From Gammaproteobacteria bacterium (GTDB taxonomy: Bacteria > Gemmatimonadota > Gemmatimonadetes > Longimicrobiales > Gaopeijiaceae): a stretch of 64,000 bases of DNA. Below, one piece after another: positions 1 through 64,000 of this stretch; the first letter of the stretch is position 1, and the number at the start of each line of letters is the position of its first letter. Location: NCBI GenBank assembly GCA_028821195.1, contig JAPPHB010000085.1:4580-68579 (forward strand), written 5' to 3'. Both the position numbers and the translations under genes were made by a program. Below the pieces are notes generated by a model. It saw only the letters and a program-made list of their open reading frames with translations. It made no database searches and was not told where the DNA came from.

Positions 1-1
1 C

Positions 2-55
2 GACGTGTGGTACGCGACGCACCGCGCGGTGGCGGAGTACGTGCAGGGAGGGTGA
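2..55 (+). CDS. C-terminal end of an upstream gene, possibly a polysaccharide deacetylase
   Basis: Frame 2 reads DVWYATHRAVAEYVQGG and then a TGA stop at 53-55. The tail of the form (D/G)VW(F/Y)AT followed by an amphipathic helix is typical of the end of polysaccharide deacetylase/PuuE-type NodB-fold enzymes. Only 17 residues lie in the window, so the family is a guess from the terminal motif. A longer frame that starts at position 7 overlaps this tail and is better explained as an upstream extension of the next gene. Confidence 0.4.
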   Translation, partial: DVWYATHRAVAEYVQGG

Positions 56-111
56 GGGAGATCCCTGAGGCCGGGAGCTTCCCGGGTGAGATCGGAATCC
101 GGAGCCGTGGC

Positions 112-1494
112 TTGACGAAGGCCGGTGCCGCCGGGCTCCTCCTGCTGGTCCTTGGAGCCGCCGGTTGCCGCCCGGGCACGACCGGACCCACCCTCGCCGA
201 CCGGAACCGGGCACCGGTCGCGGCGGCCTCCATTCCCGCCCTGACCCTGATCGAGGGACAGGTGGTGCTGGTGGAGGCGTCCCCGTACTTCGCCGATCCG
301 GACGGCGACAGCCTGAGCTACGAGGCGAGGACGGACGCGGCTGCTGCGCGAGTCGCGGTCTCCGGCACCCTGGTCACGGTCACCGCGGTGTCTTCGGGGA
401 GGGCGATCCTGACTCTGACGGCCCGCGATCCGGGCGGACTCGCGGTCAGTCAGAGCACCGGCGTCACGGTGCGGCCGAACCGGGCGCCCGTGGCGACGGG
501 CTCGATTCCGGCGGTGAACCTGGCCTCCGGCGAGACGGTCCCCGTGGAGGTGTCCTCGTATTTCGACGACCCCGACGGGGGCGCGCTCAGCTTCCAGGCC
601 TCGTCTTCGAACCCGCGCGTGGCCCTGGCCTCGGTGTCCGGCCTGACGATGTCGATCGCCGGCGTGGCGGCGGGAACGACCACGCTGATGTTGACGGCCA
701 GGGATCCCGGCGGCCTCACGGCGGCGCATGAAGTCGCGGTGACGGTGGTGCCGGGTCCGACCCTCGGTTTCCGGGAGGATTTCGACTCGGGCCTGGAGGC
801 GTGGGGCGTTCAACAGGCGGACACGATGGTGTCCGAAGGGGTCCTGGCGCTCACCAATCTCGAACGCGGCATCGCGGGCCGCGCGAACCGCAACCTCGAA
901 GCCCCGATCAACTTCTGGGAGGTGCGCGCCCGCCTGGGACGCACGCGGACCGACAGCGTGGTCGCGTCGGTGATCTTCGCAACCGGACACGAGCGGTACG
1001 CGTGGTACGCGCTCGATGTAGGGTCCGGCGTCTCCGTCGGCGGGAGCGACACCAACTACAGATTCTACGCCCTCGACCGGACACGGTGGCCCCCGGAGAA
1101 CCGCTGGGTCGTCATCGAGGGCACCTACGGGGTGTCGGATGCCATCCGCGACGGTGCCGGCGAGTTCACGGAGATCGGCGCATCGCTGGATGACGGCGAG
1201 CTGCGTGCGTGGGCCGGCGAAACGGAGCTGTTCACGGTCACCCTGGGCGACGACCATCCGACCCGCCTGATCGCGATCGGCCTGTGGGTCTTCCCCCTGG
1301 ACGGGGCCGAGGCAAGGACCGCCCTCTTCGACTGGGTGGAGGTGAGCGGGACGCACACGGCCGGGGCGGCAACCGCAAGCGCCGCAGCGGATGCGCCGCC
1401 GGCCGGCACCGAAGAGCTCGCGGCACCCGGCGCCTCAATGGCCGAGCCGGCGCTGATGTTGCGGCTGTCCGGATCCAGACCGGGGGCGCGCTGA
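112..1494 (+). CDS. Lipoprotein with two Ig-like repeats and a C-terminal beta domain
   Basis: I chose the TTG at 112 because GGAG at 101-104 sits 7 nt upstream and the product then opens with a short lipoprotein signal (TKAGAAGLLLLVLGAAGC, Cys19). A GTG at 7 would add 35 residues without a signal-peptide character and overlap the upstream gene. Two Ig/cadherin-like repeats of about 91 residues start near residues 32 and 123. Each opens with NRAPVA..SIPA, has a (F/Y)xDPDG(D/G) calcium-type loop and closes with TARDPGGL. From about residue 215 a separate domain begins (FREDFDSG...), shared with the next gene and possibly a jelly-roll or concanavalin-like fold. It is predicted to be exported and lipid-anchored; ligand unknown. 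The same architecture in the neighbour points to tandem duplication. Confidence 0.8.
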   Translation: MTKAGAAGLLLLVLGAAGCRPGTTGPTLADRNRAPVAAASIPALTLIEGQVVLVEASPYFADPDGDSLSYEARTDAAAARVAVSGTLVTVTAVSSGRAILTLTARDPGGLAVSQSTGVTVRPNRAPVATGSIPAVNLASGETVPVEVSSYFDDPDGGALSFQASSSNPRVALASVSGLTMSIAGVAAGTTTLMLTARDPGGLTAAHEVAVTVVPGPTLGFREDFDSGLEAWGVQQADTMVSEGVLALTNLERGIAGRANRNLEAPINFWEVRARLGRTRTDSVVASVIFATGHERYAWYALDVGSGVSVGGSDTNYRFYALDRTRWPPENRWVVIEGTYGVSDAIRDGAGEFTEIGASLDDGELRAWAGETELFTVTLGDDHPTRLIAIGLWVFPLDGAEARTALFDWVEVSGTHTAGAATASAAADAPPAGTEELAAPGASMAEPALMLRLSGSRPGAR

Positions 1495-1608
1495 CGCCAA
1501 ACGACCGTCACTTCGCTTTTTCGGGGTGCGGCCTCATGTTTCAGGCGGACCGACCTTGTGGCCGCGGGTCGGAACCCCCGACCACTCCACGCAACAGGTA
1601 TTTCTGTA

Positions 1609-3714
1609 ATGACAGGTTCAGGTCTGCTATCCGACTCCGTTGTCCACTCGCGGGGCATCCTCCGGAGACGCCTCGTTCGTCCGCTGGCGCTGCTGGCCGT
1701 GACCTGGGCCGCCGCCTGCGGCGGAGACGGAGGCACCACCGAGCCCGCACCGGCGCCGCAGCCCAATCGGCCGCCGGTGGCGTCGGGGTCGATTCCGGCC
1801 CAGACCATGACGGCGGGCGAGTCGGTTACGGTGAGCGTGGGCGGCCTCTTCAGCGACCCCGACGGCGACGCCCTGACCTTGACTGCGATCTCGTCGAACG
1901 CGGGCGTGGCGAGCGTCGCCCTGTCGGGCACCAACCTCAACATCACGGCCGTGGCGGCCGGCAGCGCCACGGTCACCGTGACCGCCCGCGACCCGGCGGG
2001 GCTCTCGAGCGCGGCCAGCGCGAACGTGACGGTGATGGAGCCCAACCGGGCGCCGGTGCCGGCCGTGCCGGTCGCGCCCGCGCAGACGGCCATCGTGGGC
2101 GACACCCTCAACGTCGACATGTCGCCGTTCTTCAGCGACCCGGACGAGGACGCGCTGACCTACACCGCGACCAGCGCCAACGCCTCCGTGGCAACCGTGA
2201 CGGTGACGGGCAGCGTGGTGTCCGCCGCGGCGGTGGGCGCCGGTTCGACCACGCTCACGGTCACGGCGACCGACCCGGACGGCCTGTCCGGCTCCCTGAG
2301 CGTACCCGTGACGGTGGAGCCCAATCGGCCGCCGGAGACCACGCAGGACTCACTTCGCTCGCTGAGCATCCAGGAGCGCAATACCGAGGCCGTGAACGTC
2401 GCCCAGTACTTCACCGACCCAAACGGACAGGCGCTGACCTACACGGCCGAATCGGACGACACGGGGGTGGCGACCGTCTCCGTGTCGGGCTCGACGATGA
2501 CGGTGACCGCGGTGGCCATCGGGACCGCGACGGTTACGGTCACGGCGACGGACCCGTACGGTCTGACGGCCTCGCTGAGCGGTACCGTCACGGTGATCGA
2601 GCGGGTCAACCAGGCTCCCGAGGCGCAAGGAACGATTAACGATATCTCGCGGTCGGCAGGCTGGTCGGGCACGCTGGAACTGGAGGGAGACGATGTGCTC
2701 TTCGTCGATCCCGATGGCGACGAGCTGACCTACTCGGCGGAGTCGTCGGATCCCGGCGTGGCCGCCTTGGAGATAGCGGGCAGCCTGCTGCGCGTCAGCA
2801 CCCTGGCCGAGGGCACGGCGACGGGGACCGTGACGGCGACCGATCCGGGAGGCCTGTCCGCGTCGGTGTCCTTCGGGATTACCGTCCTCCCCGCTGCGGG
2901 CCTGATCTTCCGCGACGACTTCGACGATGCGAGCAGTCTGGACAACTGGGGGTTCGAAAACGCGGAGGGCGAGGTCTCGGAGGGCATTCTGAGAGTGACC
3001 AATACGGCGGACAGTGTCTGGGGAATCGTTGGCCGTGAAGTGGATCCGCCGATCACCTCCTGGGAAGTTCAGGCTCGCGTGGGCCGCCAGGCCGACACCA
3101 TCCAGACGGCACTGTTCTTCGTGGTGGCAGACCCCGGCGAGCGGAACACCGAGGCGTTCCGAATCCTCATCGGCACAAGGGTGCTCGACTTTGGAGACGG
3201 TGATACGGAGACGATCAACTACGGGCTTCAGGTATTCTTCGAGCCGGAGGGCCGGGAGGAAGGGTGGTACTACATTACCGGTCGCGACGGAGTTGCCTTC
3301 CGTGGAATCTCCGACGCCATCAATGACGGTCCTGGGGAGTTGACGGACATGACGGTCAGGGTGCAGGACGGGCTGTTCCAGGCCCTGGCAGGAGAAGAAC
3401 TCCTCTTCTCGGCTTCCACGGCCGCGCTGAGTTTCGGCGACGCGATTGCGGAGATCAGCCAAGTTCACCTGTGGACCTTCGATCCGGCTCTCACCGCCCC
3501 GAGCCTCCTCGACTGGATCGAGGTCAACGGCGTGCCCACCGAAGGAAGCTCCGCCACGGCCGGTGCGAACAGATACCGCACGATCGCCCCGCTGGACGCC
3601 ATGGACGATGCCGGCGCGCTCCGTGAGGTATCGCCCCGGATTGTTGGTGAAGCGTCCCCGAGAGTTGTAGGAGAAGGACCGTCGCGGCTCTCCCTGACCC
3701 CGGGTCGCCGTTAA
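1609..3714 (+). CDS. Lipoprotein with four Ig-like repeats, paralogue of the preceding gene
   Basis: The ATG at 1609 gives a 701-residue product with a lipoprotein signal (LALLAVTWAAAC, Cys37); a GTG at 1558 is in frame but adds only 17 unremarkable residues. After a Pro/Glu-rich spacer come four repeats of the NR(P/A)P...F.DPDG(D)..L type with VTVTA(R/T)DP(G/D)GL ends, the fourth more divergent. The C-terminal domain begins LIFRDDFDD and matches the C-terminal domain of the gene upstream (shared FR(E/D)DFD, W(E/Q)V(R/Q)AR(L/V)GR). The last 30 residues hold an octapeptide repeat (SPRIVGEA, SPRVVGEG). No enzymatic motif is visible; a surface adhesin or carbohydrate-binding role is possible. 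Confidence 0.82.
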   Translation: MTGSGLLSDSVVHSRGILRRRLVRPLALLAVTWAAACGGDGGTTEPAPAPQPNRPPVASGSIPAQTMTAGESVTVSVGGLFSDPDGDALTLTAISSNAGVASVALSGTNLNITAVAAGSATVTVTARDPAGLSSAASANVTVMEPNRAPVPAVPVAPAQTAIVGDTLNVDMSPFFSDPDEDALTYTATSANASVATVTVTGSVVSAAAVGAGSTTLTVTATDPDGLSGSLSVPVTVEPNRPPETTQDSLRSLSIQERNTEAVNVAQYFTDPNGQALTYTAESDDTGVATVSVSGSTMTVTAVAIGTATVTVTATDPYGLTASLSGTVTVIERVNQAPEAQGTINDISRSAGWSGTLELEGDDVLFVDPDGDELTYSAESSDPGVAALEIAGSLLRVSTLAEGTATGTVTATDPGGLSASVSFGITVLPAAGLIFRDDFDDASSLDNWGFENAEGEVSEGILRVTNTADSVWGIVGREVDPPITSWEVQARVGRQADTIQTALFFVVADPGERNTEAFRILIGTRVLDFGDGDTETINYGLQVFFEPEGREEGWYYITGRDGVAFRGISDAINDGPGELTDMTVRVQDGLFQALAGEELLFSASTAALSFGDAIAEISQVHLWTFDPALTAPSLLDWIEVNGVPTEGSSATAGANRYRTIAPLDAMDDAGALREVSPRIVGEASPRVVGEGPSRLSLTPGRR
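3628..3675 (+). repeat. Two 24-bp tandem repeats at the 3' end of the Ig-repeat lipoprotein gene
   Basis: Units 3628-3651 and 3652-3675 encode VSPRIVGE and ASPRVVGE; the next eight residues (GPSRLSLT) look like a third, decayed unit. The DNA copies are diverged, so the repeat is seen mainly in the protein. Confidence 0.6.
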
Positions 3715-3739
3715 GGGGTCACCGGCCCCTCCGCAGCGT

Positions 3740-3788
3740 GTTGCAAAACCGCAAATGCAACAAATTGTTGCCTTTTCGAAAATGCAAC
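3740..3788. repeat. Two 22-bp dyads in tandem in an AT-rich island between convergent genes
   Basis: Both copies have arms GTTGC...GCAAC with a 12-nt centre: 3740-3761 and 3767-3788, separated by AAATT (27-bp period). The junction makes a third dyad, GCAAC-AAATT-GTTGC. The second copy also contains TTTTCGAAAA. The island is strikingly AT-rich for this DNA. It lies downstream of the Ig-repeat gene and downstream of the sirtuin gene, so it is not in a normal promoter position. It could be a relic operator, a protein-binding site or a recombination target. Confidence 0.6.
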
Positions 3789-3873
3789 GCTGTGCAGAGG
3801 GGTGCGCGGAGGGGTAGGACCGCGAGGGGAAAGCCAGCGCTCCTCACCCATCGAACCCTCCCGGCCCCACGCA

Positions 3874-3911
3874 CCGGAGGTGCTCTCAGTCCAGGCCGGA
3901 GGTGCTCTCAG
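3874..3911. repeat. 16-bp direct repeat overlapping the sirtuin stop codon
   Basis: CCGGAGGTGCTCTCAG occurs at 3874-3889 and again at 3896-3911 (22-bp period). The second copy covers the last codons and stop of the minus-strand sirtuin gene. It looks like a small duplication of the gene end. Confidence 0.6.
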
Positions 3912-4663
3912 CCCAGCAGGGCCGGGAGCACCTCCCCCGCAGCCCCCCGCAGCGCCACCGTGGCGGATCGGGTGAGCGGGGTGTCCTCCAGGTTCACCTC
4001 GATGAGGCTGCCACCGGCCTCCAGGGTGGCCAGCGGGACCGCCGCGGCCGGGTAGACCACCGCGCTGGTGCCCACCACCAGGCAGAGGTCGGCGCGCTCG
4101 GCCAGCGAGTAGGCGCGGGCCAGCACGTCGCCGTCGAGCGACTCGCCGAACAGCACCACGTCCGGGCGGCGCAGGCCGCCGCACGAGTCGCACCGCGGCA
4201 GAGCGTCACCCAGCGGCTCCGCGGGAAAGCGGGCCTCGCAACGGTTGCAGCGGTCCCGCCCGACCGCCCCGTGCAGCTCGACCGGAAGCGCCGCCTCCGG
4301 CGGCCCGTTGCCCGCCTCCTCCACTGCCGCGCGGGTGTGCAGGCCATCCACGTTCTGTGTCACCACCCCGGCCGCGCCGCGCGCGAGGAAAAACCGTGCC
4401 AGCGCGCGGTGCCCCGGATTGGGAGCGCACCCCGCCAGCACCGACCGCCGCCAGTCGTACCACTCCCACGCGGTACGCGGATCGCGCGCGAACGCCTGCG
4501 GTGTGGCGAGCTCCTCCGGGCGGTAGTTGCGCCACAGCCCGCCCGCGTCCCGGAAGGTGGGAACACCCGATTCCGCGGAGATGCCCGCGCCCGTGAGCGC
4601 GACCACCCGCCGTGCTTCGCCTACGAGCCGCCGCGCCCGCTCGATGTCCACCGAGGCGCTCAC
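3908..4663 (-). CDS. Sir2-family NAD-dependent protein deacylase
   Basis: The 251-residue product removes acyl groups from lysines using NAD+. Visible: the NAD-binding GAGISAESGVPTFRD (25-39), QNVD (103-106), catalytic His131, and a zinc ribbon formed by Cys139/142 and Cys158/161. Tyr69-x-x-Arg72 in AWEWYDWRR matches the class III (SIRT5/CobB) signature that binds succinyl- or malonyl-lysine, so desuccinylation or demalonylation is a reasonable inference. The GTG start at 4663 overlaps the stop of the membrane-protein gene upstream by 4 nt (4660-4663), so the two genes are probably translated together. A much longer reading upstream is out of frame with known sirtuins and is rejected. Confidence 0.93.
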   Translation of the reverse strand: MSASVDIERARRLVGEARRVVALTGAGISAESGVPTFRDAGGLWRNYRPEELATPQAFARDPRTAWEWYDWRRSVLAGCAPNPGHRALARFFLARGAAGVVTQNVDGLHTRAAVEEAGNGPPEAALPVELHGAVGRDRCNRCEARFPAEPLGDALPRCDSCGGLRRPDVVLFGESLDGDVLARAYSLAERADLCLVVGTSAVVYPAAAVPLATLEAGGSLIEVNLEDTPLTRSATVALRGAAGEVLPALLG

Positions 4664-5121
4664 GGGCCCCCCTGGATGGCCCCGCCCGCCGCCGCCGCCC
4701 CGTACGCCAGGATCGCGAATCGTGCCCAGCGGCCGGCGAAGCCCAGCGTCAGGAACGCGGCGAAGTTGGTGCGCACGATGCCCGCTGCCAGCGAGATCAC
4801 GTAGAAGGGCGGCAGCCCCACGAACGCGCTGATCAGAATCAGCGTCCATCCGGCCTGCTCGAGTCGCCTGGTCTTTTCGGAAGCGCGCTCGAGGTGGCGC
4901 GTCGCCCGGGCCGGCAGTTTCTGGGGCAGCCAGCGAGCCAGCGCGTAGAGGGCGGCCTTGGCGATCATCTGGCCCAGGGAACACACCGTAACTACCAGCC
5001 ACACCTGGGATCCGGGCACCGCGACGGCGGCCGCCGCCACCACGACCTCCGCGTTCACGAACGGCACCAGCCCGCTGGCCACGGAGGCTGCAAACGCCGA
5101 TGACAGGAGCGCGATTTCCAA
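4660..5121 (-). CDS. VTT/DedA-like (SNARE-associated) membrane protein
   Basis: A 153-residue integral membrane protein with hydrophobic stretches at about 5-30, 38-60, 92-115 and 122-147. It resembles the YqaA branch of VTT-domain proteins: an N-terminal re-entrant segment with charged Glu in VNAEVVVAAAA, and the glycine/phenylalanine-rich SAFVGLPPFYVISLAAG that matches the conserved G(x)P motif of the family. VTT proteins act in the inner membrane, some as lipid scramblases or undecaprenyl-phosphate carriers; the substrate here is unknown. It forms a 4-nt overlap with the sirtuin gene. Confidence 0.75.
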   Translation of the reverse strand: MEIALLSSAFAASVASGLVPFVNAEVVVAAAAVAVPGSQVWLVVTVCSLGQMIAKAALYALARWLPQKLPARATRHLERASEKTRRLEQAGWTLILISAFVGLPPFYVISLAAGIVRTNFAAFLTLGFAGRWARFAILAYGAAAAGGAIQGGP

Positions 5122-5233
5122 AGGAGAGAGCCTCTGCGTGCGATGATGGCCTGACTCAGCTTGACCGCCATGAGCCGGACGTACGATCTTTAACAGCTAT
5201 GGGTTCAAATGTAATGGCATCTTGGAGCGTGGG

Positions 5234-5647
5234 ATGAAACGGACCGGAGCACTCGTTGCGGCCATGGCGCTGCTGTCGCTGGGGGCGGCCCTGCCTGCCT
5301 CCGCACAGACCGAGGAGCGTGTGACCACCCTCGACGGCGTCTACACCGAAGCGCAGGCGGCGCGCGGCGCCGAGGTCACCGAGGCCGTCTGCCGCGAGTG
5401 CCACGACGACGAGGAGTTCGTCGGAGCTTTCATCCGTTCCTGGGCCGGCGCGAGCGTAGCCGCGCTCTTCGACGACATCTACTCGCTCATGCCCGAAGAC
5501 CAGCCCGGCTCCCTCCCTGTCCAGCAATACGCCGACGTCATCGCCTACATCCTGCAGCTGAACGGCCTGCCCCCCGGCGAAGTCGAGCTCGGCGCCGCCC
5601 GCGAGTCCCTGGAACGGGTGCTGATCGAGGCCAATCCCCGTCGCTAG
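5234..5647 (+). CDS. Exported monohaem cytochrome c
   Basis: The ATG at 5234 is preceded by GGAG (5225-5228) and opens a 137-residue product with a classic signal peptide (hydrophobic core 7-20, cleavage near ASA-Q at 24/25). CRECH (53-57) binds haem covalently, and Met86 in SLMPEDQPG is the likely distal ligand. The spacing and the MP(P/E)..PG region resemble the cytochrome domain fused to the PQQ dehydrogenase encoded at 12372-14582, so it could serve as a small periplasmic electron carrier for such enzymes. This link is inference. Confidence 0.85.
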   Translation: MKRTGALVAAMALLSLGAALPASAQTEERVTTLDGVYTEAQAARGAEVTEAVCRECHDDEEFVGAFIRSWAGASVAALFDDIYSLMPEDQPGSLPVQQYADVIAYILQLNGLPPGEVELGAARESLERVLIEANPRR

Positions 5648-5830
5648 CCGCGCGTCCCCGGCGGGGTAGTGCCCTTCCTCGCGACGGGCGCTATCTTGGG
5701 CTCGGAATAGCGACGAAACAGCGATTTTTTTTGCGACAATTCTCCGACAGGCCAGGATACCCCGGTTAATTGGCCAGGACCTTGCCCCGAGGAGAAGGGT
5801 CAGGTCGGTCTGAGAAGGAGGATGGCGGCA

Positions 5831-8800
5831 ATGGGTAGATGGCTCTCAGGATCACCGCGCGTATTGTTCATGCTGGCGCTTGTCGGCACTCTTCCCGCGA
5901 TTCCGGTTTCCGCACAATCCGCGGGATCCATCGAGGGCACCGTAACCGACATCGCCGACGGCCGGCCGATCGCGGGCGCGCAAGTCTTCATCGAAGCGCT
6001 CGGCATCGGGGCGGTCACGGACGCCGACGGCCGCTATTCCATCCAGGATGTGCCCGCGGGCGCGCACCAGCTGTCCACCAACATCCTCGGCTACCTGGCG
6101 GCGACCGAAGGCGTCACGGTAGCCCCGGGGGAAGCCACCACGGTCGACCTGCAGTTGAGCTTCACGGCGCTCGAGCTCGACGAAGTTGTCGTGACGGGCA
6201 CCAGCGTGGAGGCTGCAGCCACGGAGCTGCCCTACTCGGTTGCGGTGGCTGCCCGCCGCAAGCTGGAGGAACAGGGATTCCCGCTCGTGACCGAGTTCTT
6301 CAAGGCCCTCGGCGTGAGCCACGGGGTGGTAGGCGAGCGGCAGAGCTGGTACAACGCCAACGAGATCGCCGCCGTGCCGGAGACCGTGGCCAACGTGAAC
6401 CTGCGCGGCCTGGGGGCGTCCCGGACCCTGGTGCTCCTCAACGGCCGGCGCCAGGTGTATCTCCCGGCCCGCCTGATCGGCGGACGCTACGTCGACATCA
6501 ACGCGTTTCCGTCGATCGCGATCGACCGCATCGAGGTGCTGAAGGAGGGCGCGTCGGCCATCTACGGATCGGACGCCGTGGCCGGCGTCGCCAACTTCCT
6601 GACCCGCGGCGACTTCGAGGGAACCGAAGTGACCGCCTCGCACGAGTACTTCGCCGGAGCCGGAGACAGCAACGTGGCCGGCATCGTGGGACGGCGGCTG
6701 GGCGACCGCGCGCACGCGGTCCTGTCCGCCGAATACCTGACCCGCCAGCAGCTCACTCCGGAGGACCGGGACTGGGCGCTGCGTCGGTACGAGCCGGGCG
6801 CCGGCGCCTGGTCCTGGACCGGCAATCCGGGGGCGTTCCTGACGCCATACACGTCGGGCATGGAAAGCGCCGAAGACCTGGTCGCCACGCTGTCGGGCGC
6901 ACACTTCTCCGATGACGACATCTTCATCGATCCGGCCTGCCTCGACTTCGGCGGCTACCTCGAGAGCTACACCTGCCGGTTCCGCTACCAGCCCTGGGAC
7001 AACCTGCTCGAGCAGTCCAACCACTTCCGCGCCTTCGCGGAAATCAACGGCGAAGTGGGTGACAATTCCAGCTACCACATCGAGGGCCTCTGGGCCGAGG
7101 CGACGACGCCGGCCTGGGTGACGACGCCGTCGTTCCCGCCCATCAGCCCCTACGACGGGCTTCAGATCGTCCCCCCGCAGAACCCGGGACGGCAGGCCTT
7201 CTGTCAGCAGCACGCGGCCCGCGTGGGGTTCATGGGCAGCGGCGATTGCATGGAGAACGACTGGTACTTCTTCGGACGGCTGGTGGGACATTCCGGACCC
7301 GGCCGGACCCTCGAGCGGAATTCCCGTACCCAACGGGTATCCGCGTCCCTGGACACGGGCCTCGACGCCTTCGAGGGGCACGACAACCGGCTGAACCTCG
7401 CCGTCAGCTACTCCGGTTCCTCGGGCAACGTGAATCAGCCGGCCGAATACGCCTACCGCAAGTTTCTCGCCTTCCGCGGCTACGGCGGACCCGACTGCGG
7501 GGTGGATGTGGTCGCCGATCCCAGCTCGCCATCGGGCATGGCGCTGGGTCCCACGGGCGGAAGCATGGCGGGCCAGGGCAACTGCCACTTCTACAATCCG
7601 TTCAGCAACGCGCTCCAGCACTCCCAGCAGCCGGGCGCGCGATTCGTCAGCGAAGCCAACCCCGACTTCTTACCGGGGCTGGCCAACGACCCCGAGCTGA
7701 TTGCCTGGATCAACGAAGAGGTCGATGTGGTCAGCGCGGCCGACATGGTGGTCTTCGACGCCACCTTCTCGGGAAGCAGCGGCGCGGCCGAGAACTACGC
7801 CCTGGGATACCAGTTCCGCTGGTTCGACGTGTCGGCGGACCCGAACGACGCCGGCAACCTGAACCTCAACCCGTGCTCGGTGCTCGGCAGCACCGCATGT
7901 CTGGAGCGGGCCGGCCCGTTCACCTTCACCACCGGGGTCTATCCCTACGACGCCAGCCAGACGGTCCACCGATTCTTCGGCGAACTTCCCATGCACCTGG
8001 CGGACGATCGCCTGCACGTGCAGCTGGCCGCCAACTACGAGTTCTACAATGTGGCCAGCAGCTTCAACCCGAAGATGGCGATCCGCTACGACGTCACGGA
8101 CCAGTTCGCGCTGCGCGGCTCGCTTCAGACGACCTTCCGCACGCCCTCCGTCGACGACCTGAACGAGGACCGCACGACCGCGCTCGCGTACGTCAACGAG
8201 GCGGGCGTCTACAAGGCGGTCGATACCTACGGGAGCGAGGACCTCGAGCCCGAGCAGGCGCTCACCTACAACGCCGGCTTCGTCCTGTCGGTCGCCGACG
8301 AATCGGGTTTCGTCCCGGTCCAGTTCACTGCCGACTACTGGAGCTACGACTTCAGCGATGTGATCGCGGTGGTGCCCTACAACGCCATCACCCGGCTATA
8401 TCACGAGGGCGGCGGCGCCAGGGACGCGATCAAGGGGTTCGTGACCTGCTCCGACGGCCGCGGAACCGGCACTTGCGACGTGACCGGCATCGAGCGCATC
8501 CACGTCGACCTCATCAATTGGCCGGGCGTAAAGACCTCCGGCCTCGACTTTCAGTTGAACGCTCGTGCCCAGGCCGGAGAGGGCATCTTCAACGCCGGCC
8601 TGGAGGCGACGTACACCAACAAGTACTCGATCGAGGCGGTAAACGTCGGCGGTGTCGACATCGCGGCCGATTCGGAAGGCGCCGGACGCCTGAACAAGTA
8701 CAACCCCATCGCCCCGCCCATCCCGAGCCTGAAGGGGAGGCTGTTCGGAAGCTACGGCTGGTCCGACTACAGCGTCGTCGGCTACGTGAACTACATCTCG

Positions 8801-9034
8801 TCCTACAAGGACCACGACGAAGAGGGCAGCGAGGCCGAGAACATCGACAGCTTCCTGACGCTGGACGCCACCGCGCTCTGGCGCCCCTCGAGAGGCTTCG
8901 GAGTTTCCCTCTCGCTGCTGAACCTGTTCGATACCCCGCCGCCCTACGTGAAGTGGGAGCAGTCCTTCGACGGCTTCACCCACAGCGCCAAGGGGCGGCG
9001 CATCAAGCTGTCGGCGACGTACCGGGTGTTCTGA
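5831..9034 (+). CDS. TonB-dependent outer-membrane receptor with carboxypeptidase-regulatory N-domain
   Basis: The likely start is the ATG at 5831, because AAGGAGG (5815-5821) is 9 nt away; the in-frame ATG at 5822 touches this site. The 1067-residue product has a signal peptide ending in SAQ (~29), a carboxypeptidase-regulatory-like Ig domain (SIEGTVTD...GAVTDADGRYSI, about 32-115), a plug domain containing NLRGLG, LVLLNGRR and AIYGSDAVAGVANFL, and a long 22-strand-type barrel ending in TYRVF. It takes up a bulky substrate through the outer membrane, driven by TonB-ExbBD, none of which is in the window. The regulatory N-domain and long barrel resemble SusC-like and siderophore/vitamin receptors; substrate unknown. 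It stands alone, facing the minus-strand VPS10 gene. Confidence 0.93.
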   Translation: MGRWLSGSPRVLFMLALVGTLPAIPVSAQSAGSIEGTVTDIADGRPIAGAQVFIEALGIGAVTDADGRYSIQDVPAGAHQLSTNILGYLAATEGVTVAPGEATTVDLQLSFTALELDEVVVTGTSVEAAATELPYSVAVAARRKLEEQGFPLVTEFFKALGVSHGVVGERQSWYNANEIAAVPETVANVNLRGLGASRTLVLLNGRRQVYLPARLIGGRYVDINAFPSIAIDRIEVLKEGASAIYGSDAVAGVANFLTRGDFEGTEVTASHEYFAGAGDSNVAGIVGRRLGDRAHAVLSAEYLTRQQLTPEDRDWALRRYEPGAGAWSWTGNPGAFLTPYTSGMESAEDLVATLSGAHFSDDDIFIDPACLDFGGYLESYTCRFRYQPWDNLLEQSNHFRAFAEINGEVGDNSSYHIEGLWAEATTPAWVTTPSFPPISPYDGLQIVPPQNPGRQAFCQQHAARVGFMGSGDCMENDWYFFGRLVGHSGPGRTLERNSRTQRVSASLDTGLDAFEGHDNRLNLAVSYSGSSGNVNQPAEYAYRKFLAFRGYGGPDCGVDVVADPSSPSGMALGPTGGSMAGQGNCHFYNPFSNALQHSQQPGARFVSEANPDFLPGLANDPELIAWINEEVDVVSAADMVVFDATFSGSSGAAENYALGYQFRWFDVSADPNDAGNLNLNPCSVLGSTACLERAGPFTFTTGVYPYDASQTVHRFFGELPMHLADDRLHVQLAANYEFYNVASSFNPKMAIRYDVTDQFALRGSLQTTFRTPSVDDLNEDRTTALAYVNEAGVYKAVDTYGSEDLEPEQALTYNAGFVLSVADESGFVPVQFTADYWSYDFSDVIAVVPYNAITRLYHEGGGARDAIKGFVTCSDGRGTGTCDVTGIERIHVDLINWPGVKTSGLDFQLNARAQAGEGIFNAGLEATYTNKYSIEAVNVGGVDIAADSEGAGRLNKYNPIAPPIPSLKGRLFGSYGWSDYSVVGYVNYISSYKDHDEEGSEAENIDSFLTLDATALWRPSRGFGVSLSLLNLFDTPPPYVKWEQSFDGFTHSAKGRRIKLSATYRVF

Positions 9035-9075
9035 GGGGAGATCAGCCGCCAATCGCCCGGGGGCTGTAGAAGCCC

Positions 9076-9107
9076 GGCCGCGGCTGCCACCCGTGACAGC
9101 CGCGGCC
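9076..9107. terminator. Strong stem-loop between convergent genes
   Basis: GGCCGCGGCTG (9076-9086) pairs perfectly with CAGCCGCGGCC (9097-9107), an 11-bp stem with a 10-nt loop. A smaller hairpin, GGGCT-GTAGA-AGCCC, lies just before it (9061-9075). There is no T run, so termination may depend on stem strength alone. The position between two gene ends suits a bidirectional terminator. Confidence 0.7.
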
Positions 9108-9133
9108 TGCCCCTCGGCCCGGGATCCTCGGGT

Positions 9134-12100
9134 TCAGCGCCCCGCGCCGCCGTCCGAAATCGTCACCCGCAGCAACTGCTCCAGCCGTGTCACGTGCTCT
9201 TCCAGCGCCGTGTGGAGCTGGTCGTAGCGGACGATCGCGTCCTGGCCGGGTTCCTGGTCGGCGCGCGTCAGATTGCTGTACAGGTACTGCAACTGATCGA
9301 CGAGCATCGGCCGCGAGTAGCGGATCGGCGCCGTTACCAGCTCGCGCTCGATCGCCTCGATCTCGTCGGCGAGGCTGCCGCCTCCACGCTCCCGCGCCTC
9401 GTTGATGCGGTGCACCGCCAGCCGGCCCTCGCTCAGCGCGTCACGCGCCTGCAGGGCCAGCTCAATCTGCCGCTCCACCATCTGCACGCCGATCCCCTCG
9501 GCCGCGACGCGCGGATCCAGCATCACCTCGAAGCTGCGGCTCGCGCTCCAGTCGCCGGCCGCAAGGCGCGCCGTGTACATCCCCGGCGGCACCATCGGGC
9601 CACCCCGCCCCGACCGCGCCGGATTGGCATCCCACGGCCCCGGATGTGTCAGGTCCCACGTAAACCGGTGGGTCCCCGCGTCCGACGGCAGCCGCGGCGT
9701 GCCGAAGCGTTCCAGCCGCCACTCCCGCATCCCGGGCTCGGCGGGAACCGTGTATTCGCCGGGGCTCTCGCTCGAGAAGGAGCGCACGACCTCGCCGCTC
9801 GAATCCACGATGTCGAGCGTCACCGGACCCTGCGCGGGCGAGGCCAGCATGTAGTCGATGTTGGCGCCCGCCTGCGGGAACTCGGGCTCGTGGGGGAGCC
9901 CCCCGCCGAAGCCGGCACGGTAGCGCAACCGGTAGGCGTCCCGGATCCCGAACAGATGTGCGTCGGCGCTGGCAACCCGGTCGCCGAGCTCGTGCAGCGG
10001 CGTGAGGTTGTCCATGATCCAGAAGCCGCGACCCATTGTCGACAGCACCAGGTCGCCCTGCACCACCTTGATGTCCGTGATGGGGGTTCCCGGAAGGTTC
10101 AGTTGGAAGGGCTGCCAGGAGCCGCCGTCGTCGAACGAGATGAACATCCCGAACTCGGTGCCCAGGTAGAGCAGCCCCTCGCGGTCGGGATCCTCGCGCA
10201 CGACGCGCACGGGATGGTGGTTCGGCACGCCGTTGTCGCCGGTCGTGATCCGCGTCCAGGTCGCGCCGTAGTCGTCGGTGCGGTAGGTGTGCGGGGTGAA
10301 GTCGCCCATCATGTAGCGGAGGATCGCCACGTAGGCCTTGGCGGGGTCGTGATGCGATACCTCGATGGTCTGGACTCGCCCGTAGGGGCCCATGCCGGGG
10401 GGCGTCACGTCGTCCCAACTGCGGCCGTTGTCGCGGGTGACGTGCACGGGGCCGTCGTTGGCCCCCGCCCAGATCACACCCGGCTCCAGCACCGACTCCT
10501 GGATGTCGTAGAGGACGGAGAAGTGCTCCTCGCCGGTGACGTCGAGGGTGATCGGCGCACCCGAGACGACCTGCGTTTCGGGGGTGAAGGCGGTGAGGTC
10601 GGGCGAGATGGTCTCCCAGAGCTGGCCGCCGTTGGTGGAGACGTGAACGAACTGCGAGCCGTGGTAGACCTTGTTGGGGTCGTGAGGCGAGACGTGGATG
10701 GGGACGACGCGCTGGAAGCGGTACTCCAGGTCGCGCGGGTTGTGCCCGTAAAGGTTTCCGAAACCGACGTAGTACTGCGCCTCCTGTCCCGTGCGCCGGT
10801 TATAGAGCCCGAAACGGCCCTTGCAGTTGGCGTAGACGATATCCGGATCACCGGGCTTGGGCACCACCGGACCAGTCTCGCAGCCCCCGTGGGCCTCCCA
10901 GGTCGACTGTGAGCCGCCGGGCTCCGAGCGTTCGGGCAGGCCGGGCACCGAGATGGTCGAGTTGTCCTGCTGGCCCGCGTAGAGGCGGTAGGGGAAGTCG
11001 TCGGACACGTCCACCTGGTAGAGTTCGGCGGTGGGCTGGTTGAGCTGTGTGGACCAGGTCCTGCCGCCGTCGAGCGAGACGTTGGCGCCACCATCGTTCG
11101 ACTGGATCAGGATGTCCGGGTTCTCCGGGTTGATCCACATGTCGTGGTTGTCGCCGTGCGGCGTCCGCTCGGAGTTCCAGGTCACGCCCCCGTCGACGGA
11201 TTTCCAGTGGCCCTCGGCCATGCCCCAGAGGATGTCGGGGTCGGTGGGATGCCCCTCGAGGTTGTTGTAGTAGAACGGCCGGTTGCGGATCGGCTGGAAG
11301 TCGGTGACCTGCCGCCAGGTGGCGCCGCGGTCGTCGGAGCGGTAGACGCCGCCGGCGTCGGCGGGCGCCTCGATGAGCACGTACACGCGGTCGGGATCGG
11401 CCGCGCTGACCGCGAGGTCGGACTTGCCGCGCAGGCCGGTGGGGAGCCCGTCGGTCGCGCGGTCCCAGCTGTCGCCGCCGTCGCGCGAAATGAAGACGCC
11501 GCCCTGCATGCCGCCCGAGATGATCGTCCAGGGCTTGCGCTCGGTCTGCCACATGCTGGCGTAGATGGTGTTCGGGTCGTCGGGCGCGAACTCCAGGTCG
11601 ACGGCGCCGGTGCTGTCCGAGACGAAGAGCACGTTCTCCCAGCTTGCGCCGCCGTCGCTGCTGCGGTAGACGCCCCGCTCGTCATTCGGCGCGAAGGGAT
11701 TGCCGATGGCCGCGACGTACACGAGGTCGGGGTCGTCCGGGTGGATGAGGATCGCCCCGGAATTCCCGGTGGCCCCGAGGCCGATGTGCTCCCACGTGGC
11801 CCCGGCGTCGGTGGACTTGTAGACCCCGTCGCCGATGATGACGTTGCTGCGGAGGCCGTCCGAGCCGGTCGACACGTAGACGATGTTCGGGTCCGAATCG
11901 GCGACGCGGATCGCGCCGATCGAGCCGGTGCCGAAGTAGTCGTCCGAGATGTTGTGCCAGCTGTGGCCGTAGTCGGTGGTCTTCCACACGCCGCCGCCCG
12001 TGGCGCCCATGTAGAAGGTGGAGGCCTGGTCGACGTGGCCGGCGACGGCGGTGACGCGGCCGCCGCGGGAGGGGCCGACGTAGCGGTAGCGCAGGCTTCC

Positions 12101-12241
12101 GAAGAGGTCGTCGCTAAAGGCCGTGGCGCCGTTCGGTGCGGTGGCGCCGCCGTCCTGGGCGGCGAGGGGAGGGGGTGGGAGAAGGACCGCGCTGGTGGCT
12201 GCGGCGGCGATCAGGGTCGTGATGGTCAGGAGCCTTCTCAT
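9134..12241 (-). CDS. Secreted VPS10/sortilin-like (BNR-repeat) beta-propeller protein
   Basis: The ATG at 12241 begins a 1035-residue product with a signal peptide (MRRLLTITTLIAAAA..., cleavage near LAAQ). It is filled with BNR/Asp-box repeats of the S.DGG.(S/T)W type: KSTDAGATW, RSSDGGASW, SRDGGDSW, RSDDRGATW, KSVDGGVTW, SLDGGRTW and others through about residue 720. A C-terminal region follows with FlgD-like/Ig-type sequence (RFTWDLTHPGP) and a helical tail. Proteins of this type are often called glycosyl hydrolases or sortilin-like, but no catalytic residue can be named. It is the last gene of a minus-strand run with the PQQ dehydrogenase and has a paralogue at 60030-63128. Confidence 0.85.
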   Translation of the reverse strand: MRRLLTITTLIAAAATSAVLLPPPPLAAQDGGATAPNGATAFSDDLFGSLRYRYVGPSRGGRVTAVAGHVDQASTFYMGATGGGVWKTTDYGHSWHNISDDYFGTGSIGAIRVADSDPNIVYVSTGSDGLRSNVIIGDGVYKSTDAGATWEHIGLGATGNSGAILIHPDDPDLVYVAAIGNPFAPNDERGVYRSSDGGASWENVLFVSDSTGAVDLEFAPDDPNTIYASMWQTERKPWTIISGGMQGGVFISRDGGDSWDRATDGLPTGLRGKSDLAVSAADPDRVYVLIEAPADAGGVYRSDDRGATWRQVTDFQPIRNRPFYYNNLEGHPTDPDILWGMAEGHWKSVDGGVTWNSERTPHGDNHDMWINPENPDILIQSNDGGANVSLDGGRTWSTQLNQPTAELYQVDVSDDFPYRLYAGQQDNSTISVPGLPERSEPGGSQSTWEAHGGCETGPVVPKPGDPDIVYANCKGRFGLYNRRTGQEAQYYVGFGNLYGHNPRDLEYRFQRVVPIHVSPHDPNKVYHGSQFVHVSTNGGQLWETISPDLTAFTPETQVVSGAPITLDVTGEEHFSVLYDIQESVLEPGVIWAGANDGPVHVTRDNGRSWDDVTPPGMGPYGRVQTIEVSHHDPAKAYVAILRYMMGDFTPHTYRTDDYGATWTRITTGDNGVPNHHPVRVVREDPDREGLLYLGTEFGMFISFDDGGSWQPFQLNLPGTPITDIKVVQGDLVLSTMGRGFWIMDNLTPLHELGDRVASADAHLFGIRDAYRLRYRAGFGGGLPHEPEFPQAGANIDYMLASPAQGPVTLDIVDSSGEVVRSFSSESPGEYTVPAEPGMREWRLERFGTPRLPSDAGTHRFTWDLTHPGPWDANPARSGRGGPMVPPGMYTARLAAGDWSASRSFEVMLDPRVAAEGIGVQMVERQIELALQARDALSEGRLAVHRINEARERGGGSLADEIEAIERELVTAPIRYSRPMLVDQLQYLYSNLTRADQEPGQDAIVRYDQLHTALEEHVTRLEQLLRVTISDGGAGR

Positions 12242-12295
12242 CAGGGTCTCTCTCGGTTTGGGGCGAGGGTCGCAATTTGCCGGTTGTTGAAACGG

Positions 12296-12312
12296 CCGGG
12301 CGTGCCGCCCGG
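12296..12312. terminator. Hairpin downstream of the PQQ dehydrogenase gene
   Basis: CCGGGCG (12296-12302), loop TGC, CGCCCGG (12306-12312): a 7-bp GC stem with a tight loop. It lies between the PQQ gene end and the VPS10-like gene start. It has no T run and could act as a weak terminator or attenuator. Confidence 0.4.
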
Positions 12313-12371
12313 ACATGCATCAGAATGCGAAACTAACGCATGTCGGGCGAGCCCTGCCGGTTCGCCGCGTG

Positions 12372-14582
12372 CTAGCGCGCGGCGCGCAGCTTGAAGACGT
12401 AGAGGGCGTTTCCGGATGTGGGATGGCGGATCTCCGGGGCCAGCAGGCGTGGGACGATGCGGGGGCTGCCGCCGCCGAGGCCGGTGCTGACGGCCAGGTA
12501 CTGCTCGCCCCTGATGGAGAACGTCACGGGGAAGCCCTGGACCGATGTCCCCAGCCGGGTTTCCCACAGCACGTCGCCGGTCGCCACGTCGTAGGCGCGG
12601 AAGTACCGGTCGACGTCGCCTGCGAACGCGAGACCACCACCGGTGGTGAGGGCTGCGGTGAGGAAGGAGGCGCGCTGTTCGACGCTCCACACCTCTTCGA
12701 GGGTGCGCACGTCGTAAGCAGCCAGCTTGCCCAGTCGGCCGTCGGTGCCGGGCATCTCGGCCCAGTCGCGGTCGGCGCCGGTGCCGCCCGAACCCACCTC
12801 CATGACGATCTCGCGGCCGGAGATCTCGAGACAGCTCTGCGAGAGCGGGGTGACGAGCAGGCTCGTCTCCGGGCTGTATGCCATCGCGTGCCAGTTGTGG
12901 CCGCCCGCCGTGCTGGGGCAGACCGAGATCCACTCGCCCACTTCGGCCTTCATGATGTCGGCGCGGTAGGTGACCTCGCCGGTTTCGGGGTCGATGTGAT
13001 CGAAGACGTTCTGGTACACGGTCTCGCCGTGCGCGAGGAATTCGCCCGTCTCGCGGTCCAGCTTCCAGAAGATGCCGTGCTTGCCGATGGCGAAGAGGAG
13101 CCTGCGGCCGTCGACATCCACGAGCATCTGCTCGAAGGACTCGTCCAGGTCGAGCGCCTCGCCCGGGACGTGCTGGCGATACCAGGCCAGGGAGCCGTCG
13201 GCTGCGTTCATGGCCAGCGTGGAACTGGTGTAGAGCGCGGGGTCGGTGGCGGAGAGGCCGCGGCTGGCGGGCACCCAGGGCTTGGCCTGGGCGGTGCCCC
13301 AGTAGATGAGCCCGAGCGCCGGGTCGTAGCTGCCGGTGGTCCACGCGTCCCCGCCGCCCCGCAGGTGGAGGGGAAGATCGCCCCAGGTGTCGCCCCCGGG
13401 TTCTCCCGGGCGCGCGATGGTGTAGGTGCGCCACACCTCCTCCCCGGTGTCGGCGTCGTGCGCGGTGATGAAGCAGCTGTCCTCGTAGAAGCGCCCGCAC
13501 CCGTTGATGCCGTTGACCACCAGCCCCTCCACCACCAGTGGGCCCGCGACGTTGGTGTAGCCCTTGCGCGGGTCGGCCACCTGGGTGTCCCACACGGTCT
13601 TGCCGGTGCGCGCGTCGAGGGCGACCACGCTGGCATCCCTCGTGGCCAGGAACACCTTGTCCTGATAGAGGGCCAGGTTGCGCATCTGGTTGAATCCGCC
13701 CGCGCGGATGTGGTCGGGGAACTGGCGGCGGTACTCCCAGAGCAGGTCGCCGGTGGCGGCGTCGAGCGCCTGGATGATGTTGCCCGGGTTGGCGAGGAAC
13801 ATGATCCCGTCGAGCACCAGCGGGGTGGGCTGGCTGGTCCCGTCGGCCATGGCCCACACCCAGGCCAGCTCGAGGTCGGCGACGTTCTCGCGCCGGATCT
13901 GGTCGAGCGGGCTGTACCCCCAGGCGTCGTAGGTGCGCCGGTACATGAGCCAGTCGGCCGGGTCGGGGTCGCGCAGCATGGCGTCGGTCACGGGGGTGAG
14001 CGGGCCGATGCCGCCCTCCACGGTGGTGAGGCCGGTGGCGCGTACCAGTTCCCCGGTGGGGATTGCGGGCCGGTTGGCGGCGGGAGCGGGTTCAGCGGCG
14101 GGAGCGGGCTCAGCGGCGGCAGACATCTCCCCCGCCAGCACATCCCCGATCGCCTGCTCGGACCCCAGCAAGCCCTGGTCGGCCGCCGCCCCGTTGGCCG
14201 AGAGCAGGAAGGCGGTCACAGCCAGGTACTGCGCCTCGGTCAGGGTGCCGGGCTCTTCCGGCGGCATGTCGCGCACTACCGCCAGCAGCTCGTGGAGCGG
14301 TGCCGTCCGCCAGGCGGCGAGGAAGTTCCGGCCCGCCAGCTCGGGCGCCTCGAAGTCGCCGCTCAGATCGGCGCGGTGGCATTCCGCGCACGAGCGATCG
14401 TAGACCCCGCGCCCGGCCTCGACCTGCTCGGGAACCAGTCGCACCGCCTCCTGCGCGGCGAGTGGGGCAGCCAAGGCGAGCGGAGTGGCCAGGGCGAGCG
14501 CAGCGAGCGGTGAGCTGACCGGGGCCAAAGTCGCCGCGCGACATGTCTCGCCCCGTGTAATACGCCCGAAACGCTCCATCAT
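12372..14582 (-). CDS. PQQ-dependent dehydrogenase with N-terminal cytochrome c domain
   Basis: A 736-residue periplasmic quinohaemoprotein. After a signal sequence (hydrophobic core about 27-43, ending LAAQ) comes a cytochrome c domain with CAECH (65-69) and probable distal Met106 (RDMPPEEPG). An Ala/Glu/Pro linker with AEPAPA repeats (about 150-170) leads to an eight-bladed PQQ propeller (about 200-736) with blade motifs such as [28 protein letters not shown] and [24 protein letters not shown] probably holds the catalytic acid. Most quinohaemoprotein alcohol dehydrogenases carry the cytochrome at the C-terminus, so the order here is less usual. Substrate is unknown (alcohol, aldehyde or sugar). 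The start is uncertain: ATG 14582, ATG 14579 or TTG 14528. It lies 57 nt after the DUF4159 gene. Confidence 0.88.
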
Positions 14583-14585
14583 ATC

Positions 14586-14625
14586 ATCAGTAGATATCAG
14601 TAATATTCACCAGTAATCATCAGTA
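14586..14625 (-). promoter_or_regulatory. Three TACTGAT repeats before the PQQ dehydrogenase gene
   Basis: On the minus strand TACTGAT occurs three times (plus-strand ATCAGTA at 14586-14592, 14596-14602, 14619-14625), with a partial fourth (TGATTACTG). They sit in the 57-nt AT-rich gap just upstream of the start codon. No ribosome-binding site is visible there. They may be a regulator site or simply low-complexity DNA. Confidence 0.4.
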
Positions 14626-14639
14626 CACCGCCAGGTCGG

Positions 14640-15539
14640 TCAGTGCGTCAGCGCGTACAGCACGATGTTGATGCCGAGAGCATACGACTCCGGGGAGAAC
14701 CGGAAGAAGAACGCCTCGTCCTCTCCCTCGCGCTCCCAGCCGTCGGCGATGTCGGTGTTGTGGGTCATGACCACCATCGCTCGCCCTTCCTCGTCGAAGA
14801 TCGCGCGGAAGTGCACTTCGGCGCTCTCGAACCCGCGCTCGGATGTCGCCTGCCGCCCGGTCCGGTACCAGTACTGGATCGAGGGTACCTGGGGTACGTC
14901 GCGCACCTGGTACAGCCCGTTCAGCAGCAGGTGGTCGCTCGGCACGTCCTGGATGAAGTGATCGGGGAGCACCTCGCGCATGGTCTGTTCCCAGTGCTGC
15001 CAGGCGCGGTCGCCCCAGAAATCGTCCACGTACAGAAAGCCGCCCTTGAGGAGATAGGTGCGCAGGCGCTCGATCTCCTCGGGGTCGAAGCCGACCGTTC
15101 CCACATCCGACATGAAGACGAAGGGACACTTGAAGATCTCGTCGTCCTCCAGCGTCACCACCGCGTAGAAGGGCTCGCCGTTCTCGGAGCGGCTGACCGC
15201 GCTGGTGGTGAGCTGGGAGAAGCGCAGGGAGAAGTTGGCGTCGGAGTTGGGATAGTCCGTGCGCCATCCCTGGCCAAGCGCCTCGTTGCGCACGCTGCGG
15301 TAGGCGATGCGGCAGAAGGTGAAGCCGAACTCGGCCGCCTCCCCGGGGTTGGCCATGGGCGCGCGCCGGGACCAGCCGCGTCCCCAGCGCTGCGCGCTCG
15401 CCGGGCTGGGAAGGACCGCCAGGGCAACCGTCCATGCCGTGGCCAGGACGAGCGCCCACATGCGCGCCCGGGTCGACCGGACGGCCGCCGTCGACGGGAC
15501 AGCCGCCCTGGCGGCGCGAAGCGCGGCCCGGTCGTGCAT
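14640..15539 (-). CDS. Exported DUF4159-domain protein
   Basis: A 299-residue product with a basic N-region and a signal helix at about 27-49 (WALVLATAWTVALAVLPSPASAQ, Sec-type). The mature part matches DUF4159 in pattern: FTFCRIAYRSVR, YPNSDANF, a Rossmann-like core FVFMSDVGTVGFDPEEIERLR, then LLKGGFLYVDDFWG and MVVMTHNTDIADGWE. The family resembles a class I glutamine-amidotransferase-like fold with no known activity. Elsewhere it is often found beside MoxR/Bat clusters. Here it sits between a TPR gene (16-nt gap) and a PQQ dehydrogenase, so a role in that oxidation system is possible. Confidence 0.85.
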   Translation of the reverse strand: MHDRAALRAARAAVPSTAAVRSTRARMWALVLATAWTVALAVLPSPASAQRWGRGWSRRAPMANPGEAAEFGFTFCRIAYRSVRNEALGQGWRTDYPNSDANFSLRFSQLTTSAVSRSENGEPFYAVVTLEDDEIFKCPFVFMSDVGTVGFDPEEIERLRTYLLKGGFLYVDDFWGDRAWQHWEQTMREVLPDHFIQDVPSDHLLLNGLYQVRDVPQVPSIQYWYRTGRQATSERGFESAEVHFRAIFDEEGRAMVVMTHNTDIADGWEREGEDEAFFFRFSPESYALGINIVLYALTH

Positions 15540-15555
15540 CAGAAGAGAGCCCGCA

Positions 15556-17193
15556 TCAGAAGCGTGCCGACATCAGCCAGACATCCGCGTTGGCCCAGTA
15601 TTCCATGCGCTCGGCCAGCGTCTCGTCGGCTTCCGCGTCCCGGCCCTGGGCCCGGAGCGCCCGCTCCAGCCCGAAGAGCGACCAGCCGTTGTGCGGATGG
15701 TCTTCGAGCGCGGCGCGGAACACCTCTTCGGCGTCCGCATGGCGTCCGGCATCGTTGAGGATGGCGCCCAGCCAGTGGCGCGCCGCGAAGTTGAGGGGCT
15801 CGGGCTCGTCGTAGCGGAGCCCGTCCTCGACTTCGATCGCTGCCTCGAGCACGCGCACGGCCCCGTCGACATCGCCTTCGGCGGCGAACATCTCGCCCTC
15901 GAGGATCCCGCCCACGATGGTGATCAGGTCCACCGCGGAGTGGCCGCGGAACGGTGCCTCATCCTCGAGCGCGCCGCGCGCCTCCTTCAGCCGCTCCATG
16001 TAGAACGCGGCGCTGTCGGGCCGTTCCATGCGCAGATAGGCGAATCCGCGTCCGAAGTCCCAGAACCCGGCGAAGAGCGGCTGCTCGGGGCGTTCATCGA
16101 TTGCCAACACATCCTCCCAGTAGCCGAAGCGGACGCCGGTGAGCGACTCGTAGAAGTTGCCGCCCGACACCAGCTTGCCGTAGTTGCGAGAGGCCTGCAT
16201 GGCGACCGCGCCCTCGCCCGCCATGGAGGCCGCGAAGAGCAGCATGTGCAGGTTGTGCGACGGGTAGATGGCGTAGCCCAGGTCGTGGTTGGCCTTCTGA
16301 TCGGAGTGCCACGCGTGCGTGTTGGCGATCACCGCGTCGTGCCAGCGCCCGATCCGGTTGTAGGTGTGCGAGGGCATGTGCTGGATGTGGCTCGCACCGG
16401 GGATCGACTGGCCGAGATGGTCCGCGCAGGCCTCTGCCTTGCCGGGGCTGGTGGTGGGTTCGGTGGCGTGAACGTAGAGGTGGCAGGCGCCCGGGTGGGC
16501 GATGTTCAGCGCGAGGGTCTGCTCGAGCACCCGATGGATCTTCTGCACCTCGGGGTTCTCGATGTCCCAGTAGCCGCGCCGGGGCTGGAGCAGCATGAGC
16601 GACTCGCCGAAGAAGGTGCCGACCTCGATGTCGCGGGGATGCGCCTCCCACACCTTCTCCATGGCGGCCGCGTAGGCCTTGTCCAGCTCCAGGCGCTGGT
16701 CGTCGCCCTCGTGCTCGGGCGCGTAGCGGACGATCATCGCGTCGATGAGGGCCCGCTCGACGTCGGTGCCGGATTCCGCCGCCAGCTCCTTCGCCTTGTG
16801 GATGGCGGCGTAGGCGGTGGGGGCGTCTTCGGGGAGCATCGCGCCGTTCAGGTAGCGGCCCAGCGACCACGCCTCGCCGAAGTAGCACATGGCGCACTCG
16901 GGATCGTGGCGCTGCGCTTCCTTGAAGGAGCGGTTCGCGTCCGAAGGCGTAAAGGCGTACATGAGCTGCATGCCCTGCGTGAAGTACGCCTGCGCTGCTT
17001 CGGAGTCGGTGGTGATGGTGCGCGAGTAGGGCCCGAGGGCCGAAGAAACGAGCAGAACCTCTTCGCCGTCCGGAGCCGGACCAGGCCCGTGCTCGTCGTG
17101 TTGGGCGGAAAGGGGCGCCGGTGCCAGAGCGAGCAGGACCGGCGCGGTGCTACAGATGCAGGCGAGAACGAGGCGAAGGTGTTTCCGGGTCAT
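15556..17193 (-). CDS. Exported tetratricopeptide-repeat protein
   Basis: The ATG at 17193 has AGGAGG 7 nt upstream. The 545-residue product starts with a signal peptide (HLRLVLACICSTAPVLLALAPAPLSAQ). TPR-like helical pairs are seen near residues 60-90 (AQAYFTQGMQLMYAF...) and in the C-terminal third (HWLGAILNDAGRHADAEEVFRAAL, WSLFGLERALRAQGRDAEAD). The middle is rich in His and Cys (CAMCYFGEAWSLG; HLYVHATEP; ASHIQHMPSHTYNRIGRWHDA), spaced in a way that could bind a metal. Proteins with this layout are of unknown function. It is the first long gene of the run that leads into DUF4159, PQQ dehydrogenase and VPS10 genes. Confidence 0.82.
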   Translation of the reverse strand: MTRKHLRLVLACICSTAPVLLALAPAPLSAQHDEHGPGPAPDGEEVLLVSSALGPYSRTITTDSEAAQAYFTQGMQLMYAFTPSDANRSFKEAQRHDPECAMCYFGEAWSLGRYLNGAMLPEDAPTAYAAIHKAKELAAESGTDVERALIDAMIVRYAPEHEGDDQRLELDKAYAAAMEKVWEAHPRDIEVGTFFGESLMLLQPRRGYWDIENPEVQKIHRVLEQTLALNIAHPGACHLYVHATEPTTSPGKAEACADHLGQSIPGASHIQHMPSHTYNRIGRWHDAVIANTHAWHSDQKANHDLGYAIYPSHNLHMLLFAASMAGEGAVAMQASRNYGKLVSGGNFYESLTGVRFGYWEDVLAIDERPEQPLFAGFWDFGRGFAYLRMERPDSAAFYMERLKEARGALEDEAPFRGHSAVDLITIVGGILEGEMFAAEGDVDGAVRVLEAAIEVEDGLRYDEPEPLNFAARHWLGAILNDAGRHADAEEVFRAALEDHPHNGWSLFGLERALRAQGRDAEADETLAERMEYWANADVWLMSARF

Positions 17194-17303
17194 GGCGCAG
17201 CCTCCTGAGGATGAGTCCGATTCTCCTCGCAAACTGCCCCGATGGAGGGATGTGCGCCAGAGATGTGCCGATGGGACGCGCGCCGGTGCTGCGGCGTCTC
17301 GTC

Positions 17304-17828
17304 TCAGCGCCCGCGCGACCTGAGGTCGCGGTCGAAGTCCTCGAGATCCCGGTCGTAGTCCGTCGTCTCCCGGCGCGGGGCCTCGCGCATGCGCCCCCCG
17401 GCCCGGCGCTGGCGCTCGATCATGTCGTCCAGCCAGCGCTCCGCGGACTTGCTCTCGCGCCGCGCAAGGTCCTCGACCCGCTCGATGAGGGTATCGGCGT
17501 CGGATCCCAGCATGCGCCGCTCGCCGATTCCGGGGCCGGTCCCGGGCCGGTCCGGCCAGAGCAGCTCCCCCGTCTCGGCGAACCCCTTCGTGCTGTGCAG
17601 CCTGAGCCACCGGTCGAAGCGCGAGCACAGCCGGATGACGGCGTAGAAGCGCCGGGGACGCCTGCCGCCCCCGGCGATCATGTCGATCACGATCGCGATG
17701 ACCGACAGGCTCATCAGGACCGCATCCTTGACCCCGTCCAGCGCGAGCTTGACCTGGAAGACCACGAAATCGCGGAAGGCGACCGAGCGGGTGACGACGG
17801 GGAGGGAAGGGTTGCCGGGGTGGTTCAT
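17304..17828 (-). CDS. Hypothetical membrane-associated protein
   Basis: A 174-residue protein not recognised as a family member. One hydrophobic segment (about 36-54, DAVLMSLSVIAIVIDMIAG) is followed by a basic stretch (GGGRRPRRFYAVIRLCSRFDRW) and a charged C-terminal half (DTLIERVEDLARRESKSAERW) that is probably helical. The topology suggests one membrane anchor with a cytoplasmic or periplasmic helical tail. It lies 110 nt upstream of the TPR gene on the same strand and may share its transcript. Confidence 0.65.
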   Translation of the reverse strand: MNHPGNPSLPVVTRSVAFRDFVVFQVKLALDGVKDAVLMSLSVIAIVIDMIAGGGRRPRRFYAVIRLCSRFDRWLRLHSTKGFAETGELLWPDRPGTGPGIGERRMLGSDADTLIERVEDLARRESKSAERWLDDMIERQRRAGGRMREAPRRETTDYDRDLEDFDRDLRSRGR

Positions 17829-17952
17829 GGGGCATTCATGTTGGAGTCAGAAGAAGGCGTGCCGAGGACGACCCCTGCCAATGTCGTTGGGCCGCGGTCT
17901 CTACGCGAGCGATGCCTGCAGGTGTCGCCGGAAACCCCAGGGGAGGCACGAC

Positions 17953-18432
17953 ATGAGTCCGTTGCTGAAGACAGCACTGTTCACGCTGGTGGTGCCCGGC
18001 TCGTTCGCGGGGCTCATCCCGCTGCTCATCGCGGGGGATCGGGCGGCCGCGGACGGCGCCGTTCGCGCGCTAGGCCTCCTTCTCCTGGGGCTCGGCGGGG
18101 TCCTCTACCTGCGATCCGCGTGGGACTTCGCGTCGTTCGGCCGAGGCACGCCCGCGATCACGGACGCGCCGAAGCGGCTGGTGACCCGCGGGTTCTACCG
18201 CTACTCGCGCAACCCCATGTACGTGGCCGTGCTGAGCGCGGTCTTCGGGTGGGCCATTCTCTACAGGGAGCCGGTCCTGTGGGCCTACGCGGGCGCGATC
18301 TTCGTCTTCTTCTCGCTGTTCATCCGGCTCTACGAGGAGCCGCGGCTCACGCGGGAGTTCGGGGACGAGTATGTGGCGTACATGAAGCGGGTCGGGCGCT
18401 GGCTTTCGCTCCCCGGTCGCCGGGACGCCTGA
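17953..18432 (+). CDS. Isoprenylcysteine carboxyl methyltransferase-like membrane protein
   Basis: The ATG at 17953 follows GGGAGG (17941-17946). The 159-residue product has four probable membrane helices (about 5-27, 37-54, 90-110, 112-128) and the family signature of ICMT/PEMT methyltransferases: TRGFYRYSRNPMYVAV (residues ~76-91), then the terminal YEEPRLTREFGDEYVAYMKRV that binds SAM. Bacterial members of this family methylate small lipids or have no known substrate. It is divergent from the membrane-protein gene at 17304-17828. Confidence 0.9.
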   Translation: MSPLLKTALFTLVVPGSFAGLIPLLIAGDRAAADGAVRALGLLLLGLGGVLYLRSAWDFASFGRGTPAITDAPKRLVTRGFYRYSRNPMYVAVLSAVFGWAILYREPVLWAYAGAIFVFFSLFIRLYEEPRLTREFGDEYVAYMKRVGRWLSLPGRRDA

Positions 18433-18465
18433 AGGCCCGACACCGGACACGGCGGGAGCGTTTGA

Positions 18466-19632
18466 CTACCCTTCCCCCGGGATCATGTCCAGGATCCCGA
18501 TCCGCTCCACATCGACCGAGTCCACTACCTGGATCAAGGCTCGACCATCGGGCAGGAAGACGATCGGCATGGGGAACTCGGCCGTGAGCACACCCACCGG
18601 AGCTGCGGTCGAGTCAAAGACGACGATGCGGTCGTTGCCTGACAGGTCTTCGTGTCGAACCCAGAGCCCGCCGTTCGGGTGCAGGGTAACGGCTGACACC
18701 GCCTGAGGTTTCGGGAAGTAGCCATGTCTCTGGATATACTCTCGCGGGTTCGAGTTGCACGGGCCGCGGACCCCTCGAGCCTCGAGCAGAGCCACCACCT
18801 CCCTCGCCGAGAGCTCCGGTGCCGACTCGCCGAAGGTCGATCTCCGCACGAGCCGCGCCCCATCGAACCAATCGACTTGGAAATCCGGTCCAGCGACAAC
18901 CACCACGCGATTCTCCCACTGTGACCAGTGGATGTGGGGCGATAGCGGCATGGCGATGGTAAACCTGGCGCCACAACGGGGATGATATGCGGTCGAGGAA
19001 TAGGCGGGTCTGCTCTCCACCAGGCTGACCGTGTCGGCACCGCGCACCGAGAGCAGCCGGTCGCGCCGGTTCTCGGTGACGGTAAATACATCTCGGTCCC
19101 AGAACGCGAGCCGGTCCGGCAGTGCCTGTACATGTCCGAACCACATGTGGATCACGCTCGGGGGGGCAGAGCGTTCCACGATCTCCCCATCGGCCGCGTA
19201 GCTTACAAAGAGCGCGCGGCCCGCGTCGTGAACGGTGGCGGTCCCGTTTGAGGCAGTCACGGATAGAGGTGCGCTCAGTTCACCGGGGCCTTCGCCCCGA
19301 CGACCCCATGTCGCCACCAGGTGACCAACCGGCGCGAATACAGACACCTGGTGTTGGATGCGATCGAGCACGTAGATGAGGCCTTCCTGATCGACATCGA
19401 CGAGCGCGGGACGGACCTGATAGAAGGAAGCCGGACCCGACTCTTCGCCGCCGAAGACAAGAGCGGTGTCGGCCGCGAGGTCCAAGATGGGCAATGGGCC
19501 CGAGCTTCTGGCGATTTCGACGCCAGCCGAGTCCGTACGTACGACAGTAGGGGGCGGGTCCCCGGCGCTGCAGGCCACTAGCCCGAACGAAAGGACAGCC
19601 GTGCACATCCAGGTTGCTGTCCGCCTAACCAT
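18466..19632 (-). CDS. Six-bladed beta-propeller lipoprotein
   Basis: A 388-residue lipoprotein (lipobox LSFGLVAC, Cys21). After DSAGVEI at about 34-40, typical of this 6-bladed propeller group, blades follow with VDQEGLIYVLDRIQHQVSVFA, GRRGEGPGELSAPLSV, HPNGGLWVRHEDLSGNDRIVVFD and FLPDGRALIQVVDS. The RxGEGPGE(L/F) loop is shared with the propeller lipoproteins at 39067 and 58857. They probably sit at the outer membrane or periplasmic face. Partner and ligand are unknown. It is convergent with the methyltransferase gene. Confidence 0.85.
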   Translation of the reverse strand: MVRRTATWMCTAVLSFGLVACSAGDPPPTVVRTDSAGVEIARSSGPLPILDLAADTALVFGGEESGPASFYQVRPALVDVDQEGLIYVLDRIQHQVSVFAPVGHLVATWGRRGEGPGELSAPLSVTASNGTATVHDAGRALFVSYAADGEIVERSAPPSVIHMWFGHVQALPDRLAFWDRDVFTVTENRRDRLLSVRGADTVSLVESRPAYSSTAYHPRCGARFTIAMPLSPHIHWSQWENRVVVVAGPDFQVDWFDGARLVRRSTFGESAPELSAREVVALLEARGVRGPCNSNPREYIQRHGYFPKPQAVSAVTLHPNGGLWVRHEDLSGNDRIVVFDSTAAPVGVLTAEFPMPIVFLPDGRALIQVVDSVDVERIGILDMIPGEG

Positions 19633-19691
19633 AGTTGCCTAGTTGTCTCCCTACGCGCTTGAACCGCGAGGAGCGGACGGGAATCAGCATG

Positions 19692-19811
19692 TCAGATGTC
19701 GAGATCGCGGAACAACTCCTCGACGCTGTCAAACCGTCGGCCCTTGCCGTCGACCAGCTCCTTCATGGCTTCGACGGTGGTCCGGTTGGGCACCCGAACA
19801 TCGCTCGCCAT
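19692..19811 (-). CDS. Short RelB/DinJ-like antitoxin remnant
   Basis: A 39-residue frame, ATG at 19811, with VRVPNRTTVEAMKEL and GKGRRFDSVEELFRDLDI. The second half is a good match in pattern to the C-terminal tail of RelB/DinJ-type antitoxins (..GKG..FdS.EELf.dL). The N-terminal ribbon-helix-helix is shortened and no toxin gene is next to it, so it is probably a remnant or an orphan. It starts 11 nt after the stop of the outer-membrane protein gene. Confidence 0.5.
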   Translation of the reverse strand: MASDVRVPNRTTVEAMKELVDGKGRRFDSVEELFRDLDI

Positions 19812-19822
19812 TGGATCTCGGG

Positions 19823-21043
19823 CTAGAAGAACCAGTTCGCCGACACGAAGAGCACTCTGGGGAGGGCCCCGTATTCGGATGCCAGTATGGGCGTGAGATC
19901 TTCTCCCACCGGGTCGCCACCCGCACCGAAGAACGCCCCAAGCCGCAGCGCAAGGCTCTCCGTCGCGGAGTAGCTCAGGCCCGGCGACACGAGGAACGAG
20001 CCGTCGCGCAGGCTGCCCAGCCACAGTGCGCTCGCCGACACCAGCGGGTGCAGCGCATAGGAGAGCTGCAGTACGCCCGTGTCGCGGCCGAGCACCTGCA
20101 TCTCGCTCTGAGCGAACGCGCGGCTGGTTGCGGTGGCGACGAGTTCGTCCGGGGAGGTCGCGCCCAGGCCGTCGTGCTGGTATTCGATGACGACGTAGAG
20201 GTCACGGGCACCGATGAGGAAGGTGCGGTCGAGCCCGATCGCCCCGCGCAGGGCCGTCCGGCCGTCCAGGTCACGCGCCGCCGCTTCGGCCCTGAGCGCC
20301 CACGACCCCACCGCTCCGCTCAGGAAGGCTGCACCGCCGAAGGTGTCGTGGACGACGCCCGCCCATCCCCCCATATCCCAGCCCGCGGCGTTGGTGCTCG
20401 CGCGTCCCAGCAGGGTGAGCGTCTCGCGCTCGCCGATGCGGGCGGGGCGGGCGACGACCTCGAACTGCGTGAACGCGCCGCGGTAGTAGCGGAGGCGCGC
20501 CGCGTCCACCCCGATGCGGTACTCGCGGAAGGGATCGGAGGGATCGAACGGGGAGAAGGGGTCGGCGGGAGTGAGGACCAGGGTGGTCGCCCACGACACC
20601 GGCTGCCGGCCGACGGTGAGGTCCGCGTTGGCGCCCAGGTCCACCCGCACGCTCAGCCGGTCGAAGCGGTGCCGCCACTCCGCACGGGCGCCGGAGTGGA
20701 GCTCGCCGTCCAGCGAGAGCCAGTCGCCTCCGGCAACCGCGCCCGCCGCGGTGAAGAGCTGAGCGCTGGGAGCGCCGGCCTGACGTAACGTCAGGGTGTG
20801 CTCGTAGGCCGCGTCCAGGCGCAGCGGCCCGGGCGACGTGTTCCACATGAGGCGCACGCGCTGCACGTCCGAAGCGCCCGCCGGCCCAAGCACGCTCTCC
20901 GCCACATGCGTGCCAACGTTCAGGTAGTAGCCGGAGAGCCCGGGCTGCTGGGCCGCGGCGGGATGGGGGAAGAAAGGCAGGGCCACCAGGAGGCAGGGAA
21001 GCGGGAGGCGTGGACAAGATGCGGGCCAAGGCCCGCGCCTCAT
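19823..21043 (-). CDS. Outer-membrane beta-barrel protein, porin-like
   Basis: The ATG at 21043 gives 406 residues with a signal peptide ending AAAQ. The mature protein is built of alternating hydrophobic strands with aromatic girdles (VQRVRLMWNTS, LRLDAAYEHTLTLRQ, EWRHRFDRLSVRVDLG, VLQLSYALHPLVSASALWLG) and ends in VSANWFF, the C-terminal aromatic signature for BAM-dependent insertion. The GRQPVSWATTLVLTPADPFSPFDP segment resembles proteins of the alginate-export/porin type with an N-terminal strand hairpin. No substrate can be named. Confidence 0.8.
   Translation of the reverse strand: MRRGPWPASCPRLPLPCLLVALPFFPHPAAAQQPGLSGYYLNVGTHVAESVLGPAGASDVQRVRLMWNTSPGPLRLDAAYEHTLTLRQAGAPSAQLFTAAGAVAGGDWLSLDGELHSGARAEWRHRFDRLSVRVDLGANADLTVGRQPVSWATTLVLTPADPFSPFDPSDPFREYRIGVDAARLRYYRGAFTQFEVVARPARIGERETLTLLGRASTNAAGWDMGGWAGVVHDTFGGAAFLSGAVGSWALRAEAAARDLDGRTALRGAIGLDRTFLIGARDLYVVIEYQHDGLGATSPDELVATATSRAFAQSEMQVLGRDTGVLQLSYALHPLVSASALWLGSLRDGSFLVSPGLSYSATESLALRLGAFFGAGGDPVGEDLTPILASEYGALPRVLFVSANWFF
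20779..20795. repeat. 17-bp palindrome inside the porin-like gene
   Basis: CCTGACGTAACGTCAGG is a palindrome around one central base. The core CTGACGTAACGT recurs in the intergenic dyad at 63267-63289. Inside a coding region it may be chance or a stray regulator site. Confidence 0.4.
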
Positions 21044-21450
21044 CCGTGCCCGACGGGAGGTCGAACACGTGGCATCGATGAGGCTCGGACCCTTCATGCC
21101 ACCGCCCGTCCACAGGCCATCTTCGGCCGCCCTCCACTACCCCCACCCCACGCCGGATTGCCTGTTATCCTCATCGCGTCCGCCTCGGGAAGCGCGTCGT
21201 CGGTCCAAAGCCGGCGTCGCCGACCCGGAAACACTATTGGCGCGTGCCGACCGGGTCCAGTTGCGCAGCGCGTCGGCCCCGGTCCCGTCCGAGCCATGAA
21301 CGATCTTGCCCGATCGACTCGCGGAGGTCCTGTTCGGTGATCATACGGCATGAGCTTGCGTCTCAGTGGAGGCCGCTTGCGTCTCGTTGGGGACCGACAT
21401 CATGGTACCGAGGGGTGGTGTTTCTGAACCCCGCGCTGATCGGATATCCC
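21044..21450. other. Divergent intergenic region without a gene
   Basis: This 407-nt stretch separates the porin-like gene (minus) from the MpaB-type oxygenase gene (plus). It should hold both promoters. I see no convincing -35/-10 pair, no inverted repeat of note and no coding-like frame, apart from possible alternative starts of the oxygenase (GTG at 21418). Confidence 0.6.
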
Positions 21451-22632
21451 ATGAAAGCTGATATCAGGGTGCCCGGAGCCTACGCGGCGGGATTTGAAGC
21501 GGCCCGGGCTCGCGACCCGGAACTGGCCGAGGCCTACATCCGGCACACAACCGTCGGTGATCCGCTGGCCGACGCCGTGATCGGCGATCTGGGCTCTCTG
21601 ACGCCGGAGGAGATTCACGAAACCCTGGCCGAGGCGCTCGAGGGACCTGCCACTCCTCGCGCCGGGATCCCCGAATCCCTTCTTGAATTCATCGCGCAGG
21701 CCAGTCAGGTACCGGACTGGTTCGACAGACGGCGCGCGCGTGTCGCTTCGCAAGCCTTCCTTCGCAATTCGGACATCGTCCTTGCGGGCCTCGTGGGCGG
21801 CAGCATCGTGGAGGGCTTCTCCACGCTGATCAGCAAGTCCTTCCGGATCCGGGGACGGCTCGTGGTCGCGGCCATACGGCGCCTCAAGCACAACGGCATG
21901 CAGCTCGTCGAGCAGTACCTTCCGGGGGGGATGGAGCCCAGGGGGGATGGATGGAGGCTCACGCTCCGGGCCCGCCTGGTGCATGCTCAGTCCAGGTATC
22001 TCCTCAACCACTCCGACGAATGGGACCATGAACGGTACGGCATGCCCATCAGCACCGCGCACGTGCTGCTGGCCGCGAGCGCCTTTTCGGGCCGGCTGAT
22101 GCAGCATGTCGCCACCCTTGGGGGTGACTTCACGCTGGAGGAACGTGAAGCCTTCGTCCACGTCTGGCGTTACGCCGGTCTCCTCTTCGGCATTCCCGAG
22201 GAGCTTCTCTTTCGGGACGAGGCTTCGGCGGTCCGCACATTCGAGATCGGATCCATGTGCGAGCCCCCCGCCGACCTCGACGCGATCATCATGGCCAACA
22301 GCGTGGTGAACAGCGCGCCCATCATCGTAGGCGTCAAGGTCCCGGCGGAACGCCGAGTAGTGGCCCGCACGGTCACGCAGGCTTCCCGCGAACTGATCGG
22401 AGACGAACTGGCGGACTCGTTCAATTTCCCGCGCCGGAAACGCAAGGTGCTTCCGTGGCTGCGGTTCAGGCACCGCACCCGCCGAATCGTCGCCAGGGTG
22501 CTTCCCCGCCTGGGGGCGAAACACGACCAGGACCGGTTCGAATCCTTGATGGAGTTCGCGAGCTTCGACGAGTTCGAGCACTCCTACAAACTGCCTACTG
22601 CCCTCCACGACGAGCAGTCGTCGGACTGGTAG
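21451..22632 (+). CDS. MpaB-type oxygenase (DUF2236 family)
   Basis: From the ATG at 21451 the product has 393 residues; a GTG at 21418 would add 11. It shows the all-helical DUF2236 pattern shared with latex-clearing protein and fungal MpaB: VPDWFDRRRARVA near 90-102, a hydrophobic helix IVLAGLVGGSIVEGFSTLIS, RLTLRARLVHAQSRYLL (the Arg...His-Ala...Arg helix that supplies a haem ligand in relatives), GMPISTAHVLLAASAFSGRLM and FTLEEREAFVHVWRYAGLLFGIPEELL. Relatives are haem oxygenases that cleave C=C bonds in polyisoprenoids or oxidise lipids; the substrate is unknown. No signal peptide, so cytoplasmic or membrane-attached. Confidence 0.85.
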   Translation: MKADIRVPGAYAAGFEAARARDPELAEAYIRHTTVGDPLADAVIGDLGSLTPEEIHETLAEALEGPATPRAGIPESLLEFIAQASQVPDWFDRRRARVASQAFLRNSDIVLAGLVGGSIVEGFSTLISKSFRIRGRLVVAAIRRLKHNGMQLVEQYLPGGMEPRGDGWRLTLRARLVHAQSRYLLNHSDEWDHERYGMPISTAHVLLAASAFSGRLMQHVATLGGDFTLEEREAFVHVWRYAGLLFGIPEELLFRDEASAVRTFEIGSMCEPPADLDAIIMANSVVNSAPIIVGVKVPAERRVVARTVTQASRELIGDELADSFNFPRRKRKVLPWLRFRHRTRRIVARVLPRLGAKHDQDRFESLMEFASFDEFEHSYKLPTALHDEQSSDW

Positions 22633-22664
22633 CAGCCGGCCCGCGCGCGGCGCGGGCTGGAATC

Positions 22665-23714
22665 CTATCTCCGGATCCGCTGCACCTCCAGAAGCCGCCG
22701 GCGCACCTCCTCGGCTGTCCCCGCTTCCTCCAGATCGCTCCACAGCCGGGCGATCGTAGCCGCATCCACATACCCCGGGACCGTCGTGCGCCATCCCTGC
22801 TCGGCCCGGTAGCGGTCCACGGCATCCACGGCATCCTGGGTGTAGACGTTCCAGTCGTCATCCTCGGGCGAGACGTCGTCGGCGTCGGGATGGTAGTAGC
22901 CCAGCTCGTGCAGCATCAGCTTGAGCTGGTACACGTCGCGGCCGATCTCCTGCTGCAGGATCCGGAATCCCAGCGTCTCGGAGATGGCGTCGTAGATCCG
23001 GCGCATCTCGGCGAGCGGGTCCTCGTGCTCGCAGACGTTGATCTGCACGGTGAGGCCGTCCTCGCGGCGGGCCATGCCGGGGCGCGGATCGGCGACGATG
23101 ACCGCGGCGGACTGGGCCTCGCCGTGGCGCGCATCCCCTCCCATCAGGTGTCCGGCCTGCAGGGCCTCGATGAGCCGGTCGGCCAGGTGGCGGGCCGCCC
23201 CCTCGGTGGACTCGAAGCTCTCGCCCACGGCATCGACGACTTCCGGCCCGACCAGGGTATTGCCCTGCGCCACGTAGTTGGGGCCTGCGCGATGACCGGC
23301 CCACTGGCTGCGCGTCCCGGTGTGCTGGGCGGAGCGGCCGTCCACGCCGATCACCCCGATCTGGCGCCGGGCCGCGTTTTCGTCTGCCGCCAGGCGCTGG
23401 GCGAGCGCGTCCTCCGGGGAGACACCCTGCTCGATCAGGTCGAGGAGCTCGTAGCCGTACTCGGTGCGGGTCGCCGCCTGGGTCGCCACCGCGCCCACGC
23501 CCTTGCGCACCCATGGCACGCCGTTGCCCACGCACGCGTTGCGTGTGGTGACCGCCACCCCCGATTCCCCGGTGGCGGGGTCGATGGCCGCGATCGAGAA
23601 GGTGTGGAAGACGAGCTCTTCGCCCGTACGCCACCCTGCCGGTTCCTGTGCGCGGGCCTCCGCCGCAAGCGCGAGCGCCACGAGCGTCAGGGTCATCATT
23701 CGTCGAGCGATCAT
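22665..23714 (-). CDS. Exported DUF1028 protein with C-terminal peptidoglycan-binding-like domain
   Basis: ATG 23714 follows GAGGAGG. The 349-residue product has a signal peptide (to about residue 22, EARAQ). DUF1028 begins HTFSIAAIDPATGESGVAV (37-55) and continues with NACVGNGVPWVRKGVGAVATQA, GVSPEDAL and GRSAQHTGT, an Ntn-hydrolase-like fold. The tail from about 255 (DVYQLKLMLHELGYY...DDWNVYTQDAVDAVDRYRAEQGW) matches the small peptidoglycan-binding-type domain often fused to DUF1028. The enzymatic role is not established. It is divergent from the Cox-like operon with a 260-nt gap that must hold both promoters. Confidence 0.9.
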   Translation of the reverse strand: MIARRMMTLTLVALALAAEARAQEPAGWRTGEELVFHTFSIAAIDPATGESGVAVTTRNACVGNGVPWVRKGVGAVATQAATRTEYGYELLDLIEQGVSPEDALAQRLAADENAARRQIGVIGVDGRSAQHTGTRSQWAGHRAGPNYVAQGNTLVGPEVVDAVGESFESTEGAARHLADRLIEALQAGHLMGGDARHGEAQSAAVIVADPRPGMARREDGLTVQINVCEHEDPLAEMRRIYDAISETLGFRILQQEIGRDVYQLKLMLHELGYYHPDADDVSPEDDDWNVYTQDAVDAVDRYRAEQGWRTTVPGYVDAATIARLWSDLEEAGTAEEVRRRLLEVQRIRR

Positions 23715-23974
23715 CGGTCCTCCTCGGAGTGGTGTTCCACGGCCTGCCACCGGCCGGGGGACGGCCCGCCGCCCAGCGTGGGAAGCGCCCGTCCCCGGGG
23801 AAGGAGCAGGCTGCCGCCAAGGTAGGGTGGCGCAACGCGGCAACAAAGATTGCGTCAGCGGCGACACCCTAGATAAACTCGGCAGGACGGTTGCGTCGAT
23901 ACGGCAGAACGACGCCCGTGAATCTGAGTAATCGATGCTTGTTGATGCATCCTCATCTTGCGAAAGGAGGATCG

Positions 23975-24444
23975 ATGCCCGCGGTAACGATGACGGTGAA
24001 CGGGGTCTCGCGCTCGGCGGATGTCGAGGGCCGCACCCTCCTGGTCGACTTTCTGCGCGAGCAACTGGCGCTGACCGGGACTCACGTGGGGTGCGACACC
24101 AGCCAGTGCGGGGCCTGTGTCGTTCACATGAACGGCCAGTCCGTGAAGAGTTGTACCTGCCTCGCGGTGGACGCCGACGGGGCGGACGTGACCACGATCG
24201 AAGGGCTCGCGAACGGCGCGGACCTGCATCCGATGCAGGAGGCCTTCCGGGAGCACCACGGGCTGCAGTGCGGGTTCTGCACGCCCGGGATGGTCATGAG
24301 CGCCATCGACCTTGTGAACCGGAATCCGAGCCCGAGCGAGGGTGAGGTCCGGCACTGGCTCGACGGCAACTTCTGCCGGTGCACCGGCTACCACAACATC
24401 GTCAAGGCCGTCATGGCCGGCGCGGACGCGATGGGAGGTGGGTC

Positions 24445-24448
<4 letters not shown>
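23975..24448 (+). CDS. coxS: Cox-type [2Fe-2S] small subunit of a molybdenum hydroxylase
   Basis: ATG 23975 follows AAAGGAGG (23963-23970). The 157-residue subunit carries the two iron-sulfur clusters that move electrons from the molybdenum site to FAD. The plant-ferredoxin-type cluster uses Cys40, 45, 48 and 60 ([10 protein letters not shown]). The second uses Cys99, 102, 134 and 136 ([16 protein letters not shown]). The product has no signal peptide, so the enzyme is cytoplasmic. Its stop overlaps the large-subunit start by 4 nt. Confidence 0.95.
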
Positions 24449-26820
<2,372 letters not shown>

Positions 26821-26832
26821 CCGGAGGCGACA

Positions 26833-27627
26833 GTGGACGATTTCCAATATCACGCACCGTCTTCGGTTGACGGTGTCCTGAGCGCCCTCAGGGGCGCGGA
26901 CGACGGCAAGGTGCTGGCGGGAGGGATGAGCCTCGTGCCCGTCCTGAAGCTGGGCATGGCGGCGCCGAGCGACCTGGTGTCGCTCCGCAACGTGCCGGGA
27001 CTGAGCGACATCGAGGATCACGGGCACTGCCTCAAGATCGGGGCCTGCTGCACGCACGCGCAGGTCGCGGCTTCGAGCGTGGTGCAGGAGCGCATCCCGG
27101 CGCTGGCGGCGATGGCCGGCCGCATCGGCGATCCCCAGGTGCGCAACTGCGGCACCATCGGTGGCTCGGTGGCGCACAACGACCCGGCGGCGGATTATCC
27201 GGCGGCGTGCGTCGGGCTCGGAGCGACCATCATCACCGACCGGCGCAAGATCTCGTCGGACGACTTCTTCGGGTCGATGTTCGAGACCGCGCTCGAGGAG
27301 GATGAGCTGGTCACCGCCGTGTGCTTCCCCATCGTTGCGCGGGCCGCGTACGCCAAGTTCGAGAACCCGGCGTCGAAGTATGCGGTCGCGGGGGTCATGG
27401 TGGCCGAGAGTGACGACGGAGTGCGGGTCGCGGTGAGCGGCGCGGGCGCGGGCGTCTTCCGGGTGGCGGAGATGGAGGCCGCGCTGGCGGATGACTTCTC
27501 GGCCGATGCGGTGGCGGGGATCGGCGTGTCCTCGGACGGGCTCCTGTCCGACAACGTCGCAGGCGCCGAGTACCGGGCCCATCTGGTCACGGTGATGGCG
27601 AAGCGGGCCGTGGAGGCCTGCGGCTAG
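26833..27627 (+). CDS. coxM: Cox-type FAD-binding medium subunit
   Basis: The GTG start at 26833 follows GGAGG. The 264-residue subunit binds FAD and passes electrons on to a quinone or other acceptor. The two FAD motifs are AGGMSLVP (29-36) and NCGTIGGSVAHNDPAAD (105-121). A CO-dehydrogenase-type C-terminal domain follows (ASKYAVAGVMVAE). Third gene of the S-L-M set. Confidence 0.95.
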   Translation: MDDFQYHAPSSVDGVLSALRGADDGKVLAGGMSLVPVLKLGMAAPSDLVSLRNVPGLSDIEDHGHCLKIGACCTHAQVAASSVVQERIPALAAMAGRIGDPQVRNCGTIGGSVAHNDPAADYPAACVGLGATIITDRRKISSDDFFGSMFETALEEDELVTAVCFPIVARAAYAKFENPASKYAVAGVMVAESDDGVRVAVSGAGAGVFRVAEMEAALADDFSADAVAGIGVSSDGLLSDNVAGAEYRAHLVTVMAKRAVEACG

Positions 27628-27647
27628 CGGAGTCCGGCGAAGCTCGG

Positions 27648-28666
<1,019 letters not shown>

Positions 28667-28670
<4 letters not shown>

Positions 28671-29104
28671 AACGTCTGATGGTCGTGTGCCTGCTGCTGG
28701 CTGCGCCGATCCAGGCCCAGGATGAGCCGGGACTGCTGATGCTTGAAGCAGGCATCGACGGCGGCAACAGCATCGCCTGTCCCGGGCACTACGTCGGCGT
28801 CCAGGCTCGCGTCGCCGACCCGGTGTCGGTGTACGCCAACGTTGACAACTGGCGTTGCATCGATGCCGCGGGCACGACCAGCCGGGGAGGGCTGTCCGTC
28901 CGGCTCGGACGCGCCGATTGGCTCGTGCGGCCAGCGGCGCGCGCGGGACTCGCCTACGACGGAGACGATATCCTCGCTACCCTCGGCGCCAGCCTGACGC
29001 TCGGCCGGCGGTACGGCGGACGCGTGATCCTGGACCGGCAGTCGCTGGCAGACAGCGACGATGCGCTCGTTCTGTTCCAGATCGGGGGCTACATCTCGTT
29101 CTGA
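28667..29104 (+). CDS. Small exported protein of unknown function
   Basis: A 145-residue product with a clear signal peptide (MKRLMVVCLLLAAPIQAQ). The rest is strand-rich (YVGVQARVADPVSVYANVD, SRGGLSVRLGRADWLVRPAARAGLAY, LGASLTLGRRYGGRVILDRQ) and ends in Phe (IGGYISF), which fits a small eight-strand outer-membrane barrel. I do not recognise a family. Two cysteines (CPGHY and WRCID) could form a disulfide. The 4-nt overlap with coxD ties it to the Cox-like operon. Confidence 0.7.
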
Positions 29105-29217
29105 GTGCGGCAGCGCGCCGCCAGTTATTGGTACTGACCAGGTTGGCCCTTCAGCGCTGCGGTAGTGTATCCGGACAAGGTGTTCCGGAATCCACATCGC
29201 GATTGCACGGAGGACAT

Positions 29218-30114
29218 ATGCGCAGCTTGCGCCGAGTTCCAGCTGTTTCCCCGGTGCCGGTGCTTGTCATCGCCGTTTCCGTTCTCGCGGGGGCATTCGT
29301 CTCCCCGGCCGCGGTCCAGGCTCAGGCGCCCCCCGACATCCCCGCTCCGAGCGACACCGTCTACGAGGTTCGGCTCGGCGACGGCTCGGTGATCTTTGCG
29401 CAGGTCGTGGAGGTGGATGATGCACGTGTGGTCTTCGAAACCGTGGGCGGTGCCCGACTCGATGTGGAACGTTCCGGGATCGAAGCTGTCCGTCCCGCCA
29501 CCGGGCAGGTGGTGGAGGGCGAGTTCTGGGCCGAGGATCCCGGCGGTACGCGGCTCTTCTTCACATCGACCGGGCGCTCGCTCAGGCGCGGCGAGTCGTA
29601 CATCGGCACGTACGTGGTCGTCCTGCCGTTCGCCGCGGTCGGGATCACCGATCGTTTCACCATCGTGGGCGGGGCGCCCATTCTCTTCGGGGAGCTCGAG
29701 CCCTTCTATCTGGGTCCGAAGCTCCAGATTATCCGGCAGCCCGAGGTCCAGGCATCCGTCGGAACGCTCGCTTTCTTCTTCGATGACGAGGTGGTCGGGG
29801 TCGCGTACGGGGTGGCGACGTTCGGTGACACGGAAAGAGCCCTGTCCGCGGGCATCGGCTATTTCTATTCGGGCGACGAGGTCCTCAACGAGCCGGCGTT
29901 CATGCTGGGCGGCGAAACCCGGGTCAGCCGCAGGATCAAGCTCATCACCGAGAACTATGTCCTTCCCGACGCAGTGGGTGTCGTCCTGTCCGGAGGATTC
30001 CGGATCATCGGCGACCGCTTCAACACCGAAGTCGGAGCCATGGGCGCCATCGCCGACGGCGACGGGGGCTGCTGCGTGCCGCTCATCAACTTCTCGTACT
30101 CGTTCGGGAGATAG
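29218..30114 (+). CDS. Exported beta-barrel-like protein of unknown function
   Basis: ATG 29218 follows GGAGG (29208-). The 298-residue product has a signal peptide (PVPVLVIAVSVLAGAFVSPAAVQAQ) and an N-terminal segment VYEVRLGDGSVIFAQVVEVDDARVVFETVGGARLDV that looks like an Sm/YopT-type small strand domain (about 47-85). It then has many amphipathic strands and ends INFSYSFGR. No enzyme motif; perhaps an outer-membrane protein. It is separated from the upstream gene by 113 nt, which may contain its own promoter. Confidence 0.7.
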   Translation: MRSLRRVPAVSPVPVLVIAVSVLAGAFVSPAAVQAQAPPDIPAPSDTVYEVRLGDGSVIFAQVVEVDDARVVFETVGGARLDVERSGIEAVRPATGQVVEGEFWAEDPGGTRLFFTSTGRSLRRGESYIGTYVVVLPFAAVGITDRFTIVGGAPILFGELEPFYLGPKLQIIRQPEVQASVGTLAFFFDDEVVGVAYGVATFGDTERALSAGIGYFYSGDEVLNEPAFMLGGETRVSRRIKLITENYVLPDAVGVVLSGGFRIIGDRFNTEVGAMGAIADGDGGCCVPLINFSYSFGR

Positions 30115-30149
30115 ACTGCGCGCATCGCTCTTGCCCCATATCTCTCTGG

Positions 30150-30164
30150 AATTACCTTGTAATT
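30150..30164. promoter_or_regulatory. Inverted repeat upstream of mazEF, possible operator
   Basis: AATTAC-CTT-GTAATT is a perfect 6-bp dyad (30150-30155 and 30159-30164) in an AT-rich patch 54 nt before the mazE start. AbrB-type antitoxins commonly repress their own promoter at such dyads. Confidence 0.55.
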
Positions 30165-30175
30165 ACAAATCCGCC

Positions 30176-30216
30176 CTCAAGACCCGAGAAACCGCCTCAA
30201 GGACCCGAGGAACCGC
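30176..30216 (+). repeat. Tandem 20/21-bp repeat just before the mazE start
   Basis: CTCAAGACCCGAGAAACCGC (30176-30195) is followed directly by CTCAAGGACCCGAGGAACCGC (30196-30216). Only the second copy contains GAGG, a usable ribosome-binding site 5-9 nt before the ATG. Confidence 0.65.
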
Positions 30217-30217
30217 G

Positions 30218-30469
30218 ATGCGAACCCGACTCATCAGGATTGGCAATTCGCGCGGCGTGCGCATACCGAAGGCGTTGGTCGAGGCGGCCGGCCTCGATGT
30301 TCCCCTGCGGATGCGGGTTGTGGATGCGGGGCTGCTGCTGGAGCGGGTTGAGCATCCCAGGGCCGGATGGGCTGCGGCGGCCCGGGAGCTGGAGAACCGG
30401 GGTGAGGGGGGGCTGTTGGACGATCCGGTCCCGACCGTCTTTGACGAGTCGGAGTGGGAGTGGAAGTAG
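30218..30469 (+). CDS. mazE: MazE-type antitoxin (AbrB fold)
   Basis: An 83-residue protein with the SpoVT-AbrB swapped-hairpin motif RIGNSRGVRIPKALVEAAGL (residues 6-25), which binds DNA as a dimer. The acidic tail (LLDDPVPTVFDESEWEWK) would wrap around and block MazF, as in known pairs. The toxin gene overlaps it by 16 nt. The dyad at 30150-30164 may be its own operator. Confidence 0.88.
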   Translation: MRTRLIRIGNSRGVRIPKALVEAAGLDVPLRMRVVDAGLLLERVEHPRAGWAAAARELENRGEGGLLDDPVPTVFDESEWEWK

Positions 30470-30792
30470 TCCCGCCCCGGCGAGGTGACGTGTTTCTGAT
30501 CTCGCTGGACCCCGCTCGCGGTTCCGAGATCAGGAAGACGCGGCCATGCGTCGTCGTGTCGCCCGACGAACTAAACGATCACCTGGGCACCTTTCTGGTG
30601 GCTCCAATGACCACCGGGAGTCACCCCTATCCGTTCCGCATCGCTTGCCGCTTCGGGGGTAAGGTCGGCCACGTGGTCGCGGATCAGCTGCGGACCGTCG
30701 ACCAGGTGAGGATGGTGCGCCGCCTCGGCGTACTTCCGGGCAGCACCATGAAGGAGGTGCTGGGGGTGCTCCAACGCATGTTCGCCGACTGA
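30454..30792 (+). CDS. mazF: MazF/PemK-type endoribonuclease toxin
   Basis: A 112-residue toxin. Key family features: RRGDVFLISLDPARGSEIRKTRPCVVVSPDELN (Arg-Gly-Asp start and the conserved RP.V(I/V)(V/S)S), TFLVAPMTTG and VGHVVADQLRTVD. These Arg and Thr residues form the RNA-cleaving site in MazF. It cuts single-stranded mRNA when free of MazE. The start is GTG 30454 or GTG 30460; both overlap mazE. The module sits inside the Cox-like gene cluster. Confidence 0.92.
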   Translation: MGVEVVPPRRGDVFLISLDPARGSEIRKTRPCVVVSPDELNDHLGTFLVAPMTTGSHPYPFRIACRFGGKVGHVVADQLRTVDQVRMVRRLGVLPGSTMKEVLGVLQRMFAD

Positions 30793-30793
30793 G

Positions 30794-32374
30794 TTGCGAG
30801 CGGGCTGCGGAGGGCTCCGAACAGCCCGCAGGGCGGCCTCGTTGCTGCTCGCGCTGGGCGCGGCCTGCGTCGGGCCGGGGCCGGACGTCATCCCCGTCGC
30901 GTTCGATCGGGTTCAGCCGGAGCTGTTCGAGACGCCCGGGGCCCAGACCAACTCCTGGGTCGACTACGACCTGGACGGTGATCTGGACCTGTTCGTGGGG
31001 ATGCGCTACACGCCGAATCGCCTCTATCGCAGCGAGGATGGGCACTTTGTGGACGTGGCGCCGGAGGTGGGGCTCGCCGACCTCGAGGACACTCGGGCCG
31101 GAGCGTGGGGTGACTATGACGGGGACGGGGATCCTGATCTCTACGTCGGGTATCCGGTTGCGGAGGGCACGCCGAACCGGCTCTATCGCAACGACGGGGG
31201 TCGTTTCGTGGACGTGGCGCCCGGTCTCGGCATGGACCTGTTGGGCACCACCCGCCAGCCGAGCTGGGTCGACTACGACGGGGACGGCGACCTCGACCTC
31301 TTCGTCGCGCTGCGCGATCAGCCCAACCGGATGTTTCGGAACGACGGGGCACCGGGCGAAGACGGGGCTCCGCGGGAAAGCGTCAGCAATTCACCGGCCG
31401 GAGACGCCCCCGCGTGGACCTTCACCGACGTGACCGCCGAGTCGGGCCTGGGCGACCCCCGCCGCACCGTCGGCGTCGCCTGGTTCGACTACGACCGGGA
31501 CGGCGATCTGGATGTGCACGTGTCCAACCAGAACGGCGACGAGGACGCCTTCTACCGCAACGAGGGCGACGGCACGTTTGTGGATGTCGCTCCCGCGCTT
31601 GGCATGAACCAGCCGGGCAGGGGAGCGGAATACGGCAGCGTGGCCGCGGCGGTGACCGATTTCGACAACGACGGCGACCTGGATCTGTTCGTTGCCACCT
31701 ACGGGCCGGACATCCTCTGGAGCAACAACGGCGACGGCACCTTCACGGACGTCACCGATCCGGCCACGCTGGGGGTCGACTACCATTCCACCTCGGCGGT
31801 CTGGGGAGACGTTGACCATAACGGCCTGCCCGACCTGGTGGTGACCTCCTACCTGTCCGGCATCGCCGCGGTCGAGGACCACCTGTTCATGAACGCCGGG
31901 GGCGGCCGCTTCCAGAACGCGCTCCCTGCGAATCTCCTCGAGCACGGCCCAAGCCACGGGGTGGCCTGGGCGGACTTCGACCGCGACGGTGATCTGGACC
32001 TGTCGATCGCCAACAACGACGAAGCCGGCGGCACCCACCACCTGTACCGCAACCTGCTCGCCCCCGACGCGGCGGCCCGCTCACTGCAGGTTGCGGCCGT
32101 TGACGCCACGGGACGCTCGGTGGTCCCCGGCGCGGAAGTCCAGCTCATCGACCACGACACCGGGGCGCTGTTGGGCACGCGCCTGATCGACACGGGAGGC
32201 GGTTACTGCTCGCAGGGCACCGCGCCGGCCCACTTCGGCCTTCCGCCGGGCGTCGAGCGCGTTGATGTCCGTGTGACCTTCATCGCCGGGGGAGAGCGGT
32301 CGATCGTGGTGCGGGAGGGCGTCCCTCCGGCGGACTACGACGGTCGCTGGCTGATCGTCCCCCGAGGCGGCTGA
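30794..32374 (+). CDS. FG-GAP/VCBS-repeat lipoprotein (CRTAC1/ASPIC-like)
   Basis: A 526-residue protein from a TTG at 30794, one base after mazF. The N-terminus has a lipobox-like LLALGAAC (Cys25). Seven or so repeats carry calcium loops of the D.D.DGD.D type: DYDLDGDLDLF, DYDGDGDPDLY, DYDGDGDLDLF, DYDRDGDLDVH, DFDNDGDLDLF, DVDHNGLPDL, DFDRDGDLDLS. The tail (SRLLGTRLIDTGGGYCSQGTAPAHFGLP-like pattern, about 440-500) is the ASPIC/UnbV domain. Such proteins are secreted or surface-bound and may bind ligands in calcium-dependent manner. The start is uncertain. Confidence 0.85.
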   Translation: MRAGCGGLRTARRAASLLLALGAACVGPGPDVIPVAFDRVQPELFETPGAQTNSWVDYDLDGDLDLFVGMRYTPNRLYRSEDGHFVDVAPEVGLADLEDTRAGAWGDYDGDGDPDLYVGYPVAEGTPNRLYRNDGGRFVDVAPGLGMDLLGTTRQPSWVDYDGDGDLDLFVALRDQPNRMFRNDGAPGEDGAPRESVSNSPAGDAPAWTFTDVTAESGLGDPRRTVGVAWFDYDRDGDLDVHVSNQNGDEDAFYRNEGDGTFVDVAPALGMNQPGRGAEYGSVAAAVTDFDNDGDLDLFVATYGPDILWSNNGDGTFTDVTDPATLGVDYHSTSAVWGDVDHNGLPDLVVTSYLSGIAAVEDHLFMNAGGGRFQNALPANLLEHGPSHGVAWADFDRDGDLDLSIANNDEAGGTHHLYRNLLAPDAAARSLQVAAVDATGRSVVPGAEVQLIDHDTGALLGTRLIDTGGGYCSQGTAPAHFGLPPGVERVDVRVTFIAGGERSIVVREGVPPADYDGRWLIVPRGG

Positions 32375-32437
32375 ACTACCGCCATCGCGCGGATGGGTCT
32401 CGCTCAAGATGAGGTACATCCTCTAGATTCGCCCGGC

Positions 32438-33634
32438 ATGGCCCCCAAGCCCATCAGCCCGCCCGGCAAGCTCGCCGAAAACGTCGCCCATTTCGTGCGC
32501 ATGCTGCGCGCGGCCGGCATGCCGGTGGGTCCGGGTCACACGCTCTCCGCAGCGCGTGCACTGGGAGCCGTCGACACCACCCGACGGAGCCAGTTCTACT
32601 GGGCGCTGCACGGAACCCTGGTATCGGCCCCCGAACAGCGCACCATCTTCGACAGCGCGTTCCGCCTCTTCTGGCGTGATCCGCTGGGGCGGGACGAGGC
32701 CCTGCAGGCGCTGCTCTCGACGTCGCGCATGGGTGAGGGCGAGCCGGGCGAGCGGGCTCCGGCCCGACTCTCGGCGGGAACGGCCCCGGGGTACACCGAG
32801 TCGACGCAGGCGCGGGAAGGCGAGGAGATATCCATGCGCATGGCCTTCTCACCCTCGGAGGTGCTGCGCACCAAGGACTTCGAGCAGATGACGCCGGAGG
32901 AGGTCCGGCAGGCCAGGGAGGCGCTCCGCCACCTGAAGCTGGATCTGCGCCCCGTCCTGACGCGCCGCTTCCGCCCGGATCCTCATGGGCCGGGGATCGA
33001 CGCGCGCCGCACCCTGCGGGCCAGCCTTCGTACCGGCGGATATCCCATGTCGCTGCGGCGCCGCTCACACGCCACGCGCCGCCCGACGCTTGTGGCCATC
33101 TGCGACATCTCGGGGTCGATGGAGACCTATTCGCGCATCCTGCTGCACTTCTTCCACACCCTGACCAACGCCGGCGAACGCATCCACACCTTCCTGTTCG
33201 GCACCCGACTCACCAACGTCACGCGCCTTCTGCGCGACCAGGATGTGGACCGGGCGATGGAGCGCGTGGGGCAGACGGTGCTCGACTGGTACGGCGGCAC
33301 GCGCATCGGCGCTGCGCTGCGGGCCTTCAACCTGCACTGGTCCCGGCGCCTGTTGGCGGAGGGGGCGGTGGTGCTGCTCGTGACCGACGGGCTCGACCGG
33401 GAGGGCGCCGGCGGGATCGCCTTCGAGGCGCGCAGGCTGCGCAAGTCGTGCCGGCGGCTGATCTGGTTGAACCCGCTGCTGCGCTACGAGAAGTTCGCGC
33501 CCCGGGCGGCGGGCATCCGGGCGCTGCTGCCGGAGGTGGACGAGCACCGGCCCGTGCACAATCTCGCGAGCGTGGAGGCTCTGGCGAGGGCATTGGGGCG
33601 GGCGGCGCCGGGCACGCGGGCGCGGGCATCCTGA
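32438..33634 (+). CDS. coxE: CoxE-like vWA-domain protein
   Basis: A 398-residue cytoplasmic protein; start at the ATG 32438 (a GTG-type extension to 32393 is possible). The vWA MIDAS motif DISGSM is at 223-228, followed by Thr in GGTRIGAAL and the acidic TDGLDREGAG. The N-terminal half (FVRMLRAAGMPVGPGHTLSAARAL) is typical of CoxE. In known systems CoxE partners the AAA ATPase CoxD. Here coxD is 3.8 kb upstream. The next gene, a TonB receptor, starts 3 nt after the stop. Confidence 0.92.
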   Translation: MAPKPISPPGKLAENVAHFVRMLRAAGMPVGPGHTLSAARALGAVDTTRRSQFYWALHGTLVSAPEQRTIFDSAFRLFWRDPLGRDEALQALLSTSRMGEGEPGERAPARLSAGTAPGYTESTQAREGEEISMRMAFSPSEVLRTKDFEQMTPEEVRQAREALRHLKLDLRPVLTRRFRPDPHGPGIDARRTLRASLRTGGYPMSLRRRSHATRRPTLVAICDISGSMETYSRILLHFFHTLTNAGERIHTFLFGTRLTNVTRLLRDQDVDRAMERVGQTVLDWYGGTRIGAALRAFNLHWSRRLLAEGAVVLLVTDGLDREGAGGIAFEARRLRKSCRRLIWLNPLLRYEKFAPRAAGIRALLPEVDEHRPVHNLASVEALARALGRAAPGTRARAS

Positions 33635-33637
33635 CGA

Positions 33638-36571
33638 GTGGAGCGGCCGCCTCCCTACGCGTCGCGGCGCGGTGTCGTGAACGAGCGCTTCCTCCCGGGC
33701 CCCCGGATTGCGCGACTGCTGGTCCTGTCCGTCCTCGCCGGTGCCCTGGCCGTGCCGGGGCGGGCGGCGGCGCAGAACGCGGGGAGCATTCTGGGCCGCG
33801 TCGTCGACGCATCCACCGGCGCGGTGCTCCAGGATGCCCTCCTGGCTGTGGAGGGCACTGAGCTTCGGACCTCCTCCGCGCCCGATGGCCGCTTCATCCT
33901 GGTGGCGGTGCCTTTCGGGGACCGCACGGTGACCGTCTCCCTGCTCGGCTACACCACGACAACGGTCGAGGGTGTGCGCGTGCGCCCCGGTCAGCCTGCC
34001 CGCATTCTCGTCGAGCTGGAGCCGGAGGCGCTGGAACTCGACGAAATCCGGGTCGAGGTGGAACGCGTCCGCCTGGTGGAGCCCGAGGTAAGCGCGACCC
34101 ACGAGTTGATCCAGGCCCGGGAGCTGCGCGAGCTGCCGATCGACGAAGTCTCGCAGGCCATCGAGCTGGCGCCGGGGGTCAGCGACGGCCACTTCCGCGG
34201 GGGGCGCATCGGACAGGAGGCCTACGTGGTCGACGGTCTGGAGTTCAAGAACCAGTTCGAAGCGTCGTCCCGGGGTCCCGCGCTGGAGCACCCCTCCGAC
34301 GCACTCGAAGAGATCGAAGTGGTGACCGGCGGGCTTGGAGCGCGCTTCGGATCGGCGCTTTCGGGGGTGGTGCACTACACGACCAGGCGTGGCGATCCGG
34401 AGCGATGGCGGGGCGCGGCGGCCATGCGCACCGACCACTGGGCGCCGGAACAAGTGTTTCGGGGCTTCACGGCGCTCACGGCATCCGGAGGCGGACCGGC
34501 GCCCGTGCTCGGGCGGGGCTCGGTGGTGTTCGCGAGCGTGCTCGCCCAGGGCATGCTGGATGCGGAGCCGCGTGCCCGCGGCCTGACCTGCCTCCGGCCC
34601 GGCGACGGCGATGCCGAGATGGACGCGCTCATCGGGCGGGTGACGGGGGATCCGGCCACCGCGGGGCTGACCTGCCCCTACACGGCGGCCGCCTTCCCCC
34701 ATCAGGCCGGGGACAAGCTTCTGGCCTTCGCGCGCGTTGACCGGCCGATCGCGGACGGGCTGGCCCTGACGACCACGCTCCTGCACAACCGGGTGCAGTC
34801 CGGGCTGTACACCTCCGAGTTCAAGTACAACCCCGAGTACCAACTGGGTCAGCGGGCGGACGGCACGCTCGCCACCGCATCGCTGGACTGGTCGCGGCAG
34901 GGGCTGGGCGGGGGCGCCCACGTGACGCTGCGGGGATCCGCCATGCGGCTGGACCGCTACCTGGGCGTGATTGATCCGGACTCCCGGGCCCGCCGCCGCA
35001 CCCTCGCGGGGTTCGGACCGGCCCGGCTGGCCTTTCTGAGCGAGGAGTTCGTGCGCAGCCCGGTGCAGGACCAGTTGAGGTCCGCGGCTCCGGTGCCCGG
35101 GTACCTTCCTCCCGGCGGCTCCGTCGGATCTCCTTTCGGGCCTGCCGCCGAGGGCATCTTCCACACCGAGGGGACGCCCGGCATCGCCAACTGGACGCGC
35201 ACCGGGTTCGTCGGCGCCGACCTCTTCGCCGAGCTGCTGTCGTCCGCGGGTCACGTCCTCAGCGCCGGAGGCGGGACCAAGCTCTATCGCGTCGAGTCCT
35301 ACGAGCGGGCGAGGAGCTTTCTGGCCGGATCGTCGCCCAACTACGCGCTTTTCTATCCGGGGTCGGTGAGCGCCTTCGTCGATGCGCGACTCGCGGCGGA
35401 GGACGAAATCGCGGTCACGCTCGGAGCGCGAATCGATGCCTTCCGTGCCGGTCTCGACTATCGGCACGACCGCGTGGACTTCCTCGCCCCGGGGACGCGC
35501 GCGGGATGGAAGTTCGGCGTCACGCCGCGCATAGGCGTCTCGGGCCCCGTGCCGGGCACGGTCGGACAGCTCGCCTTCCGCTTCAACTACAGCCAGGTCG
35601 CGCAGCCTCCGGATTTCCGCTTCTTCCTCGACACCACGCTCGGCGATTCGCTCAGAACCGACATCCGCCGCCAGGGGAATCCGGATCTGGCCTTCGAGAA
35701 GGGGACGAATCTCGAGTTCGGGCTCACGCGACAGATCGGCGAGAGCGCGGGCGTGGCCCTGGTCGGGTTTCGCAAGGAGTTGAACAATCTCGTGACCGGC
35801 AGCCTGCGTTTCGCCGGATTCGGGAAAGGCCAGTTCACGGGAGGAGATTTCGGGACGGTGCGGGGCGCGGAGATGTCGGTACGGGCCCGGTGGCCGTTTC
35901 TGCGGCTCCGTCTGGGCTACGCGCTGCAGAAGGCGGTGGGCGTGGTTTCGACGGCGCTCGACCCGGAGTTGGAGGATCCCGACGCGACCCGCGAGGAGTT
36001 CCCTCTGGCGTTCGACCGGCGCCACTCCGCGAACCTGGCCGTCTTCGCGGGCCGCGCCGCGGGGGAAGCCGATCGGCGCTGGGGCGTCGCCCTCGCCACG
36101 GCGGCGAAGAGCGGATACCCCCTGGACCGCCAGGTGCTCGCTCCGGAGCGCGAAACCGACTCCGGACGCCCGGGTCCCGCCCGCTTTCTGCCCTGGATCG
36201 TGCAACTCGACCTGCGGGCTACCTTGGAAGTCGGCAACCTGCCGGGTTGTTCGGACTGCCGCTGGCGCATCGTATTCGACGGCCGCAACCTCCTCGACCG
36301 CGCGAACGTTCTGGCGCTCCGCCGCGATACGGGCACGATTGCGCCCCCTGCGGCACAGGTCCTCGATCTGGCGCGGGGCGGGCCGGGCGGCGCCATCCCG
36401 CGGGAATCACCGCGCTACAGCGCGCTCGCAGATCTGGACGGCAACGGGCGCATCACCGATCTGGAATACCGAACCGTTCGGTTGGCGGCCGCGCTCGACC
36501 GCATGGATCCGTCGCTGTTCTTCGACGAGCCGCTGCAGTTGAGGCTGGGTGTCGAGGTCGGGTTCCGGTGA
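33638..36571 (+). CDS. TonB-dependent receptor with an EF-hand loop near the C-terminus
   Basis: 977 residues from GTG 33638 (GTG 33677 is an alternative with a shorter N-region). Signal helix ARLLVLSVLAGALAVPGRAAAQ; carboxypeptidase-regulatory domain (SILGRVVDASTGAVLQDALLAV, to ~130); plug with QEAYVVDGLEF, EEIEVVTGGLGARFGSALSGVVHY; then a barrel to VEVGFR. Near the end, DLDGNGRITDLE (932-943) is a canonical 12-residue EF-hand loop, unusual in such receptors. The gene follows coxE by 3 nt and overlaps the next lipoprotein gene by one base. It probably imports a substrate with help of the lipoproteins downstream. Confidence 0.9.
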   Translation: MERPPPYASRRGVVNERFLPGPRIARLLVLSVLAGALAVPGRAAAQNAGSILGRVVDASTGAVLQDALLAVEGTELRTSSAPDGRFILVAVPFGDRTVTVSLLGYTTTTVEGVRVRPGQPARILVELEPEALELDEIRVEVERVRLVEPEVSATHELIQARELRELPIDEVSQAIELAPGVSDGHFRGGRIGQEAYVVDGLEFKNQFEASSRGPALEHPSDALEEIEVVTGGLGARFGSALSGVVHYTTRRGDPERWRGAAAMRTDHWAPEQVFRGFTALTASGGGPAPVLGRGSVVFASVLAQGMLDAEPRARGLTCLRPGDGDAEMDALIGRVTGDPATAGLTCPYTAAAFPHQAGDKLLAFARVDRPIADGLALTTTLLHNRVQSGLYTSEFKYNPEYQLGQRADGTLATASLDWSRQGLGGGAHVTLRGSAMRLDRYLGVIDPDSRARRRTLAGFGPARLAFLSEEFVRSPVQDQLRSAAPVPGYLPPGGSVGSPFGPAAEGIFHTEGTPGIANWTRTGFVGADLFAELLSSAGHVLSAGGGTKLYRVESYERARSFLAGSSPNYALFYPGSVSAFVDARLAAEDEIAVTLGARIDAFRAGLDYRHDRVDFLAPGTRAGWKFGVTPRIGVSGPVPGTVGQLAFRFNYSQVAQPPDFRFFLDTTLGDSLRTDIRRQGNPDLAFEKGTNLEFGLTRQIGESAGVALVGFRKELNNLVTGSLRFAGFGKGQFTGGDFGTVRGAEMSVRARWPFLRLRLGYALQKAVGVVSTALDPELEDPDATREEFPLAFDRRHSANLAVFAGRAAGEADRRWGVALATAAKSGYPLDRQVLAPERETDSGRPGPARFLPWIVQLDLRATLEVGNLPGCSDCRWRIVFDGRNLLDRANVLALRRDTGTIAPPAAQVLDLARGGPGGAIPRESPRYSALADLDGNGRITDLEYRTVRLAAALDRMDPSLFFDEPLQLRLGVEVGFR
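36431..36466 (+). other. EF-hand loop codons within the TonB receptor gene
   Basis: These 12 codons encode DLDGNGRITDLE. Ligand positions 1 (Asp), 3 (Asp), 5 (Asn), 7 (backbone), 9 (Thr) and 12 (Glu) fit a calcium site, and Gly at 6 and Ile at 8 match the EF-hand/dockerin consensus. It lies close to the last strand of the barrel. Confidence 0.7.
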
Positions 36572-36661
36572 TGCGCCGGAGCTGGACTTCGGTGATGCGC
36601 GGGAGCTCGACTTCGACCCTGCTTCGGCGCTCGGTTTCGACGCGGCGGCGCGGCTCGATTT
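36566..36661 (+). repeat. 24-bp tandem repeat across a receptor stop and lipoprotein start
   Basis: Four units, 36566-36589, 36590-36613, 36614-36637 and 36638-36661, with a partial fifth to about 36685. Units 1 and 2 are nearly identical (CGGTGATGCGCCGGAGCTGG / CGGTGATGCGCGGGAGCTCG); later units are decayed. In the lipoprotein frame each unit encodes eight residues (SVMRRSWT, SVMRGSST, STLLRRSV, STRRRGSI, SAMRPGAW). The TGATG that ends the receptor and starts the next gene is inside the first unit and recurs in the second. Confidence 0.8.
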
Positions 36662-37827
36662 CGGCGATGCGCCCGGGCGCCTGGATGGCACTGGGGGCAC
36701 TCTGGGCTTTCGGCTGCCGGGAAGCCACGTCGCCGTTCGTGTCGGTGGACCGTCCGTCCATCGAAGTGACGGGGCCGCTCCAGCTCACCTTCTCCGGGCT
36801 CGACGAGCGTGCCCCGGTCTGGCTCGGGCCCGACTCGCTGGCCTACGCGGCCGAGGGCGTCGAGCCATTCGCGCAGAGCCCGGGCGTTCTCATGAAGATC
36901 GCCGCCACGGGCGGGGCCGCTGAGCCGCTGCTCCCGGCGCTCCAGTTCCCCGGTGGGGCGGCGCACTGGCTCGCGAGTCCGGCGCCCTCCCCCGATGGAG
37001 TCCGGGCGGCCTACGTGGAGATGTGGGCAGTGGCCGACGAAGATCTCTGTCCGGCGGCCATCGTCGTTTGCGATCCGTCCGGTGCTCCGCGGGTCGCCGC
37101 GCGCCTGGCCGAGATCCGGCTTCACCTCTTGGACCGGGAGGGAGGAGGCTCGCCGGCGCCCGGCCGCTCGCTCGCCGTATCGCTCGAGGGGCGGGAGTTC
37201 GTACCGCTGCGGGGCGACCCGTTCCTGCCCGGCTACTTCCGCATCCGCTACTACCCCTTCCAACGCCTGTTCCACGAGGAGAATCCGCCCCTCTTTCGTC
37301 CCAGCTGGGATCCGGGCGGGACTCGTGTCGCGTTCAGCGACGGGCTTCGGGTGCTGCTCTGGGACCTTGCCTCTTCCCACGCGGAAGCGGTGCCCGGCAC
37401 CGACGGCGGCGTGGCTCCGGCCTGGTCGCCGAATGGCGAGTGGATCGCGTTCACAAGGCTGGTACGGGGCGACTCGGTTGCCGCGAGCTGCACCCATTCC
37501 GGGTTTCTGGGGCCGGTCTGCCGGCAGGAGCGCGTGGACTACGAGGTGGCGGACCGCAGGATCGCGCTGGTGCGGCCCGATGGTTCGGAAACCCGTGAAC
37601 TGGGCCGGGGGGAGGAGGCCGCCTGGACGCCCGACTCGGGCCGGCTCGTTTTCCGGCGGGACGGACGCCTTTGGACCGTGCCCGTGGAAGGGGCGGCGGC
37701 GACTCCGATTCCCGACACCGAACGAGCCCGCGAGCCCGCGGTTTCGCCCGATGGAAGCCGGTTGGCGTATGTGCGGTTGCTGACCGGCGGAAAGCACGAC
37801 CTTTGGGTCGTCCCGTTCGAGGAATGA
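36571..37827 (+). CDS. TolB/PD40-type beta-propeller lipoprotein
   Basis: ATG 36571 overlaps the receptor stop by one base. The N-terminus is an octapeptide repeat of ~38 residues, so the working start may instead be ATG 36667, which yields MRPGAWMALGALWAFGC, a neat lipoprotein signal (Cys17). The mature part has WD40-like/PD40 blades: VWLGPDSLAYAA, ASPAPSPDGVRAAYVE, RPSWDPGGTRVAFSDG, APAWSPNGEWIAFTR, AAWTPDSGRLVFRRDG, PAVSPDGSRLAYVR. A propeller of six blades anchored in a membrane is likely. Located between the TonB receptor and another propeller lipoprotein. Confidence 0.82.
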   Translation: MRRSWTSVMRGSSTSTLLRRSVSTRRRGSISAMRPGAWMALGALWAFGCREATSPFVSVDRPSIEVTGPLQLTFSGLDERAPVWLGPDSLAYAAEGVEPFAQSPGVLMKIAATGGAAEPLLPALQFPGGAAHWLASPAPSPDGVRAAYVEMWAVADEDLCPAAIVVCDPSGAPRVAARLAEIRLHLLDREGGGSPAPGRSLAVSLEGREFVPLRGDPFLPGYFRIRYYPFQRLFHEENPPLFRPSWDPGGTRVAFSDGLRVLLWDLASSHAEAVPGTDGGVAPAWSPNGEWIAFTRLVRGDSVAASCTHSGFLGPVCRQERVDYEVADRRIALVRPDGSETRELGRGEEAAWTPDSGRLVFRRDGRLWTVPVEGAAATPIPDTERAREPAVSPDGSRLAYVRLLTGGKHDLWVVPFEE

Positions 37828-39020
37828 GGATCATGAAGGCCGGCTGGGGAAGGAGGATGGTAAACGCCGGTTGGCGGGGGATCGTGATCGGCGACCGAAG
37901 CGCGGGCATCGTGAGGCCCGGACGCGGAGCCGCGGCGGGTCGCGGGCTCGCGCTGATGCTGGCGGCCGTGCTCGCAGGCTGCGGCGACCCGGTCGTGATT
38001 CTCGGAGATGCGCCGGGCGTCATGCGCGTCGTGGCCGGGAAGCCGGAGGACCTCGAGCCCGCGGAGCGCGTGCCCGCCACCGACTTCGAATTATCCTCGC
38101 CGCGCGGGCTGGCGCTGGGGGCGGACGGCACGCTCTACATCGCCGACCGCCGGGCGGCCCGCCTGCTCGCCGTGCGTGCCAACGGCGATGTCGCCGTGGT
38201 GGCGGATCAGAGCGGGTGCTCGGGTCCCGCCTGCATGCGCCGTCCCGAAGGCCTCGCCCTCGCCCCGGACGGCACGCTGCTGGTGGCGGACGGCCAGGCG
38301 GGCAGAGTCTTCCGGGTGAACACGGGGACGGCTGGCGATGGACCGGTTGCCGTCGTGGCCGGCGACCCGGGAGGCGTGGCTCCGGCAAGCGGCCTCCCGG
38401 CCACCGAAGCCCGCTTCGGCGAACCCGCTGGCGTGGCCGTATCCGAAACCGGTGACGTGTTCGTGAGCGACTGGCCCGAGCACCGCGTGTGGCGCATCGC
38501 CCGGGACGGCACCCTTGCCCCGGCCGCGGGCAACGGACGAGTCGGCAGCTCGGGTGACGGCGGACCCGCCACCGAGGCCCGTCTGCGGGCCCCACGCGGG
38601 CTGGCGGTTGCGGATGGGCGTCTCTACATCGCCGACGCGGCCGACCAGCGCGTCCGCGTGGTCGACCTGGACACCGGCATCATCGAGCCGGTCGCCGGCT
38701 CCGGGACACAGGGGTTTTTGGGCGACGGCGGACCGGCCCGCCGCGCAAGGCTCGCCTTCCCCGAGGCCGTGGTGGCAGTCGACGGGGGGACGACGCTCTT
38801 CATCGCCGACCGCGGGAACCGCCGGGTGCGCGCCGTCGAGACCGCCACCGGAGTCATCCGCACGTTCGCCGGCAACGGCGCGTCCGACTACAATGGCTCC
38901 GGCCTGGAAGCGGGCGAGACCGCTCTGCCCGCTCCGGCGGGCCTTGCCTCCGACCTCGGCTTCCTCTTCATTGCCGACGACCAGCTCAACCTGGTGTGGC
39001 GGACCCCGATCCGGTTCTGA
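37824..39020 (+). CDS. NHL-repeat beta-propeller lipoprotein
   Basis: ATG 37824 overlaps the upstream stop (ATGA). The first ~40 residues have loose repeats (MKAGWG.., MVNAGWR..) before the lipobox LMLAAVLAGC (Cys53). NHL repeats follow: LSSPRGLALGADGTLYIADRRAARLLAV, RRPEGLALAPDGTLLVADGQAGRVFRV, GEPAGVAVSETGDVFVSDWPEHRVWRI, RAPRGLAVADGRLYIADAADQRVRVV and more (written here in parts of the repeat). NHL propellers bind protein, peptide or carbohydrate. Second of three propeller lipoproteins after the TonB receptor. Confidence 0.88.
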   Translation: MRIMKAGWGRRMVNAGWRGIVIGDRSAGIVRPGRGAAAGRGLALMLAAVLAGCGDPVVILGDAPGVMRVVAGKPEDLEPAERVPATDFELSSPRGLALGADGTLYIADRRAARLLAVRANGDVAVVADQSGCSGPACMRRPEGLALAPDGTLLVADGQAGRVFRVNTGTAGDGPVAVVAGDPGGVAPASGLPATEARFGEPAGVAVSETGDVFVSDWPEHRVWRIARDGTLAPAAGNGRVGSSGDGGPATEARLRAPRGLAVADGRLYIADAADQRVRVVDLDTGIIEPVAGSGTQGFLGDGGPARRARLAFPEAVVAVDGGTTLFIADRGNRRVRAVETATGVIRTFAGNGASDYNGSGLEAGETALPAPAGLASDLGFLFIADDQLNLVWRTPIRF

Positions 39021-39066
39021 GCCTCGCCGCGGCTCGCCGGGGAGGAATCATCCTCGACATGCACCG

Positions 39067-40311
39067 ATGGATCGATACATGAACCTTCCAGCATCGCACA
39101 CGCGCTCATCCGCCGGGGGATGCATCGCCGTCGCCTGGATGTTCGTGGGACTCGCGACGGGATGCGGCCCGGGAGACGCCGGTCCCGTGCCCATCGTCCA
39201 GGACAGCGCCGGTGTGGAGCTCGTGCGCCACGGGCCGCTGGCCGACTACGGCCGCCCTGTTTTTCCGGCGGAGTACATCCTGACCATCGGCGACATGGAA
39301 GGGCCTCCCGAGATGCTCTTCGCGGAAGTGGCCGGGGTCGAGTTGCTGGATGACGGGACGGTCGCCGTCCTCGACCGGGACGCGGCCGAGATCCGGCAGT
39401 TCTCGCCGGGCGGCTCCTTCCTGCGCCGCATCAGCCGCAGGGGCTCCGGACCGGGCGAGATCAGCGGCGATTTCACGGTCGGGCTGGTCGGCATCGGCGC
39501 AGGGCGCCTCCTGGTGCCCGACGCCATCAACCAGACCGTCACCATCTTCGACCGCGAAGGCGGCCTTCTCGAATCGCACCCGTGGGACATCCTGCAGTCG
39601 TACATGCCCGAATGGAGGGCCGCGAGCGACACGACGCTGGCCGTGCACCTGTGGTCGGCAACCGCCCCGTGGCACGTCCTGGCGCACAGGTCCGTTACCG
39701 GCGCACTGCTCGACACCCTGGCGGTATTCGCGGTCCGCCCGTCCAACCCCGTGGACCCGCGCTTTCCGGTCTGGGCCGACATGCTCGTCTGGTCCACGCG
39801 CGAGCCGGACCAGGCCGTTGCCGGCTGGATGTCCGAGCCCTGGGTCATCCTCTTCCGGCGGGGCACACCCGCGCGCAGGATCTCATGGGAGCGCGACGAG
39901 GAACTGCTGACTGAGGAACAGCACGATATCCTCCTCGGCATCATCGCCCGGAACATGGGTCCGGGCGAAATCCCTCCGGACCTGCGGACCCAGGTGCGCC
40001 TGCCCGAACGATTGCCGGCCATGGCGGACATTGAAACGAGCGCGGAACTCGTCCTTGTCCAGCGCGTCCGGTCGGTGGAGCGGCTGGACCAGCGCATCAC
40101 CTACGTCAACCGGGGACCGTCGGGCTTCGGCGGCCCGCTGTGGGACGTGTTCAGCTTCGAGGGCGACTACCTGGGGGTGCTGGATCTGGGCGCCCCGGCC
40201 GATGTCTTCGACATCCGGGGCGATACCATTCTGGGCGTGCGCGAGGACAGCCTCGGGGTTCAGCAGCCGTTCCTGGCCCGGATACCGGCCGAACTGCGGG
40301 AAGGGCGCTGA
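39067..40311 (+). CDS. Six-bladed beta-propeller lipoprotein
   Basis: Start at ATG 39067 or 39079; 414 residues. Lipobox VGLATGC (Cys33), then the family marker VQDSAGVELV and blades LLDDGTVAVLDRDAAEIRQFS, GRRGSGPGEISG-like loop (RRGSGPGE), GAGRLLVPDAINQTVTIFD and DIRGDTILGVREDSLGVQ. It belongs with the propellers at 18466 and 58857. It follows the NHL gene after 46 nt and ends directly against the convergent PIN-domain gene. Confidence 0.85.
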   Translation: MDRYMNLPASHTRSSAGGCIAVAWMFVGLATGCGPGDAGPVPIVQDSAGVELVRHGPLADYGRPVFPAEYILTIGDMEGPPEMLFAEVAGVELLDDGTVAVLDRDAAEIRQFSPGGSFLRRISRRGSGPGEISGDFTVGLVGIGAGRLLVPDAINQTVTIFDREGGLLESHPWDILQSYMPEWRAASDTTLAVHLWSATAPWHVLAHRSVTGALLDTLAVFAVRPSNPVDPRFPVWADMLVWSTREPDQAVAGWMSEPWVILFRRGTPARRISWERDEELLTEEQHDILLGIIARNMGPGEIPPDLRTQVRLPERLPAMADIETSAELVLVQRVRSVERLDQRITYVNRGPSGFGGPLWDVFSFEGDYLGVLDLGAPADVFDIRGDTILGVREDSLGVQQPFLARIPAELREGR

Positions 40312-40698
40312 TCAGAGCAGCCGAATCGGTCCCGGATAGCGCCCGATGACCGGATCCAGCGTAAGCAGCGTCAGCCCTTCGATCTGAGCCTGCGCCACCA
40401 GCATCCGGTCGAAGGGATCGCTGTTGATCGGGGGCAGCAGGTCTGCCGCTACGGCGTGGGAGCCCGAGACAGGCAGCTCCGTGTACCCGTTCTCGAGCAG
40501 ACCCCGTCGCAGCAGGCGCGGCTCGACGCGGTAGTCCTCGCGTCCCAGCCCGTTCTTGATCGTGACCTCCCAGAGGGATGCGGCGCTGAACGCGAGTTCC
40601 GCATCGGGATCCTCCAGAATCGTGCGCGCGACGCTCGGAAGCCGCTCCGGCATGCCCGCGGCATAGAGCAGCAGGTGGGTGTCGAGAAGAAACGTCAT
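40312..40698 (-). CDS. PIN-domain ribonuclease toxin (VapC-like)
   Basis: A 128-residue PIN protein. Acidic metal-binding residues: Asp6 (FLLDTHLLL), Glu44 (SLWEVTIK), Asp94/97 (NSDPFDRMLVAQAQ) and probably Asp115 (LLTLDP). It would cleave RNA with Mg2+. Its start overlaps the antitoxin stop by 4 nt (40695-40698). Confidence 0.93.
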   Translation of the reverse strand: MTFLLDTHLLLYAAGMPERLPSVARTILEDPDAELAFSAASLWEVTIKNGLGREDYRVEPRLLRRGLLENGYTELPVSGSHAVAADLLPPINSDPFDRMLVAQAQIEGLTLLTLDPVIGRYPGPIRLL

Positions 40699-40940
40699 GA
40701 TCTCCCCTCGAACGATGCCTCGATCTGCTTCCTGCCCATGCGGTCGAAATCGGGTGGAAGCGTGACGTGTCCCGCGAGAAAGCCCAGACGCCGTGTCGCG
40801 CCGTCCTCGTCGTCCTCCACCGCGGTGACCTTGACCAGCGGCTTGCCCGCGCGGGCGATGATGAACGGCTCTCCCTCGACGGCCTCCCGCACCAGGCGCG
40901 AGAGGTGCGTCTTGGCCTCATGCATGTTGTACGTGCGCAT
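40695..40940 (-). CDS. Phd/YefM-family antitoxin
   Basis: 81 residues. The Phd fold is clear from MRTYNMHEAKTHLSRLVREA and EGEPFIIARAGKPLVKVTAV. The N-terminus binds DNA and the C-terminus neutralises the PIN toxin. The dyad at 40966-40986, about 26 nt upstream, is the likely operator. Confidence 0.93.
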   Translation of the reverse strand: MRTYNMHEAKTHLSRLVREAVEGEPFIIARAGKPLVKVTAVEDDEDGATRRLGFLAGHVTLPPDFDRMGRKQIEASFEGRS

Positions 40941-40965
40941 GACGACGGCTCCCTGAAGGGGATGA

Positions 40966-40986
40966 ACTTAGGTCACTAAACTAAGT
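40966..40986. promoter_or_regulatory. Overlapping inverted repeats upstream of the Phd/PIN module
   Basis: ACTTAG (40966-40971) and CTAAGT (40981-40986) form a perfect 6-bp dyad with a 9-nt spacer. A second dyad, TTAG-GTCA-CTAA, overlaps it. The region is AT-rich and lies just before the antitoxin start. Autoregulation by Phd-type antitoxins at such repeats is well known. Confidence 0.6.
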
Positions 40987-40995
40987 CCGTTCCCC

Positions 40996-41715
40996 CTATC
41001 GCGCCAGCGGCGATGCCCCCGGATTGCGGATGACGTCGATGATCTGCGCCAGAATGGACAAGGCGATTTCCGCGGGAGTGCGGGCGCCGATTGAGAGCCC
41101 GACGGGGCTGTGGATTCGGTCTACCGCCTCTGCGCTGAACCCGGCCTCGATGAGGCGTTGCCGGCGAGTCCGGCGGGTCTTGCGCCCCCCGAGCGCGCCG
41201 ATGTAGAACGCGTCGCTGCCTAGGGCCGCGGTGAGGGCCGGGTCGTCGATCTTCGGGTCGTGCGCGAGCACGACCAGCGCGCTGCGCGCATCCAGCCCGA
41301 TCCGCTCGAGCGCCTGCTCCGGCCACGCCCGAACGAGCTCCGCGCCGGGGAAGCGCTCCCGGGTGGCGAATCCCTCGCGCGGGTCGATGATGGTGGCCGG
41401 CAGGCCGACCTCGGGGGAGGTGCGCGCCAGCACCTGGGCGATGTGCACGGCGCCCACCACCAGCAGCCTGCGTGGCACCGTGTAGGGGCGGAGGAGGACC
41501 GGGCCGTCGGCGGTCTCGGCCACCTGGGCTTCCTCGGCGCGCAGGGCCGCGTAGACCTGATCGGCCGAGACCCCCGCGATGGTTCGCGGTTCGCGCGCTC
41601 CGGCAGGCCCGATTTCCACCAGTTCCTGGGCGCCGTCGCCCAGCCGGGTCGCGAGGACGACGCTTCGCCCCGACCGCTGTGCTTCGAGAAGAGTGTCGAG
41701 GAGGGCGGGTCGCAC
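40996..41715 (-). CDS. XdhC/CoxF C-terminal (Rossmann) domain protein
   Basis: A 239-residue protein from GTG 41715. The Rossmann part starts RRLLVVGAVHIAQVLA (about 82-97), then ATIIDPREGFATRERFPGAEL, LVVLAHDPKIDDPALTAAL and YIGALGGRKTR, all typical of the XdhC C-terminal domain. XdhC-type factors bind molybdenum cofactor and help its sulfuration and insertion into molybdenum hydroxylases. It works together with the 113-residue N-terminal partner encoded 3 nt upstream. It could serve the Cox-like enzyme (13 kb away) and the IorAB-like enzyme at the right edge. Confidence 0.92.
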   Translation of the reverse strand: MRPALLDTLLEAQRSGRSVVLATRLGDGAQELVEIGPAGAREPRTIAGVSADQVYAALRAEEAQVAETADGPVLLRPYTVPRRLLVVGAVHIAQVLARTSPEVGLPATIIDPREGFATRERFPGAELVRAWPEQALERIGLDARSALVVLAHDPKIDDPALTAALGSDAFYIGALGGRKTRRTRRQRLIEAGFSAEAVDRIHSPVGLSIGARTPAEIALSILAQIIDVIRNPGASPLAR

Positions 41716-41718
41716 GGA

Positions 41719-42060
41719 TCAGCGCACCGCTTCGACGTAGATCTCCACCTCTCCCCCGCAGGCGAGCCCGACTTCCCACGCCATCTCGTTGGTGACGCCG
41801 AACTTGAGCCGCTGCGGATCGCCCGACTCCATGACTTCCATGGCGGCATGGATGACCGCCGATTCCACGCATCCGCCGGAGACGGATCCGGTGAAGTCCC
41901 CGCCCTCGGCCACCGCCATGTGGCTGCCCGCGCGCCGCGGGGCCGAACCCCAGGTGCGCGTGACCGTCGCCAGCGCAACCCGGCGCCCCTCGCCAAGCCA
42001 GTTGGCGGCCTGCTCGAGGACCGGATCCGCGCTCGTGTGCCCTGCTGCGGTTGGTGTCAT
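41719..42060 (-). CDS. XdhC/CoxI N-terminal domain protein
   Basis: ATG 42060 gives 113 residues that cover only the XdhC_CoxI domain: VALATVTRTWGSAPRRAGSHMAV, GSVSGGCVESAVIHAAMEVM, FGVTNEMAWEVGLACGGEVE. The GSVSGGCVE and GLACGG motifs are the usual cysteine loops of this family. In many bacteria it is fused to the Rossmann domain; here they are two genes with a 3-nt gap. Confidence 0.92.
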   Translation of the reverse strand: MTPTAAGHTSADPVLEQAANWLGEGRRVALATVTRTWGSAPRRAGSHMAVAEGGDFTGSVSGGCVESAVIHAAMEVMESGDPQRLKFGVTNEMAWEVGLACGGEVEIYVEAVR

Positions 42061-42167
42061 GGCCCCAAGTTGCCCCGAGCGCCCGCGCGCGCGCAACGTT
42101 TTCCTGCTCTGTGCTATCATATTTTTCGGGATATCTCGATTTCACATCCACAAGACCCAAGAAACAC

Positions 42168-43169
42168 ATGACCACCTCGACCAGACACGACATCGCCGCC
42201 ATCCAGGACAAGATCCGGGAGGAGAGCGCCTTCGTGGATCGCCTGCTGGACGAAGTCGGGCGCGTGATCGTCGGCCAGCGCTACATGGTGGAGCGCCTGC
42301 TGATCGGCCTGCTCTCCGACGGGCACGTGCTGCTGGAGGGCGTCCCCGGGCTCGCCAAGACGCTGACCGTGCGCACGCTGGCGGCAGCCATCCGAACCTC
42401 CTTCCAGCGCATTCAGTTCACGCCCGACCTGCTGCCCGCGGACCTCATCGGGACGCTGATCTTCGATCCCAAGGAATCGGACTTCAAGACCCGGAAGGGT
42501 CCCATATTCGCCAACGTCATCCTCGCCGACGAGATTAACCGCTCCCCGGCGAAGGTGCAGGCCGCGCTGCTCGAGGCGATGCAGGAGCACACCGTGACCA
42601 TCGGGCAGAACACGTTCGCGCTCGAAGATCCCTTCCTGGTGCTCGCGACCCAGAATCCCATCGAGCAGGAGGGCACCTACCCTCTTCCCGAGGCTCAGGT
42701 GGACCGCTTCATGCTGAAGCTGGCCGTGGGCTATCCCGACAAGGATGAAGAGCTCGAGATCATGCGGCGCATGGCGACGGGCCCGGTGCGCGACGTGGCC
42801 CCTGTGGTGAGTCCGGACGAGATCCTGCGGGCGCGCGACGCGGTCGAGATGGTGTACATGGATCCCCAGATCGAGCGCTACATCGTCGACCTGGTGTTCG
42901 CGACCCGCGATCCGGCCACGTACGGGCTGGACGACCTGATTCAACTCATCGCCTACGGGGGTTCGCCCCGCGCGAGCATCTGCCTGGCGAAGACGGCGAG
43001 GGCGCACGCGTTCCTGCGCCGGCGCGGCTACGTAACCCCGGAGGATGTGCGTTCGGTGGGGATGGACGTGCTCCGCCACAGGGTGCTGGTCACCTACGAG
43101 GCGGAGGCCGAGGAGGTCACCCCGGAGGACGTGGTCACCCGCGTTCTGGACAACATCGAGGTGCCGTGA
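42168..43169 (+). CDS. moxR: MoxR-family AAA+ ATPase
   Basis: 333 residues from ATG 42168. Walker A GVPGLAKT (58-65), Walker B VILADEINR (118-125), sensor LATQNPIEQEGTYPLPEAQVDRF and arginine finger region as in MoxR proteins. Such ATPases act as chaperones with vWA proteins, which follow in the operon. It begins the Bat operon and is divergent from the XdhC genes (107-nt gap with the AT-rich TATCATATTTTTCGGGATAT). Confidence 0.95.
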   Translation: MTTSTRHDIAAIQDKIREESAFVDRLLDEVGRVIVGQRYMVERLLIGLLSDGHVLLEGVPGLAKTLTVRTLAAAIRTSFQRIQFTPDLLPADLIGTLIFDPKESDFKTRKGPIFANVILADEINRSPAKVQAALLEAMQEHTVTIGQNTFALEDPFLVLATQNPIEQEGTYPLPEAQVDRFMLKLAVGYPDKDEELEIMRRMATGPVRDVAPVVSPDEILRARDAVEMVYMDPQIERYIVDLVFATRDPATYGLDDLIQLIAYGGSPRASICLAKTARAHAFLRRRGYVTPEDVRSVGMDVLRHRVLVTYEAEAEEVTPEDVVTRVLDNIEVP

Positions 43170-43173
43170 CGGG

Positions 43174-44049
43174 ATGATCGCGAGCGAAATCCTCCGCAAG
43201 GTCCGGCGCATCGAGATCACCACGCGGGGTCTCGTGAACGAGGTCTTCTCGGGCGAATACCACTCCGTCTTTCAGGGACGGGGGATGAATTTCGCGGAGG
43301 TGCGCGAGTATCAGTACGGGGACGACATTCGCAGCATCGACTGGAATGTGACGGCGCGCACCGGCACCCCGTTCGTGAAGGTGTTCGAGGAGGAGCGCGA
43401 GCTCACCGTCATGCTGGTGGTGGACGTGAGCGCGTCCGGCAACTTCGGGACGCGGATGCGCATGAAGGGCGATGTGGCTGTGGAGATCTGCGCCCTGCTG
43501 GCCTTCAGCGCGATCAAGAACAACGACAAGGTCGGGCTGATCCTCTTCAGCGACCGGATCGAGAAGTTCGTGCCCCCGCGCAAGGGGCGCCGGCATGTGC
43601 TGCGGGTCCTGCGCGAGCTTCTGTACCACCGGCCGGACCGGAGCGGAACCGACATCCGCATGGCACTCGAGTACCTCACGCGCGTGACCCGGCGGCGGGC
43701 GGTGGTGTTCATGGTGTCGGACTTTCTGGCGGGCGGGTTCGGGCGCGCGCTCAACATCGCGGGACGGCGCCACGACACCATCGCGGTGCGGGTGCGCGAC
43801 CGGCGCGAGACGGAGCTTCCCTCCATCGGGCTGGTGGAGTTCGAAGACGCCGAGACCGGCGAGCGGTTCGTGGTGAACACCTCCGACCGGAGCTTCCGGG
43901 AGGCATTCGGGCGGGACCGGGCCGCGGTCGAAGAGGAGCTCGAGCGGACGCTCCGCCAGGGCAAGGTGGATCTGATCGACATCCGCGTGGACCGCCCATA
44001 CGTGCGGCCGCTGATGCGCTTCTTCAAGGAGCGGGAGCGGCGGCGATGA
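43174..44049 (+). CDS. DUF58 (vWA-like) protein
   Basis: 291 residues, starting 4 nt after moxR. Typical DUF58: GEYHSVFQGRGMNFAEVREYQYGDDIRSIDWNVTARTG (given here as the family's FxGRG..F...R.Y..GDD.R.IDW core), then LMLVVDVSASGNFGT with a MIDAS-like DVSAS. The last part (LIDIRVDRPYVRPLMRFF) is conserved among operon-linked members. It pairs functionally with MoxR. Confidence 0.94.
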   Translation: MIASEILRKVRRIEITTRGLVNEVFSGEYHSVFQGRGMNFAEVREYQYGDDIRSIDWNVTARTGTPFVKVFEEERELTVMLVVDVSASGNFGTRMRMKGDVAVEICALLAFSAIKNNDKVGLILFSDRIEKFVPPRKGRRHVLRVLRELLYHRPDRSGTDIRMALEYLTRVTRRRAVVFMVSDFLAGGFGRALNIAGRRHDTIAVRVRDRRETELPSIGLVEFEDAETGERFVVNTSDRSFREAFGRDRAAVEEELERTLRQGKVDLIDIRVDRPYVRPLMRFFKERERRR

Positions 44050-45236
44050 GGAGGGGATGGGCGAGGCCGGGCGCCGCGAGAAGCGTTTCAGCTGAAACGC
44101 GGATTCGGGCCACGGGGATGTCGATTTGGGCGATGTCGGGCGCGGCGATGACGTGCTGGGAACGATTTGGTGGTGCGGCGCGGGTCGCCCGCCGTGCCGC
44201 GTTGATGGCGCTCCTTGCCGCCGGCGTCCCCACCCCCGCCGCTGCCCAGGAACTCCCCGCACCCCCCTCCCTCCGCGTCGCGGTCGACACCACCACGACC
44301 ACGGTGGGCGGGCGCCTCCACCTGACCGTAGCCGTCGAGCACGGCCCCGACGCGACCGTCCAGTGGCCCGACTCGCTCGACCTGGCGCCCTTCGAGGTGC
44401 TCGGAGCGGCCGTGAGCCCCACTACCGTGACCGACGGGCGCGCCACGACCACGGCCGTGCTCACCCTGGCCGCATTCGAGCTGGGCGAACTCGAGATTCC
44501 GAGCTTCACGGTGGGCGTGACCTCCCCCGCCGGCGTGACCGAACTCGTCACCGACCCTTTCGGCATCGCGGTGGTGAGCGTCGGACTCGACGAAGGACAG
44601 GACATCCGCGACATCCGTGGTCCGCTGTCCATCCCGCGCAGCATGCTGGTGACCGGGCTCTGGGTCCTCGCGCTCGCGCTGGCCGCTGCCGCCGGCTGGT
44701 GGCTCGCGCGCCGCGCCCGGCAGCGCACGACCGATGAAGGACCCGTCTCCGAGGATCCGCTGCGGCCCGCGCACGAGCTTGCGTATGAACAGCTCGACTG
44801 GCTCGAAACGTCGGGGCTCCTGGGACAGGGCCGCATCAAGGAGTACTACATCGAGGTGTCGGACATCATCCGGCGCTACCTGGAAGGGCGCTACGCCATT
44901 CGGGCACTGGAGATGACCAGCGGGGAGGTGCTCGAGCAACTGGACGACGCGGGCGTGAGCTGGGACGTCCACGATCGCTTCACGGCGTTCCTGGCGCACT
45001 GCGACCTGGTCAAGTTCGCCAAACACCGCCCGAGCCCGACCGCGTGCGCTCTGATCGTGCCTGACGCGCGTGCGCTCGTGGACGCGACCCTGCCGCCCCC
45101 GGAGCCCGAGCCGGAGGAGGAAGGGGAAGGAGGCGATGGGCTGGAGGAGGATGGCTTGCCGGGCGCCGGTGAACCGACCGGGGCGGTTGCCGCGCAGCCG
45201 CAAGTCGTCCCCCTTGCCGGCGGGGACCGACGATGA
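44046..45236 (+). CDS. Exported membrane-anchored protein of the Bat operon (DUF4381-like)
   Basis: 396 residues from the ATG 44046, which overlaps the DUF58 stop by 4 nt. The first ~49 residues before the signal helix (ALMALLAAGVPTPAAAQ) are unusually long and contain an 18-bp palindrome, so the true start may be ATG 44118 or 44133. The periplasmic strand domain (LRVAVDTTTTTVGGRLHLTVAV) is followed by one membrane helix (about 200-220, MLVTGLWVLALALAAAAGWWLA) and a cytoplasmic part with HELAYEQLDWLE, IKEYYIEVSDIIRRYLEGRY and LVKFAKHRPS, the DUF4381 pattern. An acidic/proline tail ends the protein. Normal member of MoxR-Bat operons. Confidence 0.85.
   Translation: MRRGWARPGAARSVSAETRIRATGMSIWAMSGAAMTCWERFGGAARVARRAALMALLAAGVPTPAAAQELPAPPSLRVAVDTTTTTVGGRLHLTVAVEHGPDATVQWPDSLDLAPFEVLGAAVSPTTVTDGRATTTAVLTLAAFELGELEIPSFTVGVTSPAGVTELVTDPFGIAVVSVGLDEGQDIRDIRGPLSIPRSMLVTGLWVLALALAAAAGWWLARRARQRTTDEGPVSEDPLRPAHELAYEQLDWLETSGLLGQGRIKEYYIEVSDIIRRYLEGRYAIRALEMTSGEVLEQLDDAGVSWDVHDRFTAFLAHCDLVKFAKHRPSPTACALIVPDARALVDATLPPPEPEPEEEGEGGDGLEEDGLPGAGEPTGAVAAQPQVVPLAGGDRR
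44083..44100. promoter_or_regulatory. 18-bp perfect palindrome near the start of the third Bat-operon gene
   Basis: GCGTTTCAGCTGAAACGC is self-complementary over all 18 bases. It falls in the poorly supported N-terminal extension of the gene at 44046, 35-50 nt ahead of the alternative ATGs at 44118 and 44133. It has the look of a LacI-family operator, so it may mark an internal promoter. Confidence 0.5.
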
Positions 45237-46225
45237 ACTTCGAGTTCGCGGATCCCGCCTTCCTCTGGCTGCTGCTCGCGGTCCCCGCGCTCGCGTGGTG
45301 GTACTTTGCGCGCCGGACGCGCAGGGGCGGTTCGCTCGTCTACTCGGACCTCGCGGCGGTACGGCGCGCAGACGTCCGCCGGGGCGGACGCTGGCGTCAC
45401 GTCCTGCCGGTCCTGCGCCTGCTGGCCGTGGTCGCGCTGGTGCTGGCCTTCGCCCGGCCCCGCGCCGGCGTCACCAGCGAGAACGTCCTCACCGAAGGCA
45501 TCGACATCGTGCTGGTGCTGGACATCTCAAGCTCCATGCTGGCCGAGGATCTCGAGCCCAACCGCATCGACGCGGCCAAGCAGGTCGCGGCCGACTTCGT
45601 CTCCGGGCGTCGGAATGACCGTATCGGCCTCGTGGTCTTCGCCGGCCAGGCCTTCACCCAGGTGCCGCTCACCCTCGACTACGGCGTCGTGCGCGAGCTG
45701 ATGGACGAGCTGGCCGTGGGCATGGTAGAGGACGGCACCGCGGTCGGGATGGGGCTCGCCACCGCAATCAAGCGGCTGAACGAGAGCGTCGCCGAGTCGA
45801 AGGTCGTGGTGCTGCTCACCGACGGCCGCAACAACCGCGGCGAGATCGACCCGCTCACCGCCGCGCAGATGGCACAGGCGCTGGGCGTGCGGGTGTATAC
45901 CATCGGGGCCGGATCGCGCGGCACCGCCCGCGTGCCGGTCGACGACCCGCTGCTGGGCCGGCGCTATGCGACCGTGCGCGTGGACGTGGACGAGGAGACC
46001 CTGGCCGAGGTCGCGAGCACCACCGGCGGACAGTATTTCCGGGCCACCGACACCGAGAGCCTGGCGAGCATCTACCAGGAAATCGACGAGTTGGAAACCA
46101 CGGAAATCGAGGTGCAGAACTTCACGCGCTATACGGAACTCTTCCACTTCCCCCTCGCGGCCGGGCTCCTGCTTCTGCTGATGGAGGCCGGTCTCGCGAA
46201 CACGCTCCTGCGCAAGCTCCCGTAG
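45233..46225 (+). CDS. batA: BatA-type vWA membrane protein
   Basis: 330 residues, 4-nt overlap with the preceding gene. Two N-terminal membrane helices (about 9-25, 57-74), a periplasmic/cytoplasmic vWA domain with MIDAS DISSSM (97-102), Thr in DGTAVGMGLA and Asp in LLTDGRNN, and a C-terminal helix (FPLAAGLLLLLMEAGLA). Bat proteins form a membrane complex linked to stress tolerance in some bacteria; the molecular task is unclear. Confidence 0.94.
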   Translation: MNFEFADPAFLWLLLAVPALAWWYFARRTRRGGSLVYSDLAAVRRADVRRGGRWRHVLPVLRLLAVVALVLAFARPRAGVTSENVLTEGIDIVLVLDISSSMLAEDLEPNRIDAAKQVAADFVSGRRNDRIGLVVFAGQAFTQVPLTLDYGVVRELMDELAVGMVEDGTAVGMGLATAIKRLNESVAESKVVVLLTDGRNNRGEIDPLTAAQMAQALGVRVYTIGAGSRGTARVPVDDPLLGRRYATVRVDVDEETLAEVASTTGGQYFRATDTESLASIYQEIDELETTEIEVQNFTRYTELFHFPLAAGLLLLLMEAGLANTLLRKLP

Positions 46226-46231
46226 CGGCCA

Positions 46232-47278
46232 ATGTTCAGATTCGGATCCGTGGAACTGCTCTTCGGGCTGCTGCTGGTGCCCCTGCTGGCGCTGCTGCTC
46301 TGGCATGGCGCGCGCACGCGCCGGCAGGCGCTGGACCGATTCGGCGACAGCGAGCTCGTGCGCCGGCTGGCGGCGTCGGTGCACCGGCGCAACCGGACGC
46401 TGCGTACCCTGTTCTTCCTCGGAAGCGTCGGCTTGCTGCTCACCGCGCTGGGCCGCCCCCAGTTCGGAACGCGGGTGGAGACCGTGCGGCGCGAAGGCAA
46501 GGACGTGGTGGTGGCGCTGGATCTGTCCCGTTCCATGCTCGCCGAGGACATTGCGCCCAATCGGCTGCAGCGCGCCAAGCTGGAGATCCTTCGCCTGCTG
46601 GACCGGCTCGAGGGCGACCGCGTCGGGCTGGTGGCCTTCGCCGGCCAGGCCTTCGTCCAGAGCCCGCTGACCACCGATTACGCCGCCACCCAGCTTTTCC
46701 TGAGCGCCATGGACGTCGACCTGGTGCCGGTGCAGGGGACGAATCTCGGGGAGGCGATGAGCGTCGGGCTCGATCTCTTCGACGAGGAGGTGCGCGAGTT
46801 CCGGGTGCTCCTGATCGTGACCGACGGGGAGGACCACGAGGGCGAGGTCGACGAAGCAATCCGGCGCGCCAACGACTCTGCCGTGCGCGTCTTCACCGTG
46901 GGCATCGGCTCTCCCGACGGGGTCCCGATCCCCGAGTTCGACGACGCGGGCAACAGGCAGGGCTTCCAGCGGGACGCCGATGGCAACGTCGTGACCACGC
47001 GCCTGGACGAGGCTACCTTGCGGCGAATCGCCGACGCGGCCGGGGGAGGCTTCTACCTCAGCACCCCGCAGAGCGTCGAACTCGACGCCCTCATCGACGA
47101 GATGAGCACGGTGGGGACGCGCGAGATCGATGCCCGCGAGATCGCGCAGTTCGAGGAGCAGTTCCAGCTTTTCCTGGGAGCGGCGCTACTGCTACTGCTG
47201 ATCGAACCGCTGCTTCCGGCGCGGAGAAGGGGCGAGGCCGGCAGACAGGCTGCCCGCTGGACGGGAGGTGCCGAATGA
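46232..47278 (+). CDS. batB: BatB-type vWA membrane protein
   Basis: 348 residues. Membrane helices at about 8-26 and 56-75, vWA MIDAS DLSRSM (97-102), QGTNLGEAM and IVTDGEDHEGE, and a C-terminal helix (LFLGAALLLLLIEPLLPARR). Same layout as BatA, and the two probably pair. Six-nt gap to batA and 4-nt overlap with the next gene. Confidence 0.94.
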   Translation: MFRFGSVELLFGLLLVPLLALLLWHGARTRRQALDRFGDSELVRRLAASVHRRNRTLRTLFFLGSVGLLLTALGRPQFGTRVETVRREGKDVVVALDLSRSMLAEDIAPNRLQRAKLEILRLLDRLEGDRVGLVAFAGQAFVQSPLTTDYAATQLFLSAMDVDLVPVQGTNLGEAMSVGLDLFDEEVREFRVLLIVTDGEDHEGEVDEAIRRANDSAVRVFTVGIGSPDGVPIPEFDDAGNRQGFQRDADGNVVTTRLDEATLRRIADAAGGGFYLSTPQSVELDALIDEMSTVGTREIDAREIAQFEEQFQLFLGAALLLLLIEPLLPARRRGEAGRQAARWTGGAE

Positions 47279-48009
47279 GAAACCGCAAGGCGTTTCTGTC
47301 GATGACCGGCACGCTGCTGATGGCTGGTGCGTTGCTCGTGCCCGGTGCGCTGAGCGCCCAGCGCGGTCTCGTGGAGGAGGCCAATCGCCTCTACGCCGAG
47401 GGCCGCTTCGCCGAGGCGCACGAGATGTACCTGGAGGCTCTGCGCGAGAATCCGGGTTCGCCGCTGATCCGCTTCAACGAGGGCAACGCCCTCTATCAGA
47501 ATCAGGAATTCGAGCGCGCCCTCGAGGCGTACCGGGACGCCATCGAGAGCGGAGACACGGCGCTGGCCGAGGGCGCATGGTACAACCTTGGCAACTCGCT
47601 CTTCCGCCGGCAGCAGCTCGACGCGAGCCTCGAGGCGTACAAGCAGGCGCTGCGCATCAACCCCGGGGATCTCGACGCCAAGCACAATCTCGAGCGCGTG
47701 CTGGAGCAGATCGAGGAGCAGGAGAATCAGCAGGATCAGCAGGATCAGAATCAGGACGATCAGGACCAGGAGAATCAGGATCAGCAGCAGCCGCCTCCGG
47801 AGGGGGATCCGGAGCAGGATGAGCAGGACCAGCCGCCGCCCGAGAACGACGAGCAGGAGCAGGAGCAGCCGGCCCAACCGCCGCCCGGGCAGATGACGCC
47901 CGAGGAGGCCGAGCGCCTCCTCCAGGCCATTCAGGAAGACCCCGACGAGGTCGATCGCCCGCCGCGGGCGGACTCGCTCGGGCGGAGACCGCGAAAGAAC
48001 TGGCGATGA
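47275..48009 (+). CDS. batC: BatC-type TPR protein with Gln/Asp-rich tail
   Basis: 244 residues with signal peptide (MTGTLLMAGALLVPGALSAQ). TPR units at about 30-140 (ANRLYAEGRFAEAHEMYLEAL, NEGNALYQNQEFERALEAYRDAI, NLGNSLFRRQQLDASLEAYKQAL). From about residue 145 the chain is Gln/Asp/Glu/Pro-rich and repetitive (NQQDQQDQNQDDQDQ), then MTPEEAERLLQAI. Matches BatC in position and layout. Overlaps batB and batD by 4 nt. Confidence 0.92.
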   Translation: MRNRKAFLSMTGTLLMAGALLVPGALSAQRGLVEEANRLYAEGRFAEAHEMYLEALRENPGSPLIRFNEGNALYQNQEFERALEAYRDAIESGDTALAEGAWYNLGNSLFRRQQLDASLEAYKQALRINPGDLDAKHNLERVLEQIEEQENQQDQQDQNQDDQDQENQDQQQPPPEGDPEQDEQDQPPPENDEQEQEQPAQPPPGQMTPEEAERLLQAIQEDPDEVDRPPRADSLGRRPRKNWR

Positions 48010-49835
48010 GCGGGGTGCGCTTCGCGATCTGGCTTGTCGCGCTGTTGCCGCTGGCGCTGGCCGCGGACCCCGCGTGCGCGACCGCTCAACAAGTCTCCGC
48101 GCGCGCCTACCTGAGCAGCAACCAGGTCGGCGTCGGACAGCAGTTCGTGCTGAACGTGGAGGTGGCCGGAACCCAGGGCGTGGACCAGGACCCCGAACTG
48201 CCGGACCTGAGCTCCTTCTCGGTGTACCTGGGGAGCGGCTCCTCGAGCTCGATCCAGATGTCCGGCGGGCGCACCAGCATCACGCTCACCATCCAGTATC
48301 GCTTCCAGGCCACGAGCGCGGGCACCTTCACCATCGACCCCTTCGAGGTGCGGGCCGGCGGGGGGGCGTTCACCACCGAACCGCTCACCCTGACCGTTGC
48401 CGACGCGCCCGTCCCCCAGGGTCCCTCGGCGGGACCGGGCGCGGCTGACCGCGGCGTCGCGCCCGAGGACCTCTTCGTGGAGGCGGTGCCGAGCCGGCGG
48501 CAGGTGTACGAGAATCAGCCCGTGGTGGTCGACTACCGCATCTTCACGCGCGTGAACGTGAGCTCGTACAGCATCACCCAGCTGCCTCCCGCGACGGGGT
48601 TCTGGGTGGAGGAGTATCCGCCGGCAGGCAACCCCGTGATCGGTCAGACGGTCCGCGACGGGATGCAGTACACCACCGCGACCATCCGCAAGGTGGCGTT
48701 CTTCCCGACCGGGTCGGGCACGCGCACCCTCGAGCCGCTGGGCATCGAGGCGCAAGTGCGGGTGCGGCGCCGCTCGGCCTTCGACCCGTTCGAAGACTTC
48801 TTCGGGCGCGGCTCGCTCCTGAACTCGAGCATCTCGACGGCGGCGGCCTCGCGGCCGGTGGAGATCGAGGTGCTGCCGCTGCCCGGTGGGCGCCCGGACG
48901 ACTTCACCGGATTCGTGGGCGACCTGGACGTCACTGCCACCCTCGACCGCGACAGCGTGCAGGTCAGCGATGCGGTCACCCTGACCGTAGAGGTTGCGGG
49001 GAGCGGCAACCTGCGCATGCTGGCCGAGCCCCGGGTGGAGGTCCCGCCCGGCTTCGAGGCCTTCCCGCCCGAGGTGACCGAGCGCGTCGACCGCACCGAC
49101 GCGGGGGTGAGCGGAACGCGTACCTACGAGTACGTGCTGGTGCCGCGGGCGCCGGGGGTGGGGGCCATCCCGCCCGTCGAACTGGCCTACTTCGATCCCG
49201 GGAGCGGGACGTACGAGGTCGCGGCCAGCGGGGCGCTCGCGGTCGAGGTCACCGGGGTGGCGGCGGACGGGCCGCTGGGGACCGGCCGGATGCGGGCGGG
49301 GGTGGAGGAGCTGCGCACCGACATCCGCTTCATTCAGCTCGGCAGCCCGGCCCTCGTGCTGGCGAACCGGACGCTGTTCGCGCACCCCCTCTTCTGGATC
49401 ACCCTGCTCGTGCCGCTGGCGGCGGTGGGTGGGGCGGCAGGGCTGCGCCGCCACCGCGACCGGCTTCTTGGGGACGTTGCGTACGCCCGCTCGCGCCGCG
49501 CGGCGAAAGTGGCCAGGAAGCGCCTCGCGGAAGCGCGCAAGCTGGCGGATGGGGAGGACGTGCGCGCCTTCTACGCCGAAGCCGGACACGCGCTCGAAGG
49601 CTTCCTGGCCGACAAGCTCAACATTGCCGCCGCCGGCATGATCCGGAACGAGGTGCGCGACCGGCTGGCCGCCCTGGGCGTCGACACCGAGGCGGCCGAT
49701 CCCTATCTGGAATGCCTGGAGGAGTGCGACCGGCAGCGCTTCGCCCCCCCGACCGCGGCGGCGGCGGAGCGCGCGCGCTTCCTTGGCCGGGTGGAGTCGG
49801 CCATGGCGGCCATGGCGGAGCACCTCGCCCGATGA
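48006..49835 (+). CDS. batD: BatD-type oxygen-tolerance-like protein
   Basis: 609 residues with a signal peptide (to about ATAQQ). Strand-rich Ig-like regions characteristic of BatD: QVSARAYLSSNQVGVGQQFVLNVEV, ITLTIQYRFQATSAGTFTI, DLFVEAVPSRRQVYENQPVVVDYR, VTATLDRDSVQVSDAVTLTVEV, YEYVLVPRAPGVGAIPPV. One membrane helix (about 463-485) and a cytoplasmic helical tail follow. Fits the fourth Bat partner. ATGA links both neighbours. Confidence 0.93.
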   Translation: MSGVRFAIWLVALLPLALAADPACATAQQVSARAYLSSNQVGVGQQFVLNVEVAGTQGVDQDPELPDLSSFSVYLGSGSSSSIQMSGGRTSITLTIQYRFQATSAGTFTIDPFEVRAGGGAFTTEPLTLTVADAPVPQGPSAGPGAADRGVAPEDLFVEAVPSRRQVYENQPVVVDYRIFTRVNVSSYSITQLPPATGFWVEEYPPAGNPVIGQTVRDGMQYTTATIRKVAFFPTGSGTRTLEPLGIEAQVRVRRRSAFDPFEDFFGRGSLLNSSISTAAASRPVEIEVLPLPGGRPDDFTGFVGDLDVTATLDRDSVQVSDAVTLTVEVAGSGNLRMLAEPRVEVPPGFEAFPPEVTERVDRTDAGVSGTRTYEYVLVPRAPGVGAIPPVELAYFDPGSGTYEVAASGALAVEVTGVAADGPLGTGRMRAGVEELRTDIRFIQLGSPALVLANRTLFAHPLFWITLLVPLAAVGGAAGLRRHRDRLLGDVAYARSRRAAKVARKRLAEARKLADGEDVRAFYAEAGHALEGFLADKLNIAAAGMIRNEVRDRLAALGVDTEAADPYLECLEECDRQRFAPPTAAAAERARFLGRVESAMAAMAEHLAR

Positions 49836-50686
49836 GCGCGCGGTCGGCGATGTCTCCAAAGTGGACACCCGTGTCCTCTCCGGGACTCTCCCGGGGGGCA
49901 TCGGCCGGCGCCACGAGGCTGACGGTCCTGGCGATCCTCGCGGTGGCGACCGCAGTCCTGCCCGGGTTGGCGATCCCGACGGCACGGCTCCACGCCCAGG
50001 ACGAACTCTTCGACGAGGGCAACCGCCTCTATCAGCAGGAGGACTACCAGGGCGCGCTCGACAACTACCTGCGCATCCGCGAGGCGGGGTTCGAGAGCCC
50101 GGGCCTCTACTACAACATCGGCAACGCCTACTTCAAGGCGAACGAGCTGGGCCGGGCCATCCTCTACTACGAGCGGGCCCGGCGGCTCGCCCCCGGCGAC
50201 CCCGACATCCTCGCCAACCTGGAGCTGGCCCGTTCGCTGGGCGCGGACGAGATCATCCCGCTGCCGCGCTTCTGGCTTTTCCGGGTCGGATCGTGGTGGA
50301 TGAACCTCTTCCCGCGCTCACTCCTCATCGGGCTGACGGCCGCGGGCTACCTGATGGCGGCCGGGGCGGTGGTGGTGCTGGTGCTGCGGCTGGGGGCGGC
50401 GTCCTGGGCGCGTCGCGCCGCGGTCGCGGGCGGGGTGGTGCTGCTGCTGCTTGGCGCCACCCTGGCCGCGCGGGAGACCGGGCTGGGACAGCCGCTCCAC
50501 TCGGTCGTGCTCGCCGCCGAAGTGGGTGTCCAGAGCGCTCCCTCCGACGACCCCGCGCTCCAGCTGTTCGTCATACACGAAGGCACCCGGGTGCGTGTCG
50601 ACCGGCGCTCCGAGGAGTGGGTGGAGGTGGTCCTCGACGACGGCAAGGTGGGCTGGGTGCGCGCGGAGGTGCTGGAGGAGGTCTAG
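49832..50686 (+). CDS. batE: BatE-type TPR, membrane and SH3-like protein
   Basis: 284 residues. An N-terminal signal or anchor (RLTVLAILAVATAVLPGLAI), TPR pair (FDEGNRLYQQEDYQGALDNYLRI, YYNIGNAYFKANELGRAILYYERA), two membrane helices (about 150-190 and 196-215), and a C-terminal SH3-like strand domain (VGVQSAPSDD...GTRVRVDRRSEEWVEVVLDDGKVGWV). This is the usual BatE layout. Last gene of the operon. Confidence 0.92.
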   Translation: MSARSAMSPKWTPVSSPGLSRGASAGATRLTVLAILAVATAVLPGLAIPTARLHAQDELFDEGNRLYQQEDYQGALDNYLRIREAGFESPGLYYNIGNAYFKANELGRAILYYERARRLAPGDPDILANLELARSLGADEIIPLPRFWLFRVGSWWMNLFPRSLLIGLTAAGYLMAAGAVVVLVLRLGAASWARRAAVAGGVVLLLLGATLAARETGLGQPLHSVVLAAEVGVQSAPSDDPALQLFVIHEGTRVRVDRRSEEWVEVVLDDGKVGWVRAEVLEEV

Positions 50687-50768
50687 CAACCCGCGGACGA
50701 ACTCCCCGGCATTCAAGCGGCGATGCGACCGCCCGTCACGTAAATCTCTCGCGTTAGCTATGCAATTC

Positions 50769-50783
50769 TAACAGCAACTGTTA
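50769..50783. promoter_or_regulatory. Dyad upstream of the DUF4143 ATPase gene
   Basis: TAACAG-CAA-CTGTTA (50769-50774 and 50778-50783) is a perfect 6-bp inverted repeat 12 nt before the ATG, in an AT-rich patch with TATATTT. It may be a repressor site or part of the promoter. Confidence 0.5.
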
Positions 50784-50794
50784 TATTTGCACCC

Positions 50795-51961
50795 ATGATT
50801 GCGAGAGAAAGCAAGGCCCGCGTGGAGCATTTGCTCTCCCGGAACCCCGCTGTGGTCCTCACCGGAATGCGTCAGGTGGGCAAGACCACGCTGGCCATCG
50901 AGATCGCCGGAGAGGGCGCCGCGGCCTATCTGGACCTGGAACGACCCCGGGACCGGGCCAGGCTGGCGGACGTCGAAGCGTACTGCGCGCGAAACGCGAG
51001 CCGGCTGATCGTGTTCGACGAGATTCAGCGCGTTCCGGGGCTGTTCGAGCCCCTGCGGGGAATCATCGACCGGCGGAGGCGCGAAGGCCGGCGGACCGGA
51101 CACTTCCTCTTCCTGGGCTCGGCCTCGATCGATCTGCTCAGGCAATCGAGCGAGACGCTGGCGGGCCGGGTCGCCTATTGCGAAATGCAGCCGCTGAGTG
51201 TCTCTGAAGTCGGAGGATGGGAGTCCGACAGGCTGTGGCAGCGGGGCGGTCTGCCCGACAGCTTCCTCGCGGCCGAGGACGAGGACAGCCTGGAGTGGCG
51301 GCTCAACTTCATCCGCACGTATCTCGAGCGCGACATCCCCGGCTTCCGTCCCCGGGTTCCGGGGGAGACCCTGCGCCGATTCTGGACCATGCTGGCCCAC
51401 AGCCAGGGACAGGCCTTCAACGCCTCCATGCTGGGCAGAAGCCTCGGCATCGCCAGCGTGACCGTCAGCCGCTATCTGGATCTTCTTGTCGACCTCCTCC
51501 TGGTGCGTCGGTTGCAACCATGGTTCGCCAACGTCCGCAAGCGTCTGGTCAAGGCTCCGAAGACATACATTCGGGACAGCGGCATCTGTCACGCGCTACT
51601 CGGAATCGATTCGCTCGACTCGCTCTTCGGGCATCCCGTCGTGGGCGGCAGCTGGGAGGGCTTCGTCATCGAAAACCTGCTGAGTCGCATCCCGGCGAGA
51701 GCTCAGGCGGGCTACTACCGAACGGCGGGAGGGGCCGAGATCGACCTGGTGCTGGACATTGGCGGGGGCGAGCTCTGGGCGATCGAGGTCAAGAGGAGCA
51801 CGGCACCCTCGCTGTCGCGCGGGTTCCACAGCGCGTGCGACGATCTCCGGCCGGCCCGCAAGTTCGTCGTGCACCCGGGAGGCGACGACTTTCCCCTGGG
51901 CCGCAGCATCGAGGCCGTATCGCTGCAGAGCATGAGGCGGCGATTGTCCGAAGTGGCCTGA
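50795..51961 (+). CDS. AAA-type ATPase with DUF4143 domain
   Basis: 388 residues. Walker A TGMRQVGKTT (23-32), Walker B LIVFDEIQRVP, LGSASIDLLRQSSETLAGRV sensor region, then the DUF4143 part with IRTYLERDIPGF, TVSRYLDLLVDLLLVRRLQPW and the nuclease-like EGFVIENLL...GAEIDLVL...AIEVKRS. The GAEIDLV...EVK pattern is a PD-(D/E)XK-type fold. Role unknown; family members often stand alone and have been discussed as defence or mobile-element-linked. This gene sits after the Bat operon without a link. Confidence 0.92.
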   Translation: MIARESKARVEHLLSRNPAVVLTGMRQVGKTTLAIEIAGEGAAAYLDLERPRDRARLADVEAYCARNASRLIVFDEIQRVPGLFEPLRGIIDRRRREGRRTGHFLFLGSASIDLLRQSSETLAGRVAYCEMQPLSVSEVGGWESDRLWQRGGLPDSFLAAEDEDSLEWRLNFIRTYLERDIPGFRPRVPGETLRRFWTMLAHSQGQAFNASMLGRSLGIASVTVSRYLDLLVDLLLVRRLQPWFANVRKRLVKAPKTYIRDSGICHALLGIDSLDSLFGHPVVGGSWEGFVIENLLSRIPARAQAGYYRTAGGAEIDLVLDIGGGELWAIEVKRSTAPSLSRGFHSACDDLRPARKFVVHPGGDDFPLGRSIEAVSLQSMRRRLSEVA

Positions 51962-52104
51962 TTCGGCAAAGTGAGCGAGGTGCTGGAAGAGGTTCAGATA
52001 CCCGGTGTAAATCTTGCATCCAACGGCGGATCAAGGCACTCTCATCGAATCAGCGAGGACACCGGTCGGCGGCGGCGGACCGGGATCAATGGAGTGGCGC
52101 GGCG

Positions 52105-53004
52105 ATGATGCATCCATGCGACCGGTCAAGTGAGCAGCGGCAAAGGTGGGAGTGCTTGCTGCGCACTCTTTCCGGGTCGGTCCTCCTGCTGGCGATGGGC
52201 TGCCTTCTCCTCCCCGCCGGCATCCATGCGCAGGAGACCGAAGCCACGCCGGTACGCGTCAACATCGAGGGAGTCGTCCTGGACGAAATCACCGGGACGC
52301 CGGTCGCGGGAGCGGCGGTGTACCTGGAGGACGAGGACCGCGGCGCACTCACTGACGTAGACGGGGCGTTTCGCATCGAAGGCGTCCCCGCCGACTCGCA
52401 GACCATCGTCGCAACCCAGTTCGGGTACTGGGAGGTCGCGGCGGCGGTCGACGTGCCCGAGGCCGGCGTAAACGTCGAGATAGAACTCAAGCCCAGGCCG
52501 ATCCTGCTCGACGGCGTCACCGCGGTGGCCGACAACATCGACACCATGGTGAGGCGCCTTCAAACGCGGCGGCGATCCCTTCCGTATCAGACCCGCGTGT
52601 TCGACCAGGAACGGCTGCTGCGCAGCGCGGAACCCGATGTCCTCGAGTTCCTTTGGCGGGAGACCAGCCTCGGGCGGCGTCCCTGTCCGCTCACGGTCGG
52701 CATGACGATGATGGGATGGCAGCCGAGCCGGGGCCTGGGGGCATGGGCCCTTCCCTCCCAGGTGTCCGGGGCGCTGGCGAGTCACTGCATATGGAGACGG
52801 GGACGCATCGTCAGCCCGAGAGTGTACATAGACGAGATACCGGCCGTCAGCGGCCTGGATGCACTCAGGAACTACCCGACGACCCAGATCTACGCGTTGG
52901 AGGTCTATTCCCAGGGCGCCGAGATCCGGGCCTACACCTACCGCTTCATGCAGCGCATGGCCGAAGAACCCCGGGCGCTGATTGCCCTCACCCTCTGGCC
53001 GTAA
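52105..53004 (+). CDS. Carboxypeptidase-regulatory plus plug-like exported protein (copy 1)
   Basis: 299 residues from ATG 52105 (52108 also possible). Signal helix SVLLLAMGCLLLPAGIHAQ. A carboxypeptidase-regulatory-like Ig domain (VRVNIEGVVLDEITGTPVAGAAVYLED to about 130) and a linker (RRLQTRRRSLPYQTRVFDQERLL). The C-terminal third (RIVSPRVYIDEIPAVSGLDALRNYP then QIYALEVYSQGAEIRAYTY) resembles the last part of a TonB-receptor plug, but no barrel follows; the protein ends LWP. A closely related copy is next to it. Confidence 0.75.
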   Translation: MMHPCDRSSEQRQRWECLLRTLSGSVLLLAMGCLLLPAGIHAQETEATPVRVNIEGVVLDEITGTPVAGAAVYLEDEDRGALTDVDGAFRIEGVPADSQTIVATQFGYWEVAAAVDVPEAGVNVEIELKPRPILLDGVTAVADNIDTMVRRLQTRRRSLPYQTRVFDQERLLRSAEPDVLEFLWRETSLGRRPCPLTVGMTMMGWQPSRGLGAWALPSQVSGALASHCIWRRGRIVSPRVYIDEIPAVSGLDALRNYPTTQIYALEVYSQGAEIRAYTYRFMQRMAEEPRALIALTLWP

Positions 53005-53018
53005 CGGGCGGTTACGAA

Positions 53019-53906
53019 ATGCATCCACGCACACGGAAGGGACGACGGTATCGAAGGTGGGTGGGCATCGCGAACAAGTCCGCCGTTGGCCTCTTCCTGT
53101 TAATGGTCGGCCTCACCTCCCCCGTTTCCGTCGATGCGCAGGAGGCGGAGCCCTCGTCCATCCGCGTCCCGCTGCACGGCATCGTCTACGATGCCTTCAC
53201 GGGCGCCGCCGTGGCGGGAGCCGCGGTCTACCTGAACGGCGAGGGATACGGGGTGCTGTCGGACTCCGCGGGTGTCTTCCGCTTCGCGGACGTTTTCCCT
53301 GGGCCGCAGCTCGTCGCCGCAATCCAGTTCGGGTATGAAGAGACGGCAGCGCCGGTCGAAGTGCCCGAGGAAGGCGCCTTCATCGAGATCGAGCTTACGC
53401 CCCAGCCCATCCTGCTCGACGGTGTTACGGCGGTGGTCGACAACATCAGCACGATGGAGAGGCGCATGCGCTCGCGGCGTCGGTCCGTTGCGTTCCAGAC
53501 CCGTGCGTTCGACCAGGAACGCTTGCTGCGCAGCGCGTCGGCCACCGTGCTCGAATTCCTGCGTTCGGAAACCCACTACACTCCCGTCCCCTGCCCCGCG
53601 GGCACCGGCATTTTCGGCACCGGGAGTTCAACCGGCAGCCTCGGCTGGCACGGAATCTCCCGGTTGACCGGCGCGCTGTCGACAAGCTGCATCATCCGCC
53701 GGGGAAGAACGATCAGCCCGAGGGTGTACATCGACGAAATGCCGGCCATCGGCGGGCTGGACGAACTCGAGAGCTACCCCACGGCGCAGATCTACGCGCT
53801 GGAAGTCTTTTCCCAGGGCGCCGAGATCCGGGCCTACACCTACAACTTCATGCAGCGCATGGCCGAGAGACCCATGGCGCTGATTCCCATCAACCTCTGG
53901 CCGTGA
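53019..53906 (+). CDS. Carboxypeptidase-regulatory plus plug-like exported protein (copy 2)
   Basis: 295 residues starting 14 nt after copy 1, same layout: signal helix (VGLFLLMVGLTSPVSVDAQ), Ig-type regulatory domain (VPLHGIVYDAFTGAAVAGAAVYL), MERRMRSRRRSVAFQTRAFDQERLL and the plug-like end ISPRVYIDEMPAIGGLDELESYP. The shared C-terminus (FMQRMAE.P.ALI...LWP) shows a tandem duplication. Together they may act as small adaptor or decoy forms of TonB receptors, or as outer-membrane lids; this is inference. Confidence 0.75.
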   Translation: MHPRTRKGRRYRRWVGIANKSAVGLFLLMVGLTSPVSVDAQEAEPSSIRVPLHGIVYDAFTGAAVAGAAVYLNGEGYGVLSDSAGVFRFADVFPGPQLVAAIQFGYEETAAPVEVPEEGAFIEIELTPQPILLDGVTAVVDNISTMERRMRSRRRSVAFQTRAFDQERLLRSASATVLEFLRSETHYTPVPCPAGTGIFGTGSSTGSLGWHGISRLTGALSTSCIIRRGRTISPRVYIDEMPAIGGLDELESYPTAQIYALEVFSQGAEIRAYTYNFMQRMAERPMALIPINLWP

Positions 53907-53961
53907 GGCGGCAACCGGTCTCCTGACGCCCGCTCTTGATCCCCGGGGCGGCAAGCGCCAA

Positions 53962-53977
53962 CGTTTGCGCGCAAACG
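53962..53977. promoter_or_regulatory. 16-bp perfect palindrome, LacI-operator-like
   Basis: CGTTTGCGCGCAAACG is fully self-complementary and lies in the 159-nt gap, 88 nt before the next start (54066). The TTTGCGCGCAAA core resembles LacI-family operators. No LacI-type gene is in the window. Confidence 0.5.
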
Positions 53978-54065
53978 ATCCCCCCTGTGGAGACCCGCTG
54001 ACGGCACTCTCTGCACGCGATTACAGCCGTTCGCCTCCGCTCTTCCTCGACCGTAGCCACCACCG

Positions 54066-54407
54066 ATGCCCGCCCAGCCTTCCCAGTCCCAGCAGCAGCG
54101 ACGGGCCGACGTTCGCCGGCGCAACCGCAAGCTCGGCCGCGTGCTGCTCGCCATCGGACTGATCGTGCTCTCCCTGCCGCTGGTGACCAACCTGGTGCGC
54201 GACCCCAACGCCGAGCGACCGGAGGACCCGCCCTCGGAGATGGTGCGCAGGGCGGGGCTGGCCGAGGGGCGGGGCGACATCGAACTCGCCACCCGGCTAT
54301 ATGAGCGCGTTCTGGAGCTGGAGATGGGCGAGTCGCCGCGGGATACGCTGAAGGCCCTCGTGCGTGCGGCGCGGGCCGGATTGGCGCGCATCGCCGAATC
54401 GCCGTGA
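54066..54407 (+). CDS. Small single-span membrane protein with TPR-like helix
   Basis: 113 residues. A basic N-region (QQRRADVRRRNRKLGR) and one membrane helix (about 25-42, VLLAIGLIVLSLPLVTNLV) are followed by a helical pair (MVRRAGLAEGRGDIELATRLYERVLELEMG) that fits one TPR unit. I do not recognise the family. It lies 31 nt before the quinone oxidoreductase gene and may share its transcript. Confidence 0.65.
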   Translation: MPAQPSQSQQQRRADVRRRNRKLGRVLLAIGLIVLSLPLVTNLVRDPNAERPEDPPSEMVRRAGLAEGRGDIELATRLYERVLELEMGESPRDTLKALVRAARAGLARIAESP

Positions 54408-54438
54408 GACATCCATTCCAACCTTCCACAAGACCGAT

Positions 54439-55425
54439 ATGACCACCACCATGGCCATCCGCATCCACGGGCTCGGGGGCCCGGAGATGATGCGCTGGGA
54501 ACAACTGCCCCTGCCGGAACCCGGCCCGGGCGAGGTGCTCGTCCGCCACGAGGCGGTCGGGCTGAACTTCATCGACACCTACCACAGGAGCGGCCTCTAC
54601 CCGGTGCCGTCGCTGCCGGCCGTGCTCGGGATGGAGGCGGCCGGCGTGGTGGAGGCGGCGGGACCGCCGGCCACGGATGGGCCGACCTTCCGGGCCGGCG
54701 ACCGGGTCGCCTACGGGAGCGTGCTGGGCGGTTACTGCGAGCGCCGGGTGATGCCCGCCGAACAGCTGGTCCGCATCCCCGACGGCGTGGCATTTGAGGC
54801 CGCCGCCGCGGCCATGCTCAAGGGCATGACGTCGTGGTATCTCTGCCGCCGCACTTACCGGGTGCGCGCCGGCGAGACCGTGCTGATCCATGCGGTCGCT
54901 GGCGGTGTGGGCACCATCCTCTGCCAGTGGTGCAAGGCGCTGGGCGCCACCGTGATCGGCACCGCGGGCAGTGCGGAAAAGGGCCGCCTCGCGCGCGCGC
55001 ACGGGTGCGACCACGTCATCCTCTACAAGGAGGAGGACTTCGTCGAGCGGGTGGGCGAGATTACCGGCGGCGAGGGTGTCCCGGTAGTCTTCGATGGGGT
55101 CGGCAAGGCCACTTTCGACGGCTCCATGGAGTGCCTCGCCCTCTTCGGCATGATGATCACCTTCGGGAACGCCTCCGGCCCGGTCCCTCCCCTGAACCTG
55201 CTGCGCCTGAGTGCCAGGGGGATCACCGTGGCCCGTCCCTCGCTCAAGCCCTACATCGAGCGGCGCGAGGACCTGGAAGAAGCCTCCAGCGAACTGCTCG
55301 GGCACATCCAGGCCGGCCGCATCGAGCTTACCATAGGCCAGCGCTTCCCGCTCTCCGACGCCGCCGCTGCTCATCGCGCGCTGGAGTCGCGGCAGACGCA
55401 GGGATGCACCATTCTGGTGCCGTGA
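54439..55425 (+). CDS. NADPH:quinone reductase-type zinc-free oxidoreductase
   Basis: 328 residues. Typical quinone-oxidoreductase (QOR) MDR features: GLNFIDTYHRSGLYPVP (35-51), VLGMEAAGVV, GDRVAYG, then LIHAVAGGVGTILCQWCKALGATVIGTA (NADPH-binding AxxGxxG) and VFDGVGKATFDGS. The Zn-binding cysteines of alcohol dehydrogenases are missing, as expected. It reduces quinones or enones with NADPH in the cytoplasm. Start ATG 54439; a later ATG (54451) is an alternative. Confidence 0.92.
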   Translation: MTTTMAIRIHGLGGPEMMRWEQLPLPEPGPGEVLVRHEAVGLNFIDTYHRSGLYPVPSLPAVLGMEAAGVVEAAGPPATDGPTFRAGDRVAYGSVLGGYCERRVMPAEQLVRIPDGVAFEAAAAAMLKGMTSWYLCRRTYRVRAGETVLIHAVAGGVGTILCQWCKALGATVIGTAGSAEKGRLARAHGCDHVILYKEEDFVERVGEITGGEGVPVVFDGVGKATFDGSMECLALFGMMITFGNASGPVPPLNLLRLSARGITVARPSLKPYIERREDLEEASSELLGHIQAGRIELTIGQRFPLSDAAAAHRALESRQTQGCTILVP

Positions 55426-55457
55426 CGACATCACCTACGCGGATTCCGGAGGACCCC

Positions 55458-56276
55458 ATGATTCGCACGCTGACTTCCGCCGCTCTCGCCGTGTTCGTGA
55501 CCGCGAGCGCCGCCGCCGCACAGCAGCGGCCCAACACCGTCTTCCTCGACGAGCTGACCTGGACCGAAGTCCGAACCGCCATCGACGAGGGGGTCACCAC
55601 CATCATCGTGCCCACCGCGGGGACCGAGCAGAACGGACCCCACATGGTGCTCGGAAAGCACAAATTCATCATCAATCACGCGTCCGACATGATCGCGCGC
55701 GAGCTGGGAAACGCGCTGGTGGCGCCGGTCATCGCATATGTTCCCGAAGGCGCCATCGACGGGCCCGACGGACCCACCGGACACATGCGCTACGCGGGGG
55801 CGATCACGCTTCCCAACGAGCACTTCATGAAGTTGCTCGAATACGCGGCCCGGAGCCTCGAGGTGCACGGCTTCACCGACATCGTCTTCATCGGCGACAG
55901 CGGCGGAAACCAGAGCGGCATGCGCGGGGTGTCCGAGATGCTGAACGGGGAGTGGGCGGCCGCGGGGAAGCAGGGCCGCGTCCACTTCGTGGGCGACTAC
56001 TACTCCGGCAACGGCTTCCGAGACTGGCTCATGGAGGAGCACGGCTACGACGCGGCGACCATCGGCGGGCACGCCGGCATCAGCGACACGTCCCAGCTTC
56101 TCTACATCGCGCCCGAGCACATCCGCCAGGGCGAGCTCGCCCCCGGAGGCGGGTTTGAGGGCAGCGGCGTCTCCGGCGACCCCACCAAGGCTTCCGTCCA
56201 ATACGGCAGGATGGGCGTCCAGCTCAAGGTGGAGGCGGCCGTGCGCCAGATCCGCGAGCTGACGCAGGGGCGATAG
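55458..56276 (+). CDS. Exported creatininase-family protein with altered metal ligands
   Basis: ATG 55458 after GGAGG (55448-55452). 272 residues with a signal peptide (LAVFVTASAAAAQQ). The creatininase fold is clear, but the usual EQHGPHLPLxTD reads EQNGPHMVLGKH (57-68) and the usual NGHGGN reads GDSGGN (146-151). So the His, Asp and second His that normally hold Zn/Mn are Asn59, His68 and Ser148. Either the metal site is rebuilt or the protein is not a classical amidohydrolase. Creatininase proteins are normally cytoplasmic, so export is also odd. One base separates it from the aldehyde dehydrogenase gene. Confidence 0.8.
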   Translation: MIRTLTSAALAVFVTASAAAAQQRPNTVFLDELTWTEVRTAIDEGVTTIIVPTAGTEQNGPHMVLGKHKFIINHASDMIARELGNALVAPVIAYVPEGAIDGPDGPTGHMRYAGAITLPNEHFMKLLEYAARSLEVHGFTDIVFIGDSGGNQSGMRGVSEMLNGEWAAAGKQGRVHFVGDYYSGNGFRDWLMEEHGYDAATIGGHAGISDTSQLLYIAPEHIRQGELAPGGGFEGSGVSGDPTKASVQYGRMGVQLKVEAAVRQIRELTQGR

Positions 56277-56277
56277 A

Positions 56278-57885
56278 ATGAACCCTTCGACCATGACCAC
56301 GCCGGCGCCTTCGGCTGCCACCTCCTCCCGCAGCGCCCGTTTGCTGGCGGCGCTGGGGCTCGAAGATGTGAATCCGGGCGGTTTCGCGGGCGAGTGGATG
56401 GGCTCCGGGCCCGAACTCGAGGTCCATACCCCCATCGACGGCTCGCGCATCGCGACCGTGCGCCAGGTTACCGAGGACGAGTACGATCGCATCGTCGAGC
56501 GGGCGCACGAGGCGTTCTTGCAGTGGCGGACCGTGCCGGCCCCCAAGCGCGGCGAGGTGGTGCGCCAGATCGGCGACCGGCTGCGCCGGCACAAGTCGGC
56601 ATTGGGCGAACTGGTCACCCTCGAGATGGGCAAGATCCTCACCGAGGGTGAGGGTGAAGTGCAGGAGATGATCGACATCTGCGACTTCGCGACCGGTCTC
56701 TCTCGCCAGCTCTACGGGCTCTCCATGCACTCCGAGCGCCCGGACCACCGCATGTTCGAGCAGTGGCACCCGCTGGGCGTGGTCGGGGTGATCTCGGCGT
56801 TCAATTTCCCGGTCGCCGTGTGGAGCTGGAACGCCGCCATCGCGGCGGTGTGCGGGGACGCCACCCTGTGGAAGCCTTCCAGCCAGACCCCACTCACGGC
56901 GATCGCATGCACGCGCATCGCGGGGGAGGTTGCGCGCGAGAACGGCTACGATCCCGCCATCTTCTCGCTGGTGGTGGGGCGGGGATCCACCGTGGGCGAC
57001 CGGCTCCTGCACGACCGGCGCATCCCGCTGGTATCCGCCACCGGCAGTTGCCGGATGGGCTACCGGGTGGCTCAGGTGGTGGGCAAGCGGCTGGGCCGCA
57101 CCATCCTCGAACTGGGCGGCAACAACGCCATCATCGTCACCCCGCACGCCAACATGGACCTGGTGCTGCCCGCGATCCTGTTCGGATCGGTGGGCACGGC
57201 CGGGCAGCGCTGCACCAGCACGCGCCGCATCATCGCGCACGAGTCCATCCGCGAGGAGCTGGAGCGGCGGCTGGTGTCCGCCTACAGGGATGTGCGGATC
57301 GGCGACCCGCGTGACCCGTCGACCCTGATGGGTCCCGTGGTGAACCACCAGGCGGTCGTCGACCTGGAGAGCGCGGTGCGCCGGGTCACGGAGGAGGGGG
57401 GCGAGATCCTCTGCGGAGGCGAGCGCCTGGACGGCCCGGACTTCCCCGGCGGGCACTACGCCACCCCCTGCATCGCCCGGGCGCGCAACGAGTTCGACAT
57501 CGTGCAGGAGGAGACCTTCGCGCCCATCCTCTACATCCTGGGGTACGGGAGCGCGGATGCGTCTCCGGCGCAGACAGTGGAGGAGGTGGCCGAGGCCATC
57601 GCCCAGCACAACGACGTGCCCCAGGGCCTCTCGTCGGCGATCTTCACCGAACACATGCGCGAGGCGGAGCTCTTCCTCTCCCACCGCGGAAGCGACTGTG
57701 GCATCGCCAACGTCAACATCGGTACCAGCGGCGCGGAGATCGGGGGCGCCTTCGGGGGCGAGAAGGAGACCGGAGGCGGCCGCGAGTCAGGCTCCGATTC
57801 GTGGAAGGCCTACATGCGGCGCCAGACAAACACGGTCAACTGGAGCCCGGAGCTGCCGCTCGCGCAGGGGGTGCGCTTCGGGTAG
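56278..57885 (+). CDS. Aldehyde dehydrogenase, ALDH7/alpha-aminoadipic semialdehyde type
   Basis: 535 residues (ATG 56278; ATG 56293 is possible). Motifs: ISAFNFPVAVWSWNAA, WKPSSQTPL, LELGGNNAI with the catalytic Glu, and GSVGTAGQRCTSTRR with the catalytic Cys. The AGQRCTSTRR and the GTSGAEIGGAFGGEKETGGGRESGSD end are typical of the ALDH7 (antiquitin, AmaB) branch, which oxidises alpha-aminoadipate semialdehyde in lysine breakdown. NAD+ is the likely cofactor. It follows the creatininase-like gene after 1 nt, so one transcript is likely. Confidence 0.93.
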   Translation: MNPSTMTTPAPSAATSSRSARLLAALGLEDVNPGGFAGEWMGSGPELEVHTPIDGSRIATVRQVTEDEYDRIVERAHEAFLQWRTVPAPKRGEVVRQIGDRLRRHKSALGELVTLEMGKILTEGEGEVQEMIDICDFATGLSRQLYGLSMHSERPDHRMFEQWHPLGVVGVISAFNFPVAVWSWNAAIAAVCGDATLWKPSSQTPLTAIACTRIAGEVARENGYDPAIFSLVVGRGSTVGDRLLHDRRIPLVSATGSCRMGYRVAQVVGKRLGRTILELGGNNAIIVTPHANMDLVLPAILFGSVGTAGQRCTSTRRIIAHESIREELERRLVSAYRDVRIGDPRDPSTLMGPVVNHQAVVDLESAVRRVTEEGGEILCGGERLDGPDFPGGHYATPCIARARNEFDIVQEETFAPILYILGYGSADASPAQTVEEVAEAIAQHNDVPQGLSSAIFTEHMREAELFLSHRGSDCGIANVNIGTSGAEIGGAFGGEKETGGGRESGSDSWKAYMRRQTNTVNWSPELPLAQGVRFG

Positions 57886-57894
57886 GACGGGACT

Positions 57895-58728
57895 TCAGTC
57901 CCTGCCTTTCCGGGCAGCTTGCCAAGCGCGCGCGTAGACGCCCGCGCGCACATCCAGGTAGCCGGGATACTCCTGGCGCGCTCGCGCGAGGACCGACTTC
58001 TCCAGCGTGATCGTCGCCACCGGATCCCGGGTCTCGAGCAGCACCTCGCCTGACGGTCCCGCGACCATGGACGGCCCTCCGATGACCCCCTGCGACCGGG
58101 TGCCGGGCCGGTTCACCGAAATCACGTAGGCGCAACTGGTGACCGCGTTCGCCCGCAGCACCAGCCGCCAGCGCGGGTAGGTTTCCGCTGGGGTGGCGCG
58201 TGGCAGGAGAATGGCGTCAGCGCCCATGGCGGCAAGCGCGTTGCATCCTTGAGGCCGGTTGGCGTCTGAACACACCTGCACCCCGATGCCGAATCCGCCC
58301 ACGTCGGCCGGTGCCTGCAACTCCCCGCCTGGATCGTAGTGATGCGCTTCCCAGTAGCCCTCTTCGTCGGGCAGGTGGATCTTGCGGTAGCGCAGCAACT
58401 CTTCGCCGTCGGCGCCGAAGAGCACCGCGGTGTTGTGCCGGCGGTCGTTGGTCTGGTCGCGCACGATCGCGCCGCCCAGCACTGCCAGCCCGGTCGCCCG
58501 CGCGGCCACGGCCATCGCGCTCTCCCTGGGTCCGTACGGAGGCTCGGCGTCGGCGTCGGACGGGACCTGGCTCATGGGGGCCCAGCGATTCAGCGGCAGC
58601 TCCGGCAAGACCGCCAGTTGCGCTCCTCGCGCTTTCGCCTCGCGCAGATGTGTCAGCAGCCGCTGCTCGTCGTCGCGGATCGGGAAGACGTCGGTGATGA
58701 GGGCGACAGTGAGAGATGCGGCGTGCAA
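57895..58728 (-). CDS. Nitrilase-superfamily carbon-nitrogen hydrolase
   Basis: 277 residues from TTG 58728. The Glu-Lys-Cys triad is Glu43 (VLPELPLN), Lys in YRKIHLPDEEGYW and Cys in VQVCSDANRP. Members split amides or nitriles, often N-carbamoyl or omega-amide compounds. Cytoplasmic. The ends of this gene and the dehydrogenase gene face each other with 9 nt between. The two palindromes at 58768-58790 lie upstream of its start. Confidence 0.93.
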   Translation of the reverse strand: MHAASLTVALITDVFPIRDDEQRLLTHLREAKARGAQLAVLPELPLNRWAPMSQVPSDADAEPPYGPRESAMAVAARATGLAVLGGAIVRDQTNDRRHNTAVLFGADGEELLRYRKIHLPDEEGYWEAHHYDPGGELQAPADVGGFGIGVQVCSDANRPQGCNALAAMGADAILLPRATPAETYPRWRLVLRANAVTSCAYVISVNRPGTRSQGVIGGPSMVAGPSGEVLLETRDPVATITLEKSVLARARQEYPGYLDVRAGVYARAWQAARKGRD

Positions 58729-58767
58729 TGAAGAGGCTTCCGGCTGGCAGCGGGGAGAGGGGGCAGT

Positions 58768-58790
58768 CTCTCTAGAGAGTACGGCCGTAC
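58768..58790. promoter_or_regulatory. Two abutting 12-bp palindromes upstream of the nitrilase gene
   Basis: CTCTCTAGAGAG (58768-58779) and GTACGGCCGTAC (58779-58790) are each perfectly self-complementary and share one base. They lie 40-62 nt before the nitrilase start on the minus strand and just downstream of the propeller lipoprotein gene. A regulator site or a hairpin in the transcript is possible. Confidence 0.5.
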
Positions 58791-58856
58791 GGCGGAGAGG
58801 GTCCCCTGATGGACGGTGCCGGGCCGGATTCCAGCGTCGGTGGTGGGGTGGCTCCC

Positions 58857-59945
58857 CTACCCGCCGATCTCCAGTTTCCCGATGTCGTACCAGTCAACGG
58901 CCCGGTCCGGATAGCCGTCGGGATCGTCGGGGCCGACGGGCCTGTCTTTCAGGATGACAAGCGTCGAACCCCGCAGATCGAAACCGACCGCTCGGTCCCG
59001 CACCTGCACCACGCCGATGAGCCGGGTACCCGCGTAGATGTCCAGATGCGAGAACCCCTCGTGAAATCGACGCGTGAGGACCCAGAGTCGGTCGCGGTCG
59101 TCGAAGATCGGGCGTCCGACGTTGTAGCGGAGGGGCGTCGTCCGGTATCTTTCAACGGCGGCCTCGGAACCGAACATGCTCGTCCGCTGCTGCGCCGCGA
59201 ATGCGTCCACCTCCGCCTCGGTTCGAAACTCCTCGACGTACAGGGGAGCTTCAACCAGCGAGGCGGCATCGCCGTCGCGGTCCTCCAGGAGGATCATCAA
59301 TCCGCCGCACGCGGGGAAGACGATTCCACCCGTTGGCGTGGGCACACCCCGCGCGAGTTCGTCCACCGTCCCCCGGTCGCATCCGGTATCAATGAGATCA
59401 ATGGGAAACGCCCTCTCCCAGACAATCGTTTCCGAAGCGACGTCCAGCTCTGTGTGTAGAATCTGGAACCCGGCTGACAGGTCGCCGGAGCGACTCGCCA
59501 TTCCGTAGCCGAACAAGACGGAATCGAAGGACGCCCTCGCCCTGTACGGCCCAAGGAAGGGAAGGGTGACTTCAGACACCAGCGTGCCCGTCGTTTGGAA
59601 GATGGTCATGCGAGCCAACCCCCAGTCGATGGCGCCGATGGTACCGCTGGGCCCGCCGACGACCTCCATCAGACTGCGGAATTCGCCCGGACCCTCGCCG
59701 GGTCGTCCGAAGGCGCCCACTTCTTCCCCATCCCGACTCAGGCAGTGGATGCGCTCTTCGTAGGACTCGATCACGCACGCTGTGGTCTCGTCGGCAAGGG
59801 CGATCGAGTTGATGCCGGTGAGAGGGGCGCTGGAGGTGCCTACCGGGTCCATGAGAATCACGGCCGCCGGCTCCGGGGTTGACTCGCACGCGGTGCAAAG
59901 GACCACGACTGAAGCAAGCGGGACCATGAGCTGCTTCATTCTCAT
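58857..59945 (-). CDS. Six-bladed beta-propeller lipoprotein
   Basis: 362 residues from ATG 59945 (59939 possible). Lipobox VVVLCTAC (Cys20). Blades include SIALADETTACVIESYEERIHCLS, GAFGRPGEGPGEFRSL (family RPGEGPGEF loop), IDWGLARMTIFQTTG and IFDDRDRLWVLTRRFHEG. Relative of the lipoproteins at 18466 and 39067. It lies between the second VPS10-like gene (84-nt gap) and the nitrilase gene. Confidence 0.85.
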   Translation of the reverse strand: MRMKQLMVPLASVVVLCTACESTPEPAAVILMDPVGTSSAPLTGINSIALADETTACVIESYEERIHCLSRDGEEVGAFGRPGEGPGEFRSLMEVVGGPSGTIGAIDWGLARMTIFQTTGTLVSEVTLPFLGPYRARASFDSVLFGYGMASRSGDLSAGFQILHTELDVASETIVWERAFPIDLIDTGCDRGTVDELARGVPTPTGGIVFPACGGLMILLEDRDGDAASLVEAPLYVEEFRTEAEVDAFAAQQRTSMFGSEAAVERYRTTPLRYNVGRPIFDDRDRLWVLTRRFHEGFSHLDIYAGTRLIGVVQVRDRAVGFDLRGSTLVILKDRPVGPDDPDGYPDRAVDWYDIGKLEIGG

Positions 59946-60029
59946 GCGGTCTTCCCTGGGAAACAGCGAGCGTTCCTCTGCCAGGGTTCCGGTGCGGCCC
60001 GTGGGCAGTCGGCTCCGACGCTTACGCCC

Positions 60030-63000
60030 TCACCGGTCCGCGACCGGCGCATCCCTGATGACGATCTGCGGGAGCCCCGCTTCCGCGAGCTGTCGGTTCA
60101 GGCGGGGGAGGCGGTCGCTGAGGATCCGCTCGAGGTCTTGCAGATGCACCTCCAGCTCCGCCGAAAGCTCTTCGAAGACCGCCCGATAGGCGCTGGTCGG
60201 CGTGCCGTCACCCCGCTCCAGGTGGCTCCGCAGGCCCGTCAGGCGATCGTTCAGCTTGATGGGGAAGGCGATCTTGTCCTTCGGGCTCTGGTTGCGGAGC
60301 TGATAGAGCTCTCCCGCGACCGCCTCGACCCCTGCCGTGAAGCGGGACACCAGGTCCGCCAGGCCAGCGTCATCGGTCGCGGCGACGATCGCGTCGGCCT
60401 GCGAGCGAAGGTCGCGCGCCAGCAGCACGCTCGTGTTCGCCCGGCTCTCGGCTTCGCGGATCGCCATGGCCAGGCGGAACTGATCGGTGAAGGCAATGGC
60501 GGGGATGTTCCCGAGCCGGGGATCGGGGTGCACTTCGAAGGTCGCTTCGCGGGTCGTGCCGCTGGCGGTGAGGCGCGCCCGGTAGCGTCCCGGCGGGGCC
60601 CATGGCCCCACTGCCGGGTTGCCGCCCTCCAGGACGATGCCGTCGAAGGTCACCGCGCCCGGGTAGCGGAGGTTCCAGCGGGCGCGCTGCGTACCCGAAG
60701 CCATGCTCTCGTCGATGAGGGTGCGCACGTGGTCTCCGTCGTCGGTGAGGATGTCGAGCCGAGCTCTCCGCCCCTCCGTCCCCGGCTGGCTTGCCCGGAA
60801 GTCGATCACCGCCGGGACCGATCGGCGGATCGCGTCGGCCGGCTGAAAAAGGTGTACGTCGGCGCTGGCGACCTCCGCGTCGACCTGCCGCAGGGTCTCG
60901 ATGTCGTCCAGCACCCAGAAGGAGCGGCCATGGGTGCTGATCACCAGGTCGCGCTCCTCGACGGACAGCCCGGTGACCGGCGTGTCCGGAAGCCTGAACG
61001 ACAAGTCGCTCCAGCTCGAGCCGCCATCGAACGACACGAACACGCCGTGCTCGGTTCCCGCGTACAGGAGTCCCGCGCGCTTCGGATCTTCCCGCACCAC
61101 GCGCACGAAGGCGCCATCGGGAATACCGTCACTGATGCGGGTCCAGGTTGCGCCGTAGTCGTCGGTGCGCCACGCGTACGGCGAACGATCGTCCATCTCG
61201 TACCGGATCCCGGCCACCATCGCGCTCGCGGGATCGTGCGGGGACACCGCCACGGTCATGACGCGCGTGTGCGCCGGCATGTCAGGAGGGGTCACCTCGC
61301 GCCAGGTCCCACCGTCGTCGCGCGAGACGTGCACGAGCCCGTCGTCGGATCCCGTCCATATCGTGCCCGCTTCATGCGGCGACGGCGTGATCGCGTACAG
61401 CGTGCCGTAGATCTCGGGCCCGTCCTGGTCCTTCACGATGGGGCCGCCGGAATCGTCGAGCGTCTCGGGCTCGGCGCGCGTCAGATTCGGGCTGATCTTC
61501 GCCCATGACTTGCCGTCGTCGAGGGATCTCCACAGGTGCTGCGACCCGACGTAGAGCGCATGGGGCGGCTGCGGCGCCACCACGATGGGGTAGGTCCAGT
61601 TCCATCGCTCCGGCATGTCGCGCGCGGGCTCGCCCATGACGATTCGGGGCCAGGGCTGGACGTCCGTGACCAGGCCGGTCGCCCGGTCGTAGCGGGTGAG
61701 CGTGTTGGTCGCGCCCGCGTAGAAGATGTCGGGATCGGCGGGGTGCTGGGCGATGTAGCCCATCTCGCCTCCGCCCACCGCGTACATCCACTCCGTGCCG
61801 GGGGCGCGGGGATTGCGCAGATGTCCCGGCTCGGACGACACGCACGCAGTCGAGTTGTCCTGCTGCGCGCCGCACACGTGGTAGGGGAAGTCCGAGGTCG
61901 TCGTCAGGCGATAGATCTGCGCCGTCGGATACCGCATCGAGGTCCACGTCCGGCCCCCGTTCACCGTCACCACGCCGCCCCCGTCGTTCCCGTTGATCAT
62001 GCGCAACGGGTTGGTCGGATCGATCCACAGGTCATGATGGTCCGCGTGGGTCTCGGGAACGCTCTCGAGCGCCTTTCCGCCGTCGGTCGAGCGCATGAGC
62101 CTGAAGTTGAGGATGTAGAGGGTGTTGCGGTCGACCGGGTCGGCCTCCAGGCGCTGGAAATAGAAGGCGCGCTGCCAGATGTCGCGGTGTCCGTTGATGA
62201 ACTCCCAGGTCCGGCCGCCGTCGTCGGACCGGTAAAGCCCGCCCTCTTCGGCTTCGAGGTTGGCCCACACCCTGTCCGGATCCGCGCCTGACACGGTGAT
62301 CGTGATCTTGCCGAGGACGCCATCCGGAAGGCCCGGATTGCGCGTGATCTCGCTCCAGGTGTCGCCGCCGTCGGTGGTCTTGAAGATCCCTGACCCCTCG
62401 CCGCCGCTCCACAGGCGCCACGGCTTGCGGTACACCTGCCAGAGCGTGGCGTACAGGACATCCGGATCGCTCGGATCCATGACCAGGTCGACCGCTCCTG
62501 TGCGCTCGTCGCGGAAGAGGATCTTCTCCCAGGTCCTGCCTCCGTCGGTGGTGCGGAAGACGCCGCGCTCGGAGTTGGGTCCGAAGGGGTGGCCGAGCGC
62601 CGCCACGTAGGCGCGGTCCGGGTCGGTGGGATGGATGCGGATGCGCCCGATCGCGTGGGTGTCGGCGAGGCCGAGGTGCCGCCAGCTCTTTCCGGCGTCG
62701 TCGGAGCGGTAGACGCCGTCCCCTTGGAGGACGTTGGCGCGCAGTTGCACCTCGCCCATGCCGATGTAGACGATGTCGGGGTCGGAGGGCGCCATCGCGA
62801 CCGCGCCCACCGAGGCGCTGCTCACTTGGCCGTCGGTCACCGGGGTCCAGGTGGAGCCTCCGTCGGTGGTCTTGAACAGCCCTCCACCGGTCGCGCCGAA
62901 GTAGTACTCGAAGGGGCGGTCGGCGTGGCCCGCGACCGCAATGGAGCGGCCGCCCCGGTCCGGGCCGATGGAGCGCCATTCCATGGGGGGGAGGAGGGAG

Positions 63001-63128
63001 ATGGGGTTCTGGGCGGTGAGTTGGGCGGGCTTCGCGGCGAGGGAGATCGCGGCCAGTGACATTGCGGCGAGCAGCGAGATCGCGAGCAGCGGGGCTCGAA
63101 TGATCGGCGAAGGAATGCTGTCGGTCAT
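60030..63128 (-). CDS. Secreted VPS10/sortilin-like BNR-repeat protein (second copy)
   Basis: ATG 63128 has GGAGG 6 nt upstream. 1032 residues with a signal peptide that itself repeats (LLAISLLAAMSLAAISLAA). BNR/Asp-box repeats run through the first 700 residues: KTTDGGSTW, RSDDAGKSW, RTTDGGRTW, KTTDGGDTW, RSDDGGRTW, TVNGGRTW. The C-terminal Ig-like and helical tail follows the same plan as the protein at 9134-12241, so the two are paralogues. Possibly involved in protein or carbohydrate binding outside the cell; no catalytic residues can be named. Confidence 0.86.
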   Translation of the reverse strand: MTDSIPSPIIRAPLLAISLLAAMSLAAISLAAKPAQLTAQNPISLLPPMEWRSIGPDRGGRSIAVAGHADRPFEYYFGATGGGLFKTTDGGSTWTPVTDGQVSSASVGAVAMAPSDPDIVYIGMGEVQLRANVLQGDGVYRSDDAGKSWRHLGLADTHAIGRIRIHPTDPDRAYVAALGHPFGPNSERGVFRTTDGGRTWEKILFRDERTGAVDLVMDPSDPDVLYATLWQVYRKPWRLWSGGEGSGIFKTTDGGDTWSEITRNPGLPDGVLGKITITVSGADPDRVWANLEAEEGGLYRSDDGGRTWEFINGHRDIWQRAFYFQRLEADPVDRNTLYILNFRLMRSTDGGKALESVPETHADHHDLWIDPTNPLRMINGNDGGGVVTVNGGRTWTSMRYPTAQIYRLTTTSDFPYHVCGAQQDNSTACVSSEPGHLRNPRAPGTEWMYAVGGGEMGYIAQHPADPDIFYAGATNTLTRYDRATGLVTDVQPWPRIVMGEPARDMPERWNWTYPIVVAPQPPHALYVGSQHLWRSLDDGKSWAKISPNLTRAEPETLDDSGGPIVKDQDGPEIYGTLYAITPSPHEAGTIWTGSDDGLVHVSRDDGGTWREVTPPDMPAHTRVMTVAVSPHDPASAMVAGIRYEMDDRSPYAWRTDDYGATWTRISDGIPDGAFVRVVREDPKRAGLLYAGTEHGVFVSFDGGSSWSDLSFRLPDTPVTGLSVEERDLVISTHGRSFWVLDDIETLRQVDAEVASADVHLFQPADAIRRSVPAVIDFRASQPGTEGRRARLDILTDDGDHVRTLIDESMASGTQRARWNLRYPGAVTFDGIVLEGGNPAVGPWAPPGRYRARLTASGTTREATFEVHPDPRLGNIPAIAFTDQFRLAMAIREAESRANTSVLLARDLRSQADAIVAATDDAGLADLVSRFTAGVEAVAGELYQLRNQSPKDKIAFPIKLNDRLTGLRSHLERGDGTPTSAYRAVFEELSAELEVHLQDLERILSDRLPRLNRQLAEAGLPQIVIRDAPVADR

Positions 63129-63266
63129 GCTGCCTCCGAATCCATGGTCCGGCCCCTCGGTTGTGGGCCGGCTTTCTACCGTAGGTGGGCGCCTATGGCC
63201 CAGCAACCGGTGACTCGGTGGGGTTCCTGGAGGCCGGTTCGGTTGGACGGGGCGTTGGCGCGCTCT

Positions 63267-63289
63267 AACCCTGACGTAACGTTAGGGTT
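63267..63289. promoter_or_regulatory. 23-bp near-perfect palindrome upstream of the IorA-like gene
   Basis: Arms AACCCT (63267-63272) and AGGGTT (63284-63289) enclose ACGT-A-ACGT; one pair is mismatched. It lies in the 286-nt divergent gap, 126 nt before the start at 63415. The core CTGACGTAACGT is also found at 20780-20791. Confidence 0.55.
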
Positions 63290-63414
63290 GGGACAGGGAC
63301 TGCAGGAGCCGGGTCGCGGATTCGCGGGTGGCGGTGATCGAGACGGCACGGCAATTTCCATCCCTGCGCGCTGCGCGGCGACCACGAGGTCGTCCATCGA
63401 AAGGAGATGCATCG

Positions 63415-63891
63415 ATGAGCGAGATCACGCTCAGGGTAAACGGCGAGACGCATACGCTCGATGTCGATCCGTCGACGCCGCTGTTGTATGTCCTTCGCAA
63501 CGATCTCGGATTGCGGGGACCCCGCTTCGGCTGTGGCCTGGCTCAGTGCGGAACGTGCACGGTGCTGATGGATGGGCGCGCGATCCGTTCCTGCAACCGG
63601 CCGGTTTCGCGTTCGACGGGCGAGATCACGACCCTGGAGGGACTGCCCGAGAACGGGGAGTTGCATCCGGTGCAGCAGGCGTGGATCGACGAGCAGGTGC
63701 CGCAGTGCGGGTACTGCCAGAACGGACAGATCCTCACCGCCGCGGCGCTGCTGAGCTACAGTCCCAACCCGAGCGACGACGAAATCCGCGAGGGCATGAA
63801 TCGCGTGCTCTGCCGCTGCATGACCTACTACCGGATCCAGTCGGCGGTGAAGCGTGCGGCCGAGGCGATGGCCGAAGGGGAGGGTCGATGA
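63415..63891 (+). CDS. IorA-like [2Fe-2S] subunit of a molybdenum hydroxylase
   Basis: ATG 63415 follows AAGGAG (63401-63406). 158 residues. Cluster 1: Cys40, 45, 48, 60 (GCGLAQCGTC). Cluster 2: Cys98, 101, 133, 135 (CGYCQNG, CRC). The CGYCQNGQI form and CRC-MTYYRI match the isoquinoline 1-oxidoreductase / aldehyde-oxidase small-subunit branch, which lacks an FAD subunit and passes electrons to cytochromes. 4-nt overlap with the large subunit. Confidence 0.94.
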   Translation: MSEITLRVNGETHTLDVDPSTPLLYVLRNDLGLRGPRFGCGLAQCGTCTVLMDGRAIRSCNRPVSRSTGEITTLEGLPENGELHPVQQAWIDEQVPQCGYCQNGQILTAAALLSYSPNPSDDEIREGMNRVLCRCMTYYRIQSAVKRAAEAMAEGEGR

Positions 63892-64000
63892 GCGGCGGGC
63901 GTCAGGTCCCCACGGCGCTCGACGACGCGCTCGCGCGCTGGGGCGGAACGACATCCCGGCGCGACTTTGTCAAGGCTTCGGGACTGTTCGTCTTCGGGTT
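63888..64000 (+). CDS. Start of a Tat-exported IorB-like molybdenum hydroxylase large subunit (partial)
   Basis: The frame begins at ATG 63888 (ATGA overlap) and runs off the window. The first residues contain TSRRDFVKASGLFVFG, a twin-arginine (S/T-R-R-x-F-x-K) signal. A Tat signal on the large subunit, next to an IorA-like small subunit, fits a periplasmic aldehyde- or N-heterocycle-oxidising enzyme. Only 37 codons are visible. Confidence 0.85.
   Translation, partial: MSGGRQVPTALDDALARWGGTTSRRDFVKASGLFVFG

Follow-up and report, generated by a model that had tools for sequence, protein, structure and literature searches.

Two outer-membrane uptake systems of Bacteroides pair a receptor with a propeller lipoprotein: BtuG caps BtuB in vitamin B12 uptake complexes (PMC10404256, PMC6143338), and XusB, a propeller lipoprotein, sits as a lid on XusA in xenosiderophore uptake (PMC13142918; PDB 9GBC). 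Those receptors with a propeller lipoprotein lid whose structures we found described in the literature come from Bacteroides, and a search of the PMC literature for a TonB receptor with a propeller or NHL lipoprotein in Gemmatimonadota found no paper. The glycan and peptide transporters SusCD and RagAB follow a similar two-component logic of receptor plus surface lipoprotein.

The locus described here lies in a 64-kb window (the whole stretch of DNA that was analysed), part of a 4.2 Mb genome, and the closest named relatives of the window are Gemmatimonadota metagenome-assembled genomes (MAGs), among them ‘BD2-11 clade’ and Gemmatimonadetes bins, as well as several ‘Gammaproteobacteria’ MAGs whose label is evidently wrong. 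An earlier note on this DNA had described coxE, a TonB receptor and three propeller lipoproteins as a single coupled array, and the ORF coordinates (Table 1) confirm all five genes, their order, their common + strand and each junction: a 3-nt gap before the receptor ORF, which opens on GTG, a 1-nt overlap in which the PD40 ATG lies on the receptor stop, a 4-nt overlap of the NHL ATG with the PD40 stop, and a 46-nt gap from the NHL stop to the ATG of the six-bladed gene. The coxE start in Table 1 is supported because, in congeners, a TGA interrupts the reading frame upstream of M16. For the receptor, most congeners keep GTG 33677, which stands immediately before the signal peptide; the true coxE-receptor gap may therefore be 42 nt and not 3. 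A fourth propeller-type gene (FG-GAP/UnbV-like), just upstream of coxE, had been left off the earlier list. A promoter and terminator scan of positions 32000-41000 returned nothing above shuffled sequences.

Table 1. Features of the array and of the surrounding cox locus, in window positions
Feature	Position	Strand	Evidence and remarks
coxS-coxL-coxM-coxD	23891..28670	+	upstream of FG-GAP gene and coxE
FG-GAP/UnbV-like propeller protein	30794..32374	+	just upstream of coxE; neighbour, genus-specific location
coxE (VWA, CoxE-like)	32438..33634	+	Pfam VWA_CoxE 4e-64; neighbour, cox locus member
TonB-dependent receptor	33638..36571	+	Pfam CarboxypepD_reg + plug + barrel; probable true start GTG 33677
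PD40 (WD40-like, TolB-like) propeller lipoprotein	36571..37827	+	Pfam PD40 6e-17; 418 aa
NHL propeller lipoprotein	37824..39020	+	Pfam NHL 8e-26; LAGC lipobox
Six-bladed (DUF5128-like) lipoprotein	39067..40311	+	Pfam DUF5128 below cutoff; neighbour
xdhC-like maturation genes, two ORFs	40996-41715 and 41719-42063	-	part of surrounding cox locus

Propeller proteins are common in the window: a sortilin/BNR-repeat protein (60030-63206) lies beside another six-bladed lipoprotein (58857-59945), and a second one (9134-12316) beside a PQQ-type propeller/cytochrome c protein (12372-14582), both pairs on the - strand. Between the FG-GAP gene and coxE, the congener G005 carries an outer-membrane barrel gene (L148:8769-9749), as apparently do G003, G006 and G009, and in the window positions 32375-32437 hold a scar of the barrel C-terminus (SLKMRYIL stop) that overlaps the coxE start.

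Comparison between genomes shows that the natural unit is three genes, receptor, PD40 and NHL, whose adjacency is far beyond chance. With presence thresholds of E 1e-60 or 1e-100, which define families and not all paralogues, the receptor family occurs in 18 of 154 genomes of the order; the PD40 family accompanies it in 17 of these 18 and the NHL family in 16, and neither was found in any of the 136 receptor-less genomes (Fisher p about 1e-20 for receptor-partner co-occurrence, phylogeny ignored). Most of the surveyed genomes are MAGs, and some gaps are explained by contig ends. The genomes with an incomplete triad are G068, where the contig ends inside NHL, G046, where NHL was not found though receptor and PD40 are present, and G052, where a deletion fuses the receptor to NHL and removes PD40. 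Among 78 related genomes searched, the receptor is present in 8 of 10 congeners at 89-97% identity. A second family (f2) has it in several genera, with about 49-58% identity, and no full-length match came from other genera of the window's own family. Gene order is the same in the f2 genera and in further Gemmatimonadota MAGs, with PD40 sometimes doubled in f2. The f2 flanks consist of an NYN gene/3-methyladenine glycosylase plus etfBA, or of quite different surroundings (names from our own reading of the sequences), and coxE, the FG-GAP gene and the six-bladed gene occur in none of these loci. In the deepest branch (L066, L067, L072) NHL reads divergently from the receptor, and genes resembling sensor histidine kinases come after it; PD40 could be checked in L066, where a weak match at a distance of 6 kb is the sole candidate. 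The co-occurrence elsewhere that the earlier note had made the check on its four-gene grouping thus holds for the receptor, PD40 and NHL, and fails for the six-bladed lipoprotein.

The junctions are conserved as well. Of the 15 loci examined, 12 have a PD40 start that overlaps the receptor stop by 1 or 4 nt, in addition to the 1-nt overlap in the window; f2-type loci show 1 nt (TGATG) in eight cases and 4 nt in three, and an overlap of 1 or 4 nt is also seen in the most diverged congener. Seven of the loci examined have overlaps of 4-25 nt between PD40 and NHL. The gene trees are congruent (receptor-PD40 r = 0.77, receptor-NHL r = 0.91, Mantel p 0.0002), a congruence that is partly shared species history. 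Overlaps and congruent trees together look like the marks of an operon kept by selection, and suggest that translation of the genes is coupled.

At L048/L070 a deletion has joined a truncated receptor to the NHL signal peptide, and PD40 is lost, an independent decay of the module. Three far-apart sites of one complete-chromosome MAG (CP070722; L057, L068, L071) hold an intact receptor and two partial copies (residues 6-611 and 618-976), pointing to rearrangement or misassembly.

The receptor consists of an N-terminal carboxypeptidase-like domain, then a plug, then a barrel (Pfam: CarboxypepD_reg 1.6e-14; Plug 9e-5, just below cutoff; barrel E 1.6e-16). With plug, barrel and a visible signal peptide it has the features by which TonB-dependent receptors are recognised, its use of TonB energy being a prediction from these. 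Within the family the plug has a conserved GVS(D/G)GHFRGGR-type segment, the barrel carries the segment QPPDFRFFLDTT.GDSLRT, and there is a near-invariant CxxC. Just before the last strand lies an EF-hand-like loop, DLDGNGRITDLE, whose D-x-[DN]-...-E pattern is present in 11/11 aligned family members and which, from the usual strand order, should be extracellular. The best PDB sequence match is XusA (9gbc, E 4e-10); we regard it as generic because it is confined to the N-terminal domain and plug (profile positions 28-255 only).

As in lid-type systems, the propeller lipoproteins here are encoded beside the receptor and co-inherited with it. With BtuB-BtuG the triad shares the pairing of a TonB-dependent transporter with a propeller lipoprotein, and further lipoproteins may sit in a Btu locus too; BtuG, however, is seven-bladed, with one propeller per receptor, and belongs to Bacteroidota, whereas here there are a PD40 protein and an NHL protein modelled with six blades, and the receptor family is found only in Gemmatimonadota. 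With XusA-XusB it shares a receptor with an N-terminal carboxypeptidase-like domain and a propeller lipoprotein partner, but XusB is a DUF4374 protein, and neither PD40, NHL nor the six-bladed protein matched DUF4374 at E 0.01; the inner-membrane protein XusC of the Xus system has no conserved counterpart beside the triad. The receptor matched no SusC/RagA NCBIfam model at E 0.01, and Pfam gave no SusD match among the array proteins. As DUF4374 and SusC/SusD signatures are absent and the XusA match is limited to the N-terminal part, the triad would work like BtuBG or XusAB without being a member of either system.

Distant relatives of the receptor were also found in other phyla, and no PD40 or NHL profile lies near any of 55 such loci. 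Those at L073-L127 (e.g. L108:12707-15943, L100, L088, L099) are mostly from FCB lineages (KSB1, Ignavibacteria, Calditrichota, Rhodothermales) and form a conserved pair of their own with a secreted protein, encoded directly 3' of the receptor in most sufficiently long loci, mostly about 1,050-1,220 aa in length, with no clear Pfam family and the C-terminus ...YGVYIYHVEAPGIGEKIGKFAVIK. In the loci inspected a PorV/PorQ-like protein follows, amid genes resembling LacI regulators, ABC sugar transporters and glycoside hydrolases.

The two lipoproteins of the triad are predicted to be propellers, and their lipobox cysteine is invariant or near-invariant in both families (Cys49 in PD40). The PD40 model (pLDDT 82) is a TolB-like propeller into which a long beta-hairpin is inserted near residues 246-288, and its best structural neighbours are TolB (Z about 21). 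The NHL model (pLDDT 90) is a six-bladed propeller whose structural neighbours are teneurin-like and NHLRC2 NHL domains, the PknD sensor domain also being listed. BtuG and XusB do not appear among the structural matches listed for the two models, which may nonetheless resemble them.

Taken together, we think it probable that receptor, PD40 and NHL form a TonB-dependent uptake module in which the propeller lipoproteins capture the ligand, much as in BtuBG and XusAB; to this extent the capture-and-import module of the earlier note stands, shorn of coxE and the six-bladed gene, which the f2 loci and G005 (below) show not to be members. The receptor would import the ligand across the outer membrane with TonB energy, and PD40 and NHL, anchored in that membrane, would capture it and either hand it to the receptor or cap the receptor. 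PD40, the most constant partner, is probably the lid, and NHL probably a second capture or accessory protein. On this view the lipoproteins would be exposed at the surface and in a physical complex with the receptor. The surroundings of the triad give no clue to the ligand, as they contain no conserved inner-membrane transporter, binding protein or metabolic enzyme. More tentatively, the triad may be a Gemmatimonadota-specific importer, in which one TonB receptor, with a calcium-binding EF-hand in its last long loop (probably extracellular), works with two propeller lipoproteins of unrelated families for a ligand outside the described systems.

The structural neighbours also fit a different function, in which the triad is real and its propellers act in envelope assembly, signalling or adhesion, in a TolB-like or teneurin/PknD-like manner. 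The sensor-histidine-kinase-like genes adjoining NHL in the deepest branch would agree with this. Strict co-occurrence and overlap with a TonB receptor speak against it, and from one context to the next the triad has no recurrent third neighbour such as a Pal or TolA partner. We consider this function unlikely and ligand uptake the better account of the three genes.

The earlier note had gone further, tying the receptor to coxE and suggesting that the array could feed an oxidation pathway. On such a reading coxE, the receptor and three propellers would be one module that brings in a substrate or cofactor used by the Mo-hydroxylase (cox) system next door. Spacing in the window is indeed tight, the arrangement coxS-L-M-D..FG-GAP..coxE-triad-six is kept, within contig reach, in the congeners examined except G005, and in a single case (L057) Mo-hydroxylase genes, encoded on the opposite strand, lie about 3 kb upstream of the receptor. 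However, adjacency of coxE and the six-bladed gene to the triad is confined to the genus, and no triad locus outside it contains coxE. Conversely, in other genera of its own family G016 and the partial contig G020 (L150, L151) have coxS-L-M-D-E without the triad. In G005, cox, FG-GAP, coxE, six-bladed gene, vapCB and xdhC are all kept and the triad alone is gone: between coxE and the six-bladed gene only the receptor signal-peptide start remains, joined to the last NHL codons, and since this scar holds both ends of the triad, one deletion event removed all three genes. Absent from f2 triads and retained in G005, coxE and the six-bladed lipoprotein are therefore neighbours and not members; the latter also belongs to a set of 16 matches at E 1e-8 scattered through the genome, itself and 15 paralogues. 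The triad has been inherited and lost separately from the CO-dehydrogenase-like genes beside it, and its distribution lends no support to a functional tie with them, which makes a single module serving the cox enzyme quite improbable and leaves the links to coxE and to oxidation unsupported. We accordingly reject the triad as part of the cox operon: it is missing beside cox in G016, G020 and G005 and present without cox in f2. The uptake module would instead be a heritable unit of its own, which became embedded in the cox locus in the ancestor of the genus.

The cox genes themselves (coxS-L-M-D, coxE and xdhC) belong with coxMSLDEF-type (Mo-hydroxylase) operons, of which the triad is independent. 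Form I (true) CO dehydrogenase was rejected for the enzyme, as the CoxL active-site loop reads ALRGAGR (form II-like), not the form I CSFR, and CoxL scores 660 bits against TIGR02416, below the 991 cutoff; for the same reasons its substrate may be other than CO. A MoxR-VWA-propeller ternary system was likewise set aside, as none of the array propellers in the window match a bpX family and the sole bpMoxR match, a secondary one, is a separate MoxR gene at 42180.

Gemmatimonadota are rich in TonB receptors, PD40, NHL and six-bladed proteins, and a run of such common families could arise by chance. This does hold for the six-bladed gene with its 15 paralogues, and the FG-GAP gene is probably a similar case; extended to the triad it is very improbable, for PD40 and NHL are confined to receptor-bearing genomes, the overlaps persist at about 50% divergence and neither profile lies near the distant receptors of other phyla, and the 154-genome profile rules out chance juxtaposition of the three. 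Scarcely credible is a receptor/protease-type system for ribosomal peptides with PD40 as the remnant of a lasso-peptide isopeptidase, which was rejected since its one support, a weak NCBIfam match to Atxe2 isopeptidase (E 1e-7; 31 bits, where the cutoff is 400), extends over no more than a brief run of PD40 repeats and Pfam finds no hydrolase domain, with its catalytic Ser/Asp/His, in the 418 aa.

A plausible ‘pathway’ can be read from the neighbours of this receptor, and comparison shows them to be separable. If the uptake reading is true, the receptor-PD40-NHL operon would carry the lid principle into a phylum that is mostly uncultured and add two propeller families to it; the operon would also give a function to abundant, unexplained lipoproteins and name the exact partners for joint expression.
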